Shown here: one piece after another, positions 1 to 64,000 of the stretch | Layout: every line of letters starts with the position of its first letter | Position numbering within the stretch: position 1 is the stretch's first letter | NCBI GenBank assembly: GCA_944371605.1 | Contig: CALVXU010000030.1 | Coordinates: 116,187 to 180,186, forward strand | Length of the DNA stretch: 64,000 bases | DNA from: an uncultured Bacilli bacterium | GTDB taxonomy: Bacteria > Bacillota_I > Bacilli_A > RFN20 > CAG-288 | Direction: 5' to 3' | Translations under genes and position numbers: made by a program | Notes under the pieces: generated by a model | Told to the model about the DNA's origin: nothing | The model's database searches: none | The model's input: only the letters and a program-made list of their open reading frames with translations

Positions 1-345
1 TTTTTCATCTTCTGCCATGATGTTGCTAAAATCATCAATCTTAAAATGGCTGAGAAAATCTTTGATTATTGTGAGAGGATATTTCTTTTTGAAAACAGGA
101 AATTTTTTGTCATCAGGATCTAAGATAATAGATCCGTTATATCCGATAAAAGGCCCATGGCATTCTAGTTCACGATAATATGGTAATACCGCTCTATCCG
201 GTCTTCCAGAAGCCATTGTTATAATGTTTCCTCTTTTTGCAAGCTCCATCAAATAAGCTTTTGTTTTTGGCAAAATCTTTTTTTCATCATTTAGTAGCGT
301 GCCATCACAATCTAGGACTATTAAGAATTTTTGATTTTCGAGCAT
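1..345 (-). CDS. Cof-type HAD-superfamily hydrolase, N-terminal part (runs off the window)
   Basis: The minus-strand reading frame opens at an ATG (343-345) behind a strong AGGAGG ribosome binding site and stays open to the window edge, giving about 115 residues. The N-terminus carries the HAD nucleophile motif DCDGTLL (residues 12-18), followed by an ASGRP motif about 30 residues later. That spacing is typical of Cof/YidA-like phosphatases that dephosphorylate sugar phosphates or flavin-type substrates in the cytosol. The cap domain and the C-terminal metal-binding motif lie outside the window, so the substrate cannot be guessed. It is transcribed divergently from the two-component operon that starts at 541. 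Confidence 0.85.
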   Translation of the reverse strand, partial: MLENQKFLIVLDCDGTLLNDEKKILPKTKAYLMELAKRGNIITMASGRPDRAVLPYYRELECHGPFIGYNGSIILDPDDKKFPVFKKKYPLTIIKDFLSHFKIDDFSNIMAEDEK

Positions 346-540
346 GATATCCTCCTTGCAATATTTTATATTAAATTTGTCTTTTTTAAAGCATCTATAC
401 TATCTTTTACCTTTTCTTAAACATTAAATTGTCACTGATTATTGCTGGTGAGTCCTTTCACAATTTTTGAATTCAAATTTGATTATTTCTATTTTTTCGA
501 TAAACTTTAGTGTAAAATTGAAGAATTAAAGGCATGACTT

Positions 541-1263
541 ATGGAACAAAATTTAAATATTAGAATCGCCATAATTGAAGATGAGCCAGAAGATGCTGAT
601 CTGTTAAAAAATGCGATAGAGCATGCACAACATGATCTTAGCTTATCGTTTACAACTTTTGTTTTTGATAATCCAACGCCTTTTATAAATAAGTATAAAT
701 CAAACTATGACATCATTTTTTTAGATATTGAATTACCGAATATCAATGGTTTAGAACTCGCTAAACAAATCCGAGAAATCGATAGGAGTGTGATTATTAT
801 TTTTGTCACGAATATGGCTCAATTCGCAGTCGATGGTTATAAAGTAGATGCGATGGATTTTATAGTCAAACCTATTTCATATCCAAATTTAAAGCTTAAA
901 CTAGAGCGTGCATTTCAAAGGATTAACAATAATCAAACTGACAAATTAGTCGTGAATGATAAAACGAGTACACACATATTGTTGATCAATGAAATCAAAT
1001 ATATCGAAGTCATAAATCACAAATTGATTTTTCACACCATTAACGATGCTGTCTCTTCAATCGGCTCATTGAGTAAATTAGAAGAAAAATTGACGAGGTT
1101 TTCCTTTTCGCGATGTAATAACTGCTATTTAATCAATATGAAATATGTCACTAAAATTGAAAACTTTGATCTTTTTATCGGCGATACTAGACTTCAAATA
1201 AGTCGTTCACGCAAAAAACAATTTTTAAAAGACTTAGCTGACTATCTAGGTGGCACCATATGA
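541..1263 (+). CDS. LytTR-family response regulator 1
   Basis: This is a two-domain transcription factor of 240 residues. The receiver domain (about 9-120) has the acidic pocket EDEPED, the phospho-acceptor Asp62 in the motif IIFLDIELP, the conserved Thr/Asn of FVTNM and the Lys of IVKPI. The C-terminal part (about 140-235) is a LytTR DNA-binding domain, recognisable from IKYIEVINHK and the RCNNCYLINMKYV block. It overlaps the downstream histidine kinase by 4 bp, so the two are translationally coupled. The family binds paired direct repeats one or two helical turns apart, and such a pair lies just behind the kinase gene (2640-2670). The inferred job is to activate the lipoprotein and GH3 genes that follow. 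It is clearly paralogous to the regulator at 39492. Confidence 0.93.
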   Translation: MEQNLNIRIAIIEDEPEDADLLKNAIEHAQHDLSLSFTTFVFDNPTPFINKYKSNYDIIFLDIELPNINGLELAKQIREIDRSVIIIFVTNMAQFAVDGYKVDAMDFIVKPISYPNLKLKLERAFQRINNNQTDKLVVNDKTSTHILLINEIKYIEVINHKLIFHTINDAVSSIGSLSKLEEKLTRFSFSRCNNCYLINMKYVTKIENFDLFIGDTRLQISRSRKKQFLKDLADYLGGTI

Positions 1264-2618
1264 TTTTTATACAAAAATTAGCCGTAATATTTGAACTTTT
1301 AATCGCTGATTTTATCATCGGCTATCATTTAAAACGAAAGAATTTTTTTGTCATAAGGCTTGCTGCCTGTCTGCTCATCATATTCGCAATCGTGCTTTTA
1401 TTGCCTTTGATAAACAACGCTATTTATGATGTTTTTAGATATTTTTTATTTTTTATCTTAATTCTCTTGGGTATGAGATTTTGTTTTGATGAAAAATTCA
1501 TCAAGTTGTTTTTTGTTTCTACAGTCGCCTATACTTTGCAACACATCGCATATGAATTATTTGATGTCTTCGTTGTCTTGACAGGTATTTACAATGTTCA
1601 TAATGTTATCGGTTCAGGTGTATACGATTTCTTTTTGATATTCACTAGCAATGGAAATTCATTTGTGAGTGGAAATCCTTTCACCATAATCATGTATATC
1701 TTCATTTATTATATTACCTACTTGATAGGATATTTTTTATTGCATTCCCGTTTAGAAAAAAGAATTGAAATAGGTATTACTAATACCAAGTTATTATGTT
1801 TATCAGCTATTATTTTATTATTTGATATCGTCGTCTCAGCATTCATCGGTTATTATAGTCAAACTGATTTTAATCAAACTTATCTTGCTCTCTTAGATTC
1901 ATTCAATATCTTTTGCTGCATTTTGGCTTTGTTCTTACTTTTCTTAGAGGAAAATCGAAGCAAAATTGCTAATGATTTAACAATTGTTAAACATTTATTA
2001 AAAGAAAAAGAAGTTCAATATAGCACAAGTAAAGCGAATATTGATCTTATAAATCAAAAATGTCATGATTTAAAGCACCAAATAAGAGCTATCGGAAAAA
2101 ATAAATATGTGGACGAAAATGTCCTGAACGAAATAGAAGAAACTATCTCTATCTATGATTCAGCAATTAAAACTGGAAACGAAGCACTTGATATCATATT
2201 GACAGAAAAAAGTCTATTTTGTACCAAGGAAAAGATTAAACTATGCTGTATCATCGATGGCAAAGAGCTGTCATTTATGTCTGACCCTGATCTATATTCT
2301 CTCTTTGGAAATCTATTAGATAATGCTATTGAAGCAGTGAGTAAATTAGAAGAAGACAAAAAAATCATATCTTTATCGATAAAGAAACAACAATCCTTTT
2401 TAATCATCAATATTCATAATTATTACCAAGGGACATTGGAGTTTAAAGATACTCTACCGAAGACGACTAAAGCAGATTCAAAGTATCATGGGTATGGCAT
2501 GAAAAGCATCCAAATGATCGTTGATAAATACGCTGGGGAAATGTCATTGACAACCGATAAAAGTGTTTTCAATCTTAATATAATATTCACATCACCATTT
2601 AAAAATCGCGAGTGTTAG
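1260..2618 (+). CDS. GHKL (AgrC-type) sensor histidine kinase 1
   Basis: The protein has 452 residues. The N-terminal half (about 1-225) is a run of roughly six hydrophobic transmembrane segments with no recognisable extracellular ligand domain. It is followed by a short helical dimerisation region containing the phospho-acceptor motif CHDLKHQ (His269), and a GHKL ATPase domain with N-box LFGNLLDNAIEAV and G-box GYGMKSIQ. This is the arrangement of AgrC/BlpH/CitS-type kinases that partner LytTR regulators. No peptide-pheromone gene or AgrB-like protease is adjacent, so a quorum-sensing role is not supported. A sugar or cell-surface signal is a reasonable guess from the GH3 neighbours, but the ligand is unknown. 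The stop codon overlaps a cre-like site. Confidence 0.92.
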   Translation: MIFIQKLAVIFELLIADFIIGYHLKRKNFFVIRLAACLLIIFAIVLLLPLINNAIYDVFRYFLFFILILLGMRFCFDEKFIKLFFVSTVAYTLQHIAYELFDVFVVLTGIYNVHNVIGSGVYDFFLIFTSNGNSFVSGNPFTIIMYIFIYYITYLIGYFLLHSRLEKRIEIGITNTKLLCLSAIILLFDIVVSAFIGYYSQTDFNQTYLALLDSFNIFCCILALFLLFLEENRSKIANDLTIVKHLLKEKEVQYSTSKANIDLINQKCHDLKHQIRAIGKNKYVDENVLNEIEETISIYDSAIKTGNEALDIILTEKSLFCTKEKIKLCCIIDGKELSFMSDPDLYSLFGNLLDNAIEAVSKLEEDKKIISLSIKKQQSFLIINIHNYYQGTLEFKDTLPKTTKADSKYHGYGMKSIQMIVDKYAGEMSLTTDKSVFNLNIIFTSPFKNREC

Positions 2619-2626
2619 CGGTTACA
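2613..2626. promoter_or_regulatory. cre-like CcpA operator upstream of GH3 cassette 1
   Basis: TGTTAGCGGTTACA fits the catabolite-responsive-element consensus TGWNANCGNTNWCA at every defined position. It overlaps the stop codon of the kinase gene and sits about 60 bp upstream of the predicted -35 element of the lipoprotein/GH3 operon. Such a site would let CcpA tie the cassette to glucose status. That role is inferred, and no ccpA gene is in the window. Confidence 0.55.
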
Positions 2627-2639
2627 TTTTTTATACAAG

Positions 2640-2703
2640 TTACGAAATTAAACCTACCTAAGACGAAATTCATATTAACTATTTTTGGACTTTTATTTAC
2701 TAT
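2640..2703 (+). promoter_or_regulatory. Predicted LytTR operator (21-bp-spaced direct repeats) and promoter, cassette 1
   Basis: Two direct repeats, TTACGAAATT (2640-2649) and AGACGAAATT (2661-2670), are 21 bp apart, i.e. two helical turns on one DNA face. Four bases later comes a weak -35 (TTAACT, 2675-2680), a 17-bp spacer and a -10 (TACTAT, 2698-2703). A poor core promoter with activator sites abutting the -35 is what known LytTR activators use. The same layout with closely similar repeats is found downstream of the second kinase gene (41566-41596). Confidence 0.6.
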
Positions 2704-2753
2704 TGGCTCAGCAAATCATAATCATGATTTAGCAGCAAAGGAGACATAAAATA

Positions 2754-5012
2754 ATGAAAAAGAAAAAAATCCTACCGCTCTTAACTTGTGCGATCTTACC
2801 TCTTTCTTTAATGATAACCTCATGCCAAGGCGATGATAAAACATCGACGACTCCCCCCCCAACAACATCTAAAGTAGAAGATGGTGATGTTTGTGTTGAT
2901 ATAGAAATCACACAGATGCCATCAAAAACTGAATATAAGGTCGGTGAATCTTTTAAGACAGCAGGTCTGCGCTTTAACGCCATCTATAAAAATGGCTACA
3001 TTGAAGAAGATTTAACTGGAGGTGACTTAGATGGTTATTCACCTCGAGGAGCATTGACTGAAGATGTTAAAGCTATCACAATTGAATTTGAAGGTGTGAC
3101 AAAAGATATTCCGATAACTGTCTTGCCCAAGACATTAAAATCTGTAGAGATAACTAGAGAACCTGATATCAAAACATATCAATTAGGTGAAGCATTAGAC
3201 TTAACTGGATTAGTCGTAGCTGCGGATTATGAGGAAGGCTTGATCGATAACGAGACTAACTATACAGTCACTGATAAAGATAATAATAGCTATGAACAAG
3301 GCACAACATTAAATGTGGCTGGTGAATTAGAACTATTTGTTAATGTGACTTCTAATGAGATCACAATGTCTGATAGTTTTAAAATAACAGTATTCGACGG
3401 ACTCACAGTTCAAGCTGAAAATGTTTATCTTACAGATAGTGGTGAAGAAAAACCGACAGATGAAAGTTACACCATCATCACCGGCAACAATCTAGACTTA
3501 TCTTTCAATGAAAATAATAAAGATACCCATTTAAAACACGACTCCACTTTCACTGGTGATGGATATCTCGGCGATATTAATGTCGGTATGAAAATAGAGT
3601 TTTATATCTATTCTAAAGTCGAGATGAAAAATGCTGATATTGTTTTAATCGCTTCTTCGACGAGGACTAATAGCGATGCTCAAAAAATGGATGATATGAA
3701 TGTGAATCAATTGTTTAAGATGTATTTGGGCGAAGACGAAGAAGAAGTATGGCTTTCAGATGATCTTGTCATCGAAGGAAAAAAATATCCTCCGGCAGGT
3801 TCAGCGACGACTATGTGGACTAACTGGGTGGATGTTCCTCTTGGTAAATTGACTATCAATCCTGGATATAACAAAATAACATTAGAATGTATCGGCACAC
3901 AAAAAGGTAGTGATAATTACGGAAGAACACCTAATATCGATCGTCTAGAAATTCGTGCTAGTGATGAAGCTGCTGAAACCGGTGACTATGTGACTGATGT
4001 CGAAGTCATTTCTGAGCCGACTAAAAAAGACTATAACGTTGGTGATACGTTTGATCCAACAGGTCTTAAGTTCAATGTCAATTATAGAAACGGCTATGAT
4101 GGGGATAAAAATCTCGGCCCTGATGCGCAGTATTTTTCCTATACTCCAGATGGACAATTAGGATATTCAGATAACAAAATCGTTTTCACATACAAAAACT
4201 ATTCTTGGGAGATGGCGATCAATTTGACTTTGCCCAAAATCTCAAGCGTTGAACTAACTTCTTTACCAGGTGTCAAATACTATACAAAAGGATCTAAACT
4301 AGATTTATCCGGTCTAAAAGTAAAAGCGACTTATGAAAATGGTTATGTTGACGAAGACGCCACTAATTACGTCATAAAAGATTCCTTAGGCAATACTTAT
4401 CAAAATGGTGATTTATTAGATAAAGAATATCTAGATGAAGAAGTCACTTTCACCGTTGAGATTACCGCTGGTGGTGAAACTAAAAGTGCCACATTCACTC
4501 TAACTATCGCTGATGGTCTCACACTTGAAGTCGAACAAACTGAACAAGCTAGTGATACTTCTTCTTACACAGTTATCACTCGCGTCCAAGGAGATGATGC
4601 TCGTATCGTCAGCAATGCAAATGGCCAAACCGCTGCTGAAAATATGAAAGTCGGTTCACAAATTGATTTCTATGTTTATAGTCAATCAGAGGTCAAAGAT
4701 GCTAGTTTAATCTTAGTAGCCGCCTCATTATTAAGAGCACAGGATGGTTCACAAACTTATGATACTAAATTCAACGATCAATATAGCTTATCAGTAGATG
4801 ATCAACCTGTTTCAGTCAGTGATGAGACAATGATCAAAGGACGCCAAGCTAATGGTGAAAGAATTTGGTTCTTATGGACTGAAAACCTCATCTGCAATCT
4901 TGATTTAAAGGCTGGCTATACCAAAATCACACTCAAATGTACAGGCTTAATCAAAGACCATGATGGATCAGGTAGAGCTGCTAACATCGATAAAATAAAC
5001 ATCAAGTTTTAA
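2754..5012 (+). CDS. Surface lipoprotein with four Ig-like (Big_3) and two CBM-like domains
   Basis: The protein has 752 residues. It has a lipoprotein signal peptide ending in the lipobox ITSC, then a Thr/Pro linker encoded through a C8 run. The body is a duplicated block. Two Big_3-type Ig domains (about 45-122 and 123-213, each opening with a pattern like I-x-x-x-P-x-K-x-x-Y-x-x-G-E) precede a beta-rich domain (about 214-410). That domain ends in a G-Y-N-K-I-T-L plus N-I-D-R-L-E-I signature, as in CBM6/CBM35-like carbohydrate-binding modules. The same order then repeats (Ig about 414-495 and 497-585, CBM-like about 586-752). It starts from a good AAGGAG site and lies 14 bp upstream of the GH3 gene. 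The likely role is to bind the glycan at the cell surface for that enzyme. The ligand is unknown. Confidence 0.85.
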   Translation: MKKKKILPLLTCAILPLSLMITSCQGDDKTSTTPPPTTSKVEDGDVCVDIEITQMPSKTEYKVGESFKTAGLRFNAIYKNGYIEEDLTGGDLDGYSPRGALTEDVKAITIEFEGVTKDIPITVLPKTLKSVEITREPDIKTYQLGEALDLTGLVVAADYEEGLIDNETNYTVTDKDNNSYEQGTTLNVAGELELFVNVTSNEITMSDSFKITVFDGLTVQAENVYLTDSGEEKPTDESYTIITGNNLDLSFNENNKDTHLKHDSTFTGDGYLGDINVGMKIEFYIYSKVEMKNADIVLIASSTRTNSDAQKMDDMNVNQLFKMYLGEDEEEVWLSDDLVIEGKKYPPAGSATTMWTNWVDVPLGKLTINPGYNKITLECIGTQKGSDNYGRTPNIDRLEIRASDEAAETGDYVTDVEVISEPTKKDYNVGDTFDPTGLKFNVNYRNGYDGDKNLGPDAQYFSYTPDGQLGYSDNKIVFTYKNYSWEMAINLTLPKISSVELTSLPGVKYYTKGSKLDLSGLKVKATYENGYVDEDATNYVIKDSLGNTYQNGDLLDKEYLDEEVTFTVEITAGGETKSATFTLTIADGLTLEVEQTEQASDTSSYTVITRVQGDDARIVSNANGQTAAENMKVGSQIDFYVYSQSEVKDASLILVAASLLRAQDGSQTYDTKFNDQYSLSVDDQPVSVSDETMIKGRQANGERIWFLWTENLICNLDLKAGYTKITLKCTGLIKDHDGSGRAANIDKINIKF
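2853..2860 (+). repeat. C8 homopolymer in lipoprotein coding sequence
   Basis: A run of eight C lies a few codons after the lipid-attachment cysteine of the lipoprotein at 2754. It encodes a Pro triplet in an otherwise Thr-rich linker. Eight C keeps the frame open here. Such tracts are prone to slipped-strand length changes. Equivalent eight-base tracts occur at 27588 and 37260. Confidence 0.9.
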
Positions 5013-5026
5013 AGGAGAAGGCACGA

Positions 5027-8000
5027 ATGAAACTCAAACCTAATATTAAAAAGTCAAAGATCATCCTTTCTTCAATAGCAGGTTTATTCTCAGTTGCCAT
5101 GATCGTCGGTGATTATTTCGCCTATAAATACTCTGATATCATCTCAACTTTCTTCGGTGTTGCTGAGCAGTTAGGCGGTGACACTGAAGTGATTGAACAA
5201 TCTGCCAAATCATCTGATGAAGTGGTGCGAAGAATAGCTGAAGAAGGCACCGTATTAATGAAAAATAAGGTCAAAGATGGTGTTCCAACATTACCTCTTT
5301 CAAAAGCTCAAAAAAACATCAACGTCTTCGGCTGGGGCGCCACTGATGCAGGCTTCTTATTGACCGGTAATGGCTCTGGTCGTTCTTACATCTATCCAGA
5401 TAATAAAGTGACATTCTTACAAGGCCTAAAAGATGCTGACTTCAATTACAATGAAGAAATAATCCAGATTTATGAGGATTGGTGTACAACCGAAGATGCC
5501 GACTGGGGTGACACAGCGAATTGGGGCAATAGATATAACACTAAGTTGAAAGAGCCAGTCACTGAAAGTGCCTTCCCGGAAGATGTAGTCAATAGAGCAA
5601 AGGAATTCTCTGACACTGCTGTCATCGTTTTATCCCGATATAGCGGTGAATATATCGGAAATCTGTATGACAAGCAATATAAGCATGATTTACCGACGGA
5701 TGAAACAAGGTCATTCAACGAAATTTCTACTGAAGAAGAATCTCTCATCAAAATGTGCACTGCTAACTTTGATAAAGTCATCGTCGTCTTCAATACTGGC
5801 TCTATCATGGATATGACTTTTATTGATGATGAGGCAAATTTTGGTGAAATAGATGCAGCATTAAATGTCGGTTATATGGGTCAAAGCGGTGCGACTGCTA
5901 TCGGTAGAATTCTACATGGTGAGATATCACCATCTGGTAAGCTCGCAGATACGATTGTTTATGAACCTGAAATAAATGAAATCACTCGTGTTAATTCCTT
6001 ATCTAACGATATCGTTTATGCTGAAGATATCTACTTAGGATACAAATATTACGAAACTGCTGATAGCGTAGGTCTTTTTGAAGACAAAGTTCTCTTCGAT
6101 GGTACTTCTAGTGAAAAAACAGGTTACAATGCTGTCGTTCAATATCCGTTTGGTCATGGCTTAAGCTATACCAATTTCGAGTGGAAGTTAGAAGAACTCA
6201 GCCTACCTGAAGATAGTTTTTTGACTTCTGATAGCGAGATTGAAATCAAAGTCACTGTAACAAATAAAGGCGAGATGACAGGTAAAGATGTCGTTGAGTT
6301 ATACTTTACAGCTCCATATACAAGTGGTGGAATCGAAAAATCTTATGTCACCTTAATCGATTTTGCCAAAACACCAGATCTTGAGCCAAATCAATCATAC
6401 ACTGCAACTTTCAACATCACCCCTTATCAATTAGCTAGTTATGATACTTATGATGCTAATAGCAATGATCTCACCGGCTGGGAAGTCGAAGCAGGTGATT
6501 ACCAGTTGAAATTGATGACTGACGCTCATCATTTAAAAGAGATGAATGATAACACCATCACTTATAAAGTGGAAGAAAGCTTCCGTTATCGTAAAGATCC
6601 TGTCTCTGGTGGAAGAGTAAAGAATAGATTTTCTGGTGAAGAAGCTTATGGTGGATGTGCGTTAGATGGCTCTACTCTAAATGTTGATTGGACATATCTA
6701 TCAAGAGCAGACATGAAAAATACTTTACCTGTCACCAAAGAAGAAGCTCCAGATTCACGAGAAATTTCCCAATATGCAACATATGTATATGAAGACTATG
6801 TATATGATTCAATGCCGACTACTAATCAAGATAGCGACTTAAGATTAATCACTAAAGATGATGGTAGTTTCCTCACATATGATGAGTTTAATGGCGGATA
6901 TGATGGTGCTTTAAAATACAATGAAGAGCTCATGATGGAATTAGGAAATCCAGATAACTTTGATAGCGCAAAATGGGATACATTTTTAAATCAGATGTCT
7001 ATCACTGAATTAAAGCGTATAGTTGAAGATGGCGGATATGGTTCAAGAGCCATAGAGAGTTTAGGCAAAAACATCAACTTAGAGTATGATGGCCCATCTG
7101 GATTTAATCGCACTAACTTATCACCCAATGTCCCAGGTTCAAATATGACTGCACTCCCTTGTGAAAACTTAGTCGGTCAGACTTGGAGTAAAGAACTCCT
7201 TTATTTAGCAGGACAGATTCTTGGAAGAGATGCACAAAACTTTGGTTTGAGCGGTATTTATGCCCCTGGTGTAAATCTCCATCGTGAAATCAACAATGGT
7301 AGAAACTATGAATATTACTCAGAAGATGGCGTATTGAGTGGTTTCTATGCAGCTTATTTTATCAAGGGTGCTGCTAGTAATGGCTTATATTGCTATGTCA
7401 AACATTTAGCCCTCTATGATTCCAGTCCATACACTCAGCAAAGAGTTTGGTGCACTGAACAAAATTTCCGTGAAAATTATTTGCGCCCATTTGAAATCGC
7501 AGTTAAAGAAGGCAAAGCCAATGCGATGATGGTTTCATTTAATAAAATCGGTCCGACTTGGGCCGGTTCTAATCAAGCTCTCTTAGATGGAATTTTAAGA
7601 GATGAATGGGGCTTTAGAGGAACTATAATCACTGACTATGATGTTGGCGATGATTCAAACATGGACTTAAAGAAAGGAATAAGAGCTGGTTTGAATCTTC
7701 AACTCAATCCGCAATATGGAAAAGCCGGAAGATATGGGACATTAGATTCATCAGATAAAGTTGATATGAATTTAGCACGTTCGAGCGCGAAATCTATCAT
7801 TTATACTATCTGCAATACTTATTATCAAGCTAAGACTAATACTGATTCCAACGAATTTACGGTGACTATTTCTAATCCTAAAGCCATTAAAAAAGGTTTT
7901 AATTGGTGGGTTCCCGTCGTAGTTGTCATCAATGTTATTATCTTTGGTGTTTTCATCTTCTCTATCATCTATTTCTTCATACCTGATCGCAAAAAGAAAG

Positions 8001-8176
8001 TATTGGCAGATGGTGTAAGCGGCCAGACTGATAATAGTGAAAAAAAGAAAAAATTCTTTGGCTTCATACATAAGCCCATCTCTAAATCTCAAGAAATAAG
8101 TAAACTCAAACAAGAGATTGAAGAAAAAGATAAACGAATCAAAGAATTAGAAGATATCATCAATCACAAAGAATAG
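5027..8176 (+). CDS. Membrane-anchored GH3 glycosidase 1, reversed domain order
   Basis: The protein has 1049 residues and belongs to glycoside hydrolase family 3, but with the domains permuted. After an N-terminal transmembrane helix (about 10-32) comes the GH3 C-domain (from the EEGTVLMKNK block, about 73-400), with candidate acid/base Glu208 in SGEYIG. A fibronectin-III-like domain (PFGHGLSYT onwards) follows, and then the (beta/alpha)8 barrel (about 650-960). The barrel contains the KH motif (VKHLALYD) and the nucleophile Asp870 in IITDYD. A second transmembrane helix follows (about 964-990), and the C-terminus is a cytosolic Lys/Glu-rich coiled coil. Both termini should be inside and the enzyme outside. 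Reversed GH3 order is known from Ruminococcus and Butyrivibrio beta-glucosidases. The sugar specificity cannot be read from the sequence. It is co-transcribed with the lipoprotein ahead of it. Confidence 0.92.
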   Translation: MKLKPNIKKSKIILSSIAGLFSVAMIVGDYFAYKYSDIISTFFGVAEQLGGDTEVIEQSAKSSDEVVRRIAEEGTVLMKNKVKDGVPTLPLSKAQKNINVFGWGATDAGFLLTGNGSGRSYIYPDNKVTFLQGLKDADFNYNEEIIQIYEDWCTTEDADWGDTANWGNRYNTKLKEPVTESAFPEDVVNRAKEFSDTAVIVLSRYSGEYIGNLYDKQYKHDLPTDETRSFNEISTEEESLIKMCTANFDKVIVVFNTGSIMDMTFIDDEANFGEIDAALNVGYMGQSGATAIGRILHGEISPSGKLADTIVYEPEINEITRVNSLSNDIVYAEDIYLGYKYYETADSVGLFEDKVLFDGTSSEKTGYNAVVQYPFGHGLSYTNFEWKLEELSLPEDSFLTSDSEIEIKVTVTNKGEMTGKDVVELYFTAPYTSGGIEKSYVTLIDFAKTPDLEPNQSYTATFNITPYQLASYDTYDANSNDLTGWEVEAGDYQLKLMTDAHHLKEMNDNTITYKVEESFRYRKDPVSGGRVKNRFSGEEAYGGCALDGSTLNVDWTYLSRADMKNTLPVTKEEAPDSREISQYATYVYEDYVYDSMPTTNQDSDLRLITKDDGSFLTYDEFNGGYDGALKYNEELMMELGNPDNFDSAKWDTFLNQMSITELKRIVEDGGYGSRAIESLGKNINLEYDGPSGFNRTNLSPNVPGSNMTALPCENLVGQTWSKELLYLAGQILGRDAQNFGLSGIYAPGVNLHREINNGRNYEYYSEDGVLSGFYAAYFIKGAASNGLYCYVKHLALYDSSPYTQQRVWCTEQNFRENYLRPFEIAVKEGKANAMMVSFNKIGPTWAGSNQALLDGILRDEWGFRGTIITDYDVGDDSNMDLKKGIRAGLNLQLNPQYGKAGRYGTLDSSDKVDMNLARSSAKSIIYTICNTYYQAKTNTDSNEFTVTISNPKAIKKGFNWWVPVVVVINVIIFGVFIFSIIYFFIPDRKKKVLADGVSGQTDNSEKKKKFFGFIHKPISKSQEISKLKQEIEEKDKRIKELEDIINHKE

Positions 8177-8186
8177 ATTTGATAAG

Positions 8187-8218
8187 AGCCTCAGTCGAAG
8201 CAGATTGAGGCTTTTATT
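8187..8218 (+). terminator. Rho-independent terminator after GH3 gene 1
   Basis: A 7-bp stem AGCCTCA/TGAGGCT (8187-8193 with 8206-8212) is followed by a T-rich tract. It closes the two-component/lipoprotein/GH3 unit 1 directly after the GH3 stop codon. Confidence 0.8.
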
Positions 8219-8268
8219 CTTTCCATTTATTTTGATTGATTTCTACTTTTAAATGTTAAAATATTTAT

Positions 8269-9993
8269 ATGACAAAACTATTTTTATCATTATTAATACC
8301 AAGTTTATTTTACTCTTTAGCGAATAAACCAGCTGTAAAAGCTGCTTTTGATGGCCGTGCATATGATAATTCTCTGATGATGGATTTCACTGATTCAACA
8401 ACCGAAGAAGTTGATGAATACTATGGAGATATCAAAGACTTAACTGGTGAAGAACTCAAAGGATATCTCTATGACGTGATAAGTGAAGACAATTATTTCT
8501 TAGACTATGGATCAGGAACTAGTAGTGGAGTCGGTAAATATTATCAAATCACTGATAGAAATTGGGAATTGTCTGAACCGATAAGTCCTGAGACATTTAC
8601 TTTTGCTTCAGAAGCTGATGATGACTACTATCTTCGCCTGCTGTATTCTACTGGTAATGATAGTAAGGAGACTGCATATAACAACAGTGTCAATAGCTAT
8701 AAAGTCAATTCTTCGTTAGATCACATCGATTATGAAGCAAAAGAAAGACCCAATGGGACAATTCAAGTCGACAAAGAGCACGTTTGGGCTAAGAGTCATG
8801 GCTTTGATGGTAGTAACCCGGTCAAAGGGGCTGGAACTGATTTACATCATTTGATAGCCGCTGACCATAAGACGAATAATATTCATAGTAATTTATATTA
8901 TGGTGATGTATATGATTTAGAAGACTCTAAAACGACTGAAGTCGAGTGCTATTTAGGCGATGGAACAACAGAGCTATCCGGTTATAAAGGATATGACATC
9001 GATGGAGAAATGGTCTTTGAACCTTTAGACGAATACAAAGGAGATATCGCAAGAGCTATCTTCTATATGGCGACAAGATATGGAAAGGACACTGGCCAAA
9101 ACACTAAAAATGAACCATATTTAGTGGTCACCGATGATGATACATTAGAAGATAATACTGATATCTTTTTCGGTGTCCATCACAATCTATCCACGCTTTT
9201 AGAATGGAACGATTTAGATCCTGTAGACGATTATGAATATCATCGTAATAATCTCATCTATAAAAATGTTCAAAAGAATCGCAATCCATATGTCGATCAT
9301 CCAGAATGGGTGAGAAGAGTCTTCGATGAGAATTATTCATTTGTTGTTCCAGATATCGAGTTAGAACAAAATTATAACTTACATTTAGATGATACTTTAT
9401 CTCTGGATATAACCACATCTGACTATAGTGAAGTGACACTGACTTATGATGAAGATATAATAAAAATTGATGAATCTAATTTCCTGATTACACCTTTAAA
9501 GCCTGGTATTACAACTTTGACTATAAACTATAAAAACAATGGGGAATCCAAGTCTGTTAGCACAACTATTAATGTCAAAGATAAAATTGCTATCAGCGGA
9601 TTAGATTTTACAGAGATTAGGCTCTTTTCTAACGAAACTTATCAATTTCCAAGTCTTGATTTTCTCAATCTATTCCCAGATGAAAAAATAACCTATTCGA
9701 TTGATGATCAGAATATCGCAACTATTGATGATAATCTTTTGATTCATGGAAAAGTACCCGGCACATGTAATCTTTTGATTTCTTTGACGACAAGTGATGG
9801 TCAAAGCAAAGTATTAAGCACTGTCAAGTTGACGATTGAATTAAACCAGCGTCAAAAATACTTGATGATAATCATCATCTCTGCTGTTTTGTTAGTCCTA
9901 GTCATCTTAGCCATCATTTTCATCGTTCATCACGTGAATAAAAAAGGATCAAAAAAAGCTAGTAATAAGGCATATAATAAAAGGAGAAAATAA
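8269..9993 (+). CDS. Secreted, membrane-anchored endonuclease I family nuclease with Ig-like domains
   Basis: The protein has 574 residues. It has a short hydrophobic signal sequence, then an endonuclease I (EndA/NucM-type His-Me finger) domain at about 100-350. The diagnostic stretch is DKEHVWAKS followed by a GTDLHHLIAAD-type segment and NNIHSN, which together supply the catalytic His and metal-binding residues. After the nuclease come two beta-rich bacterial Ig-like segments (about 360-440 and 445-525). A C-terminal transmembrane helix (about 532-555) and a Lys/Arg-rich tail then form a stop-transfer anchor. It probably degrades extracellular DNA at the cell surface for nucleotide scavenging. 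A possible promoter (TTGATT at 8232, TAAAAT at 8257) ends only 6 bp before the ATG, and no ribosome binding site is visible, so the mRNA may be leaderless. Confidence 0.9.
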   Translation: MTKLFLSLLIPSLFYSLANKPAVKAAFDGRAYDNSLMMDFTDSTTEEVDEYYGDIKDLTGEELKGYLYDVISEDNYFLDYGSGTSSGVGKYYQITDRNWELSEPISPETFTFASEADDDYYLRLLYSTGNDSKETAYNNSVNSYKVNSSLDHIDYEAKERPNGTIQVDKEHVWAKSHGFDGSNPVKGAGTDLHHLIAADHKTNNIHSNLYYGDVYDLEDSKTTEVECYLGDGTTELSGYKGYDIDGEMVFEPLDEYKGDIARAIFYMATRYGKDTGQNTKNEPYLVVTDDDTLEDNTDIFFGVHHNLSTLLEWNDLDPVDDYEYHRNNLIYKNVQKNRNPYVDHPEWVRRVFDENYSFVVPDIELEQNYNLHLDDTLSLDITTSDYSEVTLTYDEDIIKIDESNFLITPLKPGITTLTINYKNNGESKSVSTTINVKDKIAISGLDFTEIRLFSNETYQFPSLDFLNLFPDEKITYSIDDQNIATIDDNLLIHGKVPGTCNLLISLTTSDGQSKVLSTVKLTIELNQRQKYLMIIIISAVLLVLVILAIIFIVHHVNKKGSKKASNKAYNKRRK

Positions 9994-9995
9994 TA

Positions 9996-10436
9996 ATGGC
10001 TGAAGAAAAAAAAGATGGTTTTTTTAACAAACTAAAAAAGAAGGTCAATTCTGTAATTTTAGATAATTCATTAGAAATCGCTTATAACAAAGCTAATGAT
10101 TCTTTTTATCTCTATTCAGGAGATAATTTATTTGATGGTAAACTTTTGCATGGAAAGATAGACTTAGAAAATAAAACACTTCTGGCCTATGGAAGCATTG
10201 ATGCTCCATATAGTTCCATGATTGTCGATGAAAAGAACAAACAATACTATTATGTCACAAAAGTCGAGCACGATGAGAATGTCCAAGTCACTATTAAAAT
10301 AATTGAAGATGGAAAAGAAAATATCTATACCCACCAAGGTACATTATTCTCATTGAATAGTGACGTCAAAGAAGTTAAAGTCATCAAAGTTGAAGATAAA
10401 TATTTTTTGAGACTTCCTGAAGAAAAAGCTAATTAA
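9996..10436 (+). CDS. Conserved-looking small hypothetical protein
   Basis: This cytosolic protein of 146 residues has no signal peptide or membrane segment. A charged N-terminus (Lys/Glu-rich, about 1-20) is followed by a predicted all-beta region with alternating hydrophobic and polar residues. I do not recognise the family. It starts 3 bp after the stop of the nuclease gene with a GGAG-type site in between, so the two are almost certainly co-transcribed. Its 3' end overlaps the convergent recU gene by 8 bp. Confidence 0.75.
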   Translation: MAEEKKDGFFNKLKKKVNSVILDNSLEIAYNKANDSFYLYSGDNLFDGKLLHGKIDLENKTLLAYGSIDAPYSSMIVDEKNKQYYYVTKVEHDENVQVTIKIIEDGKENIYTHQGTLFSLNSDVKEVKVIKVEDKYFLRLPEEKAN

Positions 10437-11058
10437 AAAAAGCTTCATCAATCGCATCTAAAAGAAGATAAGGCGGCAAAAAAGAACGTTTGACAAACAC
10501 ACCATGCTCCTGAAAGAATTCTCTTTTAAATCCAGGATGTTTTTTAGTTCGAATCTCTTCAAGAATGATAGTAGCTGGCATCAGATATACTTCCTGCACT
10601 TTTTTAAATGACACTAAAAAGAAACCGTTACCACCTAATTTTGTTATGAGCTCTAAATGACGAAATTGTTGTTCCCTAATCATATGATATGGAACTGTGT
10701 CATGAATGGTTTCTTTACATTCAAAATCAATATATTTACCCTTATATATTCCGACATAATCGGTAGTTGATTTTTCTTGAAAGTAAGCTTCTTCAATCAT
10801 TCCTTTTTTAGTTTTGCTCATCTTAACGACTTTGATCGGAGTAGGTCTTTTATAGATATCAGCTAGTTCTTTTTCACGATAAAAATCACAGCTCTTAGAG
10901 ACATCATTTTCAAACTGCATGCCCATATTTCTTTTTATCATGCTATCTCTGAGTCGCTCAGCTTCTGTTTTATTCTCTGTCAAGCGATGATCTACGTTAT
11001 TAGATTTAACTTGTTTGGTGACGATTTTTCTCCCATCCGGATAATTTATGATTTTCAT
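10429..11058 (-). CDS. recU: Holliday junction resolvase RecU
   Basis: The protein has 209 residues. It matches RecU over its length: the N-terminal basic segment, the GMQFENDV region, and the core block STTDYVGIYKGKYIDFECKE that carries the metal-binding catalytic Asp, Glu and Lys of the PD-(D/E)XK nuclease fold. RecU cuts four-way junctions during recombination and chromosome segregation in Firmicutes. In Bacillus recU usually sits beside ponA. Here it is instead the last gene of a run with an exonuclease, and the two overlap by 4 bp (ATGA). Confidence 0.95.
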   Translation of the reverse strand: MKIINYPDGRKIVTKQVKSNNVDHRLTENKTEAERLRDSMIKRNMGMQFENDVSKSCDFYREKELADIYKRPTPIKVVKMSKTKKGMIEEAYFQEKSTTDYVGIYKGKYIDFECKETIHDTVPYHMIREQQFRHLELITKLGGNGFFLVSFKKVQEVYLMPATIILEEIRTKKHPGFKREFFQEHGVFVKRSFLPPYLLLDAIDEAFFN

Positions 11059-11702
11059 AAAAATTTTCTCAACCTTTCCTCATCGATTTCTGAATACATA
11101 GATTTTATTTTATTTATAGTAGTACTTTCATCTTTTACAAACTCTTGATAAACATCAGCGAGCATCTGAGCATCTGATAATGACTCATGAGCATGGCTTT
11201 TAGGCACGTCGAACAATTCAGTTAGTTTAGATAAAGATGGTGAAATGCTTTTATTTTTAGAAATCAAATTAGCCAAATAGAGATGAAAGTCGAAATAATT
11301 CTTTGCGATATGGTTGACATAATCAGACGTGAAACTCTCTTCAGTTATGAAATGCCTCAACATTTTTAAATCTTGTTCACCATAAGCGATGAATTTTTTC
11401 TTAGAATAGGCTCGCAAAAGATTAATGATCTCTTTTAAAACTATCGTTTTACTTTTTCCTTTATTTAAAAGCAATTCTTTCGTTATTCCAGTCAAATCAC
11501 TCACCACTTTTCCTATTCGTCCATTAGTGTTTATATAGGATTGATAAGTGAAAAGCTTTTCGCCCAAAAATAGACCATCTCCCTTTAAGTATGCCACCAT
11601 TCCGATTTCAATCGGAGTATGCGAAAACTGAGTCCCCTCTAAATCAAGAAAGATTAAAACTTGCTTATCGGATATTTTTTTAGACAAATAATCAAAACTC
11701 AT
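11055..11702 (-). CDS. DEDDh-type 3'-5' exonuclease
   Basis: The protein has 215 residues. It has the signature of the RNase T/DNA polymerase III epsilon exonuclease superfamily: Exo I DLEGT (residues about 20-24), Exo II around GEQDLKML, and Exo III HESLSDA with the histidine that defines the DEDDh subtype. It is a stand-alone protein without polymerase or helicase domains, so its substrate (DNA proofreading, DNA repair or RNA) is open. It lies 2 bp after the MarR-type gene and overlaps recU, which points to a repair-related transcription unit. Confidence 0.85.
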   Translation of the reverse strand: MSFDYLSKKISDKQVLIFLDLEGTQFSHTPIEIGMVAYLKGDGLFLGEKLFTYQSYINTNGRIGKVVSDLTGITKELLLNKGKSKTIVLKEIINLLRAYSKKKFIAYGEQDLKMLRHFITEESFTSDYVNHIAKNYFDFHLYLANLISKNKSISPSLSKLTELFDVPKSHAHESLSDAQMLADVYQEFVKDESTTINKIKSMYSEIDEERLRKFL

Positions 11703-11704
11703 CG

Positions 11705-12178
11705 CTAAAACCCAAAATCGAAATTTTTGATCTCATCAGAAATCAATTTCGGATCAGATGACAATTCCAATATTTTAATGAGATGAGAAACTTCTTCCTC
11801 GCCGAGAATCTCAAACCAATCGGAGAATAATTTACTTAATCTAACATCACATTGTTTTAACAATGTTTCCGCTTTTGAAGTGTTGTAAACATATATTTGA
11901 CGACGATTAGATTTATCTAATTTTCTTTCGATCAAACCTTTGTCTTCTAAAATTCTTAGATTTGCTGCGATATTGGATCTTGTGACATTGAGCTTTTCAG
12001 CTAAAACTGAAGGATGACTACCTGGAAAATCTTTCAGATATTTTAATATGCGATAATCGGTTTGAAACAAACGCGAAAATATGTCTATGTCTCCATTTTT
12101 ATAAATTTTATTGATTAATTCAAAGAGATAGGACAGCTTTTTTTGAACACTCAAATTCAAGCTATATTGATCTTTCAT
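11705..12178 (-). CDS. MarR-family winged-helix regulator
   Basis: The protein has 157 residues. The central winged helix (about 40-110) shows the LKYLKDFPGSHPSVLAEKLNVTRSNIAANL helix-turn-helix region in segments, then ILEDKGLIERK and a DKSNRRQIYV wing with the conserved Asp/Arg pair of MarR proteins. Flanking helices would form the dimer. It has a clear GAGG ribosome binding site. A 14-bp perfect palindrome lies 44 bp upstream (12222-12235) and is a plausible autoregulatory operator. Its inducer and further targets are unknown. Confidence 0.88.
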   Translation of the reverse strand: MKDQYSLNLSVQKKLSYLFELINKIYKNGDIDIFSRLFQTDYRILKYLKDFPGSHPSVLAEKLNVTRSNIAANLRILEDKGLIERKLDKSNRRQIYVYNTSKAETLLKQCDVRLSKLFSDWFEILGEEEVSHLIKILELSSDPKLISDEIKNFDFGF

Positions 12179-12221
12179 AAACTTACCTCATTAAAAAATT
12201 TTAGCACACTTCTTAAAATAG

Positions 12222-12235
12222 TTTGAACTTTCAAA
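12222..12235. promoter_or_regulatory. Palindrome upstream of the marR-type gene, candidate operator
   Basis: TTTGAA-CT-TTCAAA is a perfect inverted repeat in the short gap between the membrane-protein gene and the MarR-type gene. MarR dimers bind palindromes of this size and commonly repress their own gene. The assignment is inferred from position. Confidence 0.45.
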
Positions 12236-12240
12236 TATTT

Positions 12241-12909
12241 TTAGAAAAAGAGAGAGATAAAGATTATCAGCGAGACAATATTGTAAAAGATATATACTAA
12301 CCATTCATATGTAGCCAAATAATTAACTTTTGGTTTTAAATAAATCGTTTTACCGTTCTCCTCGGCTTTATCCATCCTAGCCCAAGATAAGAGCTTAGGA
12401 TTAAAACAAGAGAGAAAGACTAAGAATCCTAATACACCAACAATGATACATATCGGTAAGAAAAAAGTTTGATCAGTCCCTAATGCGCCGGGTATAACTG
12501 TGATAAAGCAAGAGAGAATCGAAGCAAATGAAAAACCTAATATCCCACATAAAGACGTCAATAGATGACTCTTATAAAAATTCAAAGGAAGAACATTAGA
12601 AGCAACTAAACAAAGAAAACTGATCGAATAAACGATGCCAATGATAAAAGAATAACTGGAATCGAAGCTTAAAAACGAAAAGAATAGCCCGAGAGCACCA
12701 AGAGCACCATTTAAAAATAAAGAGCAATAAAGAAGAATACGATTTGTAATGCTTAGCTTCGAATAAATTTCATAAGGATAAGAATTGCGGAACTTAACAT
12801 CTTGGCCACTTAGGATTAAAGATTTAAAGTAAACAATCAGTATCAAATAGACGACAAAGAAGGCCAAAGAACAGACAAATATTCCGATAGCTATTTGTGA
12901 ATAATTCAT
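12241..12909 (-). CDS. Hypothetical integral membrane protein, six predicted helices
   Basis: The protein has 222 residues and about six hydrophobic segments (roughly 7-30, 58-84, 87-108, 118-140, 148-168 and 198-221), with a charged loop of about 30 residues before the last one. I recognise no transporter or enzyme motif. Its start overlaps the stop of rpe by 4 bp (ATGA), so it is translated with the rsgA-rpe operon. Its function is unknown. Confidence 0.75.
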   Translation of the reverse strand: MNYSQIAIGIFVCSLAFFVVYLILIVYFKSLILSGQDVKFRNSYPYEIYSKLSITNRILLYCSLFLNGALGALGLFFSFLSFDSSYSFIIGIVYSISFLCLVASNVLPLNFYKSHLLTSLCGILGFSFASILSCFITVIPGALGTDQTFFLPICIIVGVLGFLVFLSCFNPKLLSWARMDKAEENGKTIYLKPKVNYLATYEWLVYIFYNIVSLIIFISLFF

Positions 12910-13580
12910 AAGTCTTTCCTCAATATTTTATTTAGAGCAGCTGTTTTATCTAATGATGAAAAGAAATAGGATCCAGTGACTAAATAGTCAGCCCCTTCTC
13001 TTAAGCACATGGGCCCTGTCGTATCATCAATTCCTCCATCGACACCGATGAGATAAGAAAGATGGTTATCATTTCTAAAATGCGCGAGCCTTCTGATCTT
13101 TTCGACTGAAGCTGGAATGAATGATTGTCCAGAAGCACCCGGCACTACCGACATGATGAGTATTTGATCAAAATTACTAGCTATGCCTAAAATTCTAGAA
13201 ACATCAGTATCAGGCGAAATAGCGATGCCTAATTTTATATAAGGAAACTCATAGCGCAGCTCTTTTAGCTCACTCAATTTATTTATGGTGTTCTCGTAGT
13301 GGAAAGTGAAATCACTTCCTCCTAATTTTAAAAACTGTCTGATATGTCTAAATGGTTCCTCAGTCATCAAATGAATATCAAAGTGCAGTTTATGATGATA
13401 TCGCTCATATAAAACTTTAAATAATTTTTCTCCAAATGAGATATCTTTGACAAATAAACCATCCATCACATCATAATGGATAGTCTTTATTCCAGCTTTT
13501 ATCATGCTAGAAAAATCTTTAGATAAATGCAAAAAATTCGCTGACAATATCGATGGATAAATCAAAGCTTCTTTTTCCAT
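12906..13580 (-). CDS. rpe: Ribulose-phosphate 3-epimerase
   Basis: The protein has 224 residues, the usual length for the family. The TIM-barrel motifs are clear: PSILSANF at the N-terminus, the metal-binding HYDVMDG and FDIHLM segments, VVPGASGQ, and the phosphate-binding VDGGID. It interconverts ribulose-5-phosphate and xylulose-5-phosphate in the pentose phosphate pathway. Placement directly after rsgA is the standard Firmicutes arrangement. The two genes overlap by 19 bp. Confidence 0.96.
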   Translation of the reverse strand: MEKEALIYPSILSANFLHLSKDFSSMIKAGIKTIHYDVMDGLFVKDISFGEKLFKVLYERYHHKLHFDIHLMTEEPFRHIRQFLKLGGSDFTFHYENTINKLSELKELRYEFPYIKLGIAISPDTDVSRILGIASNFDQILIMSVVPGASGQSFIPASVEKIRRLAHFRNDNHLSYLIGVDGGIDDTTGPMCLREGADYLVTGSYFFSSLDKTAALNKILRKDL

Positions 13581-14449
13581 ATATCGTTTATTTTCACCTC
13601 TTCATATATTTTACAGTAATTTTTGTAGGAATCAGCAGAAATCATATTTGATAGAATCGCCTTTTCAATTTGACACCCTTTTGTATTAGGAAGATGTAAA
13701 CAATCAACAAAATGACATTTCCCATAATATTCTTTAATTCCTGGAAAGTAAGCAGCTAAATCGATAGGCTTAAAGTCTTTTAATTCTAGCTGAGAAAAGC
13801 CAGGCGTATCAAATAGAAAACCACCATTAAATGGTAATAAGACCACTTCTTTAGTCGTATGCCTTCCACGGCCAGAATTGATATATAATTCATCAATTTT
13901 ACGATTGAAATCAGGACATAGCTGATTCAGTAAAGTCGATTTACCAACACCGGTTTGTCCGACAAAAGCTACTTTTTTTTCAGAGATGATATCTTTGATT
14001 TTTAATAAATCATATGTTGAATTCTTACCTGTATAATAAACATCATAACCGATATGTTCATAATAAGACATATAAGATTTGAAATTTTCAAACTCTTCAT
14101 TCGAAGCTAAATCGACTTTAGTGATCAATATTTTAGCTTTGATATTTGAAGAATTGATCAAAGTTAAAAATTTATCTAGCAGATATGATGAAAAGGCGGG
14201 TTTTTTATAGGATATAACGACAAAAATAAAATCAACATTGGATAATTTTGGACGAGACAAAACATTTTTTCTAGGAAGGATTTCAGAGATAAAACCGCGT
14301 TCATCTAACTTAACAGCATCTCCTATAAGAACATTAGCTCCCTTATAAGAAATAGTTCCGCGGGATTTGTGCAAAGAGATCTCCTGAGTTTCTACATCAA
14401 ATAGCTCATATCCTAAAGAACCAGAAGATAAGACAATCTTTTCACTCAT
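13562..14449 (-). CDS. rsgA: Small ribosomal subunit biogenesis GTPase RsgA
   Basis: This is a circularly permuted GTPase of about 295 residues that helps mature the 30S subunit. An N-terminal OB-fold is followed by the G4 motif TKVD, then G1 (GQTGVGKST), G3 (DTPG), and a C-terminal zinc knuckle in the form Cys-His-Cys plus a later Cys. I take the ATG at 14447-14449 as the start. The GTG 21 bp further upstream is in frame but lies deeper in the kinase gene. The chosen start overlaps the kinase stop by 8 bp. Confidence 0.95.
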   Translation of the reverse strand: MSEKIVLSSGSLGYELFDVETQEISLHKSRGTISYKGANVLIGDAVKLDERGFISEILPRKNVLSRPKLSNVDFIFVVISYKKPAFSSYLLDKFLTLINSSNIKAKILITKVDLASNEEFENFKSYMSYYEHIGYDVYYTGKNSTYDLLKIKDIISEKKVAFVGQTGVGKSTLLNQLCPDFNRKIDELYINSGRGRHTTKEVVLLPFNGGFLFDTPGFSQLELKDFKPIDLAAYFPGIKEYYGKCHFVDCLHLPNTKGCQIEKAILSNMISADSYKNYCKIYEEVKINDIWKKKL

Positions 14450-15419
14450 TCTTACCACTCTTCGCCTCACGAGCCGCCTTTTTTAAAGCTCGCTTTTGTC
14501 TCTTTTCAACACGTCTAGCCTCATTGTCAGGTGAATGAGGATGTAATAGGTTATAGAAAAAACTATTTTTCTTTTTCAATAAAGAAGTGTTTCTTAAAAT
14601 GCGTTCGATATCCTTTCTCATATCTTCAGCAGAAAAATATCTGTCAAGCGGATCTTTTTGGCAGGCCTTATAGATGATAGATTCGATGCATTCAGGTGTT
14701 TTAGGATTGAATTTTTTGATAGACGGAAACTTGTCTTTCGCTTGCATGACCGCGACCTGGACTGGACTTTCAGCATCGAAAGGAACACGACCAGTTATCA
14801 ATTCAAAAAAGGTTATTCCCATTGAATAAATATCGCTTCTTTCAGTCGCAGGATTAGATTGAGCTACTTCAGGAGACATATAATGAACAGAACCAATGAT
14901 GAAATCAGAACGCGTCACATGTGTTGAATTTTGAAAAGTAGCGATTCCAAAATCACCTAATTTGATCGTCCCATCTCTCGTTAAAAAGATATTCATCGGT
15001 TTAATATCTCGATGGATAACACCATGCTGATGAGCATAGATAACTGCAGAGCATAATTGATACATGATATCGCAAGCTTCTAAAAAGGAAAACTTACCTC
15101 TGACATCTAAAACTTGTTTTAATGTCTGCCCTTGAACAAATTCATTCACCATGTACGGAAGTCCATTATATGAGCCGACATTGACAACTTTGACAATATT
15201 TTGATGGTTTAAACTCGCAGCCGCGCGAGCTTCTCGCTCAAAACGAGAAAGGTTGACTTTGTCAGACGCAGTATCATCCTTCATCATCTTAACAGCAACA
15301 TCTTTGTCGGTTATGAGGTCATGGGCTTTATAGACAATCGCCATTCCACCTTTGCCCAGAACACTTTCAACCTTATAACGATCATCAATAATTTCATTCA
15401 TGCAATTTTCTTCTTGCAT
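14442..15419 (-). CDS. prkC: PrkC-like serine/threonine kinase lacking TM and PASTA domains
   Basis: The protein has about 325 residues. A complete Hanks-type kinase domain (about 13-270) has the glycine loop GKGGMAIVYKA, the catalytic Lys in VAVKMMK, HRDIKPMN and DFG, all intact. Unlike canonical PrkC/StkP, there is no transmembrane helix and no extracellular PASTA repeats. The protein ends soon after the kinase in a strongly basic tail (RRVEKRQKRALKKAAREAK). It should therefore be cytosolic and unable to sense muropeptides directly. The start is the ATG at 15417-15419, which has a GGGAG site 8 bp upstream. An upstream in-frame TTG is less likely. It is coupled to its phosphatase upstream and rsgA downstream. 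Confidence 0.92.
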   Translation of the reverse strand: MQEENCMNEIIDDRYKVESVLGKGGMAIVYKAHDLITDKDVAVKMMKDDTASDKVNLSRFEREARAAASLNHQNIVKVVNVGSYNGLPYMVNEFVQGQTLKQVLDVRGKFSFLEACDIMYQLCSAVIYAHQHGVIHRDIKPMNIFLTRDGTIKLGDFGIATFQNSTHVTRSDFIIGSVHYMSPEVAQSNPATERSDIYSMGITFFELITGRVPFDAESPVQVAVMQAKDKFPSIKKFNPKTPECIESIIYKACQKDPLDRYFSAEDMRKDIERILRNTSLLKKKNSFFYNLLHPHSPDNEARRVEKRQKRALKKAAREAKSGKNE

Positions 15420-15420
15420 A

Positions 15421-16164
15421 TCAATTCTCCCATAAAGCAACAGCTATATTATCATTTCCACCATGCTCTAAAGCTAAGTTTTTAAGTTCTTCAGCTTTTT
15501 CTGGAACTGTTTTATTTTGTAACAAAATACGAGTTATCTCTTCTTCTGAAACAAGATTATATAAACCATCAGAGCAAAGCAATAAATAGTCGTAGGTATC
15601 ATTGTCGATAATTTTTTCTTGTATCTGTGAAAGATCTGGATTGATGCCGACCGCATTGATCAAAAGATTTTTTTGAGGATGTGTCGACATCTCAGCTTTA
15701 TTGATTCTTCCAGTCTCAAATAATAATTCAACATAGGTTTGATCAATCGTTTGTTTGATAAGACCATCTTCTTTAGAAAAAGTATAGCAGCGAGAATCAC
15801 CTAAGCACATGACATAAGTGCCATTTTTAGCCTTTAAAGCGACAACTGCGGTGGTACCCATCTCTTTATATTCTTCGCCTGCTAATGACATCTTGTAGAT
15901 TTCACGATTGCTCTTTTTCAGGCAGCGATGCACAAATTTTCTTGCTGTAGAAGTCGTAAAAATATGTCTGTTACTGGCAAATTCAATAGATAGTTCATCG
16001 ATGACATATTTAGAGGCGACCTCTCCTTTTCGATGCCCACCCATACCATCAGCGACGACTAATAAAACACCATATTGGGAATAGGCTGCATAGGCAGCAT
16101 CTTCATTGTTTTTCCTTCTCTTACCAATATCGCTTAAAGCGATGATTTTGCTAGAGATATCCAT
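15421..16164 (-). CDS. stp: PP2C-family protein serine/threonine phosphatase
   Basis: The protein has 247 residues. It carries the PP2C/Stp metal-binding motifs: the N-terminal RRKNNEDA, VADGMGGH, LGDSRCY, CSDGLYNLV and a C-terminal GGNDNIAV. It removes phosphate from PrkC targets and from the kinase itself. It lies between rlmN and the kinase gene with 1-2 bp spacings, the conserved Firmicutes order. With the kinase reduced to a soluble form, this pair probably works entirely in the cytosol (inference). Confidence 0.95.
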   Translation of the reverse strand: MDISSKIIALSDIGKRRKNNEDAAYAAYSQYGVLLVVADGMGGHRKGEVASKYVIDELSIEFASNRHIFTTSTARKFVHRCLKKSNREIYKMSLAGEEYKEMGTTAVVALKAKNGTYVMCLGDSRCYTFSKEDGLIKQTIDQTYVELLFETGRINKAEMSTHPQKNLLINAVGINPDLSQIQEKIIDNDTYDYLLLCSDGLYNLVSEEEITRILLQNKTVPEKAEELKNLALEHGGNDNIAVALWEN

Positions 16165-16166
16165 TT

Positions 16167-17210
16167 TTATTCCCCCTTATGTTTAGCTCTTAATTGACCG
16201 CAAGCAGCATCGATATCGCTGCCGAATTCTTTTCTAATAGTAGATTTTATACCTTTTTTTAGAAGATAGTTATGAAAAGCTTTAACTCTAGTGTTCGGAC
16301 TTCTTTCATATCCATTTTCAATGACTGGATTATAAGGTATCAAGTTGACATATCCGAATGTCGGCTTTATCAAGTCATATAATTCTTTTGCACAAGCTAA
16401 AGAATCATTCAAATCTTTGATCATGATGTATTCATAAGTGACTCTTCTATCATGAGAGTCTTTGCCATATTGAATGATAGCTGGGATGAGTTCACTTAAT
16501 GGATAGGCGTGATTGATAGGCATCAATTTATTTCTCAGCTCATCATTAGGTGCATGCAATGAAATAGCTAAATTGACCTGCAAACCCTCTTTGCCAAACT
16601 TTAAAATGCCTGGAACTACACCACAAGTCGATACAGTGATATGTCTAGCACCGATATCGATTCCAAATGGTGAATTGATATTACGAATAAAAGATAACAC
16701 ATTATCATAATTATCGAACGGTTCACCAGTTCCCATGATGACTACATGAGTGACACGTAACTCAGGATTTTTATCTTTTAATAGCTTATCAAACGCTAAA
16801 ACTTGTCCGAGCATTTCATGCGGTAAAAGATTTCTTTTCTTTTTTAATAAACCAGATGCGCAAAACGCACATCCCATATTGCATCCGACTTGAGAAGAAA
16901 CACAGACTGAATACCCATACACATAGTGCATCAAAACACTTTCAACCTCTTCGCCATCTTCTAATTTAAACAAGCACTTTATCGTCCCATCTGCTGATTC
17001 TTGAACAACAGTTGGAGTCGGCAAAGAAAAATCAAATTCTTGTTTTAAGACTGCACAAAAAGCTTTAGAAATATCGCTCATCTCATCAAATGAAGACACT
17101 CTTTTTTTATAAAGCCAACTGAAAATTTGTTTAGCACGATAGCTAGACTGGTTCATCGAAATCATCTTGCTGGTCAGTTCTTCAAGAGAATAAGAATAGA
17201 TGCTTCTCAT
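16167..17210 (-). CDS. rlmN: 23S rRNA (adenine2503-C2)-methyltransferase RlmN
   Basis: The protein has 347 residues. This radical-SAM enzyme has the cluster motif CNMGCAFC. It also has the GTGEPFDNYDNV region, SLHAPND, and the C-terminal catalytic cysteine in DIDAACGQL. It methylates A2503 of 23S rRNA and some tRNAs using the dual-cysteine mechanism. Start and end abut the neighbouring genes: the first base of the start is shared with the stop of the RsmB-like gene. This indicates an operon. Confidence 0.97.
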   Translation of the reverse strand: MRSIYSYSLEELTSKMISMNQSSYRAKQIFSWLYKKRVSSFDEMSDISKAFCAVLKQEFDFSLPTPTVVQESADGTIKCLFKLEDGEEVESVLMHYVYGYSVCVSSQVGCNMGCAFCASGLLKKKRNLLPHEMLGQVLAFDKLLKDKNPELRVTHVVIMGTGEPFDNYDNVLSFIRNINSPFGIDIGARHITVSTCGVVPGILKFGKEGLQVNLAISLHAPNDELRNKLMPINHAYPLSELIPAIIQYGKDSHDRRVTYEYIMIKDLNDSLACAKELYDLIKPTFGYVNLIPYNPVIENGYERSPNTRVKAFHNYLLKKGIKSTIRKEFGSDIDAACGQLRAKHKGE

Positions 17211-18472
17211 CAGTAAGCTCTCCTCATAAGACAGAAATACCCGCCATCAGAATCATGTTCAAACGGGAACAGATAGCTCTCTTTTAAAACAGCGAAATTT
17301 TTCTTTTCTTTCAAAAACATCGTCGTGACTTTTTTGCTATCGATATTAGCTAAAGAATGATTATAGAAAAGAAGTAGCCCATCGACTTTAACAAAGTCAC
17401 ACGCTTCTAGAAGCCCCTCGAGCTGCCTTTGACAAGAAGACTTGAAATCACCTTCTCTCAAAGAAGGCAAAAGAGAAAATGATGAGGAAATTTTACCTAT
17501 TCCAGTATCTTTCCCTTCAAATAAAACGATTTGAAAGTCATCATATGCTTCATAAGTTTTTACTAGCTCAGTCTTAGCAAACAACGGAAAATAGTTATCG
17601 GCTTGGAACTTCTTTTTGATATCAACAGCTAATCGATATGAATCAGCAGACACAAATACAGGCGTCACTTTACCTAAACATGAAGAAAGTTTTTTAGCTA
17701 AATATAGCGTCATAAAAGGTGAAGTTTGATTAAAAGCTAGAACTTTAGACCCTAAGACATATTCATCAATTTTTGATAGATAATAAGCGAAAGAAAAATC
17801 CAACGGAATCGCATCTAAAGAGTTATGTTTAATCTCGCTTTTAATCGCTTGCTTATCGAGAGCGCGATAAATATATTCGTTAGAAGATAAACGAATTTTA
17901 GAAAAATGAGGAGAATCAATCTCATCATTTCTATATGGCAAATAAAAAGAAGCTGGTTTTGAATGAAGTGAAATAGCTATCTTTGGAGCCATCTCAGTTC
18001 CAAAGTCGACGACAAAACTGCGCAATAAAAACTCAGGAACATTCAGATTTAAGGAATTATATAAATAAGGATGTTTTTTGATTTCATCATTCAATAGATG
18101 TTGTTGCTTAGAGAGCTGAACAATCGCTTTAAAATCATTCATATCAGCATTTAAACGCAGCAAAGTTTTGCAACTTAGATACTGCTCATAGACAGTTTCT
18201 TCATCAACCTTTTTTATTTTCAAAAGATATAGAACTGCTAAAAATAAAAAAGCTTCCCGAGACTTGCTTTGATAATGTTCAAGTGTATCAGCTAAAGCAA
18301 AATCTAAAATGAAATAATTTCTTAATATGTCGAGCGTAACCGAAACAAATTCTTTTTGATCTAGAGCAGAGATTTTTTCATTCACAAAAATCTTGAAGAA
18401 AACTTTTCGAAAAGGTCGACGTTGATTGATGATTTTATCTAGTGCGATGTTGAGTTGTGATAAATAAAACAT
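17210..18472 (-). CDS. RsmB-like protein with degenerate methyltransferase motifs
   Basis: The protein has 420 residues and sits exactly where rsmB (16S rRNA m5C967 methyltransferase) stands in other Firmicutes, next to rlmN. The N-terminal half (about 1-135) looks like the NusB-type RNA-binding domain. The C-terminal half keeps the RsmB outline, ending in HDSDGGYFCLMRR like the usual DGFF-type end. The working motifs are missing. The SAM motif I position (usual D-x-C-A-A-P-G-G-K) reads VLAFNQTSPFMT. The motif IV position (usual D-A-P-C) reads FEGKDTGIGK. The motif VI cysteine (usual Y-A-T-C-S) reads FYNHSL. Neither catalytic Cys remains. It is probably not a methyltransferase, but the open reading frame is intact, so a structural or RNA-binding role may persist. 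Confidence 0.7.
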   Translation of the reverse strand: MFYLSQLNIALDKIINQRRPFRKVFFKIFVNEKISALDQKEFVSVTLDILRNYFILDFALADTLEHYQSKSREAFLFLAVLYLLKIKKVDEETVYEQYLSCKTLLRLNADMNDFKAIVQLSKQQHLLNDEIKKHPYLYNSLNLNVPEFLLRSFVVDFGTEMAPKIAISLHSKPASFYLPYRNDEIDSPHFSKIRLSSNEYIYRALDKQAIKSEIKHNSLDAIPLDFSFAYYLSKIDEYVLGSKVLAFNQTSPFMTLYLAKKLSSCLGKVTPVFVSADSYRLAVDIKKKFQADNYFPLFAKTELVKTYEAYDDFQIVLFEGKDTGIGKISSSFSLLPSLREGDFKSSCQRQLEGLLEACDFVKVDGLLLFYNHSLANIDSKKVTTMFLKEKKNFAVLKESYLFPFEHDSDGGYFCLMRRAY

Positions 18473-18530
18473 GTTGTTCTAGTTAGCTCCTAACATCTTA
18501 AATTATATGCTATTTTAGCTGCTTTTTTAA

Positions 18531-18989
18531 CTAAATTTTGCTGAAAGACTCGATTAATTTATTCATCGTTTTACTTAGTGCTTGATTCAGTATTGTCACT
18601 TCATCAATCCACTTATTCAATTCATCAATCAGTTCATCATAAGCTTGAACATCTTGGCTCGCAAGTTCTTTAGAATGGTCGATAAAAAAATTAGAAACCA
18701 AATAGTCTCTTCGTTTTAGCATTTTCTTCATCGAATCGAACTCTTTTTTAGACAAACCTTTATCATCTAAATAAGAAAGAATATCTTCCTCACTTTTCCC
18801 TTGAAACTCTTTAACACGACTATCGCTTTCAGATAATGCTAAATCTACTTCTTCAACTCCGTGACGATAGTCATCATTTCTCAGTGTTTGAACATATAGG
18901 CTCGTAACCTTGAAGGCGGTATATAAAGCGTATTGGCTGACTTGTAAATATAAGCCTGTCAAAAGACCGATTTTCTCTTCATGCGTCAT
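18531..18989 (-). CDS. Hypothetical helical protein
   Basis: The protein has 152 residues. It is acidic and predicted almost wholly alpha-helical, with no signal peptide or membrane helix. I do not recognise it. It lies between rpmF and the RsmB-like gene in a same-strand run, separated by about 60-80 bp on each side. It has a modest AGAGGTG-type ribosome binding site. It may be a lineage-specific member of the translation-related operon. Confidence 0.65.
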   Translation of the reverse strand: MTHEEKIGLLTGLYLQVSQYALYTAFKVTSLYVQTLRNDDYRHGVEEVDLALSESDSRVKEFQGKSEEDILSYLDDKGLSKKEFDSMKKMLKRRDYLVSNFFIDHSKELASQDVQAYDELIDELNKWIDEVTILNQALSKTMNKLIESFSKI

Positions 18990-19016
18990 ATTTCACCTCT
19001 TTATGTTTATTATAAG

Positions 19017-19054
19017 AAAAAAACTGCAAGTTTTTGACCTGCAGTCCTTTTTTT
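19017..19054 (-). terminator. Hairpin with T tract downstream of rpmF
   Basis: Stem ACTGCA (19023-19028) pairs with TGCAGT (19040-19045). It is flanked by A7 on one side and T7 on the other, so it can end transcription from rpmF on the minus strand (and from the plus strand). The stem is short, so partial read-through is likely. Confidence 0.6.
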
Positions 19055-19068
19055 CATCTGATAAATAA

Positions 19069-19257
19069 TTATTCAGCGGAAGATTTGACTTCAATAACCT
19101 TCTTGCCTCTGTAGAAACCACAATTAGGGCAAACGCGATGAGGTTGGATTTGTGCACCACAATGAGAGCAAGAATGAGTATTAGTTGCCTTTAGCACAAA
19201 ATGAGTTCTTCTCAATCTCTTAGCGGTAACACCAGTTCTTCTAAAAGGTACTGCCAT
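19069..19257 (-). CDS. rpmF: 50S ribosomal protein L32
   Basis: The protein has 62 residues. It has the typical L32 start MAVPFRRT and a zinc ribbon of two CxxC pairs (CSHC and CPNC, about residues 30-46). Four cysteines mark the zinc-binding rather than the zinc-independent paralogue. It starts behind a GGAGG site, and a promoter lies about 50 bp upstream. Confidence 0.97.
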   Translation of the reverse strand: MAVPFRRTGVTAKRLRRTHFVLKATNTHSCSHCGAQIQPHRVCPNCGFYRGKKVIEVKSSAE

Positions 19258-19306
19258 ATGCTTATCCTCCGTATCAATCTAAAATATGCTGAAAACAGCA
19301 TTGAGT

Positions 19307-19336
19307 ATTATATAACTATTGTTGATTTAAAGTAAA
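19307..19336 (-). promoter_or_regulatory. Predicted promoter of rpmF
   Basis: On the minus strand, TTTACT (19336-19331) and a perfect TATAAT (19312-19307) are separated by 18 bp. A small stem-loop (TGCTG-AAAA-CAGCA, 19288-19301) lies in the 5' leader. Confidence 0.6.
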
Positions 19337-19628
19337 TCTTTTTTTATTATTTTTAACTTCATATGCTTTAAGTCCTAAATTTATATGCGTATAAACTCTA
19401 TCAATAACTTTCATATAATGGCTATTTTTTCATATTTTTAGTTGTCGACTGCTGAAGCCTTATATCACAGTGTATAGTGTTATTGATAAAACTATACATC
19501 AATTTGATTGAAAAATAAAAATAATCTATTTGAAAGCCCTTAGACAAATGGCACATAAATAAAACAAGATAGTAATTAATAGATGATTGTATGCCTAAAA
19601 AATATACTTTTATGCCATTAATTTGAAA

Positions 19629-19642
19629 TGTAAGCGTTTTTA
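19629..19642. promoter_or_regulatory. cre-like site upstream of the repeat lipoprotein
   Basis: TGTAAGCGTTTTTA differs from the cre consensus TGWNANCGNTNWCA at one defined position. It starts directly after a TTGAAA -35-like hexamer (19623-19628), so a bound CcpA-type repressor would block the promoter of the lipoprotein and GH3 genes. Confidence 0.5.
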
Positions 19643-19684
19643 AATTAATGTTTTTCATAGTTTCTTAACAAGGAGGAAACATGT

Positions 19685-20770
19685 ATGAAAAAAGTATTAA
19701 TACCATTATTATCTTTCTTAGCTGTAAGCGGTCTTACCGCTTGTGAATCTAGCGCTAAAAGCGCTGAATTAGTCGATTCTTATACCTATTCTGAAATCTA
19801 CGATAACGCCTATAGTGGATGGGTTGCAGACACCTATCAAGTTCATTTCTATGAAGATGATTTGTATGAAATGGTCTACACATCAGTCAATTATGGTTTC
19901 GGCATGATTATGTCATCAACTGCCAGTATTCGTTACGGCACCTTCACAAAAGGTATGACCGAAGATGGTTACACCGCCTATGAGCTCAATAAGCCTAGTG
20001 AGTTTTTCATCAACTCATATTCAACAGCAGGAGGCTTTTCAATCGCAATCAACACGGCTGATGAAGATCAGACTTATCCGACTGAATTACCAGCTAAAAC
20101 TCAAGGCGAGAAAAACATGGCTGATAACAAAGAAGACGTACTCAACAGTGATTATGCGACTGGCTTCAAAATTTATACGGAAGATAGCAAAAATGTCTTT
20201 TCTTTCACCGATCCGAATGAAACTGAAACTAAAAATGAAGATGGAAGCACTGTCAAAGCTACGATTTCAACCGCTTCTGGTGACGTTTCTAAATTGATCA
20301 CTAAAGAATTTAAAGACATCAGAATCACCGACAGGACTAGAGTCCCTGGAAGCATGGGCGAAGGATCTTATGATGCTAAAATCGATTTGGTTATCACTTA
20401 TAAAAATGATACCTATGATTATTATTCTTCAACCGTTCAATATGGCTACTCACAAATTTTGGGAACAACAACTGTGTTTAATCATGGTTCATATGCACAA
20501 GATGATTCAGTCGATGGTTATACGAAAACCACTTTAGCAACTGCTGATGATGTCTTGCTGAATTCATTCTCTAAAGCTGGTGGATTCAATATCCAGATTA
20601 ATACGGCTGATGAAGATCAGACTTATCCGACTGAATTGCCGGCTAAAACTCAAGGTGAGAAAAACATGGCCGATAGTAAAGATGATGTCATCGAAGCCTA
20701 TGGCCAAGAATATATTTGCTATTTTAAAGATAACTCGGCCGAGATGTCTTTGACTGATCCTAATGCCTGA
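19685..20770 (+). CDS. Lipoprotein with two tandem copies of an unknown domain
   Basis: The protein has 361 residues. A lipoprotein signal ends at the lipobox LTAC. The mature protein is an internal duplication: residues about 35-175 and about 215-360 are homologous beta-rich units. Each has a TYxVxFYEDD-like start and a late block (INTADEDQTYPTELPAKT and following residues) that is almost unchanged between copies, 183 codons apart. I recognise no family. It has a very good AAGGAGG site and lies 20 bp upstream of a GH3 gene, so by analogy with the other cassettes it is probably a surface partner of that enzyme. It is unrelated in sequence to the Ig/CBM lipoproteins. Confidence 0.8.
   Translation: MKKVLIPLLSFLAVSGLTACESSAKSAELVDSYTYSEIYDNAYSGWVADTYQVHFYEDDLYEMVYTSVNYGFGMIMSSTASIRYGTFTKGMTEDGYTAYELNKPSEFFINSYSTAGGFSIAINTADEDQTYPTELPAKTQGEKNMADNKEDVLNSDYATGFKIYTEDSKNVFSFTDPNETETKNEDGSTVKATISTASGDVSKLITKEFKDIRITDRTRVPGSMGEGSYDAKIDLVITYKNDTYDYYSSTVQYGYSQILGTTTVFNHGSYAQDDSVDGYTKTTLATADDVLLNSFSKAGGFNIQINTADEDQTYPTELPAKTQGEKNMADSKDDVIEAYGQEYICYFKDNSAEMSLTDPNA
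20048..20125 (+). repeat. Conserved 78-bp direct repeat, copy 1
   Basis: This codes for the INTADEDQTYPTELPAKT block and the residues that follow in the first domain of the lipoprotein at 19685. Copy 2 (20597-20674) is exactly 549 bp downstream, and the two encode identical residues with a handful of silent third-base differences. Confidence 0.85.
20597..20674 (+). repeat. Conserved 78-bp direct repeat, copy 2
   Basis: Second copy of the block at 20048-20125. Almost only silent changes separate the two, although the rest of the two domains has diverged widely. Confidence 0.85.
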
Positions 20771-20790
20771 TTATTTTCTGAGGTGATCAT

Positions 20791-23309
20791 ATGAAAAAGA
20801 GAAAAGTCTCTTTGAAAGCTGCGATTATCACTACGGCAGTAGGAGGAGTTTTGTCAATCGCTTTAATCGTTGGCACAGTGTTCGCATATCAATACCAAAA
20901 CCTCCTAGATGTTTATTTGACTAATAGTGATTATTCAGCCAGTGAAGATTCCAAAAAGTTGTGTGAAGATGTCGCTAATGAAGGTGCTGTTTTATTGAAG
21001 AATGAAGATGATGCTTTGCCATTAGCAGCAAATGAAACTGATATCGCATTATTAGGACAAAATTCAGTCGACTTCGTCTATGGTGGTTCTGGTTCTGGAT
21101 CGGTAGATACTGATCAAGCGCCGACCTTAAAAACCGCTTTTGAAAGAGAAGGATACCATGTTGATGAAACATTGTGGAACTTTTATACCTCTGGACCTGG
21201 CAAAAGCTATCGTAAAACAACACCAGATCAAGCTGGAAATGGCAATTTTGCCGTCAATGAAGTGCCACAAAACGCATACACGAATGATGTATTAAATTCA
21301 TTAAAAAATGATGATGTTGCTGTCGTGTCTCTCGGGAGAAGTGGTGGTGAAAGCGCAGATATTCCAACATCAAATTTGAAAACTGGATACACATATTTAC
21401 AGATTGATCAAGATGAACGCGATCTATTAAAACTGGCTTGTGATAATTTTGAAAAAGTAATTCTTGTCATAAATTCTAATAACCCGATTGAGTTAGGTAT
21501 TTTAGAAGATGAAGAATATGAAAACATCAAAGCAGCGATTTGGATAGGTGGTGTCGGTCAAGAAGGTATATATGCTATACCTAATATTTTAAAAGGTGAT
21601 GTCAATCCATCAGGGCGCTTAGTCGATACTTATGCATATGATTCAAAAAGCGCACCATCGATTCAAAATTTAGGAGACTATAACATTTCTAACAGCTCCG
21701 TAGATAGAGGAAATAAATATTTGGTTTATGGTGAAGGCATTTATGTCGGCTATCGCTATTATGAAACTAGATATGAAGATAAAGTGTTAAATCAAGGAAA
21801 CGCTGGTGATTATAATTACTCAACTCAAGTTCAGTATCCATTCGGTTATGGACTCAGTTACACCACCTTTGAATGGAGTGACTTCCAAGTACAAGAAAGT
21901 GAAGATAAGAGTTCTTTCGAAGTGACTGTCCATGTCACTAACACCGGTGATAGAGCTGGCAAAGATGTGATTGAACTATACGCTCAAAAGCCATACACCG
22001 AAGGCGGAGTCGAAACTTCAGCAATCGAATTAGTAGGTTTCGATAAAACTATCGAATTAGATCCCAGCTCTTCAGCTGATGTCACAATAACTATCGATAA
22101 AGAGGATTTGACTTCTTACGACTATCAAACAGCTAAAACTTACGTCTTAACACCTGGCGATTATTATTTCGCTATCGGAAGAAATGCTCATGATGCTTTG
22201 AATAATATTCTCGCCTTAAAAGGAAAGACTGTTAATGATGGCATGTATTATGATGGAAACAGCGCTCTGGCTAAACTCGCATTTGAACAAGAAACAACCG
22301 ATTCAACCACTTATAGCACAGCTGAAACCGGGAATAAAATCACCAATCTCTTCGAAGATGTAGATATAAACTATTATTCCGAATACACCTATTTATCGAG
22401 GGGTGACTGGGTGGGAACATATCCTACAACTTTCTCAAATGGGACATGGAATGCTAGCCAAGATTTACTCAATAACTTAGAATTTTATGATGTCAATACA
22501 GATACTTCAGATGATGAAATAATCAATGACTATACTTTTGTGCAAAACAGCGATAGCACCACTTATACAGTTCATGAATTAATCGGTGTGTCATATGATG
22601 ACCCCAAATGGGACGACCTGACAAATCAATTATCTTATTCACAGATGACAAGGCTCATAAGATTAGGCGGATACTCAACTATTCAAATAGATAAAATCAA
22701 ACTTCCTGCAACCCAAGATAAAGACGAACCTAACGGCGTTTCAGGAACATTAGTCAGCGGTGTCAGTTCGATGGCTTGGCCAGCTGAAATTTTGATGGCT
22801 TCCACTTGGAACACGGACATGATCAAACAGTTAGGGGTTCTTTTCGGTCAAGATACCATATCTATCAATGTCGCTGGTGTTTATGGACCGGGTGCAAATA
22901 TTCATCGTTCTCCATATTCTGGTCGCAACTTCGAATACTATTCAGAGGATGCACATCTATCTTATGCGATGGCTAAAAGTGAAATCGAAGGTTTGAGATC
23001 GAAAGGCGTCATCACTTATACAAAACACTTCTTCTTAAATGATCAAGAGACTAATCGTTATGGTGGTGCGATTTTCGCCAACGAACAAGCGATAAGAGAA
23101 ATCTATGCCAAGGGTTTTGAAGGCGTTGTCGATGGTGGTACTAATGCGATGATGGCAGCTATGAATAGAATCGGCTCACGCTGGATTGTGCACATAAAGG
23201 TGCGATGACTGACTTGCTTAGAAACGAATGGGGATTTGAAGGCATGGTGATCACTGATCAAGCCAGTGTTTCAGCTATGTTCTATCAAGACATCGTCTCT
23301 GGTTTCTAA
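20791..23309 (+). pseudogene. GH3 glycosidase 2, frameshifted and 3'-truncated
   Basis: The first 797 or so residues read as a reversed-order GH3 like its neighbours. There is an N-terminal membrane helix (about 10-32), a C-domain with candidate acid/base Glu187 (GRSGGES), an FnIII-like domain (PFGYGLSYT), and a barrel with the KHF motif (TKHFFLND). Near 23188 one G is missing after ATT, so translation derails within 8 codons and stops at 23208. Restoring one base reopens the frame through NEWGFEGMVITDQ, which carries the nucleophile Asp, but this too ends at 23309. The end of the barrel and the C-terminal membrane helix found in the paralogues (986-1049 residues) are absent. With two lesions before the enzyme is complete, it is very likely inactive. 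Confidence 0.85.
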
Positions 23310-23442
23310 GTCCAAAAAATCATTTTGCGTGCTTGTTAAATAAAAATCCATAGTGATATTTACAAAACTAAACAATATTGTTTGTGGACCAAAATATCTA
23401 TTCTCATCTAAACAAGCGATCAAATCTTGTCAACAATTGTAT

Positions 23443-23477
23443 AGAAAAAGAGGTTGAGTTTTAATCCTCAACCTCTT
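23443..23477 (-). terminator. Terminator of GH3 gene 3
   Basis: An 11-bp perfect stem, AAGAGGTTGAG (23448-23458) with CTCAACCTCTT (23467-23477), is followed on the minus strand by a T5 run. It lies just past the GH3 stop codon at 23496. It may also stop read-through from the plus strand. Confidence 0.85.
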
Positions 23478-23495
23478 GACTTCAATTTGAATTGA

Positions 23496-26456
23496 TTAGT
23501 TCTGTTCTTGCTCAGTCTCTTTTTCCTTCTTGTGATAGAAGAGAGTGAAACCAGCCCAAACAAGAGAACCACCGATCATGACGACATCGATAGCGGCTAA
23601 AGTAGGAATCCACCAAGGATATGGGATAGAAATACTAGCTTCTCCAATCGGGAACACCATTTCATCTTGTGAATGATCATAATGATTGGAATAGTATCTA
23701 GTATTGCAAACAGTATAGATTACATTCTTAGCAGCTTGCTTAGCACAATAGACTTCGGTAGGATCAGTTCTGCTCAATTTACTTCTGTTATTACCAACGT
23801 TAGGATTGAGCCAGATATCATTTCCGCCTCTGACACCGACGTGGCAATTCATATTACCACCGCCATCGCACCAGTCAGTTAAAACAGAACCTCTGAATCC
23901 CCATTCGTTTCTTAAGATATCGATGAAGATGCCATTATTAGCACCAGTCCAAACACCACCTAAAGAGCTGAATGAAGACATAACAGCATTACTTCCACCT
24001 TCTTTTACAGCGATTTCGAAAGCTTTAAAATAGTTTTCACGTAAATTTTGCTCAGTCATCCAAGAGTTTTGATTACGAGAGTTTTGACCAGGCTCAGTAG
24101 GACCGAAGTGTTTGAGATAGCAGTAAACACCATTAGCCTTGGCGCCATCAATAGTTTGGGCACCTAATTTACCGCTCAAAACTGGATCTTCCGAATACAT
24201 CTCATAGTTTCTGCCATTAAATGGTGAACGATGGAGATTAACAACAGGAGCATACCATCCTTGTAAAGAAGTATTAACGCCTTCAGCACCCATTGATAAA
24301 CCGATTTGCTTAGCAAGACTCTTAGAGAATGTCTGACCGATTAAAGTTTGGTTAGGATAAGCGGTCCATTCACCAGAGGTCACACCGGTTTGTGTATTGG
24401 TGTTAAAGCCAGCAGGCCCATCGAAATCGTAAGCACGTGCTTTACCGATAGATTCAACTGCAGGAGTTCCGAAACCGGAATCTTCAACAATTTTACAAGC
24501 GTCTTCAGCACTCAATTGATCGACGATTTGATCGAGTTTTTCAGAATCATAATCAGCACCGATCTCATTGATGAGTTCATCATTATAGGCGAGATCGCCT
24601 TCTTCACTAAAGTCCTTACCATTCAATTCAGATAATGAAGCTTTACTGCCATCCTTACGAGTGTGGAGATAAAGGCCATTATCTTGGTTTAAAGTCGGCA
24701 TTGTGGTTTGATCAAAGCCAGTATTGCTATAATTATTAGCTTTTTCAACTTCAGTTGAATTAGTAGCTCTACCTTGTGCTTCAGGGAAGTTAGCAAAGTT
24801 ATCAGCTCTTGAGAAATAATCGACCGGTTCGCTGAAAACAGTGCTTCCATCAATAGGAACACCAGCGATAGCATCTTGGCCAGTGAAACGATTGGTGACT
24901 TCGTTACCAGTGACCGGATCGGTTTCATAGACGATATCATCACTGACTTCAAATTTCAATGAAGTCAGTCCATTTCCATCTTCAGACATCGTCTTAGCAG
25001 TGTGAGAGTTGTCCATGAAGTTAAGAGAATATTCACCAGCATCTAATTCCCAAGTAGCTGCATCATTGTCATTAGCATCATAAGCATCATAAGAAGCTAA
25101 GTCATATGCAGTGAATGACATAGTGATTTCAGATTGGAAAGTGCCAGCAGGAACACTTGTAGATTTAGCAAAGTCAACCAATCTAGTAGCAGGCTTTTCA
25201 ATCTCACCTTGCGTATATGGAGCGTTGACATAGAGTTGAATGACATCAGCACCATCGACATCACCGATGTTATGACAACTGAATGAAAGCTCAACTTCAG
25301 TATCTTTGCTTAAAGTGATCGGGCTATCCTCTTTATAAGTATCTAAATCAAATTCTTCGCCATCGATAGTTACACCATCTAAATTCCAGTTGAATTCAGT
25401 ATAAGATAAACCATAGCCGAACGGGAATTGAATGGCTGAATTATAGCCTTCTTCATTATCAGCATATCTAGTCTCATAATACTTATAACCATAATAGATA
25501 TCTTCGACATATGTAACATCGTTACCGGTTCTCGCATAGTTGTTAAATGTCGGATCAGAAGTCAAATCATAAGGATAGATATCAGTTGTACGACCGGATG
25601 GATTTACATCACCCTTTAAGATACGTGGGATAGCCAAGGCACCAGATTGTCCAGTGAGACCGACCAATAAACACGCATCGATATCATATTTATCTAAGAA
25701 ACCTAATTCCATCTGGTTAGAAGTATTCAATAAGACGATGACTTTGTTAAAGTTTTCACGACAATTCTGGAGCAAAGCTTCTTCTTCTGTAGTGAGTTCA
25801 AGATAGTGTCTAGAACTATCAGCAGATTGATGGGCTTTATTCTGATTCATCGGAATTTCTCCGACATTCTCACCAGAGATTCTAGAAATAACAACAATAG
25901 CAGTATCAGAATAGTCGATAGCATTTGCCCAAAGCTCATCGCTATAATCGCTTAAGGCTGGTTCTCTAAAAGTAATACGTCCGCCATCACCTGTTCCATA
26001 TCCGCCATTGTAGCTATCAAATCTGTTATAGAAATCGATCAATTCTGTATTGTAATCAATGTTCTCTCTTTTAAATGCATCTAATAAAGTGACCTTTTTT
26101 TCCTCATTGATAGTGGATGCACCACTACCGATACCTGAGAGATGAAATCCTTGATCAGTTGCTCTCCAACCAAAAATGTTGACTTTATTAGTATTGATAG
26201 GTAAAGCATTATCTTTGTTCTTAAGAAGAACGACGCCTTCTTCTGCGACTGTTTGGCAAAGAGCGTCGGATAACTTAGCGGATTCTTTAAATTCTTCCGT
26301 CTCGAAGTTGACACCAGTACCACATAAGAAAGTAGTGATCATAGGTGCATAATAAGCTGCTACACAAGTGCCAGCGATAAAAGCGATTGATAATACACCA
26401 GCACCGACGAGTTGAGCTATTCTACCAGGTGTAAGTTTATTGAGTTTTAGTTTCAT
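23496..26456 (-). CDS. Membrane-anchored GH3 glycosidase 3, reversed domain order
   Basis: The protein has 986 residues. The layout matches GH3 1: an N-terminal membrane helix (about 13-38), then the GH3 C-domain starting at AEEGVVLLKNKDNALP with candidate acid/base Glu196 (ISGENVG). After it come the FnIII-like domain (PFGYGLSYTEF) and the barrel with LKHFGP. The nucleophile is Asp861 in VLTDW, and a C-terminal membrane helix (about 948-970) leads into a short Lys/Glu tail. It keeps the classical TDW nucleophile motif, whereas its paralogues have TDY or SDY. It is transcribed after the interrupted lipoprotein gene at 26481-27700, 24 bp away. It is predicted to be a cell-surface exo-glycosidase of unknown sugar specificity. 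Confidence 0.92.
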   Translation of the reverse strand: MKLKLNKLTPGRIAQLVGAGVLSIAFIAGTCVAAYYAPMITTFLCGTGVNFETEEFKESAKLSDALCQTVAEEGVVLLKNKDNALPINTNKVNIFGWRATDQGFHLSGIGSGASTINEEKKVTLLDAFKRENIDYNTELIDFYNRFDSYNGGYGTGDGGRITFREPALSDYSDELWANAIDYSDTAIVVISRISGENVGEIPMNQNKAHQSADSSRHYLELTTEEEALLQNCRENFNKVIVLLNTSNQMELGFLDKYDIDACLLVGLTGQSGALAIPRILKGDVNPSGRTTDIYPYDLTSDPTFNNYARTGNDVTYVEDIYYGYKYYETRYADNEEGYNSAIQFPFGYGLSYTEFNWNLDGVTIDGEEFDLDTYKEDSPITLSKDTEVELSFSCHNIGDVDGADVIQLYVNAPYTQGEIEKPATRLVDFAKSTSVPAGTFQSEITMSFTAYDLASYDAYDANDNDAATWELDAGEYSLNFMDNSHTAKTMSEDGNGLTSLKFEVSDDIVYETDPVTGNEVTNRFTGQDAIAGVPIDGSTVFSEPVDYFSRADNFANFPEAQGRATNSTEVEKANNYSNTGFDQTTMPTLNQDNGLYLHTRKDGSKASLSELNGKDFSEEGDLAYNDELINEIGADYDSEKLDQIVDQLSAEDACKIVEDSGFGTPAVESIGKARAYDFDGPAGFNTNTQTGVTSGEWTAYPNQTLIGQTFSKSLAKQIGLSMGAEGVNTSLQGWYAPVVNLHRSPFNGRNYEMYSEDPVLSGKLGAQTIDGAKANGVYCYLKHFGPTEPGQNSRNQNSWMTEQNLRENYFKAFEIAVKEGGSNAVMSSFSSLGGVWTGANNGIFIDILRNEWGFRGSVLTDWCDGGGNMNCHVGVRGGNDIWLNPNVGNNRSKLSRTDPTEVYCAKQAAKNVIYTVCNTRYYSNHYDHSQDEMVFPIGEASISIPYPWWIPTLAAIDVVMIGGSLVWAGFTLFYHKKEKETEQEQN

Positions 26457-26480
26457 ATATTTAGCTCCTATAAAATATTA

Positions 26481-27700
26481 TTAAGCTCCAAAATCAACAG
26501 ATAAGTAATCTAAATTGAATGCACAACTGCCACCATGGCAATTAATGTATTCACTAGCGACGACAAATTTAACAACATTGAGTCCTTCTACGACATTCAT
26601 AGTTCCGAAATTGACTGTTTTCCAGTTAGCCCAAAGCATCGCATTAACTCCGCCGACATCTTCAACTGTGCCGCCTTCAAGGATGACATCATCAGAGATG
26701 TTAGCTTTAGTGCCATTAAGAGTCACTTCAACAGTTTTGTTAAACTGCATATCTCCCATCTCTTCAGGAACCCAATTACCATCATCCTTAATCAAATAAC
26801 CACTCGCAGCTTGAATTGAGATATCAGCTGTGGTTGCGACTTCACTGGTGAAGTAGAATTCGATGACATTACCATTCTTCAAATCGCCTAAATAGGCTTT
26901 CCCACTAGCATATTCAGCATCATCAACACCAGAAACAGCACGGATAGTACCACTCTGACTTGGTTCAGTTAAATAATCACCATCATCTGTAATTTTAAGT
27001 CTAACATAGTTAGTATTTTCAGCTGTCGGCTCTGTGAAGAGAATATTTTCACCTTCAATCTTGTAGCCATTGATAACAGTGATATCAAAAGTAGCAGTTT
27101 GTGTTTTGTAGCTAACAGTGACAGTGTAGGGTTCTCGTTTCCCCTCTAATTCAACAGTATCACCCTCTTTAATAGTTTTTCCATCAACAGATAGTGTATA
27201 TTCATCAGCACTAAGAACTTTTGGCTCTTTTTGATTTTCTAGAGTAGCAGTTACTTCTAAACCGGTGAAATCATAGACACCACCACGAGCAAAAGCTGTG
27301 CTGATAGGATCGTTAGTGATTTCTAATTTAGTGCAAACGATAGCATTAACAGTGATATTGCAGGTAGTAGATTTATTTTCATATGTGAGAGTGACCGAAG
27401 TATCATTGACTGATAAGGGACCATCAGGATCAACTTTAACGCGATAGTTGTTGACTTTTTCAGTGGAATCATCACTATAAGTAGCAGTGATTTCCATGCC
27501 AGACTTATCGAATTCTTCACCTTCAAGATAAACAGTTTTTGTCGGCGCTTTTGTGACAGCGATGGATTCTAAAACTTTTTGAGTTTTCCCCCCCCTGTAC
27601 CAACTGATGAACTAGTTTGAGTACAAGAAGTCAAAGAGGTAGCAAAAGACATTCCGAAGACTAATGATAAAGCGACTAGACCTAATGCTTTCTTCTTCAT
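26481..27700 (-). CDS. Ig/CBM-like surface lipoprotein, out of frame at a G8 tract
   Basis: A good lipoprotein start lies at 27698-27700 (MKKKALGL onward, lipobox LTSC), behind an AAGGAAAT site. After about 37 codons the frame meets eight G (27588-27595) and then stops at TAG within six codons. From 27587 downward the main body is open in another frame: two Big_3 Ig domains followed by a CBM6/35-like domain that ends in NLDYLSVDF. Nine (or six) G would join the two parts into one protein of about 405 residues. As read here the gene is off. Translation of only the body (from an internal Met at 27497) would lack the export signal. Without the lesion it would be the surface partner of GH3 3. Confidence 0.85.
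27588..27595 (-). repeat. G8 homopolymer that breaks the lipoprotein frame
   Basis: On the coding strand this is eight G between the signal peptide and the first Ig domain. Nine would restore the frame. It occupies the same place relative to the lipid-attachment cysteine as the tracts at 2853 and 37260. Confidence 0.9.
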
Positions 27701-27783
27701 ATTTTATTGATTTCCTTTCTAGGTTTCAAAAGCATGTTGAAACCCCTTTCTTAATTATTGTTAATTCAATAATCCGGTGCAAT

Positions 27784-27835
27784 CCACTAAAAAAAGCTTG
27801 AGGTGTATAAGATACACTTTTTAATCAGTTAGTGG
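27784..27835. other. Nested inverted repeats upstream of the GH3 3 operon
   Basis: An outer pair CCACTAA/TTAGTGG (27784-27790 with 27829-27835) encloses a perfect inner palindrome GTGTAT-AAG-ATACAC (27803-27817). It lies in the leader or promoter region of the lipoprotein/GH3 3 operon and downstream of a terminator. It could be an operator for a dimeric repressor or an RNA hairpin. I cannot tell which. Confidence 0.45.
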
Positions 27836-27870
27836 TATTTCGCCATAAAAATTCATCGAATAATCAAGAC

Positions 27871-27903
27871 AAAAAAACTACTTTTGAATCATCTCAAAAA
27901 TAG
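27871..27903 (-). terminator. Terminator of the maltodextrin operon
   Basis: On the minus strand, stem CTATTTTTGA/TCAAAAGTAG (10 bp with one G-U pair; plus-strand 27894-27903 with 27878-27887) is followed by T7. It lies about 35 bp beyond the last lipoprotein gene of the operon. Confidence 0.75.
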
Positions 27904-27912
27904 TTAAGTCTA

Positions 27913-27926
27913 TTAAAACGATTACA
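27913..27926. promoter_or_regulatory. cre-like site at the end of the maltodextrin operon
   Basis: On the minus strand it reads TGTAATCGTTTTAA, one mismatch from the cre consensus. It lies upstream of a terminator rather than at an obvious promoter, so its role is doubtful. It may act as a distant site for the lipoprotein/GH3 3 operon. Confidence 0.3.
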
Positions 27927-27939
27927 TTTAAAATAAAGT

Positions 27940-28701
27940 TTATATATCTAGTTTTGTATTATATGAAACATCTATCAAAGTTATGTTTCTTTCAGAAGAT
28001 GTGAAATTATCATTGATCAATTCTAATGATTCGAGCATTCCAACGCTATTCATAACTATCTTTTCATTGACGATTCCTTCTTCTTGATCATTTTTGAATG
28101 GATAATTATCTAAATGATAAAGAAGTTTATCATCTTGAATATCTATATACATGTCAAATTTAGCTACTGAAATAAAAAAATCAGCATAATATAAACCACC
28201 AGAAACTCCATCGATTTGATTAGACGAATAAAAAATCTTATCGATTCGTGATTGAATAAGACTTTTGGGTGTCTCGATTTCGTTTTGATAGATGCTCTTC
28301 TCATCAGGTTTATTCAAATCCTTATATCCTTCTTTATAAACAGTAGTTATAAAAACATCACTGCTTTCATCTGATTTTGTTTCAGCTGTGGTATAGGTCA
28401 CATACATTTGACTGTCTTGATCAAAGAGATGATGTTGACCTGAAAAAGTCTCGATCACTTGCGAATAATATTCGTCAGAGTTTGTCAAATCAGCGACAAA
28501 AGAGATGGTGGTCTCACCTAATTCCTCTTGATTTGTTCTCTTTTCTAAAAGAGAAGAATAAGTCAAAGAAATAGTTTTAGTAAACTCTTTGGCTTTCTCT
28601 AAACTACAGGTGCTTAAAAACTCTGATATATCTTGTCGGATATCATTAGAACAAGAAGATAATAAGATAAATAAACTTGATAAAAGATAAAGTTTCTTCA
28701 T
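27940..28701 (-). CDS. Small lipoprotein A of the maltodextrin operon, unknown family
   Basis: The protein has 253 residues. A lipoprotein signal peptide ends at LSSC. The mature part is rich in beta-strand pattern, with many Thr, Ser and Tyr, and resembles the general look of LolA-like or substrate-handling lipoproteins, but I see no diagnostic motif. It starts 2 bp after the stop of the preceding lipoprotein gene and is the last gene before a terminator. Function unknown. Position suggests a role in alpha-glucan uptake or in assembling the surface proteins. Confidence 0.75.
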   Translation of the reverse strand: MKKLYLLSSLFILLSSCSNDIRQDISEFLSTCSLEKAKEFTKTISLTYSSLLEKRTNQEELGETTISFVADLTNSDEYYSQVIETFSGQHHLFDQDSQMYVTYTTAETKSDESSDVFITTVYKEGYKDLNKPDEKSIYQNEIETPKSLIQSRIDKIFYSSNQIDGVSGGLYYADFFISVAKFDMYIDIQDDKLLYHLDNYPFKNDQEEGIVNEKIVMNSVGMLESLELINDNFTSSERNITLIDVSYNTKLDI

Positions 28702-28703
28702 AT

Positions 28704-29339
28704 CTAAGAATAAGAATAGGTAGTTTTTACATCGACAGTTTTTTCTTTGCTATCGCTTAAAGGATTTTGGCTTTTGATCGTTTCTTCGATGAGTAATCCT
28801 TCAGAATTATAAACTAAAGTGATGTCGAAACGAGCATAGATTTGAACTTCCGAATATAGCATGTTATCGGGATCAGTCAAGACATGGTAGAAGACTAAAT
28901 TTTTGGATAATCCTTCGACAGAAAACACAAGATTGTCATCCCTAGTTTCAAATCGTAACGAAGTTTTGCTATCAAATTCCCATAACAAACGACTAGTGAT
29001 TTTAAAATATCCGTACTGTGAAGTATCCACCGTTTCTAAATCTGCATCATCAGGATAATAAGTTTCCTCATTGAGCAATAAAGGCGTTCTTAAAATGTAC
29101 GAGTATCCGGTGTCGCCTATAATGCCTTTTGGAACATCATAACTCGGCTCTGGATCTTCAAAAGTATCAAAAATGGAAATATTACCTGTGACTGTTAAGG
29201 AATATTTGGTGCTTACCACTTGCTGTAAATTCTTGACCGCTTCTTTAGAAGCTTCAAGCACATCTGTATTATTATTGTTACAAGAAGCCAGTGAAAGTAA
29301 CGGTATCGTGAGCAAGATTATAACTTTATTTAGTTTCAT
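28704..29339 (-). CDS. Small lipoprotein B of the maltodextrin operon, unknown family
   Basis: The protein has 211 residues. A lipoprotein signal ends at LASC, then an Asn-rich spacer and a beta-rich mature domain. It has the same general style as the lipoprotein after it, so they may be distant paralogues, but identity is low and I do not recognise the family. It lies 10 bp after the ATPase gene with a GGGGCG-type spacer, as part of the same operon. Confidence 0.75.
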   Translation of the reverse strand: MKLNKVIILLTIPLLSLASCNNNNTDVLEASKEAVKNLQQVVSTKYSLTVTGNISIFDTFEDPEPSYDVPKGIIGDTGYSYILRTPLLLNEETYYPDDADLETVDTSQYGYFKITSRLLWEFDSKTSLRFETRDDNLVFSVEGLSKNLVFYHVLTDPDNMLYSEVQIYARFDITLVYNSEGLLIEETIKSQNPLSDSKEKTVDVKTTYSYS

Positions 29340-29349
29340 GTTAACGCCC

Positions 29350-31887
29350 CTAATACAATCTGATATTCATGCCTGTTTCAGTGATCATAGATTTCGAAAC
29401 ATCGATTTCAAAAGATACTGTTTGACCGACTTGCAATGACTCATCCACTTTCACATAGACATATTTATCTGAAGATTGCAATTTGATTTTAGCAAACAAT
29501 GCTGACTCGTAATCGAGATTATCGACAACAGTCCCTTTTATAGAATTAGTCGAATCGCTCATGTGGTAAGCGTCATGAGGGACTTCAACTTTGAATTCTT
29601 TGCTGAACACTCTAGTGCCTAAACCTTGAATCAATTTATTTGAAATGATGTCTGACAACAAAGCGAAACAATCGTTTTCAATTTTAAAGAAAAAGACTAA
29701 CGATGCCCTTTCGATAGCATCTTTACGCTTGGATTCCAAAATCTTTAAACGCTTCACATGCTCTTTTAACAAAGATTTTTCACCATGAACTCGATAGTTA
29801 TACTCTTTTTTCTTCTCGTGAATCTCTTTCTTTAAAAGAGAGATTTTTCTTCTTGTAGAAGCGTTCAATGAAGAGATTTTTGCTTCATAGTCCATCGTAG
29901 CGCTATTGATGGCTAAATTTAAGGTATTCTCTTTTTCAGATTGGAAATTATCTTTAAAGATATGATATTCATCGCTGCGCCTTTTAAGAGCGTCTTTGTC
30001 CTTATTATTCTTTTTGAACTCATTAAACTCTTTGATCTCATCGGCCTTTTTTTGATCGAACAAATGATCATTATCAGATTTGAGTTTCTTCTTTAAAGAT
30101 GTGAAATTTGACTTGAGTTCAGCGCTTTGCTTTTTAGCTTCAGCTTTGATTTCTTTAATCTCTCCTCTATTTTTATCGATGAATTCTTTTAACTGTTGTT
30201 CGAGTTTAGATTTTTCTTCATCAGATAAATCAGTGAGAGCCAGTCTTTTCTTTTCATACTCATTATTTTCTAACAGGATTTGCGCATCCATAAATTGAGT
30301 AGCAGATTTGATCTTTTCATCTCTCAATTTGGTAAACTCTGCAAAATCTCCCTTAGAAATAACAGTTTGGTAATTATAGAAAGAAGCCTTATATTCATCG
30401 TATTTTTGAATTGGTTTGATGATATTATCATCATCTTTTTTAACAGTTATTTTTGAATAATCAAAAGAGAGTTTAATTTCTGCTTCAACATCCAAATCCT
30501 CGTTTAGCACCGCGAAGAAAACACGATTATTCACTAATAAATGATATAGTTTAAAACCGTTGATAACCTCTTTATCAATGACTTTTACACATACGCCATT
30601 TTCATCGATTCTAAAGGCGTCAACTGGGATGATGAGACTAGCTTTTTCAACATGCTTGCCTTGTAAAACTAAAGGTAAAGCAAAATGCATACCTAAAAAT
30701 TCGAGTTCTTTATCTGATAATCGTGCATCAAAAACATTTTCTTTTGGAAGTCTTGGCGTGATCGTTTCTTCAGTTACTTTATCAAAGAAGTAGGTGTGAG
30801 ATAAATCAAATTTTATACAGATGGTTTCATTTGGTTTAAGCTCATTGATTCTATCGGACTTGATGATGATTTGACCTTTTTCAGAGACGATTGAATCATC
30901 CTCATCGCTTAATGTAGCATAGATTAAAGTTTCTGATCCTAATTCTTCAAATCTCGAAATCTTTGCTTTGATAGCTAAGTCATCATCTTTATCAGTCAGA
31001 TGAACATGTTCACATCTGATTCCTAAGATTATCGGATGTTTTCCATCTAAATAATCAGGATTGACTTTGATCAATCGATTATATGGGACCTTCAATTGCA
31101 CATTTTCATTTTTAAACTTGATGAGAATATCATCGTTTTCTTTCAATAATGTGCAATCAAAGAAATTCATCTGTGGTGTTCCGATAAATCCGGCGACGAA
31201 GATATTAGATGGATAATCATAAAGATTTTTAGGTGTATCTACTTGTTGGATGCGGCCAGCTTTCATGACGACCACACGATCGCCTAAAGTCATAGCTTCG
31301 ACTTGATCATGAGTGACATAAATAAACGTCGTCTTCAACTTTTGATGTAATTTGGCGATTTCAGTCCTCATCTGGGTTCTAAGTTTAGCATCGAGATTAG
31401 ATAAAGGCTCATCCAGTAACATGACCTTTGGATCTCTCAAAATGGCTCTACCTAATGCGACGCGCTGCCTTTGACCACCAGACATCGCACGAGGCTTACG
31501 ATCCAAATAATCTTTGATTCCTAAAATCTCACTTGCCCATAAAACTTTTTCCTGAATCACATCATCAGGAACATGGCGAAGCTTTAAACCAAAAGCCATA
31601 TTTTCATAAACAGTCATATGAGGATATAGAGCATAGTTTTGAAAAACCATCGCTATATCTCTATCTTTTGGTTCGACATCATTGACGATTTGATTATCGA
31701 TATATAATTCGCCCGCAGTGATTTCTTCTAATCCAGCAATCATTCTTAAAGTCGTGGACTTTCCGCAGCCAGATGGACCGACGAAAACGATGAATTCCCC
31801 ATTTTTAATATCCAATGAAACATCATTAACAGCTTTTGTTCCATTAGGATAAACCTTGTAAATGTGTTCGAGTTTTAAACTTGCCAT
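29350..31887 (-). CDS. Sugar ABC transporter ATPase (MsmX/MalK type) with long coiled-coil extension
   Basis: The protein has 845 residues, against about 370 for MsmX, MalK or UgpC. Residues 1-240 are a canonical ATPase: Walker A GPSGCGKST, Q-loop, signature SGGQRQR, Walker B VMLLDEP and the switch His in THD. TOBE/OB-like regulatory domains follow to about 370, and a second OB-like segment runs to about 500. Then comes a highly charged Lys/Glu-rich helical region of about 200 residues (about 510-715) predicted to form a coiled coil. A final OB-like domain (about 755-845) resembles a TOBE unit, as if the coiled coil had been inserted into the regulatory domain. It energises the MalFG-type permease encoded upstream. 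The extension might mediate dimer regulation or cytosolic anchoring. That is conjecture. Confidence 0.9.
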   Translation of the reverse strand: MASLKLEHIYKVYPNGTKAVNDVSLDIKNGEFIVFVGPSGCGKSTTLRMIAGLEEITAGELYIDNQIVNDVEPKDRDIAMVFQNYALYPHMTVYENMAFGLKLRHVPDDVIQEKVLWASEILGIKDYLDRKPRAMSGGQRQRVALGRAILRDPKVMLLDEPLSNLDAKLRTQMRTEIAKLHQKLKTTFIYVTHDQVEAMTLGDRVVVMKAGRIQQVDTPKNLYDYPSNIFVAGFIGTPQMNFFDCTLLKENDDILIKFKNENVQLKVPYNRLIKVNPDYLDGKHPIILGIRCEHVHLTDKDDDLAIKAKISRFEELGSETLIYATLSDEDDSIVSEKGQIIIKSDRINELKPNETICIKFDLSHTYFFDKVTEETITPRLPKENVFDARLSDKELEFLGMHFALPLVLQGKHVEKASLIIPVDAFRIDENGVCVKVIDKEVINGFKLYHLLVNNRVFFAVLNEDLDVEAEIKLSFDYSKITVKKDDDNIIKPIQKYDEYKASFYNYQTVISKGDFAEFTKLRDEKIKSATQFMDAQILLENNEYEKKRLALTDLSDEEKSKLEQQLKEFIDKNRGEIKEIKAEAKKQSAELKSNFTSLKKKLKSDNDHLFDQKKADEIKEFNEFKKNNKDKDALKRRSDEYHIFKDNFQSEKENTLNLAINSATMDYEAKISSLNASTRRKISLLKKEIHEKKKEYNYRVHGEKSLLKEHVKRLKILESKRKDAIERASLVFFFKIENDCFALLSDIISNKLIQGLGTRVFSKEFKVEVPHDAYHMSDSTNSIKGTVVDNLDYESALFAKIKLQSSDKYVYVKVDESLQVGQTVSFEIDVSKSMITETGMNIRLY

Positions 31888-31901
31888 AAAATATCCCCTC
31901 T

Positions 31902-33509
31902 CTAGTACTCTAATAATGCGATGCTATATGGTGGTAATTTCAACTCACCATTTAAATATGTCGCTTGAACATCGTTGTCTGATAATAAAACATGTTTGAC
32001 ATCTAGTTCTGTCTTATAAGATAAAGTTTGATTCATCGAAAAATTAAAGACCAATTTTATCTTTTCGTCTTCATAAGTTTTATCATAAGCCAAAAGATAA
32101 ACATCTTTATTTGAATTGACCTGTTTATCTTCTTCAGTGACTGAAATCACTCCTCTAGCTATCGATTTATAAGCATTTCTTAAAAGATTAGCTTTTTTTT
32201 GATAATTGAGAATGGAGTTTGTATCTTTGAGTTGTTCTTCAGCAGTTCCGAAATAATTCGTCTGTTTGCTACTATAAATAGGATCATCACATTCGATAGC
32301 TTCTTCTCCCCAATAATAATGGGTTCGATAATTACTATCAGCATAATCACCACCAGGATTATTGGCAGAACTCATACCGATTTCATCACCATAATAAGTG
32401 AAGTTACATCCATTACACATCGCTAATAAACCGAGCTGCATCTTCGTGCGTCCGATATCGCCTGATTGTGTGATTCTATTCATATCATGATTATCTAAAA
32501 ATGGTGCAGATACATTAGTTTCACAGTTTAGCATTTCTAATTGTCCATCCAAATATTCATCTCTCATCATACCTTCAAATCCGAAACTATTCATGATGAA
32601 AGAAGAAGGATATGCGCTTGACATCGGAAAGTAAAAGAACGAATCTATTTCCGATTTGGAATACTCTTGAATGATGCTTTTTGAATCCCAAACTTCAGCC
32701 ACCAAATATGTATCTTTAATAGATTGACACATCTTTTTAAAATTATTTAAGACCTTGATATTTTCATTCACATCATTCAAATAATAATATTTAGCTGCAT
32801 CAAGTCTAAATCCATCAACACCTAGATTTAAGTAATATGAAAATACTTCTTCAGCTAACTGATAGGCTAGTGGATTATCATAATTGAGTTCTGGCATATC
32901 AGAAGAAAAATTAGCCTCATAGTAAAAAGAATTGCCACCTGCTCGATAATATTTTTTTCCGCTTTGCTCAGCTTCTTCTAAAGTATCATAGAAAACGTAA
33001 AGTTCTGAATAGGCGCTTTCCTCATCGGTGAGCGTCTCACCATTAATCTTTTTTTGATGGGATAATAAAGCTTTTTCAAACCATTCGCAATAATAACCCG
33101 TGTGATTCAAAGGGACATCTAAAATCACTTTCATATCATGCTGATGAGCAGAATTCAAAAGCTGTTCTAAATCAGCAGTAGTCCCAAAATCTTCGTCGAT
33201 GCTGAAATAGTCATTGACATCATATTTATGATAAGAACTAGAAGCAAATATCGGAGTTAAATATAAACCAGTAAATCCTAAATCAGATAAATAGGTGATC
33301 TTAGAGGTTATGCCGTTTAAATCTCCGATTCCATCATTATCACTATCAACAAAAGAGCTGACAAATATCTCATAATAGTTGCGATATTTGTCATCGATGA
33401 CTCGCTTTGGAATTTCTTCTTCAATTATTTGGCCTTCTAGAGATGAAGAAGAGCCATCATGACAAGAAATCAAAAATGGTATTAATCCAAGAATATATAG
33501 TTTTTTCAT
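31902..33509 (-). CDS. GH13 alpha-amylase-family lipoprotein
   Basis: The protein has about 535 residues. The start is the ATG at 33507-33509 (MKKLYILGL...), overlapping the permease stop as ATGA. A longer open frame upstream is not needed and would hide the signal peptide. The lipobox is LISC. The GH13 barrel is complete: DGIGDLNGI, VPLNHTG, nucleophile Asp in GFRLDAAKY, acid/base Glu in VAEVWD, and the transition-state Asp in LDNHDMNR. It is predicted to hydrolyse starch or maltodextrin alpha-1,4 bonds outside the cell, feeding the ABC transporter encoded in the same operon. Confidence 0.93.
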   Translation of the reverse strand: MKKLYILGLIPFLISCHDGSSSSLEGQIIEEEIPKRVIDDKYRNYYEIFVSSFVDSDNDGIGDLNGITSKITYLSDLGFTGLYLTPIFASSSYHKYDVNDYFSIDEDFGTTADLEQLLNSAHQHDMKVILDVPLNHTGYYCEWFEKALLSHQKKINGETLTDEESAYSELYVFYDTLEEAEQSGKKYYRAGGNSFYYEANFSSDMPELNYDNPLAYQLAEEVFSYYLNLGVDGFRLDAAKYYYLNDVNENIKVLNNFKKMCQSIKDTYLVAEVWDSKSIIQEYSKSEIDSFFYFPMSSAYPSSFIMNSFGFEGMMRDEYLDGQLEMLNCETNVSAPFLDNHDMNRITQSGDIGRTKMQLGLLAMCNGCNFTYYGDEIGMSSANNPGGDYADSNYRTHYYWGEEAIECDDPIYSSKQTNYFGTAEEQLKDTNSILNYQKKANLLRNAYKSIARGVISVTEEDKQVNSNKDVYLLAYDKTYEDEKIKLVFNFSMNQTLSYKTELDVKHVLLSDNDVQATYLNGELKLPPYSIALLEY

Positions 33510-34423
33510 CCTTTGACTGCTCCGCCAGTGATACCTTCGACATAATATTTCTGTAACCAAAAGAACAAAATCATAATCGGAATAGCGACTACGACTCCAC
33601 CAGCACAGAAGGTCGGAAACATCTCTACTCTCTGCGTCAATGTGATCATCTGTTGTAAACCGACAGCAACTGTCATCATGCTAGGATTTCCTCCAGCGAT
33701 ATAGGATGCTGTCATAAAGTCTCCCCAAGGAGAAGTAAAAGAGATAAGAAGAGTATAAACGATGATCGGCTTAGATAAAGGCATGATGATTCTAAAGAAA
33801 ATAGTGTTCTTGTTTGCACCATCGATCATAGCTGCCTCATCCAATGATTTTGGTATCGTATCAAAGAAACCTTTAGCGATGTAATACTGCATAGCTGAAG
33901 AGGCGATATAAATCAATATCAAAGAGAAAATATTAGATTCCATATGGAATAATTGAAGAGTGAAATAGATGATAATCGTACTTAAGAAACCCGGGAACAT
34001 TCCTAAGACTAAAATCAATCTCATGATTCCTTGACGTCCTTTAAATCTCAAACGTGACAAGGCATATGAAGTTCCCAAAACTAAAACTGTTTGAATTATC
34101 ATCGTCACTAAAGAGATGACGAAAGTGTTCAAATACCATTTCCAAAACGGATAATTAGTATCCGTGAACAGCTTGACATAATTTTCAAATGTCCAAACTG
34201 GATAGCCATTAGCGATGTTTTCTTCAGTCGGGAGATAAGGCATAAAATTAGATGGCGAATATATTGATGATAATGACTGGAAAATCAAGTAAACAAATGG
34301 TATCAACCAGATGATAGAGATGATGGTTAAAAAGATATACAAAAAGATATTTCTAGTAAGAACAGCTCTTTTATGTGAGCGATAACGAGAAGTTTTTTTG
34401 CCTAAAGATAAATCTGTCATCAT
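33506..34423 (-). CDS. malG: Maltodextrin ABC transporter permease, MalG type
   Basis: The protein has 305 residues and six transmembrane helices. The cytosolic EAA loop that docks onto the ATPase is present (DEAAMIDGANKNTIFFRIIMP). It has the short N-terminal tail typical of MalG/GanQ-type permeases. It overlaps the MalF-type gene by 4 bp and the GH13 gene by 4 bp. The substrate, maltodextrin, is inferred from malQ and the GH13 gene. Confidence 0.93.
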   Translation of the reverse strand: MMTDLSLGKKTSRYRSHKRAVLTRNIFLYIFLTIISIIWLIPFVYLIFQSLSSIYSPSNFMPYLPTEENIANGYPVWTFENYVKLFTDTNYPFWKWYLNTFVISLVTMIIQTVLVLGTSYALSRLRFKGRQGIMRLILVLGMFPGFLSTIIIYFTLQLFHMESNIFSLILIYIASSAMQYYIAKGFFDTIPKSLDEAAMIDGANKNTIFFRIIMPLSKPIIVYTLLISFTSPWGDFMTASYIAGGNPSMMTVAVGLQQMITLTQRVEMFPTFCAGGVVVAIPIMILFFWLQKYYVEGITGGAVKG

Positions 34424-36000
34424 TGGAATTCCTCCTCATTTTTCACAGAATTAGAGCGGTTGTAGAAAATCAAAGAAATGACAGCTACCACTGCGAAGAT
34501 GAGCAAGCCGATAACTGAAGCGGCTCCATAATCTTTAGAATTAGAAGTGACCGTCATCTTATAAATCCAAGTGATCAGCAAATCGGTATGGCCAACGCCA
34601 GTCGAAGAAACTTGGTAAGGCACATCAGCGACAGGGTAAGAGAATGCTGGTCCGCCAGAAGTGAGCAAGTAGATAACATTGAAGTTATTGATGTTTCCAA
34701 CAAACTGAGAGATTAAATAAGGAGTAGTGACAAACAACATATATGGAAGTGTGATTTTGATATACATCTTCAATGGTGAAGCTCCATCGATACGAGCTGA
34801 TTCATATAAGTCATCTGGAATGTTCATCAAAAGACCGGAGCAGATGAGCATCGTATAAGGAATGCCTACCCAAGTATTGATCAAAATGATCATCACTTTA
34901 GCTAATAAAGCATCGGATAAAAATGGTATTCCACGCCCTGTGACTAAGCCTAAAGAAGTTAATATCCCATTGACAACACCATAATCTGAAAAGATATATG
35001 AAACTAATAAAAGAGAGATGAATTGTGGAACAGCGATTGTAGATATTAAAACCGTTCTCCAAATCTTTTTTAACTTTATTCCTTTGATATTGATGATCAT
35101 AGCCATGATCATTCCTAAAAAATAATTGGAAAATGTAGCGAAAAACGCCCAAACAAGCGTCCATAATAGTACTTGTCCAAAGACTTCTAAAAAGATGTTA
35201 TTATTGGAAGCTGAACCACTAGCGAATAACTCTTCGAAATTATATAAACCAACCCAATCAAAAAGACTAGTCGGTGTCATATGTTCAGAATTATAATTCG
35301 TAAATCCGACCAAAATCATAATGATTATCGGAATAACAGTGAAGAGAACTAGACCTGACATCGGTAAAAATAGAAGAGTTTTTTCATAACTTTTATCAAA
35401 AATATTTTTAAAAGACTCTTTATCGGAAGCTTTCTTTCCGATATAGTTCATCCTTTGCAGTTTTAAACTGTCTTTCAATTGGTTATACCACAGAAAAATT
35501 AAAATCAAAATCAAGATAAAAGTGATAGTTGAAAACAAAAGAATAGTAAATGAGTTGTCGTAATATACAGTGGTTTCGATGTCGATCAAAAAGTCTGGAT
35601 CAATCACTGTATAAGTCACACGACCTATCTGACCTAGATAAGGCAATGAGGCTAAAGAGGTCCCACCTATCAGGCACATGAACACGATGAAAAAAAGTTC
35701 ATATAAAAAATAAAAAGAGCCTCTCAAAATCTGATTTCTTGTCATCAAACCAAAACCCATTAAAATAAAAGAAATACGGGTCTTATAATCACCTTCTTTT
35801 CCAGCGTGATAAATAGAAGAAAAAACTCCTTCAGCAGATTGTTTTACTTTTCTTGTCTTACTAGGAATCCTTCTAAAGGAATCAGATATTTTTTTAGGTA
35901 AATCAAGGAAAAAATGACTGATTTTATATATTGCCCTCTGCGGTTTTGATAATGAAAGATATTCTAGCTGACTGGCCAGCACTTGTTCTCTATTATCCAT
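34420..36000 (-). CDS. malF: Maltodextrin ABC transporter permease, MalF type
   Basis: The protein has 526 residues. A basic cytosolic N-terminus (about 70 residues) precedes two or three extra hydrophobic segments and an exported loop (about 130-160), as in large MalF proteins. Then comes the core of six helices with the EAA loop (YESARIDGASPLKMYIKITLP). It pairs with the MalG-type permease. A strong hairpin separates it from the binding-protein gene and probably tunes the ratio of binding protein to permease. Confidence 0.92.
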   Translation of the reverse strand: MDNREQVLASQLEYLSLSKPQRAIYKISHFFLDLPKKISDSFRRIPSKTRKVKQSAEGVFSSIYHAGKEGDYKTRISFILMGFGLMTRNQILRGSFYFLYELFFIVFMCLIGGTSLASLPYLGQIGRVTYTVIDPDFLIDIETTVYYDNSFTILLFSTITFILILILIFLWYNQLKDSLKLQRMNYIGKKASDKESFKNIFDKSYEKTLLFLPMSGLVLFTVIPIIIMILVGFTNYNSEHMTPTSLFDWVGLYNFEELFASGSASNNNIFLEVFGQVLLWTLVWAFFATFSNYFLGMIMAMIINIKGIKLKKIWRTVLISTIAVPQFISLLLVSYIFSDYGVVNGILTSLGLVTGRGIPFLSDALLAKVMIILINTWVGIPYTMLICSGLLMNIPDDLYESARIDGASPLKMYIKITLPYMLFVTTPYLISQFVGNINNFNVIYLLTSGGPAFSYPVADVPYQVSSTGVGHTDLLITWIYKMTVTSNSKDYGAASVIGLLIFAVVAVISLIFYNRSNSVKNEEEFQ

Positions 36001-36018
36001 ACATCCCCCTTAAGCAAA

Positions 36019-36046
36019 AAGGATAGCGGAAAAATCCGCTATCCTT
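36019..36046 (-). terminator. Intercistronic hairpin between binding protein and permease genes
   Basis: A perfect 12-bp stem, AAGGATAGCGGA (36019-36030) with TCCGCTATCCTT (36035-36046), has an AAAA loop and is followed on the minus strand by TTTTTG. It lies in the 55-bp gap between malE- and malF-type genes. In many ABC operons such hairpins cause partial termination or protect the 5' message, giving excess binding protein. Confidence 0.7.
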
Positions 36047-36055
36047 AAGATAGAA

Positions 36056-37333
36056 TTATCTTGCTGTTTCAACAGTAGTATTTAAAGTTGTTAATGCTGC
36101 CTGTAATTCTTCATCTGTTTCAATATCACCCGCTTTGATTCCATCATATAAAGCTTTAGGCGAATCCCAAACACCTTGAGGAACGATGGTTTGAGCGATA
36201 GCATCAGCCGATTGATCACTGATAGCTTTGACATATTGATTGCTGGTCACTTTATCCATAGCAGCAACTGTCTTATTTGTCGGAGCAGTAGAGAAAGTAT
36301 CAAAACGATTTTCTTGAACTTCAGCACCGACTAAGTAATTAGCTAATGAATGGTCAAAAGCTAATCTAGCTGTATCACTCTTACTGACTTGAGGATTGAC
36401 ACCATATAATTTGTAGCCTAAGAAAGAACGGAGGGTCTTTGTCTCATTATCAACGGTGATGGTCGGCATTTTTAAAGCGACTAATTTATCTTTTCCAACA
36501 GCTTCTTCGAATTGAGCAGAGTTCCAAGAACCTCCGACAACTGCGCCTAAACCATTAGCTTTTGTCGGTGCTTTTAAAACCTCATTCGAACTTCCTGTCA
36601 TGACACCATCATTATTGATCAAATCACGGAAGCCTTTAGCTGCTTGTAAGCCATCTGCGGAATCATAAGTCGCATCAATGCTAGAGATATCAGTGAAGTC
36701 ATCATTCATATTAACCGTATATGAAGCGCCAAAAGTGGTCAACATCGCCATCGAATAGAAAGCTTCGCCCAAAGGATATCCGAATTTTAAGCCTGCATCT
36801 TTACAAGCAGCGATGATATCTTCAACCTTAGAAGCTTCATCTACCGACACATAGTCTGTATTGATATATAAGAAATAACCATTATCACCTGCATAAGGGT
36901 AAGCGTACATATTTTCGCCTAAAGTACCAGATTCAATAGCACCAGCGGTCATCTCTTTTGTCATCTGTGATTGGAAATTAGATGGAACACGAGCTAAAGC
37001 ACCTTTTTTAACTAAACTTAAAGTTTTATCTGAAGCAAAGGCATAAATATCTGGGGCACCAGATGCTGACCAATCAGGAACTTTAGTATCTACTTCACCT
37101 TCAGCATAGTTGACAAAGTTGAATTTTACATTAGTATAACCATTTTCTTCTTTGAAATTGTTGCATTGCTCAGTGACAAATTTTGTTTGCTCTACTGGCG
37201 AAGAAACGGTGATTGTCCAGTTGTATTTGGAGTTATCTTGGCTTGTCTTACTAGATTCTCCCCCCCCATTACAACCGGTTAACATCAATAAAGAGAGTGC
37301 TGCTAAGGAACTGATTTTTGTGACTTTTTTCAT
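36056..37333 (-). CDS. malE: Maltodextrin-binding lipoprotein, MalE type
   Basis: The protein has 425 residues. A lipoprotein signal (lipobox LTGC) is followed directly by a Gly-Gly-Gly stretch encoded by a G8 tract. The rest is a family-1 extracellular solute-binding protein: an early EEN(G)Y-type helix region, VPDWSASGAPDIYAF, the ALARVPSNF region, PYAGDNGYFLYIN, and the C-terminal helices. It delivers oligosaccharide to the MalFG-type permease. It starts behind an AGGAGG site 58 bp after malQ, with no terminator between, so malQ and malE are likely co-transcribed. Confidence 0.93.
   Translation of the reverse strand: MKKVTKISSLAALSLLMLTGCNGGGESSKTSQDNSKYNWTITVSSPVEQTKFVTEQCNNFKEENGYTNVKFNFVNYAEGEVDTKVPDWSASGAPDIYAFASDKTLSLVKKGALARVPSNFQSQMTKEMTAGAIESGTLGENMYAYPYAGDNGYFLYINTDYVSVDEASKVEDIIAACKDAGLKFGYPLGEAFYSMAMLTTFGASYTVNMNDDFTDISSIDATYDSADGLQAAKGFRDLINNDGVMTGSSNEVLKAPTKANGLGAVVGGSWNSAQFEEAVGKDKLVALKMPTITVDNETKTLRSFLGYKLYGVNPQVSKSDTARLAFDHSLANYLVGAEVQENRFDTFSTAPTNKTVAAMDKVTSNQYVKAISDQSADAIAQTIVPQGVWDSPKALYDGIKAGDIETDEELQAALTTLNTTVETAR
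37260..37267 (-). repeat. G8 homopolymer in the malE-type gene
   Basis: On the coding strand eight G follow the lipid-attachment Cys and an Asn codon. The frame is open at length eight. A change of one base would abolish the binding protein. Confidence 0.9.
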
Positions 37334-37391
37334 TCTATTTTTCCTCCTATAAAAAGTCTCAACTGCAATATTTCTTCTGATAATTTCGAAC

Positions 37392-38903
37392 TCAACAACG
37401 TCCGTAATAATGATTCAGTTCTTTTAATTTTTGACTTAACTCTTTGGTCAAATCATTTTTTCCGATACGATAAGTCCAATTATTATTGATGGTATTAGGT
37501 GTGTTAATCCTTCCGCGATGAGTTTCTAATAGCAAGTCAGGCATATTTATGATCATCAATTTAGCCTGTGATGATAAACCCAATTCTAAAATTGTTTTAC
37601 ACCATCCATCAATAGTATCATCGACTAGCTTCACACCTAACTGATAACAACTTTTATCTAGAATAGAACGCATATGTAATTTTTCTTTAGAATTCAAAGA
37701 GAGAATATAGCTACATAAAGGTTCATTATCATGCCTAGTTGAATAGACGATAGTCTGATATGGGTAATCTTCAGGCAATGGGAAATTTTCTTGGCCGACT
37801 AGTGAAAATTCGAGGACACTGATTTCAGGAACTTGTCTCTTCTTTAAAAACTCTTCAATCAAAGGAGAAGAATAACCGACATGCTCAGCGATGATTTTTT
37901 CAGATTTATCTCTCACTAGCGCATCACACATCTCTGTTCCTGGACCGGGATAAAATTCTCCATTCAGTCCGTTTTTACTACCTACCTTAAGAGAATAGTA
38001 ATTGAAGAAACCACGAAAATGGTTCAAAATAACTTGATCATAAAGACCTAGTGCAAAGTTCAAGCGATTTTTAAAGAAACGATAATCATGTTTTGCCATG
38101 TAATCGAAGTCATAGATAGGAGATCCCCAAACTTGTCCATCTGGAGAAAAACAATCAGGTGGATAACCTCCGACTTTTTCCATTTGGTTGTGGCTATTGA
38201 GCTTAAAATTCCGATGATGCTTATATACATCTATCGAATCGAAGGCGAGATAGAAAGGTTCTTCACCGATGATTTTTATCCCCTTTTCAGCAGCATATTT
38301 TTTTAAGGAATTCCACTGTTTTAAGAAGATGTATTGAGTCCAAAGATAAAACTCAACCTCATTCCAGTACTGGTGCTTAATCTTCTTAAACGCTTTGAAG
38401 GAATACTCATTGTAGCCTTTCTCAAATTTCGGCCAAGGCTTACCTTTATTAAGTTCCTTTAAGACCATAAAACAAGCATAATCGAGAAATTCATTTTTTC
38501 TGAGAAATGAAGTATATCCGCGCTGATAATCTCCACTTCCTCTTTTAAAGCGATTAAATGCTTTTTTTAGGACTTTGCTTCTGTTCGTGTAAATGAGATG
38601 ATAGTCGACTTTCCTCTCATCTTCACACCAAACATATTTTTCTAAGTCTCTTTTTTTAAGTAAGTCCTTTTCGATGAGATCATCTAAATCGATGAAGTAA
38701 TGGTTTAGTGCACGAGCACTAAAGCATTGAAATGGTGAGTCGGCAAAGGATGTCGGGCCTAGAGGAAGTATGCTCCAGTAGCTGAATCCAGAATCAGCTA
38801 GAAAGTCGATGAAGTTCTTTGCTTCTTGGCCTATTGTTCCAATTCCATAATTAGAAGGAAGAGAAAAAATAGGTAATGCAATTCCACTCGCTTTATATGC
38901 CAT
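37392..38903 (-). CDS. malQ: 4-alpha-glucanotransferase (amylomaltase), GH77
   Basis: The protein has 503 residues, the usual length. It has the GH77 landmarks: the N-terminal SLPSNYGIGTIG, the SYWSILPLGPT segment, SPFQCFSARA, IIGEEPFY, PPDCFSPDGQVWG, RFF-type helices and RHDNEPL. It disproportionates maltodextrins in the cytosol so that glucose and longer glucans can be processed. It is the first gene of the maltodextrin operon. A cre-like sequence overlaps its promoter just upstream. Confidence 0.96.
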   Translation of the reverse strand: MAYKASGIALPIFSLPSNYGIGTIGQEAKNFIDFLADSGFSYWSILPLGPTSFADSPFQCFSARALNHYFIDLDDLIEKDLLKKRDLEKYVWCEDERKVDYHLIYTNRSKVLKKAFNRFKRGSGDYQRGYTSFLRKNEFLDYACFMVLKELNKGKPWPKFEKGYNEYSFKAFKKIKHQYWNEVEFYLWTQYIFLKQWNSLKKYAAEKGIKIIGEEPFYLAFDSIDVYKHHRNFKLNSHNQMEKVGGYPPDCFSPDGQVWGSPIYDFDYMAKHDYRFFKNRLNFALGLYDQVILNHFRGFFNYYSLKVGSKNGLNGEFYPGPGTEMCDALVRDKSEKIIAEHVGYSSPLIEEFLKKRQVPEISVLEFSLVGQENFPLPEDYPYQTIVYSTRHDNEPLCSYILSLNSKEKLHMRSILDKSCYQLGVKLVDDTIDGWCKTILELGLSSQAKLMIINMPDLLLETHRGRINTPNTINNNWTYRIGKNDLTKELSQKLKELNHYYGRC

Positions 38904-38906
38904 TTG

Positions 38907-38920
38907 CTAAACCGCTTACA
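38907..38920. promoter_or_regulatory. cre-like site at the malQ promoter
   Basis: On the minus strand it reads TGTAAGCGGTTTAG, whose left half matches the other cre-like sites exactly and whose right half has two mismatches. It overlaps a TAAAAT -10 candidate (38925-38920) only about 10 bp before the malQ ATG, which would suit repression. No clear ribosome binding site precedes malQ. Confidence 0.4.
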
Positions 38921-39180
38921 TTTTATCACTTATAAAAACCATGCAAACATAAATAGAAAATTTTTAACCGTTTAAAATAAATAAATCTAATTCAGTAATT
39001 TATCGATATATATCGAATTTTTTAACTTTTATATGTGTTTCTGCATATTATAAAAAATTATGTAATTTTAACTTTTTCAATCTTTTTTGTGTTTAAAATG
39101 GAAAAATTGAAAATTTTAAAATATTACGATGAATATCGCTTTTTTTGATACTGATCATAATTTCAAATCAAAAGGAATTA

Positions 39181-39194
39181 TGGAAACGATTACA
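39181..39194. promoter_or_regulatory. cre-like site in the malQ/two-component intergenic region
   Basis: TGGAAACGATTACA matches the cre consensus except at one W position. It is about 280 bp from malQ and about 300 bp from the regulator gene, so which one it controls is unclear. Confidence 0.45.
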
Positions 39195-39491
39195 AAATAA
39201 TGATAAAAAATTTAGTAACTTTGCAATTCATTTTACAATTGTATTAATTTGTCAACTATTTTGATGCTTATTTTCCCACCATTCTATTGTTTTTTTAAAA
39301 AAAATATCATTTAATTTTTCTTTCATACAAACTGTTTTAAATGTGCTCACAGTCACTTTATAATTTGACATTAGATTTATTCATATATTAAACAACTCAT
39401 AAATTTAAAAGACTAATCATGTATAATTTTCTTTGAAAAGAATTTTTTTAAAACATAAAATATCTATGACTATAAGAGCTTGGAGGTTGTT

Positions 39492-40217
39492 GTGATTTAT
39501 AAAATAGCAATCGTTGAAGATGAAGAAAACGTCATCGAACAACTGAAGACTATGCTAAAAAAATATTGGAAAGAAAATTCGATCAAAGACGAATATTTAA
39601 TTGAAAGTTTCTCTAGTGCTGAAGACTATTTGAATCAAGAGAATAAACATGAGTATGATTTATTCTTTTTAGATATTCAGATGACGGGATTAAGCGGCAT
39701 GCAATTAGCACGTGAAATTCGTAAAGCTGATGAGAATGTTTTGATTGTATTTGTCACCAATATGGTCCAATTCGCTGTGGAAAGCTACGAAGTCCAAGCC
39801 TATGATTTTATTGTCAAACCTTTGACATATAGCAATTTCTATATGCGGTTAAAGCGAATCTTAAGGCGCTTGTCTCATTGGTCAGATGATGCATTTATCT
39901 CGATTTCTACTAGATCTGTGCAACGACGTTTAAGAATTTTAGATATCATCTATGTTGAAGTGATCAATCACAATATCATTTTCCATTTGACTGGTAATGA
40001 AAAAATCACCATCAACAGCACAATGCATGAATGGGAGAAAAAACTAGAGCCATATCATTTCGTCAGATGTAATTCTTGCTATCTCATCAACCTGAGATAT
40101 GTTTCAGCTTTAAAAGGTGAATACATAATTATAAATGAAGAAGAATTACATATTTCACGATCCAAAAAGCAAAATTTCTTGTCTGAATTTGCTAAATATG
40201 TCGGAGGTAGCAAATGA
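39492..40217 (+). CDS. LytTR-family response regulator 2
   Basis: The protein has about 241 residues. I set the start at the GTG 39492-39494, because a GGAGG site (39482-39486) sits 5 bp before it. The upstream in-frame TTG at 39480 overlaps that site. The receiver domain has EDEENV, phospho-acceptor Asp61 in FFLDIQMTG, FVTNM and IVKPL. The LytTR domain contains ILDIIYVEVINHN and the RCNSCYLINLRYV block, very like regulator 1. It is coupled by a 4-bp overlap to kinase 2. It is predicted to act at the paired repeats downstream of the kinase gene. Confidence 0.93.
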   Translation: MIYKIAIVEDEENVIEQLKTMLKKYWKENSIKDEYLIESFSSAEDYLNQENKHEYDLFFLDIQMTGLSGMQLAREIRKADENVLIVFVTNMVQFAVESYEVQAYDFIVKPLTYSNFYMRLKRILRRLSHWSDDAFISISTRSVQRRLRILDIIYVEVINHNIIFHLTGNEKITINSTMHEWEKKLEPYHFVRCNSCYLINLRYVSALKGEYIIINEEELHISRSKKQNFLSEFAKYVGGSK

Positions 40218-41548
40218 TTAATTCCCTAATCGCTATCTCATTGATGACTTTAGAGCTGCTGATTTCTGAGTTTATTTTTGTCTCTTTTCTAGAAAAAAAG
40301 AAATTCTTTTGGGCACGGTTTTTAGGTGGGACAGCCATCTGTTTAGCTGCTTCAGCTTGGATTGAAATCATCTATAGTTTGATGACAGATTCTGACTTTA
40401 ATTATGGTAGTTCATCAAGTTGGGAAAATTCATTATTTAAATTTATTTATTATATTTTTATGTTCGTGATGACAATAGCAGTCATCAAGTTTTCCTATAA
40501 AGGATCGATGTGGACCATCTTGTTTTATTGTTCTGGTGGCTACGCTTTACAACATATCGCATGGAATATCACTTCTTTGATAGGTTTAATTCCCGGATTG
40601 GACAATTATCTTTCAGCTAATAACACGATAATGTACTTTATTGAAATAATAGTTTGTGCGCTTCTTTATGTCACTGTCTATCTCCTATTCATCTCTAATC
40701 GTTCAGCACCAGATTCTAATAAAGATATCCGTGGAAAAGTTATGCTATTTTTAGCGGTTATTTTTATTTGCATCGGAATATCTCGCTTGACTACTGATAA
40801 TGAAAAAAGAGACATTATATCTCATTTAGCCGAATCGATTTCTGCCATCGTTAACTGTACTTTTATTTTGATTCTTCTCTTTGATTTAACTGATAGAGAT
40901 AAAGCCAAAAATGAAGTTCAGACTATGAAGGAATTGATGCGAAGAGAACAAGAACAATACCGGCTCACGAAAGAAAACATCGATCTCATCAATATCAAGT
41001 GTCACGATTTAAAACATCAGATTCAATCCTTGAGAAAAAACGCTTCAGAGCCATATATCAAACAGGTCGAGGAAGCGGTGATGTTTTATGATTCGGTGGT
41101 AAAAACTGGAAATGATGTTTTAGATGTTATTTTGACTGAAAAATCTTTATTATGTGAAAAAAATCACATCGTATTCACATGTGTAGCACATGGCAAGGAT
41201 TTAGCTTTCATGGATGATATGGACATATATTCTTTATTCGGCAATGCTATAAGCAATGCTTTTGAAAGCGTGAGAAATATAAAGGATGAAGATAAGAGAT
41301 GTCTCTATTTAAATGTTCACACTGAAAATGGTGTTCTATCTATTCATATCGAAAACTTTTACGAAGGCATTATTCATTTTAAAAATGGTCTACCAGTGAC
41401 TGATAAAGGGGAAGATTATCATGGCTTTGGTATGAAAAGCATGAATTATATCGCTCATAAATATAATGGTTTTATGACAATCTCAGCCGAAGATGGGATT
41501 TTCAATCTCGATTTTATCTTCCCTCTAAAGGATAAAAAGATTAAATGA
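40214..41548 (+). CDS. GHKL (AgrC-type) sensor histidine kinase 2
   Basis: The protein has 444 residues. About six transmembrane helices span roughly 1-220. Then come a helical linker, the phospho-acceptor motif CHDLKHQ (His264), N-box LFGNAISNAFESV and G-box GFGMKSMN. The catalytic half is strongly similar to kinase 1, including the DVILTEKSLLC region, whereas the membrane halves differ. This suggests a duplicated system sensing a different signal. No signal-peptide gene is nearby. Confidence 0.92.
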   Translation: MINSLIAISLMTLELLISEFIFVSFLEKKKFFWARFLGGTAICLAASAWIEIIYSLMTDSDFNYGSSSSWENSLFKFIYYIFMFVMTIAVIKFSYKGSMWTILFYCSGGYALQHIAWNITSLIGLIPGLDNYLSANNTIMYFIEIIVCALLYVTVYLLFISNRSAPDSNKDIRGKVMLFLAVIFICIGISRLTTDNEKRDIISHLAESISAIVNCTFILILLFDLTDRDKAKNEVQTMKELMRREQEQYRLTKENIDLINIKCHDLKHQIQSLRKNASEPYIKQVEEAVMFYDSVVKTGNDVLDVILTEKSLLCEKNHIVFTCVAHGKDLAFMDDMDIYSLFGNAISNAFESVRNIKDEDKRCLYLNVHTENGVLSIHIENFYEGIIHFKNGLPVTDKGEDYHGFGMKSMNYIAHKYNGFMTISAEDGIFNLDFIFPLKDKKIK

Positions 41549-41565
41549 ACATCTTTACAAGTTAT

Positions 41566-41627
41566 TTACGAAGCTATCTAAGTCATTTACGCAACTTCAT
41601 TGAAAAATAATTTTAGCATGTTTTAAT
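41566..41627 (+). promoter_or_regulatory. Predicted LytTR operator (21-bp-spaced direct repeats) and promoter, cassette 2
   Basis: Direct repeats TTACGAAGCT (41566-41575) and TTACGCAACT (41587-41596) are 21 bp apart. They lie within a longer similarity of AAGTTATTTACG with AAGTCATTTACG. Three bases later comes TTGAAA (41600-41605), a 16-bp spacer and TTTAAT (41622-41627). Position, spacing and core match the site behind kinase 1. Confidence 0.65.
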
Positions 41628-41664
41628 TAAGAAAAAGCCAAAGTGTAAATAACGTGGAGGAATT

Positions 41665-41703
41665 ATGACACAAAAGAGCTTTAAAAGGAGAAAAGCATGG
41701 TAA
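41665..41703 (+). CDS. Possible 12-residue leader peptide overlapping the GH3 4 start
   Basis: An ATG with a well-placed GGAGG (41656-41660) opens a 12-codon frame, MTQKSFKRRKAW, whose last codons and TAA overlap the GH3 start (ATG at 41697) in another frame. The GH3 gene has its own AAAGGAG site inside this small frame. It could couple translation of the large membrane enzyme to the leader, or be accidental. I see no homologue at the other GH3 loci. Confidence 0.35.
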   Translation: MTQKSFKRRKAW

Positions 41704-44700
41704 AGAAAAGAAAAGCCTTTAGTTTGCTGTGGCTAATTTTGACGATTGTATTTGCTGTCTTAACCGTCATTTTTATTGTCGGTTCTGCAATTGCTAATAC
41801 ATATTCAGCAGCTTTGCACGTTTTTTTCAACACTAGACCATACGAGTTAGTACAAATTGAAAGTGATGAAAATGTCGACACTGAATACTTTAAATCATCA
41901 TTTGTCACACAAAGTGGAAATTACGACGATGAAGCGCTTTGGGACTATGATACTCGTGTAGCAGAACAGATCATGAACGAGAGTACTGTCATGTTATGGA
42001 ACAATTCTGATGCCCTCCCATTAGAAAAAGGTTCCAGCGTCTCTCTATTCAGCAACACTTCAGTAAACATGGTCTATACTGGTTCAGGTTCAGGTGCACT
42101 TAATACCTCTAATGCGGTAGATATGAAAACTGCGTTAGAAAAGTATGAGTTTAAAGTCAATGACGTTCTTTGGGATTTTTATTCGACGGGAGCTGGTAGT
42201 AAAAAAGCTGGCTATGGAATCACACAAGTCGGTAGTGGTGATATGTCCAATTTTACTCTTAATGTCAAAGAAGTCCCTTGGAATGTCATTCAGAGTAATA
42301 ACGTATCTTCGTCTTTCAGTGAATTCAATGATGCTGCTATCTTTGTTTTAGGAAGAAGTGGTGGTGAGGGAAAAGATGCCTTATATACTGGTAACCCTGA
42401 TACCATCGGTGGAAATTATCTAGAATTGACTGAAGTTGAGAGAGATGTCTTAAATCAACTAGTCAAAGCAAAGGAAGATGGTGTTTTTGAAAAAGTTATT
42501 TTATTGATCAACTCTGCTAACCCTATGCAGATGAAACTCATATCTGAATTTAATGATACCATCGACGCGTGTTTATGGGTCGGCGTTCCTGGCGTCGCCG
42601 GAACTCCTGGTATCGCTAAAGTCCTTTGCGGAGAGGCTAATCCATCTGGTAGATTGATAGATACTTATGTCTATGACAATGGTTCTGCTCCTGCAATGAT
42701 GAATTTTTATTCCAAAAGTTGGACAAATGCTAGCGATTATTCATTAGGCGGATTACAACGTCCATATATGATTTATCAAGAAGGTATTTATATCGGCTAT
42801 CGTTATTATGAGACTCGATATGAGGACGCTGTTCTCAATCAAGGAAACGCTACCTCAGCTGCTGGAACTTATGAAAGTTTAGATGATTGGGATTATACAG
42901 AAGAAGTGACTTATCCATTCGGATTTGGGCTTTCCTATACTGACTATGAATTCAGTGAATATGATGTGAAGAGACTAGAAGATGGTGACTATGAAGTCAA
43001 AGTGACTGTCACTAACGTCGGTGATAAAGCCGGTCGTGAAGTAGCACAAGTCTATTTGCAAAAGCCATATACAGAATATGATAAAACTCACGGCATTGAA
43101 AAATCCGCTGTCGAGCTTGTCGGATATGCAAAAACCAAGATTTTAGATCCTCAAGAATCTGAGACATTGACCATCATCGTCGATGATCAGGACTTAAAAA
43201 CATATGATGCTGATGGATATAAGACTTATATTCTTGAAGATGGTACATATCACTTCGCAATCGGTGATAATGCACATGATGCTTTAAATAACATTTTGGC
43301 TAAAAAGAGAAATGATGGCATAGATATTGACTCTTCAAAAATGGTTGATGTCTATGGTGAACCTACTACTGGCAATGCCGATTTCGTCAAATCATTCGAA
43401 TTAGAATTAGACACTGAGAAATATTCGACTTCTGTTCATACTGGCTATGAGATCACAAATCAATTCGATTTTGCAGATATCAATCGCAGCGGAGAAGCTG
43501 GAGATCAAAAAGTCACTTATCTTTCTAGAAATGATTGGAATGGAACTTATCCAAAAGAATATTTCAAACTCGCGCTCACAGATCAAATGTATGATCATTT
43601 AGCTTATAAAAGAGATTTACCACAAACAGCCGCGGATGCTGAGGCGTGGTACAAAGAAAATGCAGATATCTTAGATTCCGATGGAAAGATTAAATATAGT
43701 CAAGATAATGGTCTTTCATTGATTCAAATGAAAGACTTGCCATTCGATGCTCCAGAATGGGATCTCTTGCTCGATCAAATGTCATGGGAAGAGCAAGCAC
43801 TTCTCTGTGCAAGAGGATATCACTCCACTGCCGAAGTCAGTTCTATCAATAAACCTGGAACAGTTGACGAAAATGGTCCATGCGGTGTTTCAGTCACTTT
43901 TTCTTCTTTGAATTCAAGAATGGCAATGGGGTGGCCTAGCGCTTGTAATAGAGGAGCCACTTTTAATACAAAGCTCAATGAGTTGATGGGAAAATGTTTC
44001 GGAGAAGATATGCTTCATGCTAACGTCAATGGTTGTTTAGGATTCGGCCTCAATATGCATAGAACTGCTTATGGAGCTCGTAACTTTGAATATTATTCTG
44101 AAGACTCTTTCCTCTCTGGTGAAGCGTGCAAATATGAGACTATCGGCGCTCAATCAAAAGGTGCTAATATTCAAGTTAAGCACTTCGTGTTAAATGATTT
44201 TGACACCATCAGAAATGGCACAAGCACTTTCGCTAACGAACAAACGATCAGAGAAATCTATTGTTCACCATTTGAAACTGAATTCACTGAAGGCGGTGCT
44301 TGGTCAACAATGGCTTCAACTGCTAGAATCGGAAATGAATGGGCTGGTGGTTGCTACAATCTGATGACCAATGTCTTAAGACGTGAATGGGGTTTCTTAG
44401 GCTATGTCAGCTCAGATTACACCGCTAATAGCCGTCTAGATAACAATACTTATATCGGCATTCAAGCCGGATGTGATACTTATGACGCTTCCGAATTCAA
44501 CGAAACACAATATGATTCTGTTAAAGGTAATCCAATCTTTGAATACTGCCTAAGAATCTCTAGCAAACGCATCTGTTATGCTGTTTTACATACCAGCGCT
44601 ATGAATGGCATTGATAGTTCAACTAAAGTCGTCACTGTTAATGCTTGGTGGCAAAATGTCCTCATCGCTATTCAAGTCGTCTTCGGAGTTGCAACTTTAG

Positions 44701-44801
44701 CTTTTGCTGGTCTCTTGATTTTAAGCATATTTAGTGCTAGGAAACTCGCAAAAGAAAATATCACAAATGAAACGAGTCAAAATATTGAGGAGGTGAAATG
44801 A
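41697..44801 (+). CDS. Membrane-anchored GH3 glycosidase 4, reversed domain order
   Basis: The protein has 1034 residues. An N-terminal membrane helix (about 11-35) leads into the GH3 C-domain, which starts less typically (NESTVMLWNNSDALPLEKG) and has candidate acid/base Glu224 (GRSGGEG). The FnIII-like domain (PFGFGLSYTDY) and the barrel follow, the latter with VKHFVLND and nucleophile Asp907 in SSDYT. A C-terminal membrane helix (about 985-1010) and a short polar tail close the protein. It is closest in style to the broken GH3 2 (shared GSGSG, GRSGGE and ETRYED-VLNQGNA features). It is the first structural gene after two-component system 2 and is followed by two lipoprotein genes with a 4-bp overlap. 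Predicted surface exo-glycosidase, sugar unknown. Confidence 0.92.
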   Translation: MVKKRKAFSLLWLILTIVFAVLTVIFIVGSAIANTYSAALHVFFNTRPYELVQIESDENVDTEYFKSSFVTQSGNYDDEALWDYDTRVAEQIMNESTVMLWNNSDALPLEKGSSVSLFSNTSVNMVYTGSGSGALNTSNAVDMKTALEKYEFKVNDVLWDFYSTGAGSKKAGYGITQVGSGDMSNFTLNVKEVPWNVIQSNNVSSSFSEFNDAAIFVLGRSGGEGKDALYTGNPDTIGGNYLELTEVERDVLNQLVKAKEDGVFEKVILLINSANPMQMKLISEFNDTIDACLWVGVPGVAGTPGIAKVLCGEANPSGRLIDTYVYDNGSAPAMMNFYSKSWTNASDYSLGGLQRPYMIYQEGIYIGYRYYETRYEDAVLNQGNATSAAGTYESLDDWDYTEEVTYPFGFGLSYTDYEFSEYDVKRLEDGDYEVKVTVTNVGDKAGREVAQVYLQKPYTEYDKTHGIEKSAVELVGYAKTKILDPQESETLTIIVDDQDLKTYDADGYKTYILEDGTYHFAIGDNAHDALNNILAKKRNDGIDIDSSKMVDVYGEPTTGNADFVKSFELELDTEKYSTSVHTGYEITNQFDFADINRSGEAGDQKVTYLSRNDWNGTYPKEYFKLALTDQMYDHLAYKRDLPQTAADAEAWYKENADILDSDGKIKYSQDNGLSLIQMKDLPFDAPEWDLLLDQMSWEEQALLCARGYHSTAEVSSINKPGTVDENGPCGVSVTFSSLNSRMAMGWPSACNRGATFNTKLNELMGKCFGEDMLHANVNGCLGFGLNMHRTAYGARNFEYYSEDSFLSGEACKYETIGAQSKGANIQVKHFVLNDFDTIRNGTSTFANEQTIREIYCSPFETEFTEGGAWSTMASTARIGNEWAGGCYNLMTNVLRREWGFLGYVSSDYTANSRLDNNTYIGIQAGCDTYDASEFNETQYDSVKGNPIFEYCLRISSKRICYAVLHTSAMNGIDSSTKVVTVNAWWQNVLIAIQVVFGVATLAFAGLLILSIFSARKLAKENITNETSQNIEEVK

Positions 44802-45562
44802 TGAGTGCGTTAAGCAATCTTAAACGTCTATGTAAATTCAGCTTTTCTTTCCTTTTCATCTCTTCCGCTTTGCTTTTTTCAAGCTGTAAATCTGATCAAA
44901 ATGGCCCCATAAATTCTGGCGCCCATGTCGTTGATCCGATTCCGATGGGCGGCGAAGAAGTTCTTGATGATGGCGGACAAATCAACCATTCCGATCCGAT
45001 AAAAGTCACTACCGGTGTGAAATTTAAGAAGGAGAGAAGAATCGTCTTAGGATTAGATGATGATAAGTATACTTTGGAAGGAGGCGCGAAGATTGAGGAT
45101 TGGGCCGGTGCACCAGTTCATCGAATCAAATTGACTAACACTGCACAAAGCATCACTTTCCGCCTAGATTTCTCTAAAGTAGAAGACAAATCCAAAGTTG
45201 GTTGTATGATGACACTCATCCGTTCGAGAGCCAATATGACTGTTCAAGTTTCTCTGAATCAAGAAGACTGGACTGAGATAGGTTATCCAGAAAGATCGGC
45301 TTTCTCCACCTCAAATATCCATTGCAATTATGCTGAACAAGTCCACGATTTAAGAAATGCTGGATATACGTTGAATGATAAAAATCTCTGGCAATTCTAT
45401 TGGAACTTAGGCGAATATGTCGACGACACAGGAATCATCTATTTAAGAGCAGGCTATTCGAATGAACATGCGGATATCTTAAGCGATAAAGGTGTCGGTA
45501 CTGACATCATAGACTATATCAGCTACTTCGAAAGTCTAGAATATGAGTACGCATATCTATAA
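44798..45562 (+). CDS. Lipoprotein with one beta-rich carbohydrate-binding-like module
   Basis: The protein has 254 residues. A lipoprotein signal ends at FSSC (lipid Cys about 30), then a Gly/Asp-rich linker of about 45 residues. The single domain (about 78-250) is homologous to modules in the next two reading frames. It has the common pattern GGxKxxDW, ITFxLDFSKVEDKSKVG, a Q-V-S/E-V-S-x-D/Q-x-x-x-W strand, and G-x-D-I-I-D-x-I-x-Y-x-x-S-L-E near the end. This jelly-roll-like layout suggests a new or divergent CBM. The gene overlaps the GH3 stop. Two adjacent ATGs are possible starts, and the second (44801) is better spaced from GGAGG. Confidence 0.8.
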   Translation: MMSALSNLKRLCKFSFSFLFISSALLFSSCKSDQNGPINSGAHVVDPIPMGGEEVLDDGGQINHSDPIKVTTGVKFKKERRIVLGLDDDKYTLEGGAKIEDWAGAPVHRIKLTNTAQSITFRLDFSKVEDKSKVGCMMTLIRSRANMTVQVSLNQEDWTEIGYPERSAFSTSNIHCNYAEQVHDLRNAGYTLNDKNLWQFYWNLGEYVDDTGIIYLRAGYSNEHADILSDKGVGTDIIDYISYFESLEYEYAYL

Positions 45563-45585
45563 AAAGAATAAAAGGAGTTAAAACA

Positions 45586-47058
45586 ATGCTGAGAAAAAAT
45601 AAAAATTTAAAACTCATCAACTTAGCAAGCTGTTTTTCATTGATTTTATTGGCTGGTATGTTCACATCATGCACTGATGGGACTTCTACAAGTCAAGCAA
45701 CACAACCCGGTGTTTTAGAAAATATAGAAATAACTACTATTCCGACAACTACCACTTATTATGAAGGCGATTTGTTCTCTAATCATGGTATGGTTGTCAC
45801 CGCTTATTATGACAATGATTTCTCACAAGAAGTCACTGACTATACTTGGTCACCTTCCGGTCCTTTGACTGCAGAAGATACAATAGTAACCATCTCTTAT
45901 ACAGAAAATGAAGTGACCAAAACTGCTGAACAGGAAATAAACATCAAAGCGGCACCAGGAAAAGTAGTCGGCATTGATATCGTCACACCTCCGGATAAAA
46001 CCGTATATACAGCTGGAGAAACTTTTGATAAAACAGGTATGAAAGTAGTGACAGTCTTAGATAAAGATACAGTCGAAGGCGAAGATATCACAAATAGTAT
46101 TTCTTACTCGCCTAGTGGAGCCTTGACTACTGATGATACTGAAATAACCATTTCATATAAACTAGGAGACGATGTATTCGAAGATACACTACCTATAACA
46201 GTTAATGAAGGCACAGCAATCATCACTTCAGGAGCTGTCACTTATTCTGGAAAGCATCAAATAGTCATCGATCCAGATTTGGTCGGTGAAGAAGGTGAAG
46301 GCTATACTTTAAGCGGTGGAATGAAGACCAGGATTTGGGATTATAACGGCACATATAAAGATTCTCCATTTGGAAGAATGCAAGCGGATGGAGCTGGTAA
46401 ATATGTGACTTTCGAATATGATTTTTCATCTTTGGATGACGTTTCTAAAGTCGGTTTTTCCGCTAATATGATCGGAACTAGAGCTAGAACTTTAATCGAA
46501 GTGTCAACTGATAACCAAGAGTTTGTCACCATCGGTTACTCGGATGATTCTTCAAGAGGAATTAATAATTGTTCTGACTATCATTCCGATTATAAACAGC
46601 TCGTCACTTCTTTAAGAGGCTTTGAAGTCGGCGATTCTCATCTTTATAACTACTTTTGGTCATTAGGCGAATACATGGGTGAAAGCAAAAAAATCTATGT
46701 TCGTTTCGGATATACAGACGAATATCAAAACAATCTTGAAAGCCAAGCTGTCGGAGCTGATGTCATCGATAATGTTTGCTTCTATGACAGTCTCGAAATA
46801 GCTGAAATTGATCGGATTGAAATAACTAAGATGCCAAACAAAACCTCTTATTTTGTAGGTGAAAACTTCAATAGCAATGGTATGGAAGTCACCGCATATT
46901 TTAAAGGAATGGATGAAGGACTAGTCATCAATGATTACACGATTTCACCATTAACAATCACTAGTGAAACAACTGAAATCACAATCACTTATCGTGTTTC
47001 GGGTGTGACTAAAACTACAACATTACCGATCACTGTCAGTGAAGCGATCATTAAATAA
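45586..47058 (+). CDS. Ig/CBM-like surface lipoprotein (main part of a gene split by a stop codon)
   Basis: The protein has 490 residues. A lipoprotein signal ends at FTSC. Big_3-type Ig domains lie at about 44-122 and 124-208. A beta-rich module (about 210-405) of the same family as the lipoprotein before it follows, then a third Ig domain (about 406-487). Translation ends at a TAA (47056-47058). The frame continues without a break for another 184 codons into a further module, which strongly suggests one original protein of about 674 residues with Ig-Ig-module-Ig-module order. As read, the protein lacks its last module but is still a plausible surface lipoprotein. Confidence 0.8.
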   Translation: MLRKNKNLKLINLASCFSLILLAGMFTSCTDGTSTSQATQPGVLENIEITTIPTTTTYYEGDLFSNHGMVVTAYYDNDFSQEVTDYTWSPSGPLTAEDTIVTISYTENEVTKTAEQEINIKAAPGKVVGIDIVTPPDKTVYTAGETFDKTGMKVVTVLDKDTVEGEDITNSISYSPSGALTTDDTEITISYKLGDDVFEDTLPITVNEGTAIITSGAVTYSGKHQIVIDPDLVGEEGEGYTLSGGMKTRIWDYNGTYKDSPFGRMQADGAGKYVTFEYDFSSLDDVSKVGFSANMIGTRARTLIEVSTDNQEFVTIGYSDDSSRGINNCSDYHSDYKQLVTSLRGFEVGDSHLYNYFWSLGEYMGESKKIYVRFGYTDEYQNNLESQAVGADVIDNVCFYDSLEIAEIDRIEITKMPNKTSYFVGENFNSNGMEVTAYFKGMDEGLVINDYTISPLTITSETTEITITYRVSGVTKTTTLPITVSEAIIK

Positions 47059-47610
47059 GGCGCACATGATATCATGCTTGAAACCGATACTGATAAATAT
47101 GTTATGAATGGGTCATTGAAAGATTGGTCGAATAACGGCTTTACTTTCAAACGTTTTCGCTGCGATTCTGCCTCGGAAAACATCACTTTCACACTTGATT
47201 ATTCAAAGCTTGAAGACAAATCAGCAATCGGTGTAGGTATCAACCTCATCGCTTCTCGACAAAAAGCAGTGATTGAAGTATCGACAGATGGTAGTGATTG
47301 GGTTGAACTAGGACATATAGTCAAAGTGACTGACGGGAGTCGCGAAGATGATGGTAGAGATGCCACTATGATTTGCGACTACTCAGAAAAAGTGACTTCA
47401 TTATATGGTTCAACTGTCAGTGATAAAAATTTCATCTGCTGCTATTACAATCTATCTGAATACTTAAGTGCTGAAAATGAAGACGGTATCATTTATATCC
47501 GTGGTGGCTTTAATGCAAACTACAGCGAAGCCGGTACTGGTAATGTCGGAGCTGATATCATAGCAGGTATCACCTATTATGATAAACTTCAAATCGCTGA
47601 TAATATATAG
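47059..47610 (+). pseudogene. Detached C-terminal module of the preceding lipoprotein
   Basis: This is in the same frame as the lipoprotein at 45586, separated only by one TAA. It encodes a module matching the two before it (GSLKDW, ITFTLDYSKLEDKSAIG, VIEVSTDGSDWVELG, GADIIAGITYYDKLQI). An internal ATG at 47074 has no ribosome binding site, and its product would have no signal peptide. It would therefore only be useful if the stop is read through or is a sequence error. Confidence 0.75.
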
Positions 47611-47628
47611 TCGATAACTGAATCAATC

Positions 47629-47679
47629 AAAAAAGCTGTTATGTGCTTGAAATAAACTAGCTCCATAACAGCTTTTTTT
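47629..47679 (+). terminator. Strong terminator of cassette 2
   Basis: A stem of about 14 bp, AAAAAGCTGTTATG with CATAACAGCTTTTT (within 47629-47643 and 47664-47678), is followed by a T run. It closes the GH3 4/lipoprotein operon. Confidence 0.88.
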
Positions 47680-47766
47680 AGTTGAGTTTAATCATTTCTA
47701 TTTTACTTTGACTAAAGAGGTATCTCATCACGAAAATAAGCACGCGATTAAAGATTGAATTTAGTT

Positions 47767-50700
47767 TTAAAACAAAGTCATTTGATCAGATTCTGGCAAA
47801 TCCTCTAAAGCTCCTAGCTTTCTAAATTCTTCGATCAATTTATCAGAAACTTTGCCACGTGCTTTTAAATCTTCCACGGAAGTAAAAGGCATTTGAGTTC
47901 TAGCTTTGACGATTTGATCACCGACTGAGCTACCTAAGCCATTGATTGAAGAAAAAGAAGGTATGACTTTTTGGTGAACATGATCGATTGAAAAAGCTGT
48001 CGATAAAGATTTGTTGATCGAAACATGAGTGAATTCATATCCGCGATCATACATCTCGATAGTCTGTTCTAAAGCGTTGATCAAAGATACTTCCTTGTTT
48101 TCGACTTTCTTATGATTAGCGATACGATAATTGATGTCTTCAAGTCTTTTCACGCATGCTTTTAAACCCTTACACATAGTCTCAATCTCATATGCATCAC
48201 ATCTCAAAGTGAAATAAGTCGCATAATACTCTAGTGGATAATGAACCTTGAAATAAGCACATCTCATAGCCATATTGACGTAAGCCACAGCATGACCACG
48301 CGGAAATAAATATTGGATTTTTTCACAAGAGCGGATGTAATAGTCAGGAACATTATGTTCTCTCATCATCGCCGTATATTTTTCGCGTTGCTCTTTAAAT
48401 GCTGGTTTACAAAAATTACCTTTTCTGACTATTTCCATAATTTTAAAGGTATCATTGAGATCCATCCCATATTTTTCATTCAAGCCGATCATGATATCAT
48501 CACGACAGGCGATAACATCTTTTAAGGTTAAATTATTTTCCAAAATCAAGTCACGGGCATTGCCGGCATAAACATCAGTACCATGTGAAAGCCCTGAGAT
48601 TCTCACTAAGTCTGAAAAACAACGCGGCTTGGTTTCCAGCAGAGTTCTTCTGCCGATTGTTGTGCCGAATTCAGGCAATCCTAAAGCACCAGTCTCTTGT
48701 TTTAAAACATTGTTCTTCAAATGCAAAGCATCAGGAGACCAAAATAATGATAGAGCTTCTGGATCGTTGAGAGGAATCTTTTCAAGCACTTCTTTAAAGG
48801 AGATGCCGATGAGATCGCACATCATCTTCACAGCTTGTGGATCAACATGACCCAACATATCAAATTTTAAAACAGTATCATGAATTGCTTTAAAATCATA
48901 ATGTGTAGTTTTCCATGTAGAATCAACTTCATCTGCCGGATACTGAACAGGTGTAAAGTCATAGACTTCCATATCGTCTGGTATGACGATAACACCACCC
49001 GGATGTTGCCCAGTAGTTCTTTTGACATCCGAACATCCGATAGCCAATCTGTCTAGTTCAGCTTGTCTGACTTTTGATGGATCTTTACCAATAGACTCGA
49101 AATATCCTTTGACATATCCTAAAGCGTTCTTTTCCTTGGCAGCTTGAATAGTGCCTGCTTTAAAGACATTGTCTTTACCCAATAACTCTTTGATATGTTC
49201 TTGGGCGATGCTTTGGAAATCAGATGGAAAATTCAAATCGATATCAGGAACTTTTTCAGCATGGAAACCCAAGAAAGTCGCGAAAGGAATATTCTGACCT
49301 TCACCTTTTAATTTGCTTCCACATTGCGGACACATCTTTTCGGGCAAGTCATAACCCGAGCCATATTTATTTGGATCGACCCACTCTAAATGGTGACACT
49401 TAGGACAGATATAATGCGGTGGTAATGGATTGACTTCCGTGATCCCTGACATCGTAGCGACTAAAGAAGAACCGACTGAACCACGTGAACCGATCATATA
49501 TCCTTGTTCATTTGACCATCGGACTAAAAGTGAAGAAATCCAATAAATAACTGAATAACCGTTAGAAATAATACCATTGAGCTCAGTATCTAATCTCTCT
49601 TGAATCTCTTTTGGTAATGGATCTCCGTAGGTTTCTTTAGCTGTTTTGAAAACGAGATCCGTCAAAAGTTTTTCATTTCCTTCAATCTTAGGAGGATATA
49701 ATTTGTCTTTAACAGGCTTGATGTCATCAGCAATCATATCAGCAACTTTATTAGTATTAGTGATGACGATATCATGAACAAGCTTCTCATCATTTAAAAA
49801 AGAGAAACATTCTAACATTTCATCAGTAGTTCTAAAGTGCTGGTCAGGATTCACAAAAGGATGCTTATAATAAGCTCTTTTAGCTTCATCACTGGCATTT
49901 TCATAAGGAGCTAAATTGAGAGGGTGCCTAGCACCTTTTAAGCCACGAGCAGAGATGTAAATATCTCTTAAGATTTTATCTTCTGGATTTAGATAATGAC
50001 AATCGCCAGTGGCACAAACCAATTTGTTGATTGATAAAGCATCTGCTATCAAATCTGAAAGAATATGTTTAACGCCATCCATATCAGCCAATTGCCCTTT
50101 ATTGATCAAATATAGATAATTTGCAGGCGGCTGAACTTCTATAAAATCATAATAAGACATGATTTGCTTTAACACATCAGACGACTTGGTCATGGCCGCT
50201 TCAAAAACTTCACCATTCAGACAAGCTGAGCCGATCAAAAGATTTTCTCTCGCCTTTGTCAAAGCACTCTTCGGCAATAGAGGATAGCCATTAGAAGAAA
50301 TGTATTTAATCTGTGATAATGAGATCAATTTGTATAGATCTTTTAAACCAGCAGTATTTTTCACATAACAGGTGGCATGATAAGGATGCATGCATAAAAT
50401 CATCTGGTCAGTGATAGGAAAGTTTCCTAAATCCGCATGTGTTAATCTCTCATTATCTTTAGTCAGTTTAGCGATGAATACTTGTAATATTTTTGAGAGA
50501 ATCAGGGCATCATAATTAGCACGGTGAGCTGATATTTCATCAAACTGAATATCTAATTCTCTAGCCAAAACGCCTTCAGTATGGCGTTTCTTTTCTGGAT
50601 AAAGATAGATGGAGATGGGCAAAGTATCAATGACAGGATTTTTGATTGTTTCAAATCCATTATTCTTTAAAGCCTCATTTAAAAAGCCATAGTCGAAAGC

Positions 50701-52110
50701 TGCATTATGAGCGACTATAACACTATCGCCAAAAAACTCTTTAATCATTTTTAAGGCTTCTTTAATCGGTTTGCCATTATCTACTTGTTCTTGAGAAATA
50801 TGCGATTCTTCAATCGAAAAACGCGATAATTTTCTATCAGGATTGACAAAGAAGTCGATGGTATCTAAAACTTGTCCAGCTGAATCGATTTTCACAGCTC
50901 CGAATTCGATGATACGATCGTATCTAGCAGATAAACCAGTGGTTTCTAAGTCAAAAATGACAAAGTCCGTTTTATTTAAAACACGGGTGCTATCCGGATT
51001 ATAAATATATTTAGGTGTATCATCGACGACATAGAATTCAGTCCCATATAGAATTTTAAGCCCATATTTCTTACCAGCCGCTTGAGCTTTTGGGAAAGAC
51101 TGACAAACGCCATGATCAGTGACTGCCAAAGCTTTATGTCCAAAGCGTTTTGCAGCTTCAGCATAAGAAGCGAAATCAGCTAAACCATCCAAAGCTGATA
51201 ATTTAGTATGCAAATGCAATTCAACTCTTTTTTCAGGGCTTGTATCCATTCTCAAGGGGTCATTTTCGACTTTTTCAATTTTGTCTACCTCAATCGATAT
51301 TTCATCCCTTGAATAAGAATCATAAAAGGTTCTTCCATAAATTTTGACTTTTACTCCGACATCAAATTTTAAAAGTTCTTCTAAAGCCATCTTCTTCCCT
51401 TCAAAAATCGTGACCTTAACTGAATCAGTTCCATCATATAATTCAAGAGAACGGATGAGAGTCATCTTTTTAGATTTGCGGTCATCAACTTTAAAAATCG
51501 TCCCTTCAACTATGACTTTAGGAAAATTCTCTATATCTTTAAGTTTGCATGGTTGATAAGTTGAATTGATCTCTTCCTGAATTTTGATATTCTTCATAGT
51601 ATCAAGAGCATTTTTCTGATATTCTTGATCTCTTCTCTTAGAAAAATCATCACTGAGATAAATCTTTTCTTGCATCATCAATTTATATGTAGAAGAGATA
51701 GAATCAAGGAAATCATTAAATTTTCGAATCTCATCACTGATCTGTTTAGCCTGTTCAGTCTTTTGATAATAGAAAAGAACTTTATTTTCAGTCTCATAAA
51801 AATAAACATCATCTAAAAGTTTAGAGTCAATCGCCTCTTTAAATTCCTCTAGCAAGCGAGGAAAATAAGTTCTTTCATCTATATATGAAAAAGAAATCTT
51901 CATGCTGAAACCGCCGATAGCGGTGAAATTAGAAACGGCATCAAAAAAATCTTGGTAAGCTTTATATGATAAATAATGGGGAAAAACGATATTAGCTACT
52001 AAACAATTATTCTCTTTTTCATTGATAAGCTTGCCAAAAGAGCCTTCCGCATAAGGCTTTAAATCTTTGATTTTAATCTTATTTAAAAATCTTTCAAGCA
52101 GTGAATCCAT
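47767..52110 (-). CDS. polC: DNA polymerase III alpha subunit, PolC type
   Basis: The protein has about 1447 residues. The replicative polymerase of low-GC Gram-positives has these parts in order: an N-terminal domain (about 1-190), an OB-fold (about 205-290), a PHP domain split by the proofreading exonuclease (PHP entry ELHLHTKLSALDG near 310, Exo I FDLETTG near 395, HNAAFDYG), then the palm with PDIDLNFPSDFQ. A zinc ribbon (CPKC and CPQCG) and the fingers follow. I chose the ATG at 52108-52110 behind AAAGGA over a TTG 33 bp upstream. It stands apart from rseP, with hsp20 in between, whereas in most relatives polC directly follows rseP-proS. Confidence 0.97.
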   Translation of the reverse strand: MDSLLERFLNKIKIKDLKPYAEGSFGKLINEKENNCLVANIVFPHYLSYKAYQDFFDAVSNFTAIGGFSMKISFSYIDERTYFPRLLEEFKEAIDSKLLDDVYFYETENKVLFYYQKTEQAKQISDEIRKFNDFLDSISSTYKLMMQEKIYLSDDFSKRRDQEYQKNALDTMKNIKIQEEINSTYQPCKLKDIENFPKVIVEGTIFKVDDRKSKKMTLIRSLELYDGTDSVKVTIFEGKKMALEELLKFDVGVKVKIYGRTFYDSYSRDEISIEVDKIEKVENDPLRMDTSPEKRVELHLHTKLSALDGLADFASYAEAAKRFGHKALAVTDHGVCQSFPKAQAAGKKYGLKILYGTEFYVVDDTPKYIYNPDSTRVLNKTDFVIFDLETTGLSARYDRIIEFGAVKIDSAGQVLDTIDFFVNPDRKLSRFSIEESHISQEQVDNGKPIKEALKMIKEFFGDSVIVAHNAAFDYGFLNEALKNNGFETIKNPVIDTLPISIYLYPEKKRHTEGVLARELDIQFDEISAHRANYDALILSKILQVFIAKLTKDNERLTHADLGNFPITDQMILCMHPYHATCYVKNTAGLKDLYKLISLSQIKYISSNGYPLLPKSALTKARENLLIGSACLNGEVFEAAMTKSSDVLKQIMSYYDFIEVQPPANYLYLINKGQLADMDGVKHILSDLIADALSINKLVCATGDCHYLNPEDKILRDIYISARGLKGARHPLNLAPYENASDEAKRAYYKHPFVNPDQHFRTTDEMLECFSFLNDEKLVHDIVITNTNKVADMIADDIKPVKDKLYPPKIEGNEKLLTDLVFKTAKETYGDPLPKEIQERLDTELNGIISNGYSVIYWISSLLVRWSNEQGYMIGSRGSVGSSLVATMSGITEVNPLPPHYICPKCHHLEWVDPNKYGSGYDLPEKMCPQCGSKLKGEGQNIPFATFLGFHAEKVPDIDLNFPSDFQSIAQEHIKELLGKDNVFKAGTIQAAKEKNALGYVKGYFESIGKDPSKVRQAELDRLAIGCSDVKRTTGQHPGGVIVIPDDMEVYDFTPVQYPADEVDSTWKTTHYDFKAIHDTVLKFDMLGHVDPQAVKMMCDLIGISFKEVLEKIPLNDPEALSLFWSPDALHLKNNVLKQETGALGLPEFGTTIGRRTLLETKPRCFSDLVRISGLSHGTDVYAGNARDLILENNLTLKDVIACRDDIMIGLNEKYGMDLNDTFKIMEIVRKGNFCKPAFKEQREKYTAMMREHNVPDYYIRSCEKIQYLFPRGHAVAYVNMAMRCAYFKVHYPLEYYATYFTLRCDAYEIETMCKGLKACVKRLEDINYRIANHKKVENKEVSLINALEQTIEMYDRGYEFTHVSINKSLSTAFSIDHVHQKVIPSFSSINGLGSSVGDQIVKARTQMPFTSVEDLKARGKVSDKLIEEFRKLGALEDLPESDQMTLF

Positions 52111-52294
52111 ATTGAGTCCTTTATCTTCTAAAACTATTCTCAAACCTGAATTGAGGAGAAAATTTACTAGTATTTATTCTAGCACTAGCCCGATTAAAAC
52201 GCATTAAGAAATTAAACAAAGTATTTTTTATTAAAAAAATTAAATTAAAATTTCTCGATATCTATCGGAATATTTGATAATTTCTATAAAATAT

Positions 52295-52321
52295 TTAGCA
52301 CTTACACTTGAAAAGTGCTAA
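52295..52321. promoter_or_regulatory. CIRCE element 1 (HrcA operator)
   Basis: TTAGCACTT-N9-AAGTGCTAA fits the CIRCE inverted repeat with exact 9-bp spacing. A TTGAAA -35 (52308-52313) lies inside it. Confidence 0.9.
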
Positions 52322-52335
52322 ATAATCGCTATACT
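52308..52335 (+). promoter_or_regulatory. Predicted hsp20 promoter between two CIRCE elements
   Basis: TTGAAA (52308-52313), a 16-bp spacer and TATACT (52330-52335). CIRCE 1 covers the -35 and CIRCE 2 the transcription start region, so HrcA would block both polymerase binding and clearance. Confidence 0.65.
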
Positions 52336-52339
52336 ATAG

Positions 52340-52366
52340 TTAGCACTTAAGATAAAAGAGTGCTAA
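52340..52366. promoter_or_regulatory. CIRCE element 2 (HrcA operator)
   Basis: TTAGCACTT-N9-GAGTGCTAA, a second near-perfect CIRCE, lies 18 bp after the first and 15 bp before the hsp20 start codon. Confidence 0.92.
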
Positions 52367-52381
52367 CGGAGGCAAATAATT

Positions 52382-52861
52382 ATGAATGAACAAAAAAATG
52401 AAATCCAAAGAAGAAATGAATCTGACAATTATCGCAAAGACCATCATGAAAGAAATCGTGCTAGTCTATCATTCTTCCATCCTTTCTTAAACTTATTTGA
52501 TGACAATTTCTTCAACGAGGATGACGAGAGCTTTGATTTGATGAAAACTGACATCAAAGACGAAGGCGATAATTATAAGTTAGAAGTAGAGATTCCAGGT
52601 GTTGAGAAAAAAGATATCAAGATTTCTTTAGAAAACGGCTATCTTAACGTTCAGGCTAGATTCGAGCATTCCAGCAAAGAAGGAGAAGGCAAATACATCC
52701 ACTATGAACGTTCGAGCGGCAATTATTCTCGTTCCTTCTACGTCGGCAATAATGTGAAAAAGTCTGATATCAACGCTTCTTCTAATAATGGTGTCTTAAC
52801 TATCACCTTCCCTAAAAATAAAAACCAGCAAGAAGAAGATAAGTATATCGAAATCAAGTGA
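52382..52861 (+). CDS. Small heat-shock protein, Hsp20 family
   Basis: The protein has 159 residues. A polar N-terminal arm with an FFHPFLNLFDD motif precedes an alpha-crystallin domain (about 52-150), with the YKLEVEIPGVEKKDIKISLENGYL pattern in segments and the final NGVLTITFPK strand. It is an ATP-independent holdase that keeps unfolding proteins soluble. Two CIRCE elements show HrcA control. It has a GGAGG site. It is transcribed opposite to its flanking housekeeping genes, so it appears to have been placed between polC and rseP. Confidence 0.95.
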   Translation: MNEQKNEIQRRNESDNYRKDHHERNRASLSFFHPFLNLFDDNFFNEDDESFDLMKTDIKDEGDNYKLEVEIPGVEKKDIKISLENGYLNVQARFEHSSKEGEGKYIHYERSSGNYSRSFYVGNNVKKSDINASSNNGVLTITFPKNKNQQEEDKYIEIK

Positions 52862-52871
52862 TTCCTATCAG

Positions 52872-52912
52872 AAAAGACCATCAAGTCAACAATAGCTTGA
52901 TGGTCTTTTTTT
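52872..52912. terminator. Bidirectional terminator between hsp20 and rseP
   Basis: A 14-bp perfect stem AAAAGACCATCAAG/CTTGATGGTCTTTT is followed by T on both strands. It serves both convergent genes. Confidence 0.9.
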
Positions 52913-52932
52913 AACTAAATTATAATTTCTGA

Positions 52933-54273
52933 CTAGAACATGATCACGTCTTTGATGATCAAGGCGATGCCAAGTCCTAATAGCAGTAATAAGCCGATAG
53001 TGTTAGCGATAGCTTTGAATTTTTGTGGAGCTTTCTTTCTAGTGATCGTTTCACCTAATGCGACTAAAGTTTGCCAGCCGTCTAAACCAGGTATAGGGAT
53101 AAGATTAAAGCACCCTAAGTTCAATGAAATATAACCCCAAAGATACAGGACATACGCTATCGAGCCAGATTCCACTCCTTGAGCAGACATTTGATAAATT
53201 GAAATCAAACCACCGATATTTTGCCATCCTTCTGGTGTGAAGAGACTACCTAAAGCTTGATAGATACCGACGAAGAGATTACCAAACTGTCTACCAGCAA
53301 TCTTCACCCCTTCTGCCGCACCATAAGTGAAGCTATACGATGTTGCCGAAATACCCATATTTTCAAACACATAGACATCATCAACTAATTCAGGAGTCAA
53401 AACAAAACTGACATCGTTATGAGTGACATCATTTGCATCAATATAATCCAAATGAATGGTTCTAGTTGAATTAGCATTTGCAGCCAAGTCAGCAAAGGGA
53501 TTATTCTCAAATTCAACGGTGAGCATATTTTGAGATGCATAAGCGATGCTCGTATGTTCCAATTCATCAAAAGTGCCTGAACTAGCTCCATCTTGGAATA
53601 ACATGTAACTATCTAATGGCTGACGATTTTCTTCAGCTGGGAATGAAATCTCAGCTATGACCTCTTCAGTTTTAACATCAACAAGATTTTCATACACTTG
53701 ATACAAAGAGATAATCCTATCTCCGCTTCTCAATCCAGCATCATAAATAGCTGAGTTCTCGCTCACTTCTATGATGTTAGAATCATTATGATAGGCAGTC
53801 TGTGGACAGAAAGAAAAAGAGATAAAAAAGAGCAAAAAGCAAAGGATGAAGTTCATAGCTATGCCAGCTAACATGATGCAGATCTGTTTGAAGTGATTGA
53901 CGCCGCTTAATGTGCGGTTCTTAGGGACTTTGATATCCATTTCATCATCATCTTCGCCAGCCATAGAAACATATCCGCCTAAAGGTAAAAGACGGATACT
54001 GAACTGCGTCTCGCCTTCGACTTTTTCGTATTGGCCTTCTTTATCTAAATCTTTAGTCAAAGCATTGTATAAAGGCTCATCTTTATCATTTTTAGGGTGA
54101 ATGTATCTTTTGTGTTTGAACTTATGTTTAAAAATGGCTGGTCCAAAGCCGATGGAATATTCAAAGCAATATACGTTACATAGTTTAGCGACCATGAAAT
54201 GCCCTAATTCATGAATGCAAATAACCAGTAATAAAGCGACGATAAAGACAACGATATTGATGAACAATTGCAT
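52933..54273 (-). CDS. rseP: Site-2 intramembrane protease RseP/RasP
   Basis: The protein has 446 residues. The first membrane helix carries the zinc site HELGH (residues 21-25). Further helices, a PDZ-like region (about 180-330), and the third metal ligand in NLIPIPGLDGW follow. It cleaves anti-sigma factors and remnant signal peptides within the membrane. The usual motif NxxPxPxLDG is kept. The gene ends the dxr-cdsA-uppS run, 2 bp after dxr. Confidence 0.95.
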   Translation of the reverse strand: MQLFINIVVFIVALLLVICIHELGHFMVAKLCNVYCFEYSIGFGPAIFKHKFKHKRYIHPKNDKDEPLYNALTKDLDKEGQYEKVEGETQFSIRLLPLGGYVSMAGEDDDEMDIKVPKNRTLSGVNHFKQICIMLAGIAMNFILCFLLFFISFSFCPQTAYHNDSNIIEVSENSAIYDAGLRSGDRIISLYQVYENLVDVKTEEVIAEISFPAEENRQPLDSYMLFQDGASSGTFDELEHTSIAYASQNMLTVEFENNPFADLAANANSTRTIHLDYIDANDVTHNDVSFVLTPELVDDVYVFENMGISATSYSFTYGAAEGVKIAGRQFGNLFVGIYQALGSLFTPEGWQNIGGLISIYQMSAQGVESGSIAYVLYLWGYISLNLGCFNLIPIPGLDGWQTLVALGETITRKKAPQKFKAIANTIGLLLLLGLGIALIIKDVIMF

Positions 54274-54275
54274 AA

Positions 54276-55460
54276 CTATTTTTCTCCTATCTGTTTGACG
54301 ACATCATCCGCATAAGCCTCGGCTGTTTTGATGAGTGAAGAAAGGCTTTCTATCGATACTTCAGTTGATATTTGAAGATGATCGTAAGTGTATTTTAAGG
54401 ATTTGTAAATATCGAGATACCCGATTTTGTTCTTTAAAAAAGCTTCGATAGCCGCTGTATCAACCGCATTATAGTATATCATCCCGATATTAGAATATTT
54501 CTTAAACATCTTAATAGTCAGTTCAAATGCGGGATAAAACGCTTTATCAATCTCTTCAAAATGTAATTTTTTAACCGCGATTTCATCTTCTTCACTTAAT
54601 TTATGTGTTTTCATTTTTCCTTTTGAAAGCGCATAAGCGATACTGACCTTCATATCACATGGCGAATATTCATAGATATATTTGATCTCATCTTTATCTT
54701 TATATTCGATCAAAGCATGAACCAATGATTCCTTGCAAATACAAGCTTTGATTTTATCTAAAGGAAAATCAAATAAAACACTCGCTTCAATAACTTCAAA
54801 GCCTTTATTCACTAAAGTAGCTGAATCTACTGTGATTTTATTTCCCATCTGCCAAGTCGGATGATGCAAGACTTCTTGAGGAGATACTTTAACTAGATCT
54901 GAATATTGTCTATCCCTTAATGAACCACCGCTTGCAGTGACATATAGAGAAAGAATATCTTCAGTATTAACACCTTGCTCTTGTAACGTTTTCAACAATT
55001 TAGCTAAGGCAACATGTTCACTATCGACCGGATAAAGATGGCTTTTTGAAGTTTTCAAAGCACTTTTGATCAATGAAGAACCGATCACTAATGATTCTTT
55101 ATTAGATAAAAGAACATCTAAATCATTTTGAATAGCTGTTAGTGTCGGTTCTAAACCGACATTTCCCATCAATGAGTTAAAGACTGTCGCCTGACACTTT
55201 TTCACCAGTTTAACACTTGCATCAACACCGGAAAGAACGACATAAGAAGGATGTCTCTCTTGAAAAATCTTAGCTTTTTTAGCATCAGTGATCGCTATAT
55301 ATTTCAAAGAATCAAAATAAAATAGATAAGGTTCTATCAAATCAATTTGTGAATTAAAAGAAACTCCGACTAATTCATAATCGAAAGAATACTTTAAAAT
55401 ATCTAAACACTGTCTACCGATTGAACCAGTAGCACCTAAAACAATGATTTTTTCTCTCAT
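54276..55460 (-). CDS. dxr: 1-deoxy-D-xylulose 5-phosphate reductoisomerase
   Basis: The protein has about 394 residues from the ATG at 55458-55460. A longer frame upstream lies inside cdsA and is not needed. It has the NADPH motif VLGATGSIG, the LLSNKESLV region, DSEH metal binding, SGGSLRD and NKGFEVIEA. It makes 2-C-methyl-erythritol 4-phosphate, the committed step of the non-mevalonate isoprenoid route, which supplies UppS downstream in metabolism. It overlaps cdsA by 4 bp (ATGA). Confidence 0.96.
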   Translation of the reverse strand: MREKIIVLGATGSIGRQCLDILKYSFDYELVGVSFNSQIDLIEPYLFYFDSLKYIAITDAKKAKIFQERHPSYVVLSGVDASVKLVKKCQATVFNSLMGNVGLEPTLTAIQNDLDVLLSNKESLVIGSSLIKSALKTSKSHLYPVDSEHVALAKLLKTLQEQGVNTEDILSLYVTASGGSLRDRQYSDLVKVSPQEVLHHPTWQMGNKITVDSATLVNKGFEVIEASVLFDFPLDKIKACICKESLVHALIEYKDKDEIKYIYEYSPCDMKVSIAYALSKGKMKTHKLSEEDEIAVKKLHFEEIDKAFYPAFELTIKMFKKYSNIGMIYYNAVDTAAIEAFLKNKIGYLDIYKSLKYTYDHLQISTEVSIESLSSLIKTAEAYADDVVKQIGEK

Positions 55461-56560
55461 AATAAGAAATTCCAAGCATGAGAAGTGAAGAGAAGCACTA
55501 AAGAACACATGATTGAGTTCGTTAAAATCGAATCAAAGCGATCGATGACGCCACCATGCCCCGGAAAGATTTTACCATAATCCTTGATACCAAATTGGCG
55601 TTTGATAAGCGAGAAAGCAAATCCGCCGACGTTTCCGATAATCGGCATTAAAATCGCTAAAAGGACCAAAAAAGGCCATGCTGTACCAGAAAAAACATGA
55701 ATGGATTTTAACAGAGGAGAATCAGCGAATTGGATGAGACCAGGAACGAGTGGAGATTTAAAGCAATATTCACAAATAGCTGCAAACCCTAATGACAGTA
55801 ATGTCGAGAAAAAAGCTCCGCCGATAAATCCTTCCCAAGTCTTATGTGGAGAGATTCTTGGATTCATGCGATGTTTACCGAAAAATGTGCCAAAGAAATA
55901 AGCGCCTACATCAGCACCCCAGGTGCCGATTAACATGAAGAAGAAAATCAAAGAAGAATTATAACGCTGAGAAAGATTAAATGTATTGTAATACGTTGAC
56001 ATGTATTCAGTGATTGGAATTTCCCTATTTAACCACGGAGGGTTTACCATCGTACTGCTCAAGATATTTCCTTCATCTAAACAGATCCCTGGTGAATTAG
56101 GAAAATATCTCAAAAAGTACATGCACTGAAATCCCAAAGCGAATATCAAACCGACAGTGAAGAGATAAGTGACATCTGATAGCGTGACTTTTGTTGAAAA
56201 GACAGCTACCATCAGCAAAAACAACGCATACATGATCAATCCGGAGATTGAAACAAAAATGTCTTTTAAATAAAAATCGCCAGGAAATTCACCTTTAGAA
56301 GCCCAATTTTTAACAAAGATCCAAAATATAAAAGATAAAAGAAAAACATAGACACCAACTTTAACATACCAAGGAAACTTGGTACTGCCCGGAGCAGTGA
56401 GTATCTCATGGATACCAACAACAGCTAGCACTGCGAAGAAAATGAAGAAAAACCAGCCGCCTAAAACTAGGCAAGGCACTAGAAGGGCGGTTAAGACAAA
56501 GCCAGTGATGATGCGAGTCAACATCGAATTTTTAGACGAAACACTCAATTTATTAATCAT
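55457..56560 (-). CDS. cdsA: Phosphatidate cytidylyltransferase
   Basis: The protein has about 367 residues, longer than the typical 260-300 because of an extended loop between helices. It has around eight transmembrane helices and the CDP-alcohol signature near the C-terminus (KDYGKIFPGHGGVIDRFDS in the usual position). It makes CDP-diacylglycerol for phospholipid synthesis. I take the ATG at 56558-56560, with a TTGGAG site upstream, rather than an in-frame TTG. It overlaps uppS by 8 bp. Confidence 0.95.
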   Translation of the reverse strand: MINKLSVSSKNSMLTRIITGFVLTALLVPCLVLGGWFFFIFFAVLAVVGIHEILTAPGSTKFPWYVKVGVYVFLLSFIFWIFVKNWASKGEFPGDFYLKDIFVSISGLIMYALFLLMVAVFSTKVTLSDVTYLFTVGLIFALGFQCMYFLRYFPNSPGICLDEGNILSSTMVNPPWLNREIPITEYMSTYYNTFNLSQRYNSSLIFFFMLIGTWGADVGAYFFGTFFGKHRMNPRISPHKTWEGFIGGAFFSTLLSLGFAAICEYCFKSPLVPGLIQFADSPLLKSIHVFSGTAWPFLVLLAILMPIIGNVGGFAFSLIKRQFGIKDYGKIFPGHGGVIDRFDSILTNSIMCSLVLLFTSHAWNFLL

Positions 56561-57293
56561 TTTTGATAGCTCCAAATCGACGAGAACGGCTTTGATATTG
56601 CTCCAGACAAGAAGATAATTCTTTTAAAGTAAAATCCGGCCAATAGCAAGGCGTGAAAACAAATTCAGCATAAGCACATTCATATAAAAGACAATTAGAT
56701 AAGCGCTCTTCCCCACTAGTTCTAATCAATAGATCAATATCTGGGAGCTTAGAAAAATAGAGATGCTCAGAGATCAAATTTTCGTTGATATCAGGAATAG
56801 AAATTTTCCCATTTAAAACATCAACAGAGATCTCTTTACAAACTTTGACTAATTCCTTTCTCCCGCCATAATTGAACAAAACATTAAAATAATGACTATC
56901 ACCAGCTTTAGTCTCATCAATCGCTTCGGAAATTGTCTCTAAAACATCAGCTGGAATTCTTTGATCTTTCAAGTCACCAGATACAAAAATACGAATACCT
57001 TTTTCTTTAAATTCCTGAATATTGGTTTTAAAAAAATCCTGTAATAATTGAAAAAGCGTCTGAATTTCTTCAGGCGGTCTATTCCAATTCTCAGTTGAAA
57101 AAGTAAACAGAGAAACAGCTTTAATCCCATAATCAAAGAAGCAGGAATCAATTATTTCTTTGATTCTTTTAACACCGGCCTTGTGGCCCATTGAGCGTGG
57201 TAATAAACGCTTTTTTGCCCAGCGTCCATTACCATCCATGATAAATGCTAAGTGCTTTAAGGGAGTCTTAGCTTGAAATTGCTGAAGCTCCAT
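56553..57293 (-). CDS. uppS: Undecaprenyl diphosphate synthase
   Basis: The protein has 246 residues. This cis-prenyltransferase has the catalytic Asp20 in FIMDGNGRWAK, the FSTENWNRP motif and the C-terminal RTSGEERLSNCLLYE-type substrate region. It builds the C55 lipid carrier for peptidoglycan. It is located 3 bp after frr and overlaps cdsA, the standard order. Confidence 0.97.
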   Translation of the reverse strand: MELQQFQAKTPLKHLAFIMDGNGRWAKKRLLPRSMGHKAGVKRIKEIIDSCFFDYGIKAVSLFTFSTENWNRPPEEIQTLFQLLQDFFKTNIQEFKEKGIRIFVSGDLKDQRIPADVLETISEAIDETKAGDSHYFNVLFNYGGRKELVKVCKEISVDVLNGKISIPDINENLISEHLYFSKLPDIDLLIRTSGEERLSNCLLYECAYAEFVFTPCYWPDFTLKELSSCLEQYQSRSRRFGAIKND

Positions 57294-57296
57294 TTA

Positions 57297-57839
57297 TTAT
57301 ATCGTCTCTATCTCTTCAATCTTCTTAGCTAAAAGTTCATCAACAATTTTAGTGTGCTTATCAGTGGCTTTTTGAATCTCATCCAAGACATCATGTTGCA
57401 TATCTTCGGAAAGATTTTCATCTTTCTTGACTTTATTATTGAAGTCTTTTCTAATATTTCTCAATGCGACTTTGCTATCTTCACCATATTTCTTGCATTG
57501 TTTAATCAAATCCTTACGTCTATCTTCACTGGGTGCAGGAAACTTTAACATGATAGTTCCGCCATTGACGACAGGATTGCAACCTAAGTCTGCCTTATTG
57601 ATACCAGATAGGATATCTCTTTGAGTAGATGGATCAAAAGGTTTAACGCCTAAATCAGTAGGTGATAAAACAGTTATCGAAGCGACATGTTTTAAAGGCA
57701 TAGATTCACCATAGCAAGTGACTAAAACTTTATCTAAAAGAGTAGGTGAGACTCTGCCAGCTCTGATCGTTCCTAAAGTCTCTTTAAAACTATTGATAGT
57801 TTTATCCATCTTCTCCATACATTCTTGTTTTATATCCAT
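57297..57839 (-). CDS. frr: Ribosome recycling factor
   Basis: The protein has 180 residues from the ATG at 57837-57839 (MDIKQEC), which has a GGAGG site 8 bp upstream. A GTG nine bases earlier overlaps that site. The family motif RAGRVSPTLLDKV and the C-terminal helical half (DLIKQCKKYGEDSKVALRN) are intact. It splits post-termination ribosomes with EF-G. Confidence 0.97.
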   Translation of the reverse strand: MDIKQECMEKMDKTINSFKETLGTIRAGRVSPTLLDKVLVTCYGESMPLKHVASITVLSPTDLGVKPFDPSTQRDILSGINKADLGCNPVVNGGTIMLKFPAPSEDRRKDLIKQCKKYGEDSKVALRNIRKDFNNKVKKDENLSEDMQHDVLDEIQKATDKHTKIVDELLAKKIEEIETI

Positions 57840-57894
57840 AAGAAACACCTCCGATATAATGTAATTATTTTACTATATTTAATAAAAAAAATCT

Positions 57895-58605
57895 TTAGGC
57901 TTTTATGGTTGTGCCCAAATCTTCACCTTTTAATACTCTCACAGCATTAAATGGGTCCGACATATTGAAAACTTTAATCTGGATATTTGAATCAGATAAA
58001 AGGCCAACTGCAGTGGAATCCATCACTTTCAAATTCTTTTTCAAAATATCTTGATAAGTGATATTCTTCAAAAGTTTAGCATTCTTATTGATTCGAGGAT
58101 CATCATCTAACACACCCTCAACTCCATTTTTACCCATCAGAATCGCATCAGCTTTAATCTCTTTTGCTCTTAATGCAGCAGCGGTATCGGTTGTAAAAAA
58201 TGGTGAGCCGATGCCAGAAGCGAAAATAACAACACGTTTTTTTTCTAAATGTCGAACAGCTTTTCTTAAAATATAAGGTTCGCAACAAGCGTTTAATGGT
58301 AAAGCCGACATCACTCTCGTGACTAACCCATTTTGCTCAAATGTCGCCTGTAAAGCCATACCATTCATGATGGTAGCTAACATGCCCATATAATCACCTG
58401 TCGTTTTATCAATGCCGATCGATGGTGCTAAATTACCACGCCAAATATTTCCACCACCAACAACGATAGCTACTTCTATTCCCATTTCAGATATTTCTTT
58501 GACGACATCAGATATAGTTTTAATGAACGAAGGACTATAAGAATGATGATTGTCTTTATCTTCTAAGGCTTCACCTGATATTTTTAATAAAATACGCTTA
58601 TACAT
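57895..58605 (-). CDS. pyrH: Uridylate kinase
   Basis: The protein has 236 residues from the ATG at 58603-58605 (MYKRILLKISGEAL), with GGGAG upstream. The amino-acid-kinase fold motifs are present: KISGEAL, VVGGGNIWRG, and the TDTAAALRA segment for UMP/ATP. It phosphorylates UMP to UDP. It is separated from tsf by a terminator-like hairpin and from frr by about 55 bp. Confidence 0.97.
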   Translation of the reverse strand: MYKRILLKISGEALEDKDNHHSYSPSFIKTISDVVKEISEMGIEVAIVVGGGNIWRGNLAPSIGIDKTTGDYMGMLATIMNGMALQATFEQNGLVTRVMSALPLNACCEPYILRKAVRHLEKKRVVIFASGIGSPFFTTDTAAALRAKEIKADAILMGKNGVEGVLDDDPRINKNAKLLKNITYQDILKKNLKVMDSTAVGLLSDSNIQIKVFNMSDPFNAVRVLKGEDLGTTIKA

Positions 58606-58627
58606 CTTTATTCTCCCATTTAGAAAT

Positions 58628-58651
58628 AAAGCACCCAAGGATGGGTGCTTT
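58628..58651 (-). terminator. Hairpin between tsf and pyrH
   Basis: A perfect 10-bp stem AAAGCACCCA/TGGGTGCTTT with a 4-base loop is followed on the minus strand by TTTATTTCT. It probably gives partial termination after rpsB-tsf, lowering expression of pyrH and frr. Confidence 0.75.
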
Positions 58652-58662
58652 ATAAGATTGTT

Positions 58663-59550
58663 TTACTTGATTTGACTTGCGACTTCAGCAGCAAAATCTT
58701 CTTGTTTCTTTTCAATACCTTCGCCAACAGCATAGCGGATGAATGATGAAACAGTAGCTTTGCTAGCTTTGAGAACATCGCCGACTTTCTTTTCTTGATC
58801 TAAGATGTAAACTTGCTCAGTTAAGACAGAAGAACCTAAATTCTTCTTAACACGACCTTCAATAATCTTTTCTTGAATATTTGCAGGTTTCTTAGCAAAG
58901 CTCGGATCATTTAAAGAAGCTTCTTTTTCAATAGCAGTCTCTCTAGCTATGACATCGCTTGGGATGTCAGCATCTGAGATGTAAGTAGGATTATCATTGC
59001 AAACGTTTAAAGCAATGCCATTAGCAATCTCAGCATCTCCGCCTTTTAAAACGACCAATGTCGCGATTTTACCATTCATATGGATATATGGAGCAAAGAT
59101 TTCATCATCTCCTTTTTCAATGATAGCAAAGCGACGGAAGTCTAATTTTTCACCGAGTTTGATACCAGCATCAATGAATAAATCATGAATAGTTTTTCCA
59201 TCTTTATCAGTACAAGCTAAAGCCTCTTCTTTTGTTTTAGGTTCATCAGCTAAAACGATATCATTAACTCCCTTGACCAATTCTCTAAAAGGGTCAGAAT
59301 TAGCGACGAAATCAGTTTCACAGTTGATTTCAATGATAGCAGCTTTGTTGCCAGAAGTTTTAACCCATGCAACACCTTCAGCGGCAGTACGAGAAGCTTT
59401 CTTTTCTTGTTTGGCGATACCTTTTTCTCTCAACCAAAGAGCAGCCTTTTCTAAATCTTCGCCATTTTCAATCAAGGCTTTCTTACAATCCATCAAACCA
59501 GCGCCAGTGCGATCACGAAGCTGCTTGATAAGTTCTATAATATTGCTCAT
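58663..59550 (-). CDS. tsf: Elongation factor Ts
   Basis: The protein has 295 residues. The N-terminal UBA-like helices with RTGAGLMDCKKAL and the core motif INCETDFVA identify EF-Ts, the nucleotide exchange factor for EF-Tu. Its start shares one base with the rpsB stop (TAATG), so the two are tightly coupled. Confidence 0.97.
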   Translation of the reverse strand: MSNIIELIKQLRDRTGAGLMDCKKALIENGEDLEKAALWLREKGIAKQEKKASRTAAEGVAWVKTSGNKAAIIEINCETDFVANSDPFRELVKGVNDIVLADEPKTKEEALACTDKDGKTIHDLFIDAGIKLGEKLDFRRFAIIEKGDDEIFAPYIHMNGKIATLVVLKGGDAEIANGIALNVCNDNPTYISDADIPSDVIARETAIEKEASLNDPSFAKKPANIQEKIIEGRVKKNLGSSVLTEQVYILDQEKKVGDVLKASKATVSSFIRYAVGEGIEKKQEDFAAEVASQIK

Positions 59551-60593
59551 TACTTGCTCTCCTCAGTTTTGACTTCAGAAGTGGTCTCAGCTGTTTTTTC
59601 GGCAGTAGTCTCGGAAGCAGTATCTTTATTTCTAGCAGGGGCTTTCTTAAAGTTCTTATTAGCTTTTCTTCTGACGACTCGTCCACCCTTAGCGCTCTTT
59701 CTCATTGCGATAGCATCATCTCTGAGCTTAGAACGGATAGATTTAATCTGCTCATTAGGATCGACAGCTTTAAGCATTTCTGCCATAGTTGAAGAAGCAG
59801 CTTCAGCATCTTTATAAGCATATAAAGGTTCACCGCCTTTACCTTCAACAACAGCATCAGCTAATAATCCGACAATGATGCGAATAGAAGCTTCACCATC
59901 ATCATTAGCAGGAATCAAATAATCGATTTCATCAGGATCAGTATTGGTATCGCCTAAAGCAAAAACAGGGATATGTAATGCTCTAGCTTCAGCGACAGCG
60001 TTATGCTCAGTCTTAGGATCAACAACAACTAAAGCATTAGGAAGCAATCTGATTTCTTTAATGCCTTCTAAGTTTTGGCTGAGTTTATTTTTTAACTTTG
60101 TCTTTTCAGCAACTTCTTTTTTAGAAAGGTTATCAAATCCGCCAGTCAATTCTTCTTGTTCGACTTCTTTGAGTAAAGAAATACGTTTGCAGATGGTTCT
60201 AAAGTTAGTTAATGTTCCACCTAACCATCTATGTGAGACATAGAAAGAACCAGAACGAACAGCTTCTTCTTGAATCGCTTTTTGAGCATAAGCTTTGGTG
60301 CCGACAAATAAAACTTTTCCGCCTTTAGAAACGATGTCCTTTAAAGCATGATAAGCAGTTTGAATCTGTTCAGCAGATTTGTTTAAATCGATGATGTGGA
60401 GATTGTTTCTTTTGCCATAAATAAAATGTCTCATCTTAGGATTCCAATGAGAGACGCGATGTCCGAAATGGCAACCGGCATCTAATAAGGTTTTAGGACT
60501 GACAACTTTATCAGTCTCAGCATGGACTGTACTAGCCATGACATCAGTAGTAGGGGCGGTAGTTTCGACTTCTTTCTTCTCTTCTTCGCTCAT
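59550..60593 (-). CDS. rpsB: 30S ribosomal protein S2, extended at both ends
   Basis: The protein has 347 residues, against about 240-260 in most bacteria. The core (about 30-265) is a normal S2 with LLDAGCHFGHRVSHWNPKM, YGKRNNLHIIDL, LFVGTKAYAQ and HRWLGGTLTNF. An acidic Thr/Glu-rich arm of about 30 residues precedes it, and a tail of about 80 residues follows, first basic (KGGRVVRRKANKNFKK) and then Thr/Glu-rich. It has a strong GGAGG site. The long 5' leader may allow autoregulation, as in other rpsB operons. Confidence 0.96.
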   Translation of the reverse strand: MSEEEKKEVETTAPTTDVMASTVHAETDKVVSPKTLLDAGCHFGHRVSHWNPKMRHFIYGKRNNLHIIDLNKSAEQIQTAYHALKDIVSKGGKVLFVGTKAYAQKAIQEEAVRSGSFYVSHRWLGGTLTNFRTICKRISLLKEVEQEELTGGFDNLSKKEVAEKTKLKNKLSQNLEGIKEIRLLPNALVVVDPKTEHNAVAEARALHIPVFALGDTNTDPDEIDYLIPANDDGEASIRIIVGLLADAVVEGKGGEPLYAYKDAEAASSTMAEMLKAVDPNEQIKSIRSKLRDDAIAMRKSAKGGRVVRRKANKNFKKAPARNKDTASETTAEKTAETTSEVKTEESK

Positions 60594-60746
60594 TTTGAGC
60601 CTCCTTTTTGTTGTTCTTCTAGATGTTTCGAGATGTCAACCCAGTATGCTAAGCATAGAAACTTATCTATTGAATGGTGCGGCATAAAGGACTAGTCGAC
60701 AAGATTCACATCTATGTTTATTCGCACATTAAAAGTGCTATTCGGT

Positions 60747-60774
60747 AATATACCATAGTAATTGATAAATTAAA
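60747..60774 (-). promoter_or_regulatory. Predicted promoter of rpsB-tsf
   Basis: On the minus strand, TTTAAT (60774-60769), 16 bp and TATATT (60752-60747). The leader of about 145 nt that follows contains small inverted repeats, e.g. TATGC-TTA-GCATA around 60645-60660, and could be a regulatory leader. Confidence 0.4.
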
Positions 60775-60991
60775 AGCTTTTTTATATTCTAAATTAAATT
60801 TAAGCTATATATAGATAGATATTTATATTTTATTAGATTTTTGTTTGTTTCAATTTTTTATTCAGTCATCTATATTTTCATATCTCATCTACTCTCTAGA
60901 AGATTATCACTGGTATAGTCTATTTCAAAGTGAAAACTCTTTTTTTACCAACCCAATAAAGTTCAGTTCACTAAATCATACTAATAAATAC

Positions 60992-61020
60992 TTGCTTAAT
61001 TTTAATGTTTAATTTATATT
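60992..61020 (+). promoter_or_regulatory. Predicted promoter of tRNA-Glu
   Basis: TTGCTT (60992-60997), exactly 17 bp, TATATT (61015-61020), placing the start of transcription a few bases before the tRNA. Confidence 0.6.
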
Positions 61021-61036
61021 AATAAGGCATTTTGAT

Positions 61037-61110
61037 GGCCCTATCGACAAGCGGCTTAAGTCTCAGCCCTCTCAAGGCTGCATTCACGGGTTCGAATCCC
61101 GTTAGGGTCA
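61037..61110 (+). tRNA. tRNA-Glu (anticodon CTC)
   Basis: This is a 74-nt cloverleaf. The acceptor GGCCCTA pairs with TAGGGTC (one G-T), and the D-stem is GAC/GTC with GG in the loop. The anticodon stem CAGCC/GGCTG has loop CTCTCAA, giving anticodon CTC at 61071-61073. A 5-nt variable loop and T-arm ACGGG-TTCGAAT-CCCGT follow, with discriminator A. CCA is not encoded. The body closely resembles Firmicutes tRNA-Glu. It reads GAG. Confidence 0.95.
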
Positions 61111-61128
61111 AATTCATTTGAGTAATAT

Positions 61129-61173
61129 GTTTGACACATTCTTAGAACTTCTAGGAGTGTTCAAACTTTTTTT
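61129..61173 (+). terminator. Terminator of tRNA-Glu
   Basis: Imperfect stem GTTTGA-CAC with GTG-T-TCAAAC (61129-61137 with 61157-61166), followed by T7. Confidence 0.7.
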
Positions 61174-61180
61174 AGTTTAT

Positions 61181-61220
61181 ACGATAAATAACGACTTTTT
61201 AAAAAGTCTACGCATATCGT
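61181..61220. repeat. 40-bp interrupted palindrome
   Basis: A perfect core GACTTTTT|AAAAAGTC (61193-61208) is flanked symmetrically by unmatched 6-bp spacers and then ACGATA (61181-61186) and TATCGT (61215-61220). It sits between the tRNA terminator and the 3' end of the ferredoxin gene. The two-fold symmetry suggests a protein-binding site or a cruciform-forming element. It could also act as a weak terminator. Confidence 0.6.
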
Positions 61221-61300
61221 TATAAAAAAATATCAAAATTCTTAAACAAAGCTTTTGAGAGCTCTTCAAAGGACAGAAATACTTCCTAAAAAAGCATTAA

Positions 61301-61927
61301 CTAATAGTAAAATTCAATTTGACCATTTCTTTGTTTCTTAAAATATGCTTTCAATATCTTACTAATTTTAAAATCCAATGCGTGCTTTGGACAGTTATAA
61401 ATACACGCTAAGCATCTTATACACTTATTATTAATTTTTCCATTTTTAATCGCATTATTTAAACAGTTGATGCCACAGGTATTGCATGAGATACATTTAT
61501 TTTTATCTAAGACGATCTTAATACTAAGTTGTGCTCTTAATTTAGGAAAAATATTATATCCTACAGTAGATTTACTTTTTTTGATGTCGATTATTTTTAA
61601 GTCTTTATCATTAAATTTATTTATGAGAGGGATTAAACAATTATAATTTGGTTCGAAATTATCATTTTTTACGTATGAGTGCTTAGTTTGGAAATAACAT
61701 GCTCCGATCAAAGGTAAGTTAAATTTGTACCGCAGTTTAAACAAAGAATTCCCATGTTCTATTCTTCCATACGTAGCGATAGCAATCATTTTATTACATT
61801 TAATATTTTTTAATAAATTATGAAGATTTTTAGGTATGTCTTGACTATGAATTGGGTAGATTAATAAGACATTATTATATTTTATATTTAAATCAACTTT
61901 TTGGAGCTCTATAAGTTTATAATTCAA
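61301..61927 (-). CDS. Flavodoxin-ferredoxin (EFR1-like) protein lacking the FMN-binding loop
   Basis: The protein has 208 residues. The C-terminal third holds two [4Fe-4S] motifs, CISCNTCGINC and CIRCLACIYNCP, as in 2[4Fe-4S] ferredoxins. The front part resembles the middle of a flavodoxin domain (NNVLLIYPIHSQDIP, IAIATYG). EFR1-type proteins normally begin with an F-S-G-T-G-N-T phosphate loop, and here that first roughly 30-40 residues is missing. The frame starts at a TTG with a weak AGG and has an in-frame stop not far upstream. It could be a decayed gene or a ferredoxin that has dropped flavin. It follows the PP-loop gene by 66 bp. Confidence 0.7.
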   Translation of the reverse strand: MNYKLIELQKVDLNIKYNNVLLIYPIHSQDIPKNLHNLLKNIKCNKMIAIATYGRIEHGNSLFKLRYKFNLPLIGACYFQTKHSYVKNDNFEPNYNCLIPLINKFNDKDLKIIDIKKSKSTVGYNIFPKLRAQLSIKIVLDKNKCISCNTCGINCLNNAIKNGKINNKCIRCLACIYNCPKHALDFKISKILKAYFKKQRNGQIEFYY

Positions 61928-61993
61928 AAACCTATTACAAAAAAAGAGACACTTTTTTTGAATTACAAGTATAAGATAAATAAATTACTGCAT

Positions 61994-63388
61994 TTATTTT
62001 TGAAAATATTTTTTCATTATTTGACATTCTTCTACTTCTTTCAAATCAAATCCTAAATTTTCTTTGATTTCTTTGATCGCATCTTCTTTTGAAATATTTT
62101 TATCTCGACTAGCTAAAGAAATTTCTAAAGCACTAAACGGAATCATTGATGATTTCATATTATAAAATCGAATAAATTGACTATATTCTTTACATTTTTC
62201 AATTTGGCAAGATGTATGTAAGCCTTTAGATAAGCTTTCTGGAGCAACATAACCACATTCATCTTTTAAGATATCTTTGATTTTTCTCCAATCATAAATT
62301 CCATCTTTTGAAATATCATTTAAATCTACTTGAATAAATGCCGGAATATTACCACTCCATGAACTTCTTTTAATAGCTCTTTTTAATGGCTTTAAAATAG
62401 AAGGGACTTCCTTGATGGCTTCACAAACATTCGATATTAAATCATTTTTATATCCAGCCATTTTTTTAAAAATATTGTCTCCATAAGCGAGTTGTTTCAT
62501 CGTAGCAAGTGTTTGGAATTGTCCTTTTTTTAATGGCGGATGCAAAATTAAAATTCTGCCTAAAGAAATTAAAAAATTTAAGAGTTTAGAACTGGCAAAT
62601 TTATAGGCGATTTTAGGAGCCATATTATTATAATAAAGTCCCTTCATTTGAGCTGGTTCATTTCCAGCAACAAAATACGGTATTTTTTCATCGACTAGAA
62701 CTTCATAGAATAAAACATAAGCTAAAGAAGGACAGGCACAAGTATTTTCACTCAATTCATAAAGTTTAGAGTATATCTTTTTTAAAGATTCGTTATCAAT
62801 TTTACGAGAAATAAATTCAACATTGTCTAAATTCTTTTTAGCTCCTTCTATTGATAGTTTAGCAGATAAAGACATATAAGGTATTTCCCAAGTCAAAGCT
62901 AAAACCTTTAATTTCATAATTTTAGATAGATAATAAAGTAAAAAAGTGGAATCCTTACCTCCAGTATAAAAAACAGCTACATCAAAGCGAGAGCTTTTTG
63001 AATGAGGAATATCATTTAATACTGGAATAACCGCCTTCATCCATTTTGTGCTCTCTTTTGTCTGACACATTGGGCATAAGCCATTTTCATCAAATTCAAT
63101 TCCTGGAATTATGAAATCATTTGCAGCACAGCTTTTACAAAAACGCGCTTCTTCTAGTGATGTAGGAATCTTTTTATATTTTTCCTCTTCTACAACAGCA
63201 ATGCCTAAAATTTTATTTCCTAAAATTCTTTTTTCTTCAATAGATAAATCTTTAGGTAATTTATTAATAATATTAATCTGCTTTTTATTTAATTTGATTA
63301 AATTTTTAAACAGATTTTCTTTGTTTTTCAAACCATAATAGTGCAAACAAGAATTTTCTAGTTTATAACGCGATTGAAGTAAATACAT
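61994..63388 (-). CDS. PP-loop ATP pyrophosphatase with WbpG-like zinc-binding segment
   Basis: The protein has 464 residues. A Cys-rich segment (FCKSC ... PGIEFDENGLCPMC, about 81-108) resembles the N-terminal zinc ribbon of WbpG/N-acetyl-sugar amidotransferases. The PP-loop FYTGGKDST (about 139-147) is the ATP pyrophosphatase signature shared with those enzymes, tRNA thiolases and ExsB. Further conserved-looking Cys residues (NTCACPS, HTSCQIEKC) hint at an iron-sulfur or sulfur-transfer site. Enzymes of this superfamily adenylate a substrate before attack by ammonia or sulfur. No LPS or capsule genes are nearby, while a ferredoxin-like gene follows. The substrate is unknown. No good ribosome binding site is visible. 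The local AT content is higher than its surroundings. Confidence 0.7.
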   Translation of the reverse strand: MYLLQSRYKLENSCLHYYGLKNKENLFKNLIKLNKKQINIINKLPKDLSIEEKRILGNKILGIAVVEEEKYKKIPTSLEEARFCKSCAANDFIIPGIEFDENGLCPMCQTKESTKWMKAVIPVLNDIPHSKSSRFDVAVFYTGGKDSTFLLYYLSKIMKLKVLALTWEIPYMSLSAKLSIEGAKKNLDNVEFISRKIDNESLKKIYSKLYELSENTCACPSLAYVLFYEVLVDEKIPYFVAGNEPAQMKGLYYNNMAPKIAYKFASSKLLNFLISLGRILILHPPLKKGQFQTLATMKQLAYGDNIFKKMAGYKNDLISNVCEAIKEVPSILKPLKRAIKRSSWSGNIPAFIQVDLNDISKDGIYDWRKIKDILKDECGYVAPESLSKGLHTSCQIEKCKEYSQFIRFYNMKSSMIPFSALEISLASRDKNISKEDAIKEIKENLGFDLKEVEECQIMKKYFQK

Positions 63389-63480
63389 TTTTATTTTGAT
63401 AGTACTTTATCTAAACCTATATAACAAAAATATTCAAAAAAGTATGAATAACTAAAATATATTAATCGCTAGCCACTTTA

Positions 63481-64000
63481 TCATAATGCTTGGTAACTAT
63501 TGATAGCAGCTTCAACAGTGACGCCATCTTTAGTGACTTCTAAAATACTTTGACTATCACTTTCAGGCTCAATAGAATAGCCATCGCCATTTGAGCTCTC
63601 TTTCAATGAAAACCAAATTCTATCACTCACCTCTTCACCTTCTACAAAAATAAGCATTCTATAAGTATGTCCGACTGCATATTTAATTCCTTCAACTGTC
63701 ACTTCTTCAGGTATTTCATTAAGGGAAATATCTGTTTGTGAACTGTAATCAGCTGAATAACCATAAACATCCTTTCTATTTGCAGTATCAGTGATATTTA
63801 AAGAGATTGATGTAGGATTCTTAGATTCTTTTTGAATCGTATCAGCTAACCCATCAAGATTGACTTTGACATCTACATCATAAGTAGCGACTTCAATGGT
63901 TCCAAATTGCTTGATGTGTACATCAACACAAATAGTAGTGGTCTTAGTTATTGAACTGCTTCCGTTAAGCGGTCTGACTTCTAATTTGAGTTTGGTATCA
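63481..64000 (-). CDS. Unknown beta-rich protein, C-terminal part (5' end outside the window)
   Basis: The frame is open from the window edge to the TGA at 63481, giving 172 residues. Thr, Ser, Val and Asp dominate, in an alternating strand-like pattern suggestive of Ig-like or adhesin modules. There is no membrane anchor or sorting motif at the C-terminus. I do not recognise a family. The real start lies beyond the window, so any internal start would be misleading. Confidence 0.7.
   Translation of the reverse strand, partial: DTKLKLEVRPLNGSSSITKTTTICVDVHIKQFGTIEVATYDVDVKVNLDGLADTIQKESKNPTSISLNITDTANRKDVYGYSADYSSQTDISLNEIPEEVTVEGIKYAVGHTYRMLIFVEGEEVSDRIWFSLKESSNGDGYSIEPESDSQSILEVTKDGVTVEAAINSYQAL

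Follow-up and report, generated by a model that had tools for sequence, protein, structure and literature searches.

The window, a 64,000-nucleotide stretch of DNA, contains a pair of short direct repeats in the 148-bp gap between a histidine kinase gene (40214–41548) and a GH3 glycoside hydrolase gene (41697–44801). This locus raises the question of whether the repeats are a binding site for the LytTR response regulator encoded two genes upstream of the hydrolase, and whether this regulator and that of a second locus in the window could act on each other's promoters, as a sequence-only reading had proposed.

Architecture of the locus and of its putative operator

The regulator gene (39480–40217, plus strand) encodes a 245-residue protein composed of a receiver domain (Pfam Response_reg, 2.4e-18) and a LytTR DNA-binding domain (LytTR, 1.8e-14), both matches lying over the cut-off, and its product is the predicted binder of the repeats. 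The kinase gene, on the same strand, overlaps it by 4 bp and encodes a 444-residue sensor histidine kinase with approximately six N-terminal membrane segments, as judged by hydropathy, and a GHKL ATPase domain (Pfam HATPase_c_5, 5e-20) carrying the motif CHDLKHQI. The receiver, the LytTR domain, and the paired kinase gene make 39480–41548 a LytTR response regulator two-component system. A PDB sequence search returns mostly receiver-domain relatives, plus ComE. The predicted target, also on the plus strand, is a GH3 enzyme of 1034 residues (Pfam Glyco_hydro_3_C, 1.7e-25; Fn3-like, 3.2e-12; Glyco_hydro_3, 3.1e-11) in which the domain order is permuted, with the C-terminal GH3 domain first, and in which hydropathy places membrane segments at both the N and C termini. 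The rest of the probable operon (44798–47610, plus strand) comprises a lipoprotein-like ORF (44798–45562), a Big_3 protein (45586–47058), and a related ORF (47074–47610). These three lipoprotein-like or secreted ORFs are 254, 490, and 178 residues long; the product of the first is 31–35% identical to both others, and a Pfam search of the three finds no family except one Big_3 domain.

Direct reading of the gap places TTACGAAGCT at 41566–41575 and TTACGCAACT at 41587–41596, 21 bp apart from start to start, followed by TCA, the −35-like hexamer TTGAAA (41600–41605), 16 bp, and the −10-like hexamer TTTAAT (41622–41627), all on the plus strand. The repeats thus stand as they had been described, 21 bp apart and 3 bp before TTGAAA/TTTAAT. 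The best-matching repeat lies 5′ of that register, GTTATTTACG and GTCATTTACG being identical at 9 of 10 positions. Expressed as 9-bp elements, half-site 1 is TTATTTACG (41562–41570, plus strand; the same element as TTACGAAGCT, which reads further 3′) and half-site 2 is TCATTTACG (41583–41591, plus strand), an assignment based on this repeat match and on a motif model built by expectation maximization (EM) over 39 loci. A 12-bp spacer separates the two, giving the 21-bp period, and a further 8 bp separates half-site 2 from TTGAAA, a spacing that fits published LytTR promoters.

Published LytTR operators consist of two 9–11-bp repeats with 11–13-bp spacers (PMC4847170). In the pln promoters, 9-bp repeats with a 12-bp spacer lie directly upstream of the −35 element and are bound cooperatively by a dimer (PMC2714321), and in the LRS operons of Streptococcus mutans, repeats in a 9-12-9 arrangement lie 4–11 bp before the −35 element (PMC6193735). 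The geometry at the given locus is the same: TTATTTACG and TCATTTACG fall within the published repeat and spacer lengths, and the pair lies immediately upstream of the promoter −35.

The chance of such a repeat at a single locus is P = 0.012 when lag 21 is fixed beforehand and 0.25 when any lag from 10 to 40 is allowed; because these values are only moderately unlikely, one locus alone is no proof. The bare pattern TTACG-N16-TTACG occurs three times in the 1.43-Mb genome, which is not above a reversed control. These sites are the present locus, the equivalent place at another LytTR locus outside the window (the C2 locus), and the interior of an 810-residue coding ORF; the last (C23:5943) is set aside as an operator on account of its coding position. 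In addition, no orthologue of the given locus is identifiable in the genomes searched, the best regulator matches being about 39–42% identical, and the case for its own operator is therefore drawn from its resemblance to other loci.

Recurrence of the repeat across related loci

A set of 77 non-redundant regulator–kinase loci was assembled, mostly from the same genus and with a few from its order. For each lag, the best 10-mer self-match was taken in a 135-bp stretch that spans the kinase stop codon and continues beyond it, with dinucleotide shuffles as the control. At 39 loci the kinase gene is followed, after a gap, by a gene on the same strand (gap loci). Among these, lag 21 alone is strongly outlying (z 9.9), with a mean match of 7.31 versus 6.02 in the shuffles. 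Matches of at least 8 of 10 are observed at lag 21 in 15 of the 39, versus an average of 2.2 for other lags; at the others the repeats are degenerate or missed. None of 36 loci without a same-strand gene across a gap reaches 8 of 10. Removal of the seed loci leaves a z of 7.7, and outside the genus the lag-21 z is 4.1 in 12 loci linked to GH3 or Big_3 genes and 0.6 in 11 unlinked ones. A control inside the kinase genes also gives a lag-21 excess (z 4.8 versus shuffles, 2.9 versus other lags), which we attribute, as an interpretation, to homologous coding sequence with codon periodicity.

The bipartite EM model, which allowed lags of 20–22 and contained no self-similarity term, assigns lag 21 a weight of 0.74 and describes the half-site as CCANTTTTGCCA, which averages over the many regulators covered by this single model. 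At the given locus the model places its boxes at TTATTTACGAAG and TCATTTACGCAA. When loci are aligned on half-site 2, promoter information not having been used in the fitting, a −10-like hexamer is found 27–30 nt past the half-site 2 12-mer at 15 of 30 loci, versus 2.2 in other windows (z 6.5, circular-shift p 0.0005). The hexamer TTTAAT at 41622–41627 falls within this genus-wide −10 position.

The second locus of the window (541–8176), referred to here as the sister locus, encodes a LytTR response regulator (541–1263) and a GHKL kinase (1260–2618), both on the plus strand and assigned by domain matches. Its repeats, TTACGAAATT (2640–2649) and AGACGAAATT (2661–2670), are also 21 bp apart, and the motif model assigns its operator to CAAGTTACG and CCTAAGACG with a 12-bp spacer (2636–2665, plus strand); the second half-site is without the TTACG core. 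The operator precedes a Big_3 gene (2754–5012) and then a GH3 gene (5027–8176). Directly after the latter, 8269–9993 encodes an Endonuclease I domain protein with a weak match to a hyaluronate-lyase N-terminal beta domain.

Alignment of orthologous loci, which had been named as the check on the repeats, finds them retained for the sister locus and for a third TTACG locus. Sister orthologues are L084, from the same genus (regulator 79%, kinase 86% identical), and L188, from another family (regulator 57%, kinase 60%, Big_3 66%, gene order unchanged), and both keep the operator, in the form of GTTACGAAAT followed 21 bp later by another ACGA box. The C2 locus, the third TTACG locus, and its orthologue L090 keep TTTACGAC and TTTACGCC. 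In this L020/L090 pair, the half-sites (23 of 24 positions) have changed less than the remainder of the gap (71 of 101); in the pair formed by the sister locus and L084 they are no better conserved (19 of 24) than the remaining intergenic region (82 of 102). A further locus from outside the genus, the LytTR-GH3 locus L213, encodes a regulator 42% identical to the given one and has TTAACTTACG and TTAAAATACG 21 bp apart after the kinase, with GH3 downstream. These repeats carry TACGAC and are the nearest independent match to the given operator.

Very probably, then, the element is a direct repeat that binds a regulator and lies a short distance before a promoter, with a spacing and position that are common far beyond the two loci. 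The argument that a shared core, spacing, and position at two loci made chance unlikely thus survives in part: spacing and position exceed chance over 39 loci, but two loci were insufficient, and the core is absent from one half-site.

Alternative readings and the specificity of each operator

That the repeats arose by chance in AT-rich intergenic DNA would be in keeping with the single-locus probability when the lag is left free and with the control-level frequency of the bare TTACG pair. At the level of the class, however, this reading is already contradicted, because lag 21 alone is outlying over 39 loci and again in the set from outside the genus, the −10 position is fixed, and orthologues conserve the repeats; we regard it as highly improbable. 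It is also very unlikely that the repeats bind a repressor or some other factor instead of the adjacent LytTR regulator. Such a factor could be the single LacI-family protein encoded in the genome (L175:2140–3204), for which the best NCBIfam match is CcpA, below the cut-off of that model. A cre-like palindrome, TGWAARSSNTTWCA with up to two mismatches, lies beside the LytTR repeats at 22 of 39 gap loci versus 4 of 38 controls; examples are found at L016, L020, L021, and L023 and at 2612–2625 of the window. At the given locus, the scan yields a weak and uncertain cre-like element, TGAACATCTTTACA (41547–41560, plus strand), with two mismatches to TGWAARSSNTTWCA; in the corresponding place, the C2 locus has a stronger one. 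The cre-like element is, however, a separate inverted repeat at different positions, whereas the 21-bp direct repeat has LytTR geometry, was sought and found beside LytTR genes, and differs between loci along with its own locus.

The last property bears on the proposed cross-regulation, in which the two window regulators, and possibly that of the C2 locus, would recognize each other's operators as PlnC and PlnD share theirs, a precedent of two similar LytTR regulators with shared binding (PMC2714321). Consistent with such a pair or regulon, TTACG is present in three of the four window half-sites and at the C2 locus; the given locus and the C2 locus stand at the 98.5th percentile of half-site similarity, with kinases 44% identical; and a clade of the three TTACG regulators and that of L084 is not rejected (p-AU 0.587). 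The regulator tree is poorly resolved, however, and does not show this clade either. Half-sites are more alike within a locus (6.77 of 12) than when re-paired across loci (5.31 of 12; p 0.0005), and the operators are therefore locus-specific. The two window loci reach only the 87th percentile of between-locus half-site similarity, with LytTR identities of 0.38–0.41, and across loci a Mantel comparison of LytTR identity with half-site similarity finds no relation (r 0.056, p 0.27). In genome scans with pattern searches allowing three mismatches, the only perfect match to each window operator is that operator itself, and three-mismatch matches to either are not more numerous than in the control. 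The statement that four half-sites fit one consensus does not hold, as one of the four lacks TTACG and half-sites follow their own locus, and cross-regulation of the two window loci as first put forward is left unsupported. We consider it unlikely; a separate regulator for each operator seems to us more probable than recognition across loci. The main target of each regulator is most likely the operon beside it, and the more plausible candidates for cross-talk would be the given locus and the C2 locus rather than the two window loci.

Proposed mechanism and relation to known systems

Very probably, the repeats at 41562–41591 form a tandem LytTR operator of the canonical type, through which the regulator, encoded two genes upstream, would drive the GH3 operon. 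In the proposed mechanism, the membrane kinase (40214–41548) would sense a signal and phosphorylate the regulator (39480–40217), which would then dimerize, with one monomer on each half-site. The bound regulator would assist RNA polymerase in initiating at the weak promoter that lies 8 bp further on, activating rather than repressing it, and would thereby switch on the gene for the membrane-anchored GH3 enzyme together with the presumably co-transcribed genes for the surface proteins that follow.

Similar to this operator, the tandem LytTR operators of PlnC/PlnD of Lactobacillus plantarum, AgrA (P2/P3), HdrR/BrsR, and YpdB have two direct repeats of about 9–10 bp a few bp upstream of a −35 element and are bound by a LytTR regulator, and those of pln and HdrR share the 12-bp spacer and 21-bp period. 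The main differences are that the known targets are bacteriocin, virulence, or transporter genes, in place of the membrane-anchored GH3 found here, and that the half-site sequence varies here between loci within one genome. Agr quorum-sensing systems also pair a LytTR regulator with a GHKL kinase of multiple membrane segments and have different targets. AgrB and AgrD are not encoded with the present pair: no AgrB or peptide gene is observed at the locus, and AgrB has no match in the whole genome (about 90% complete), which makes a processed-peptide signal of the Agr type unlikely. A LytTR regulatory system (LRS) combines a LytTR regulator lacking a receiver domain with a membrane inhibitor protein (PMC6193735), whereas the given regulator has a receiver domain and its partner is a kinase. 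A gpPUL unites a polysaccharide-degrading enzyme, a transport system, and a regulator in one locus (PMC5320581). As here, gpPULs have a local regulator and a carbohydrate-active enzyme, and gpPUL Ros-7 has a LytTR response regulator and a kinase (PMC5320581). A domain search finds no sugar transporter family among the genes at 39480–47610, and the locus, with an enzyme and a regulator but no transporter, thus falls outside the gpPUL definition. A complete-looking alpha-glucan operon on the minus strand (29350–38903) encodes a MalK-type ATPase, an alpha-amylase family enzyme, two permeases, a binding protein, and a GH77 enzyme.

The linkage of LytTR and GH3 genes is not new, because the parts of the 2010 report on Butyrivibrio proteoclasticus considered here describe three cases of LytTR regulators, each near a secreted GH3 that carries a membrane helix at its C terminus (PMC2914790), which is the same linkage and the same membrane-anchored GH3 type as here. 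In those parts no operator is described for the pairs, and the three cases compare with 14 LytTR domains in the present 1.43-Mb genome. In related genomes of the genus, the given regulator has up to 17 matches. The genome contains approximately 31 matches to the given permuted, membrane-anchored GH3; in the window, such genes lie at 5027–8176, 20791–23208, 23496–26456, and 41697–44801. Within the genus, permuted GH3 genes are numerous in ten of 15 genomes and absent from the other five, which also have few LytTR regulators. At most gap loci one of the first two downstream genes encodes a GH3, usually membrane-anchored, the enzymes having the C-terminal GH3 domain first, and the arrangement of regulator, kinase, and GH3 recurs at dozens of loci.

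These observations suggest, tentatively, that the genus has built about a dozen parallel sensor-enzyme modules, mostly a LytTR pair with its own 21-bp operator and a membrane-anchored GH3, under shared cre-like carbon control, as a Gram-positive parallel to the many polysaccharide loci with linked sensors found in Bacteroides. The modest novelty lies in how many sensor-operator-GH3 modules one genus contains and how regular they are. For an unstudied two-component family in uncultured bacteria, sequence alone yields a likely target, operator, and promoter, and dozens of loci connect LytTR sensing with a GH3 enzyme at the cell surface. The paralogous regulator–operator pairs within single genomes offer material for the study of how LytTR domains choose their DNA and how paralogues are insulated from one another.
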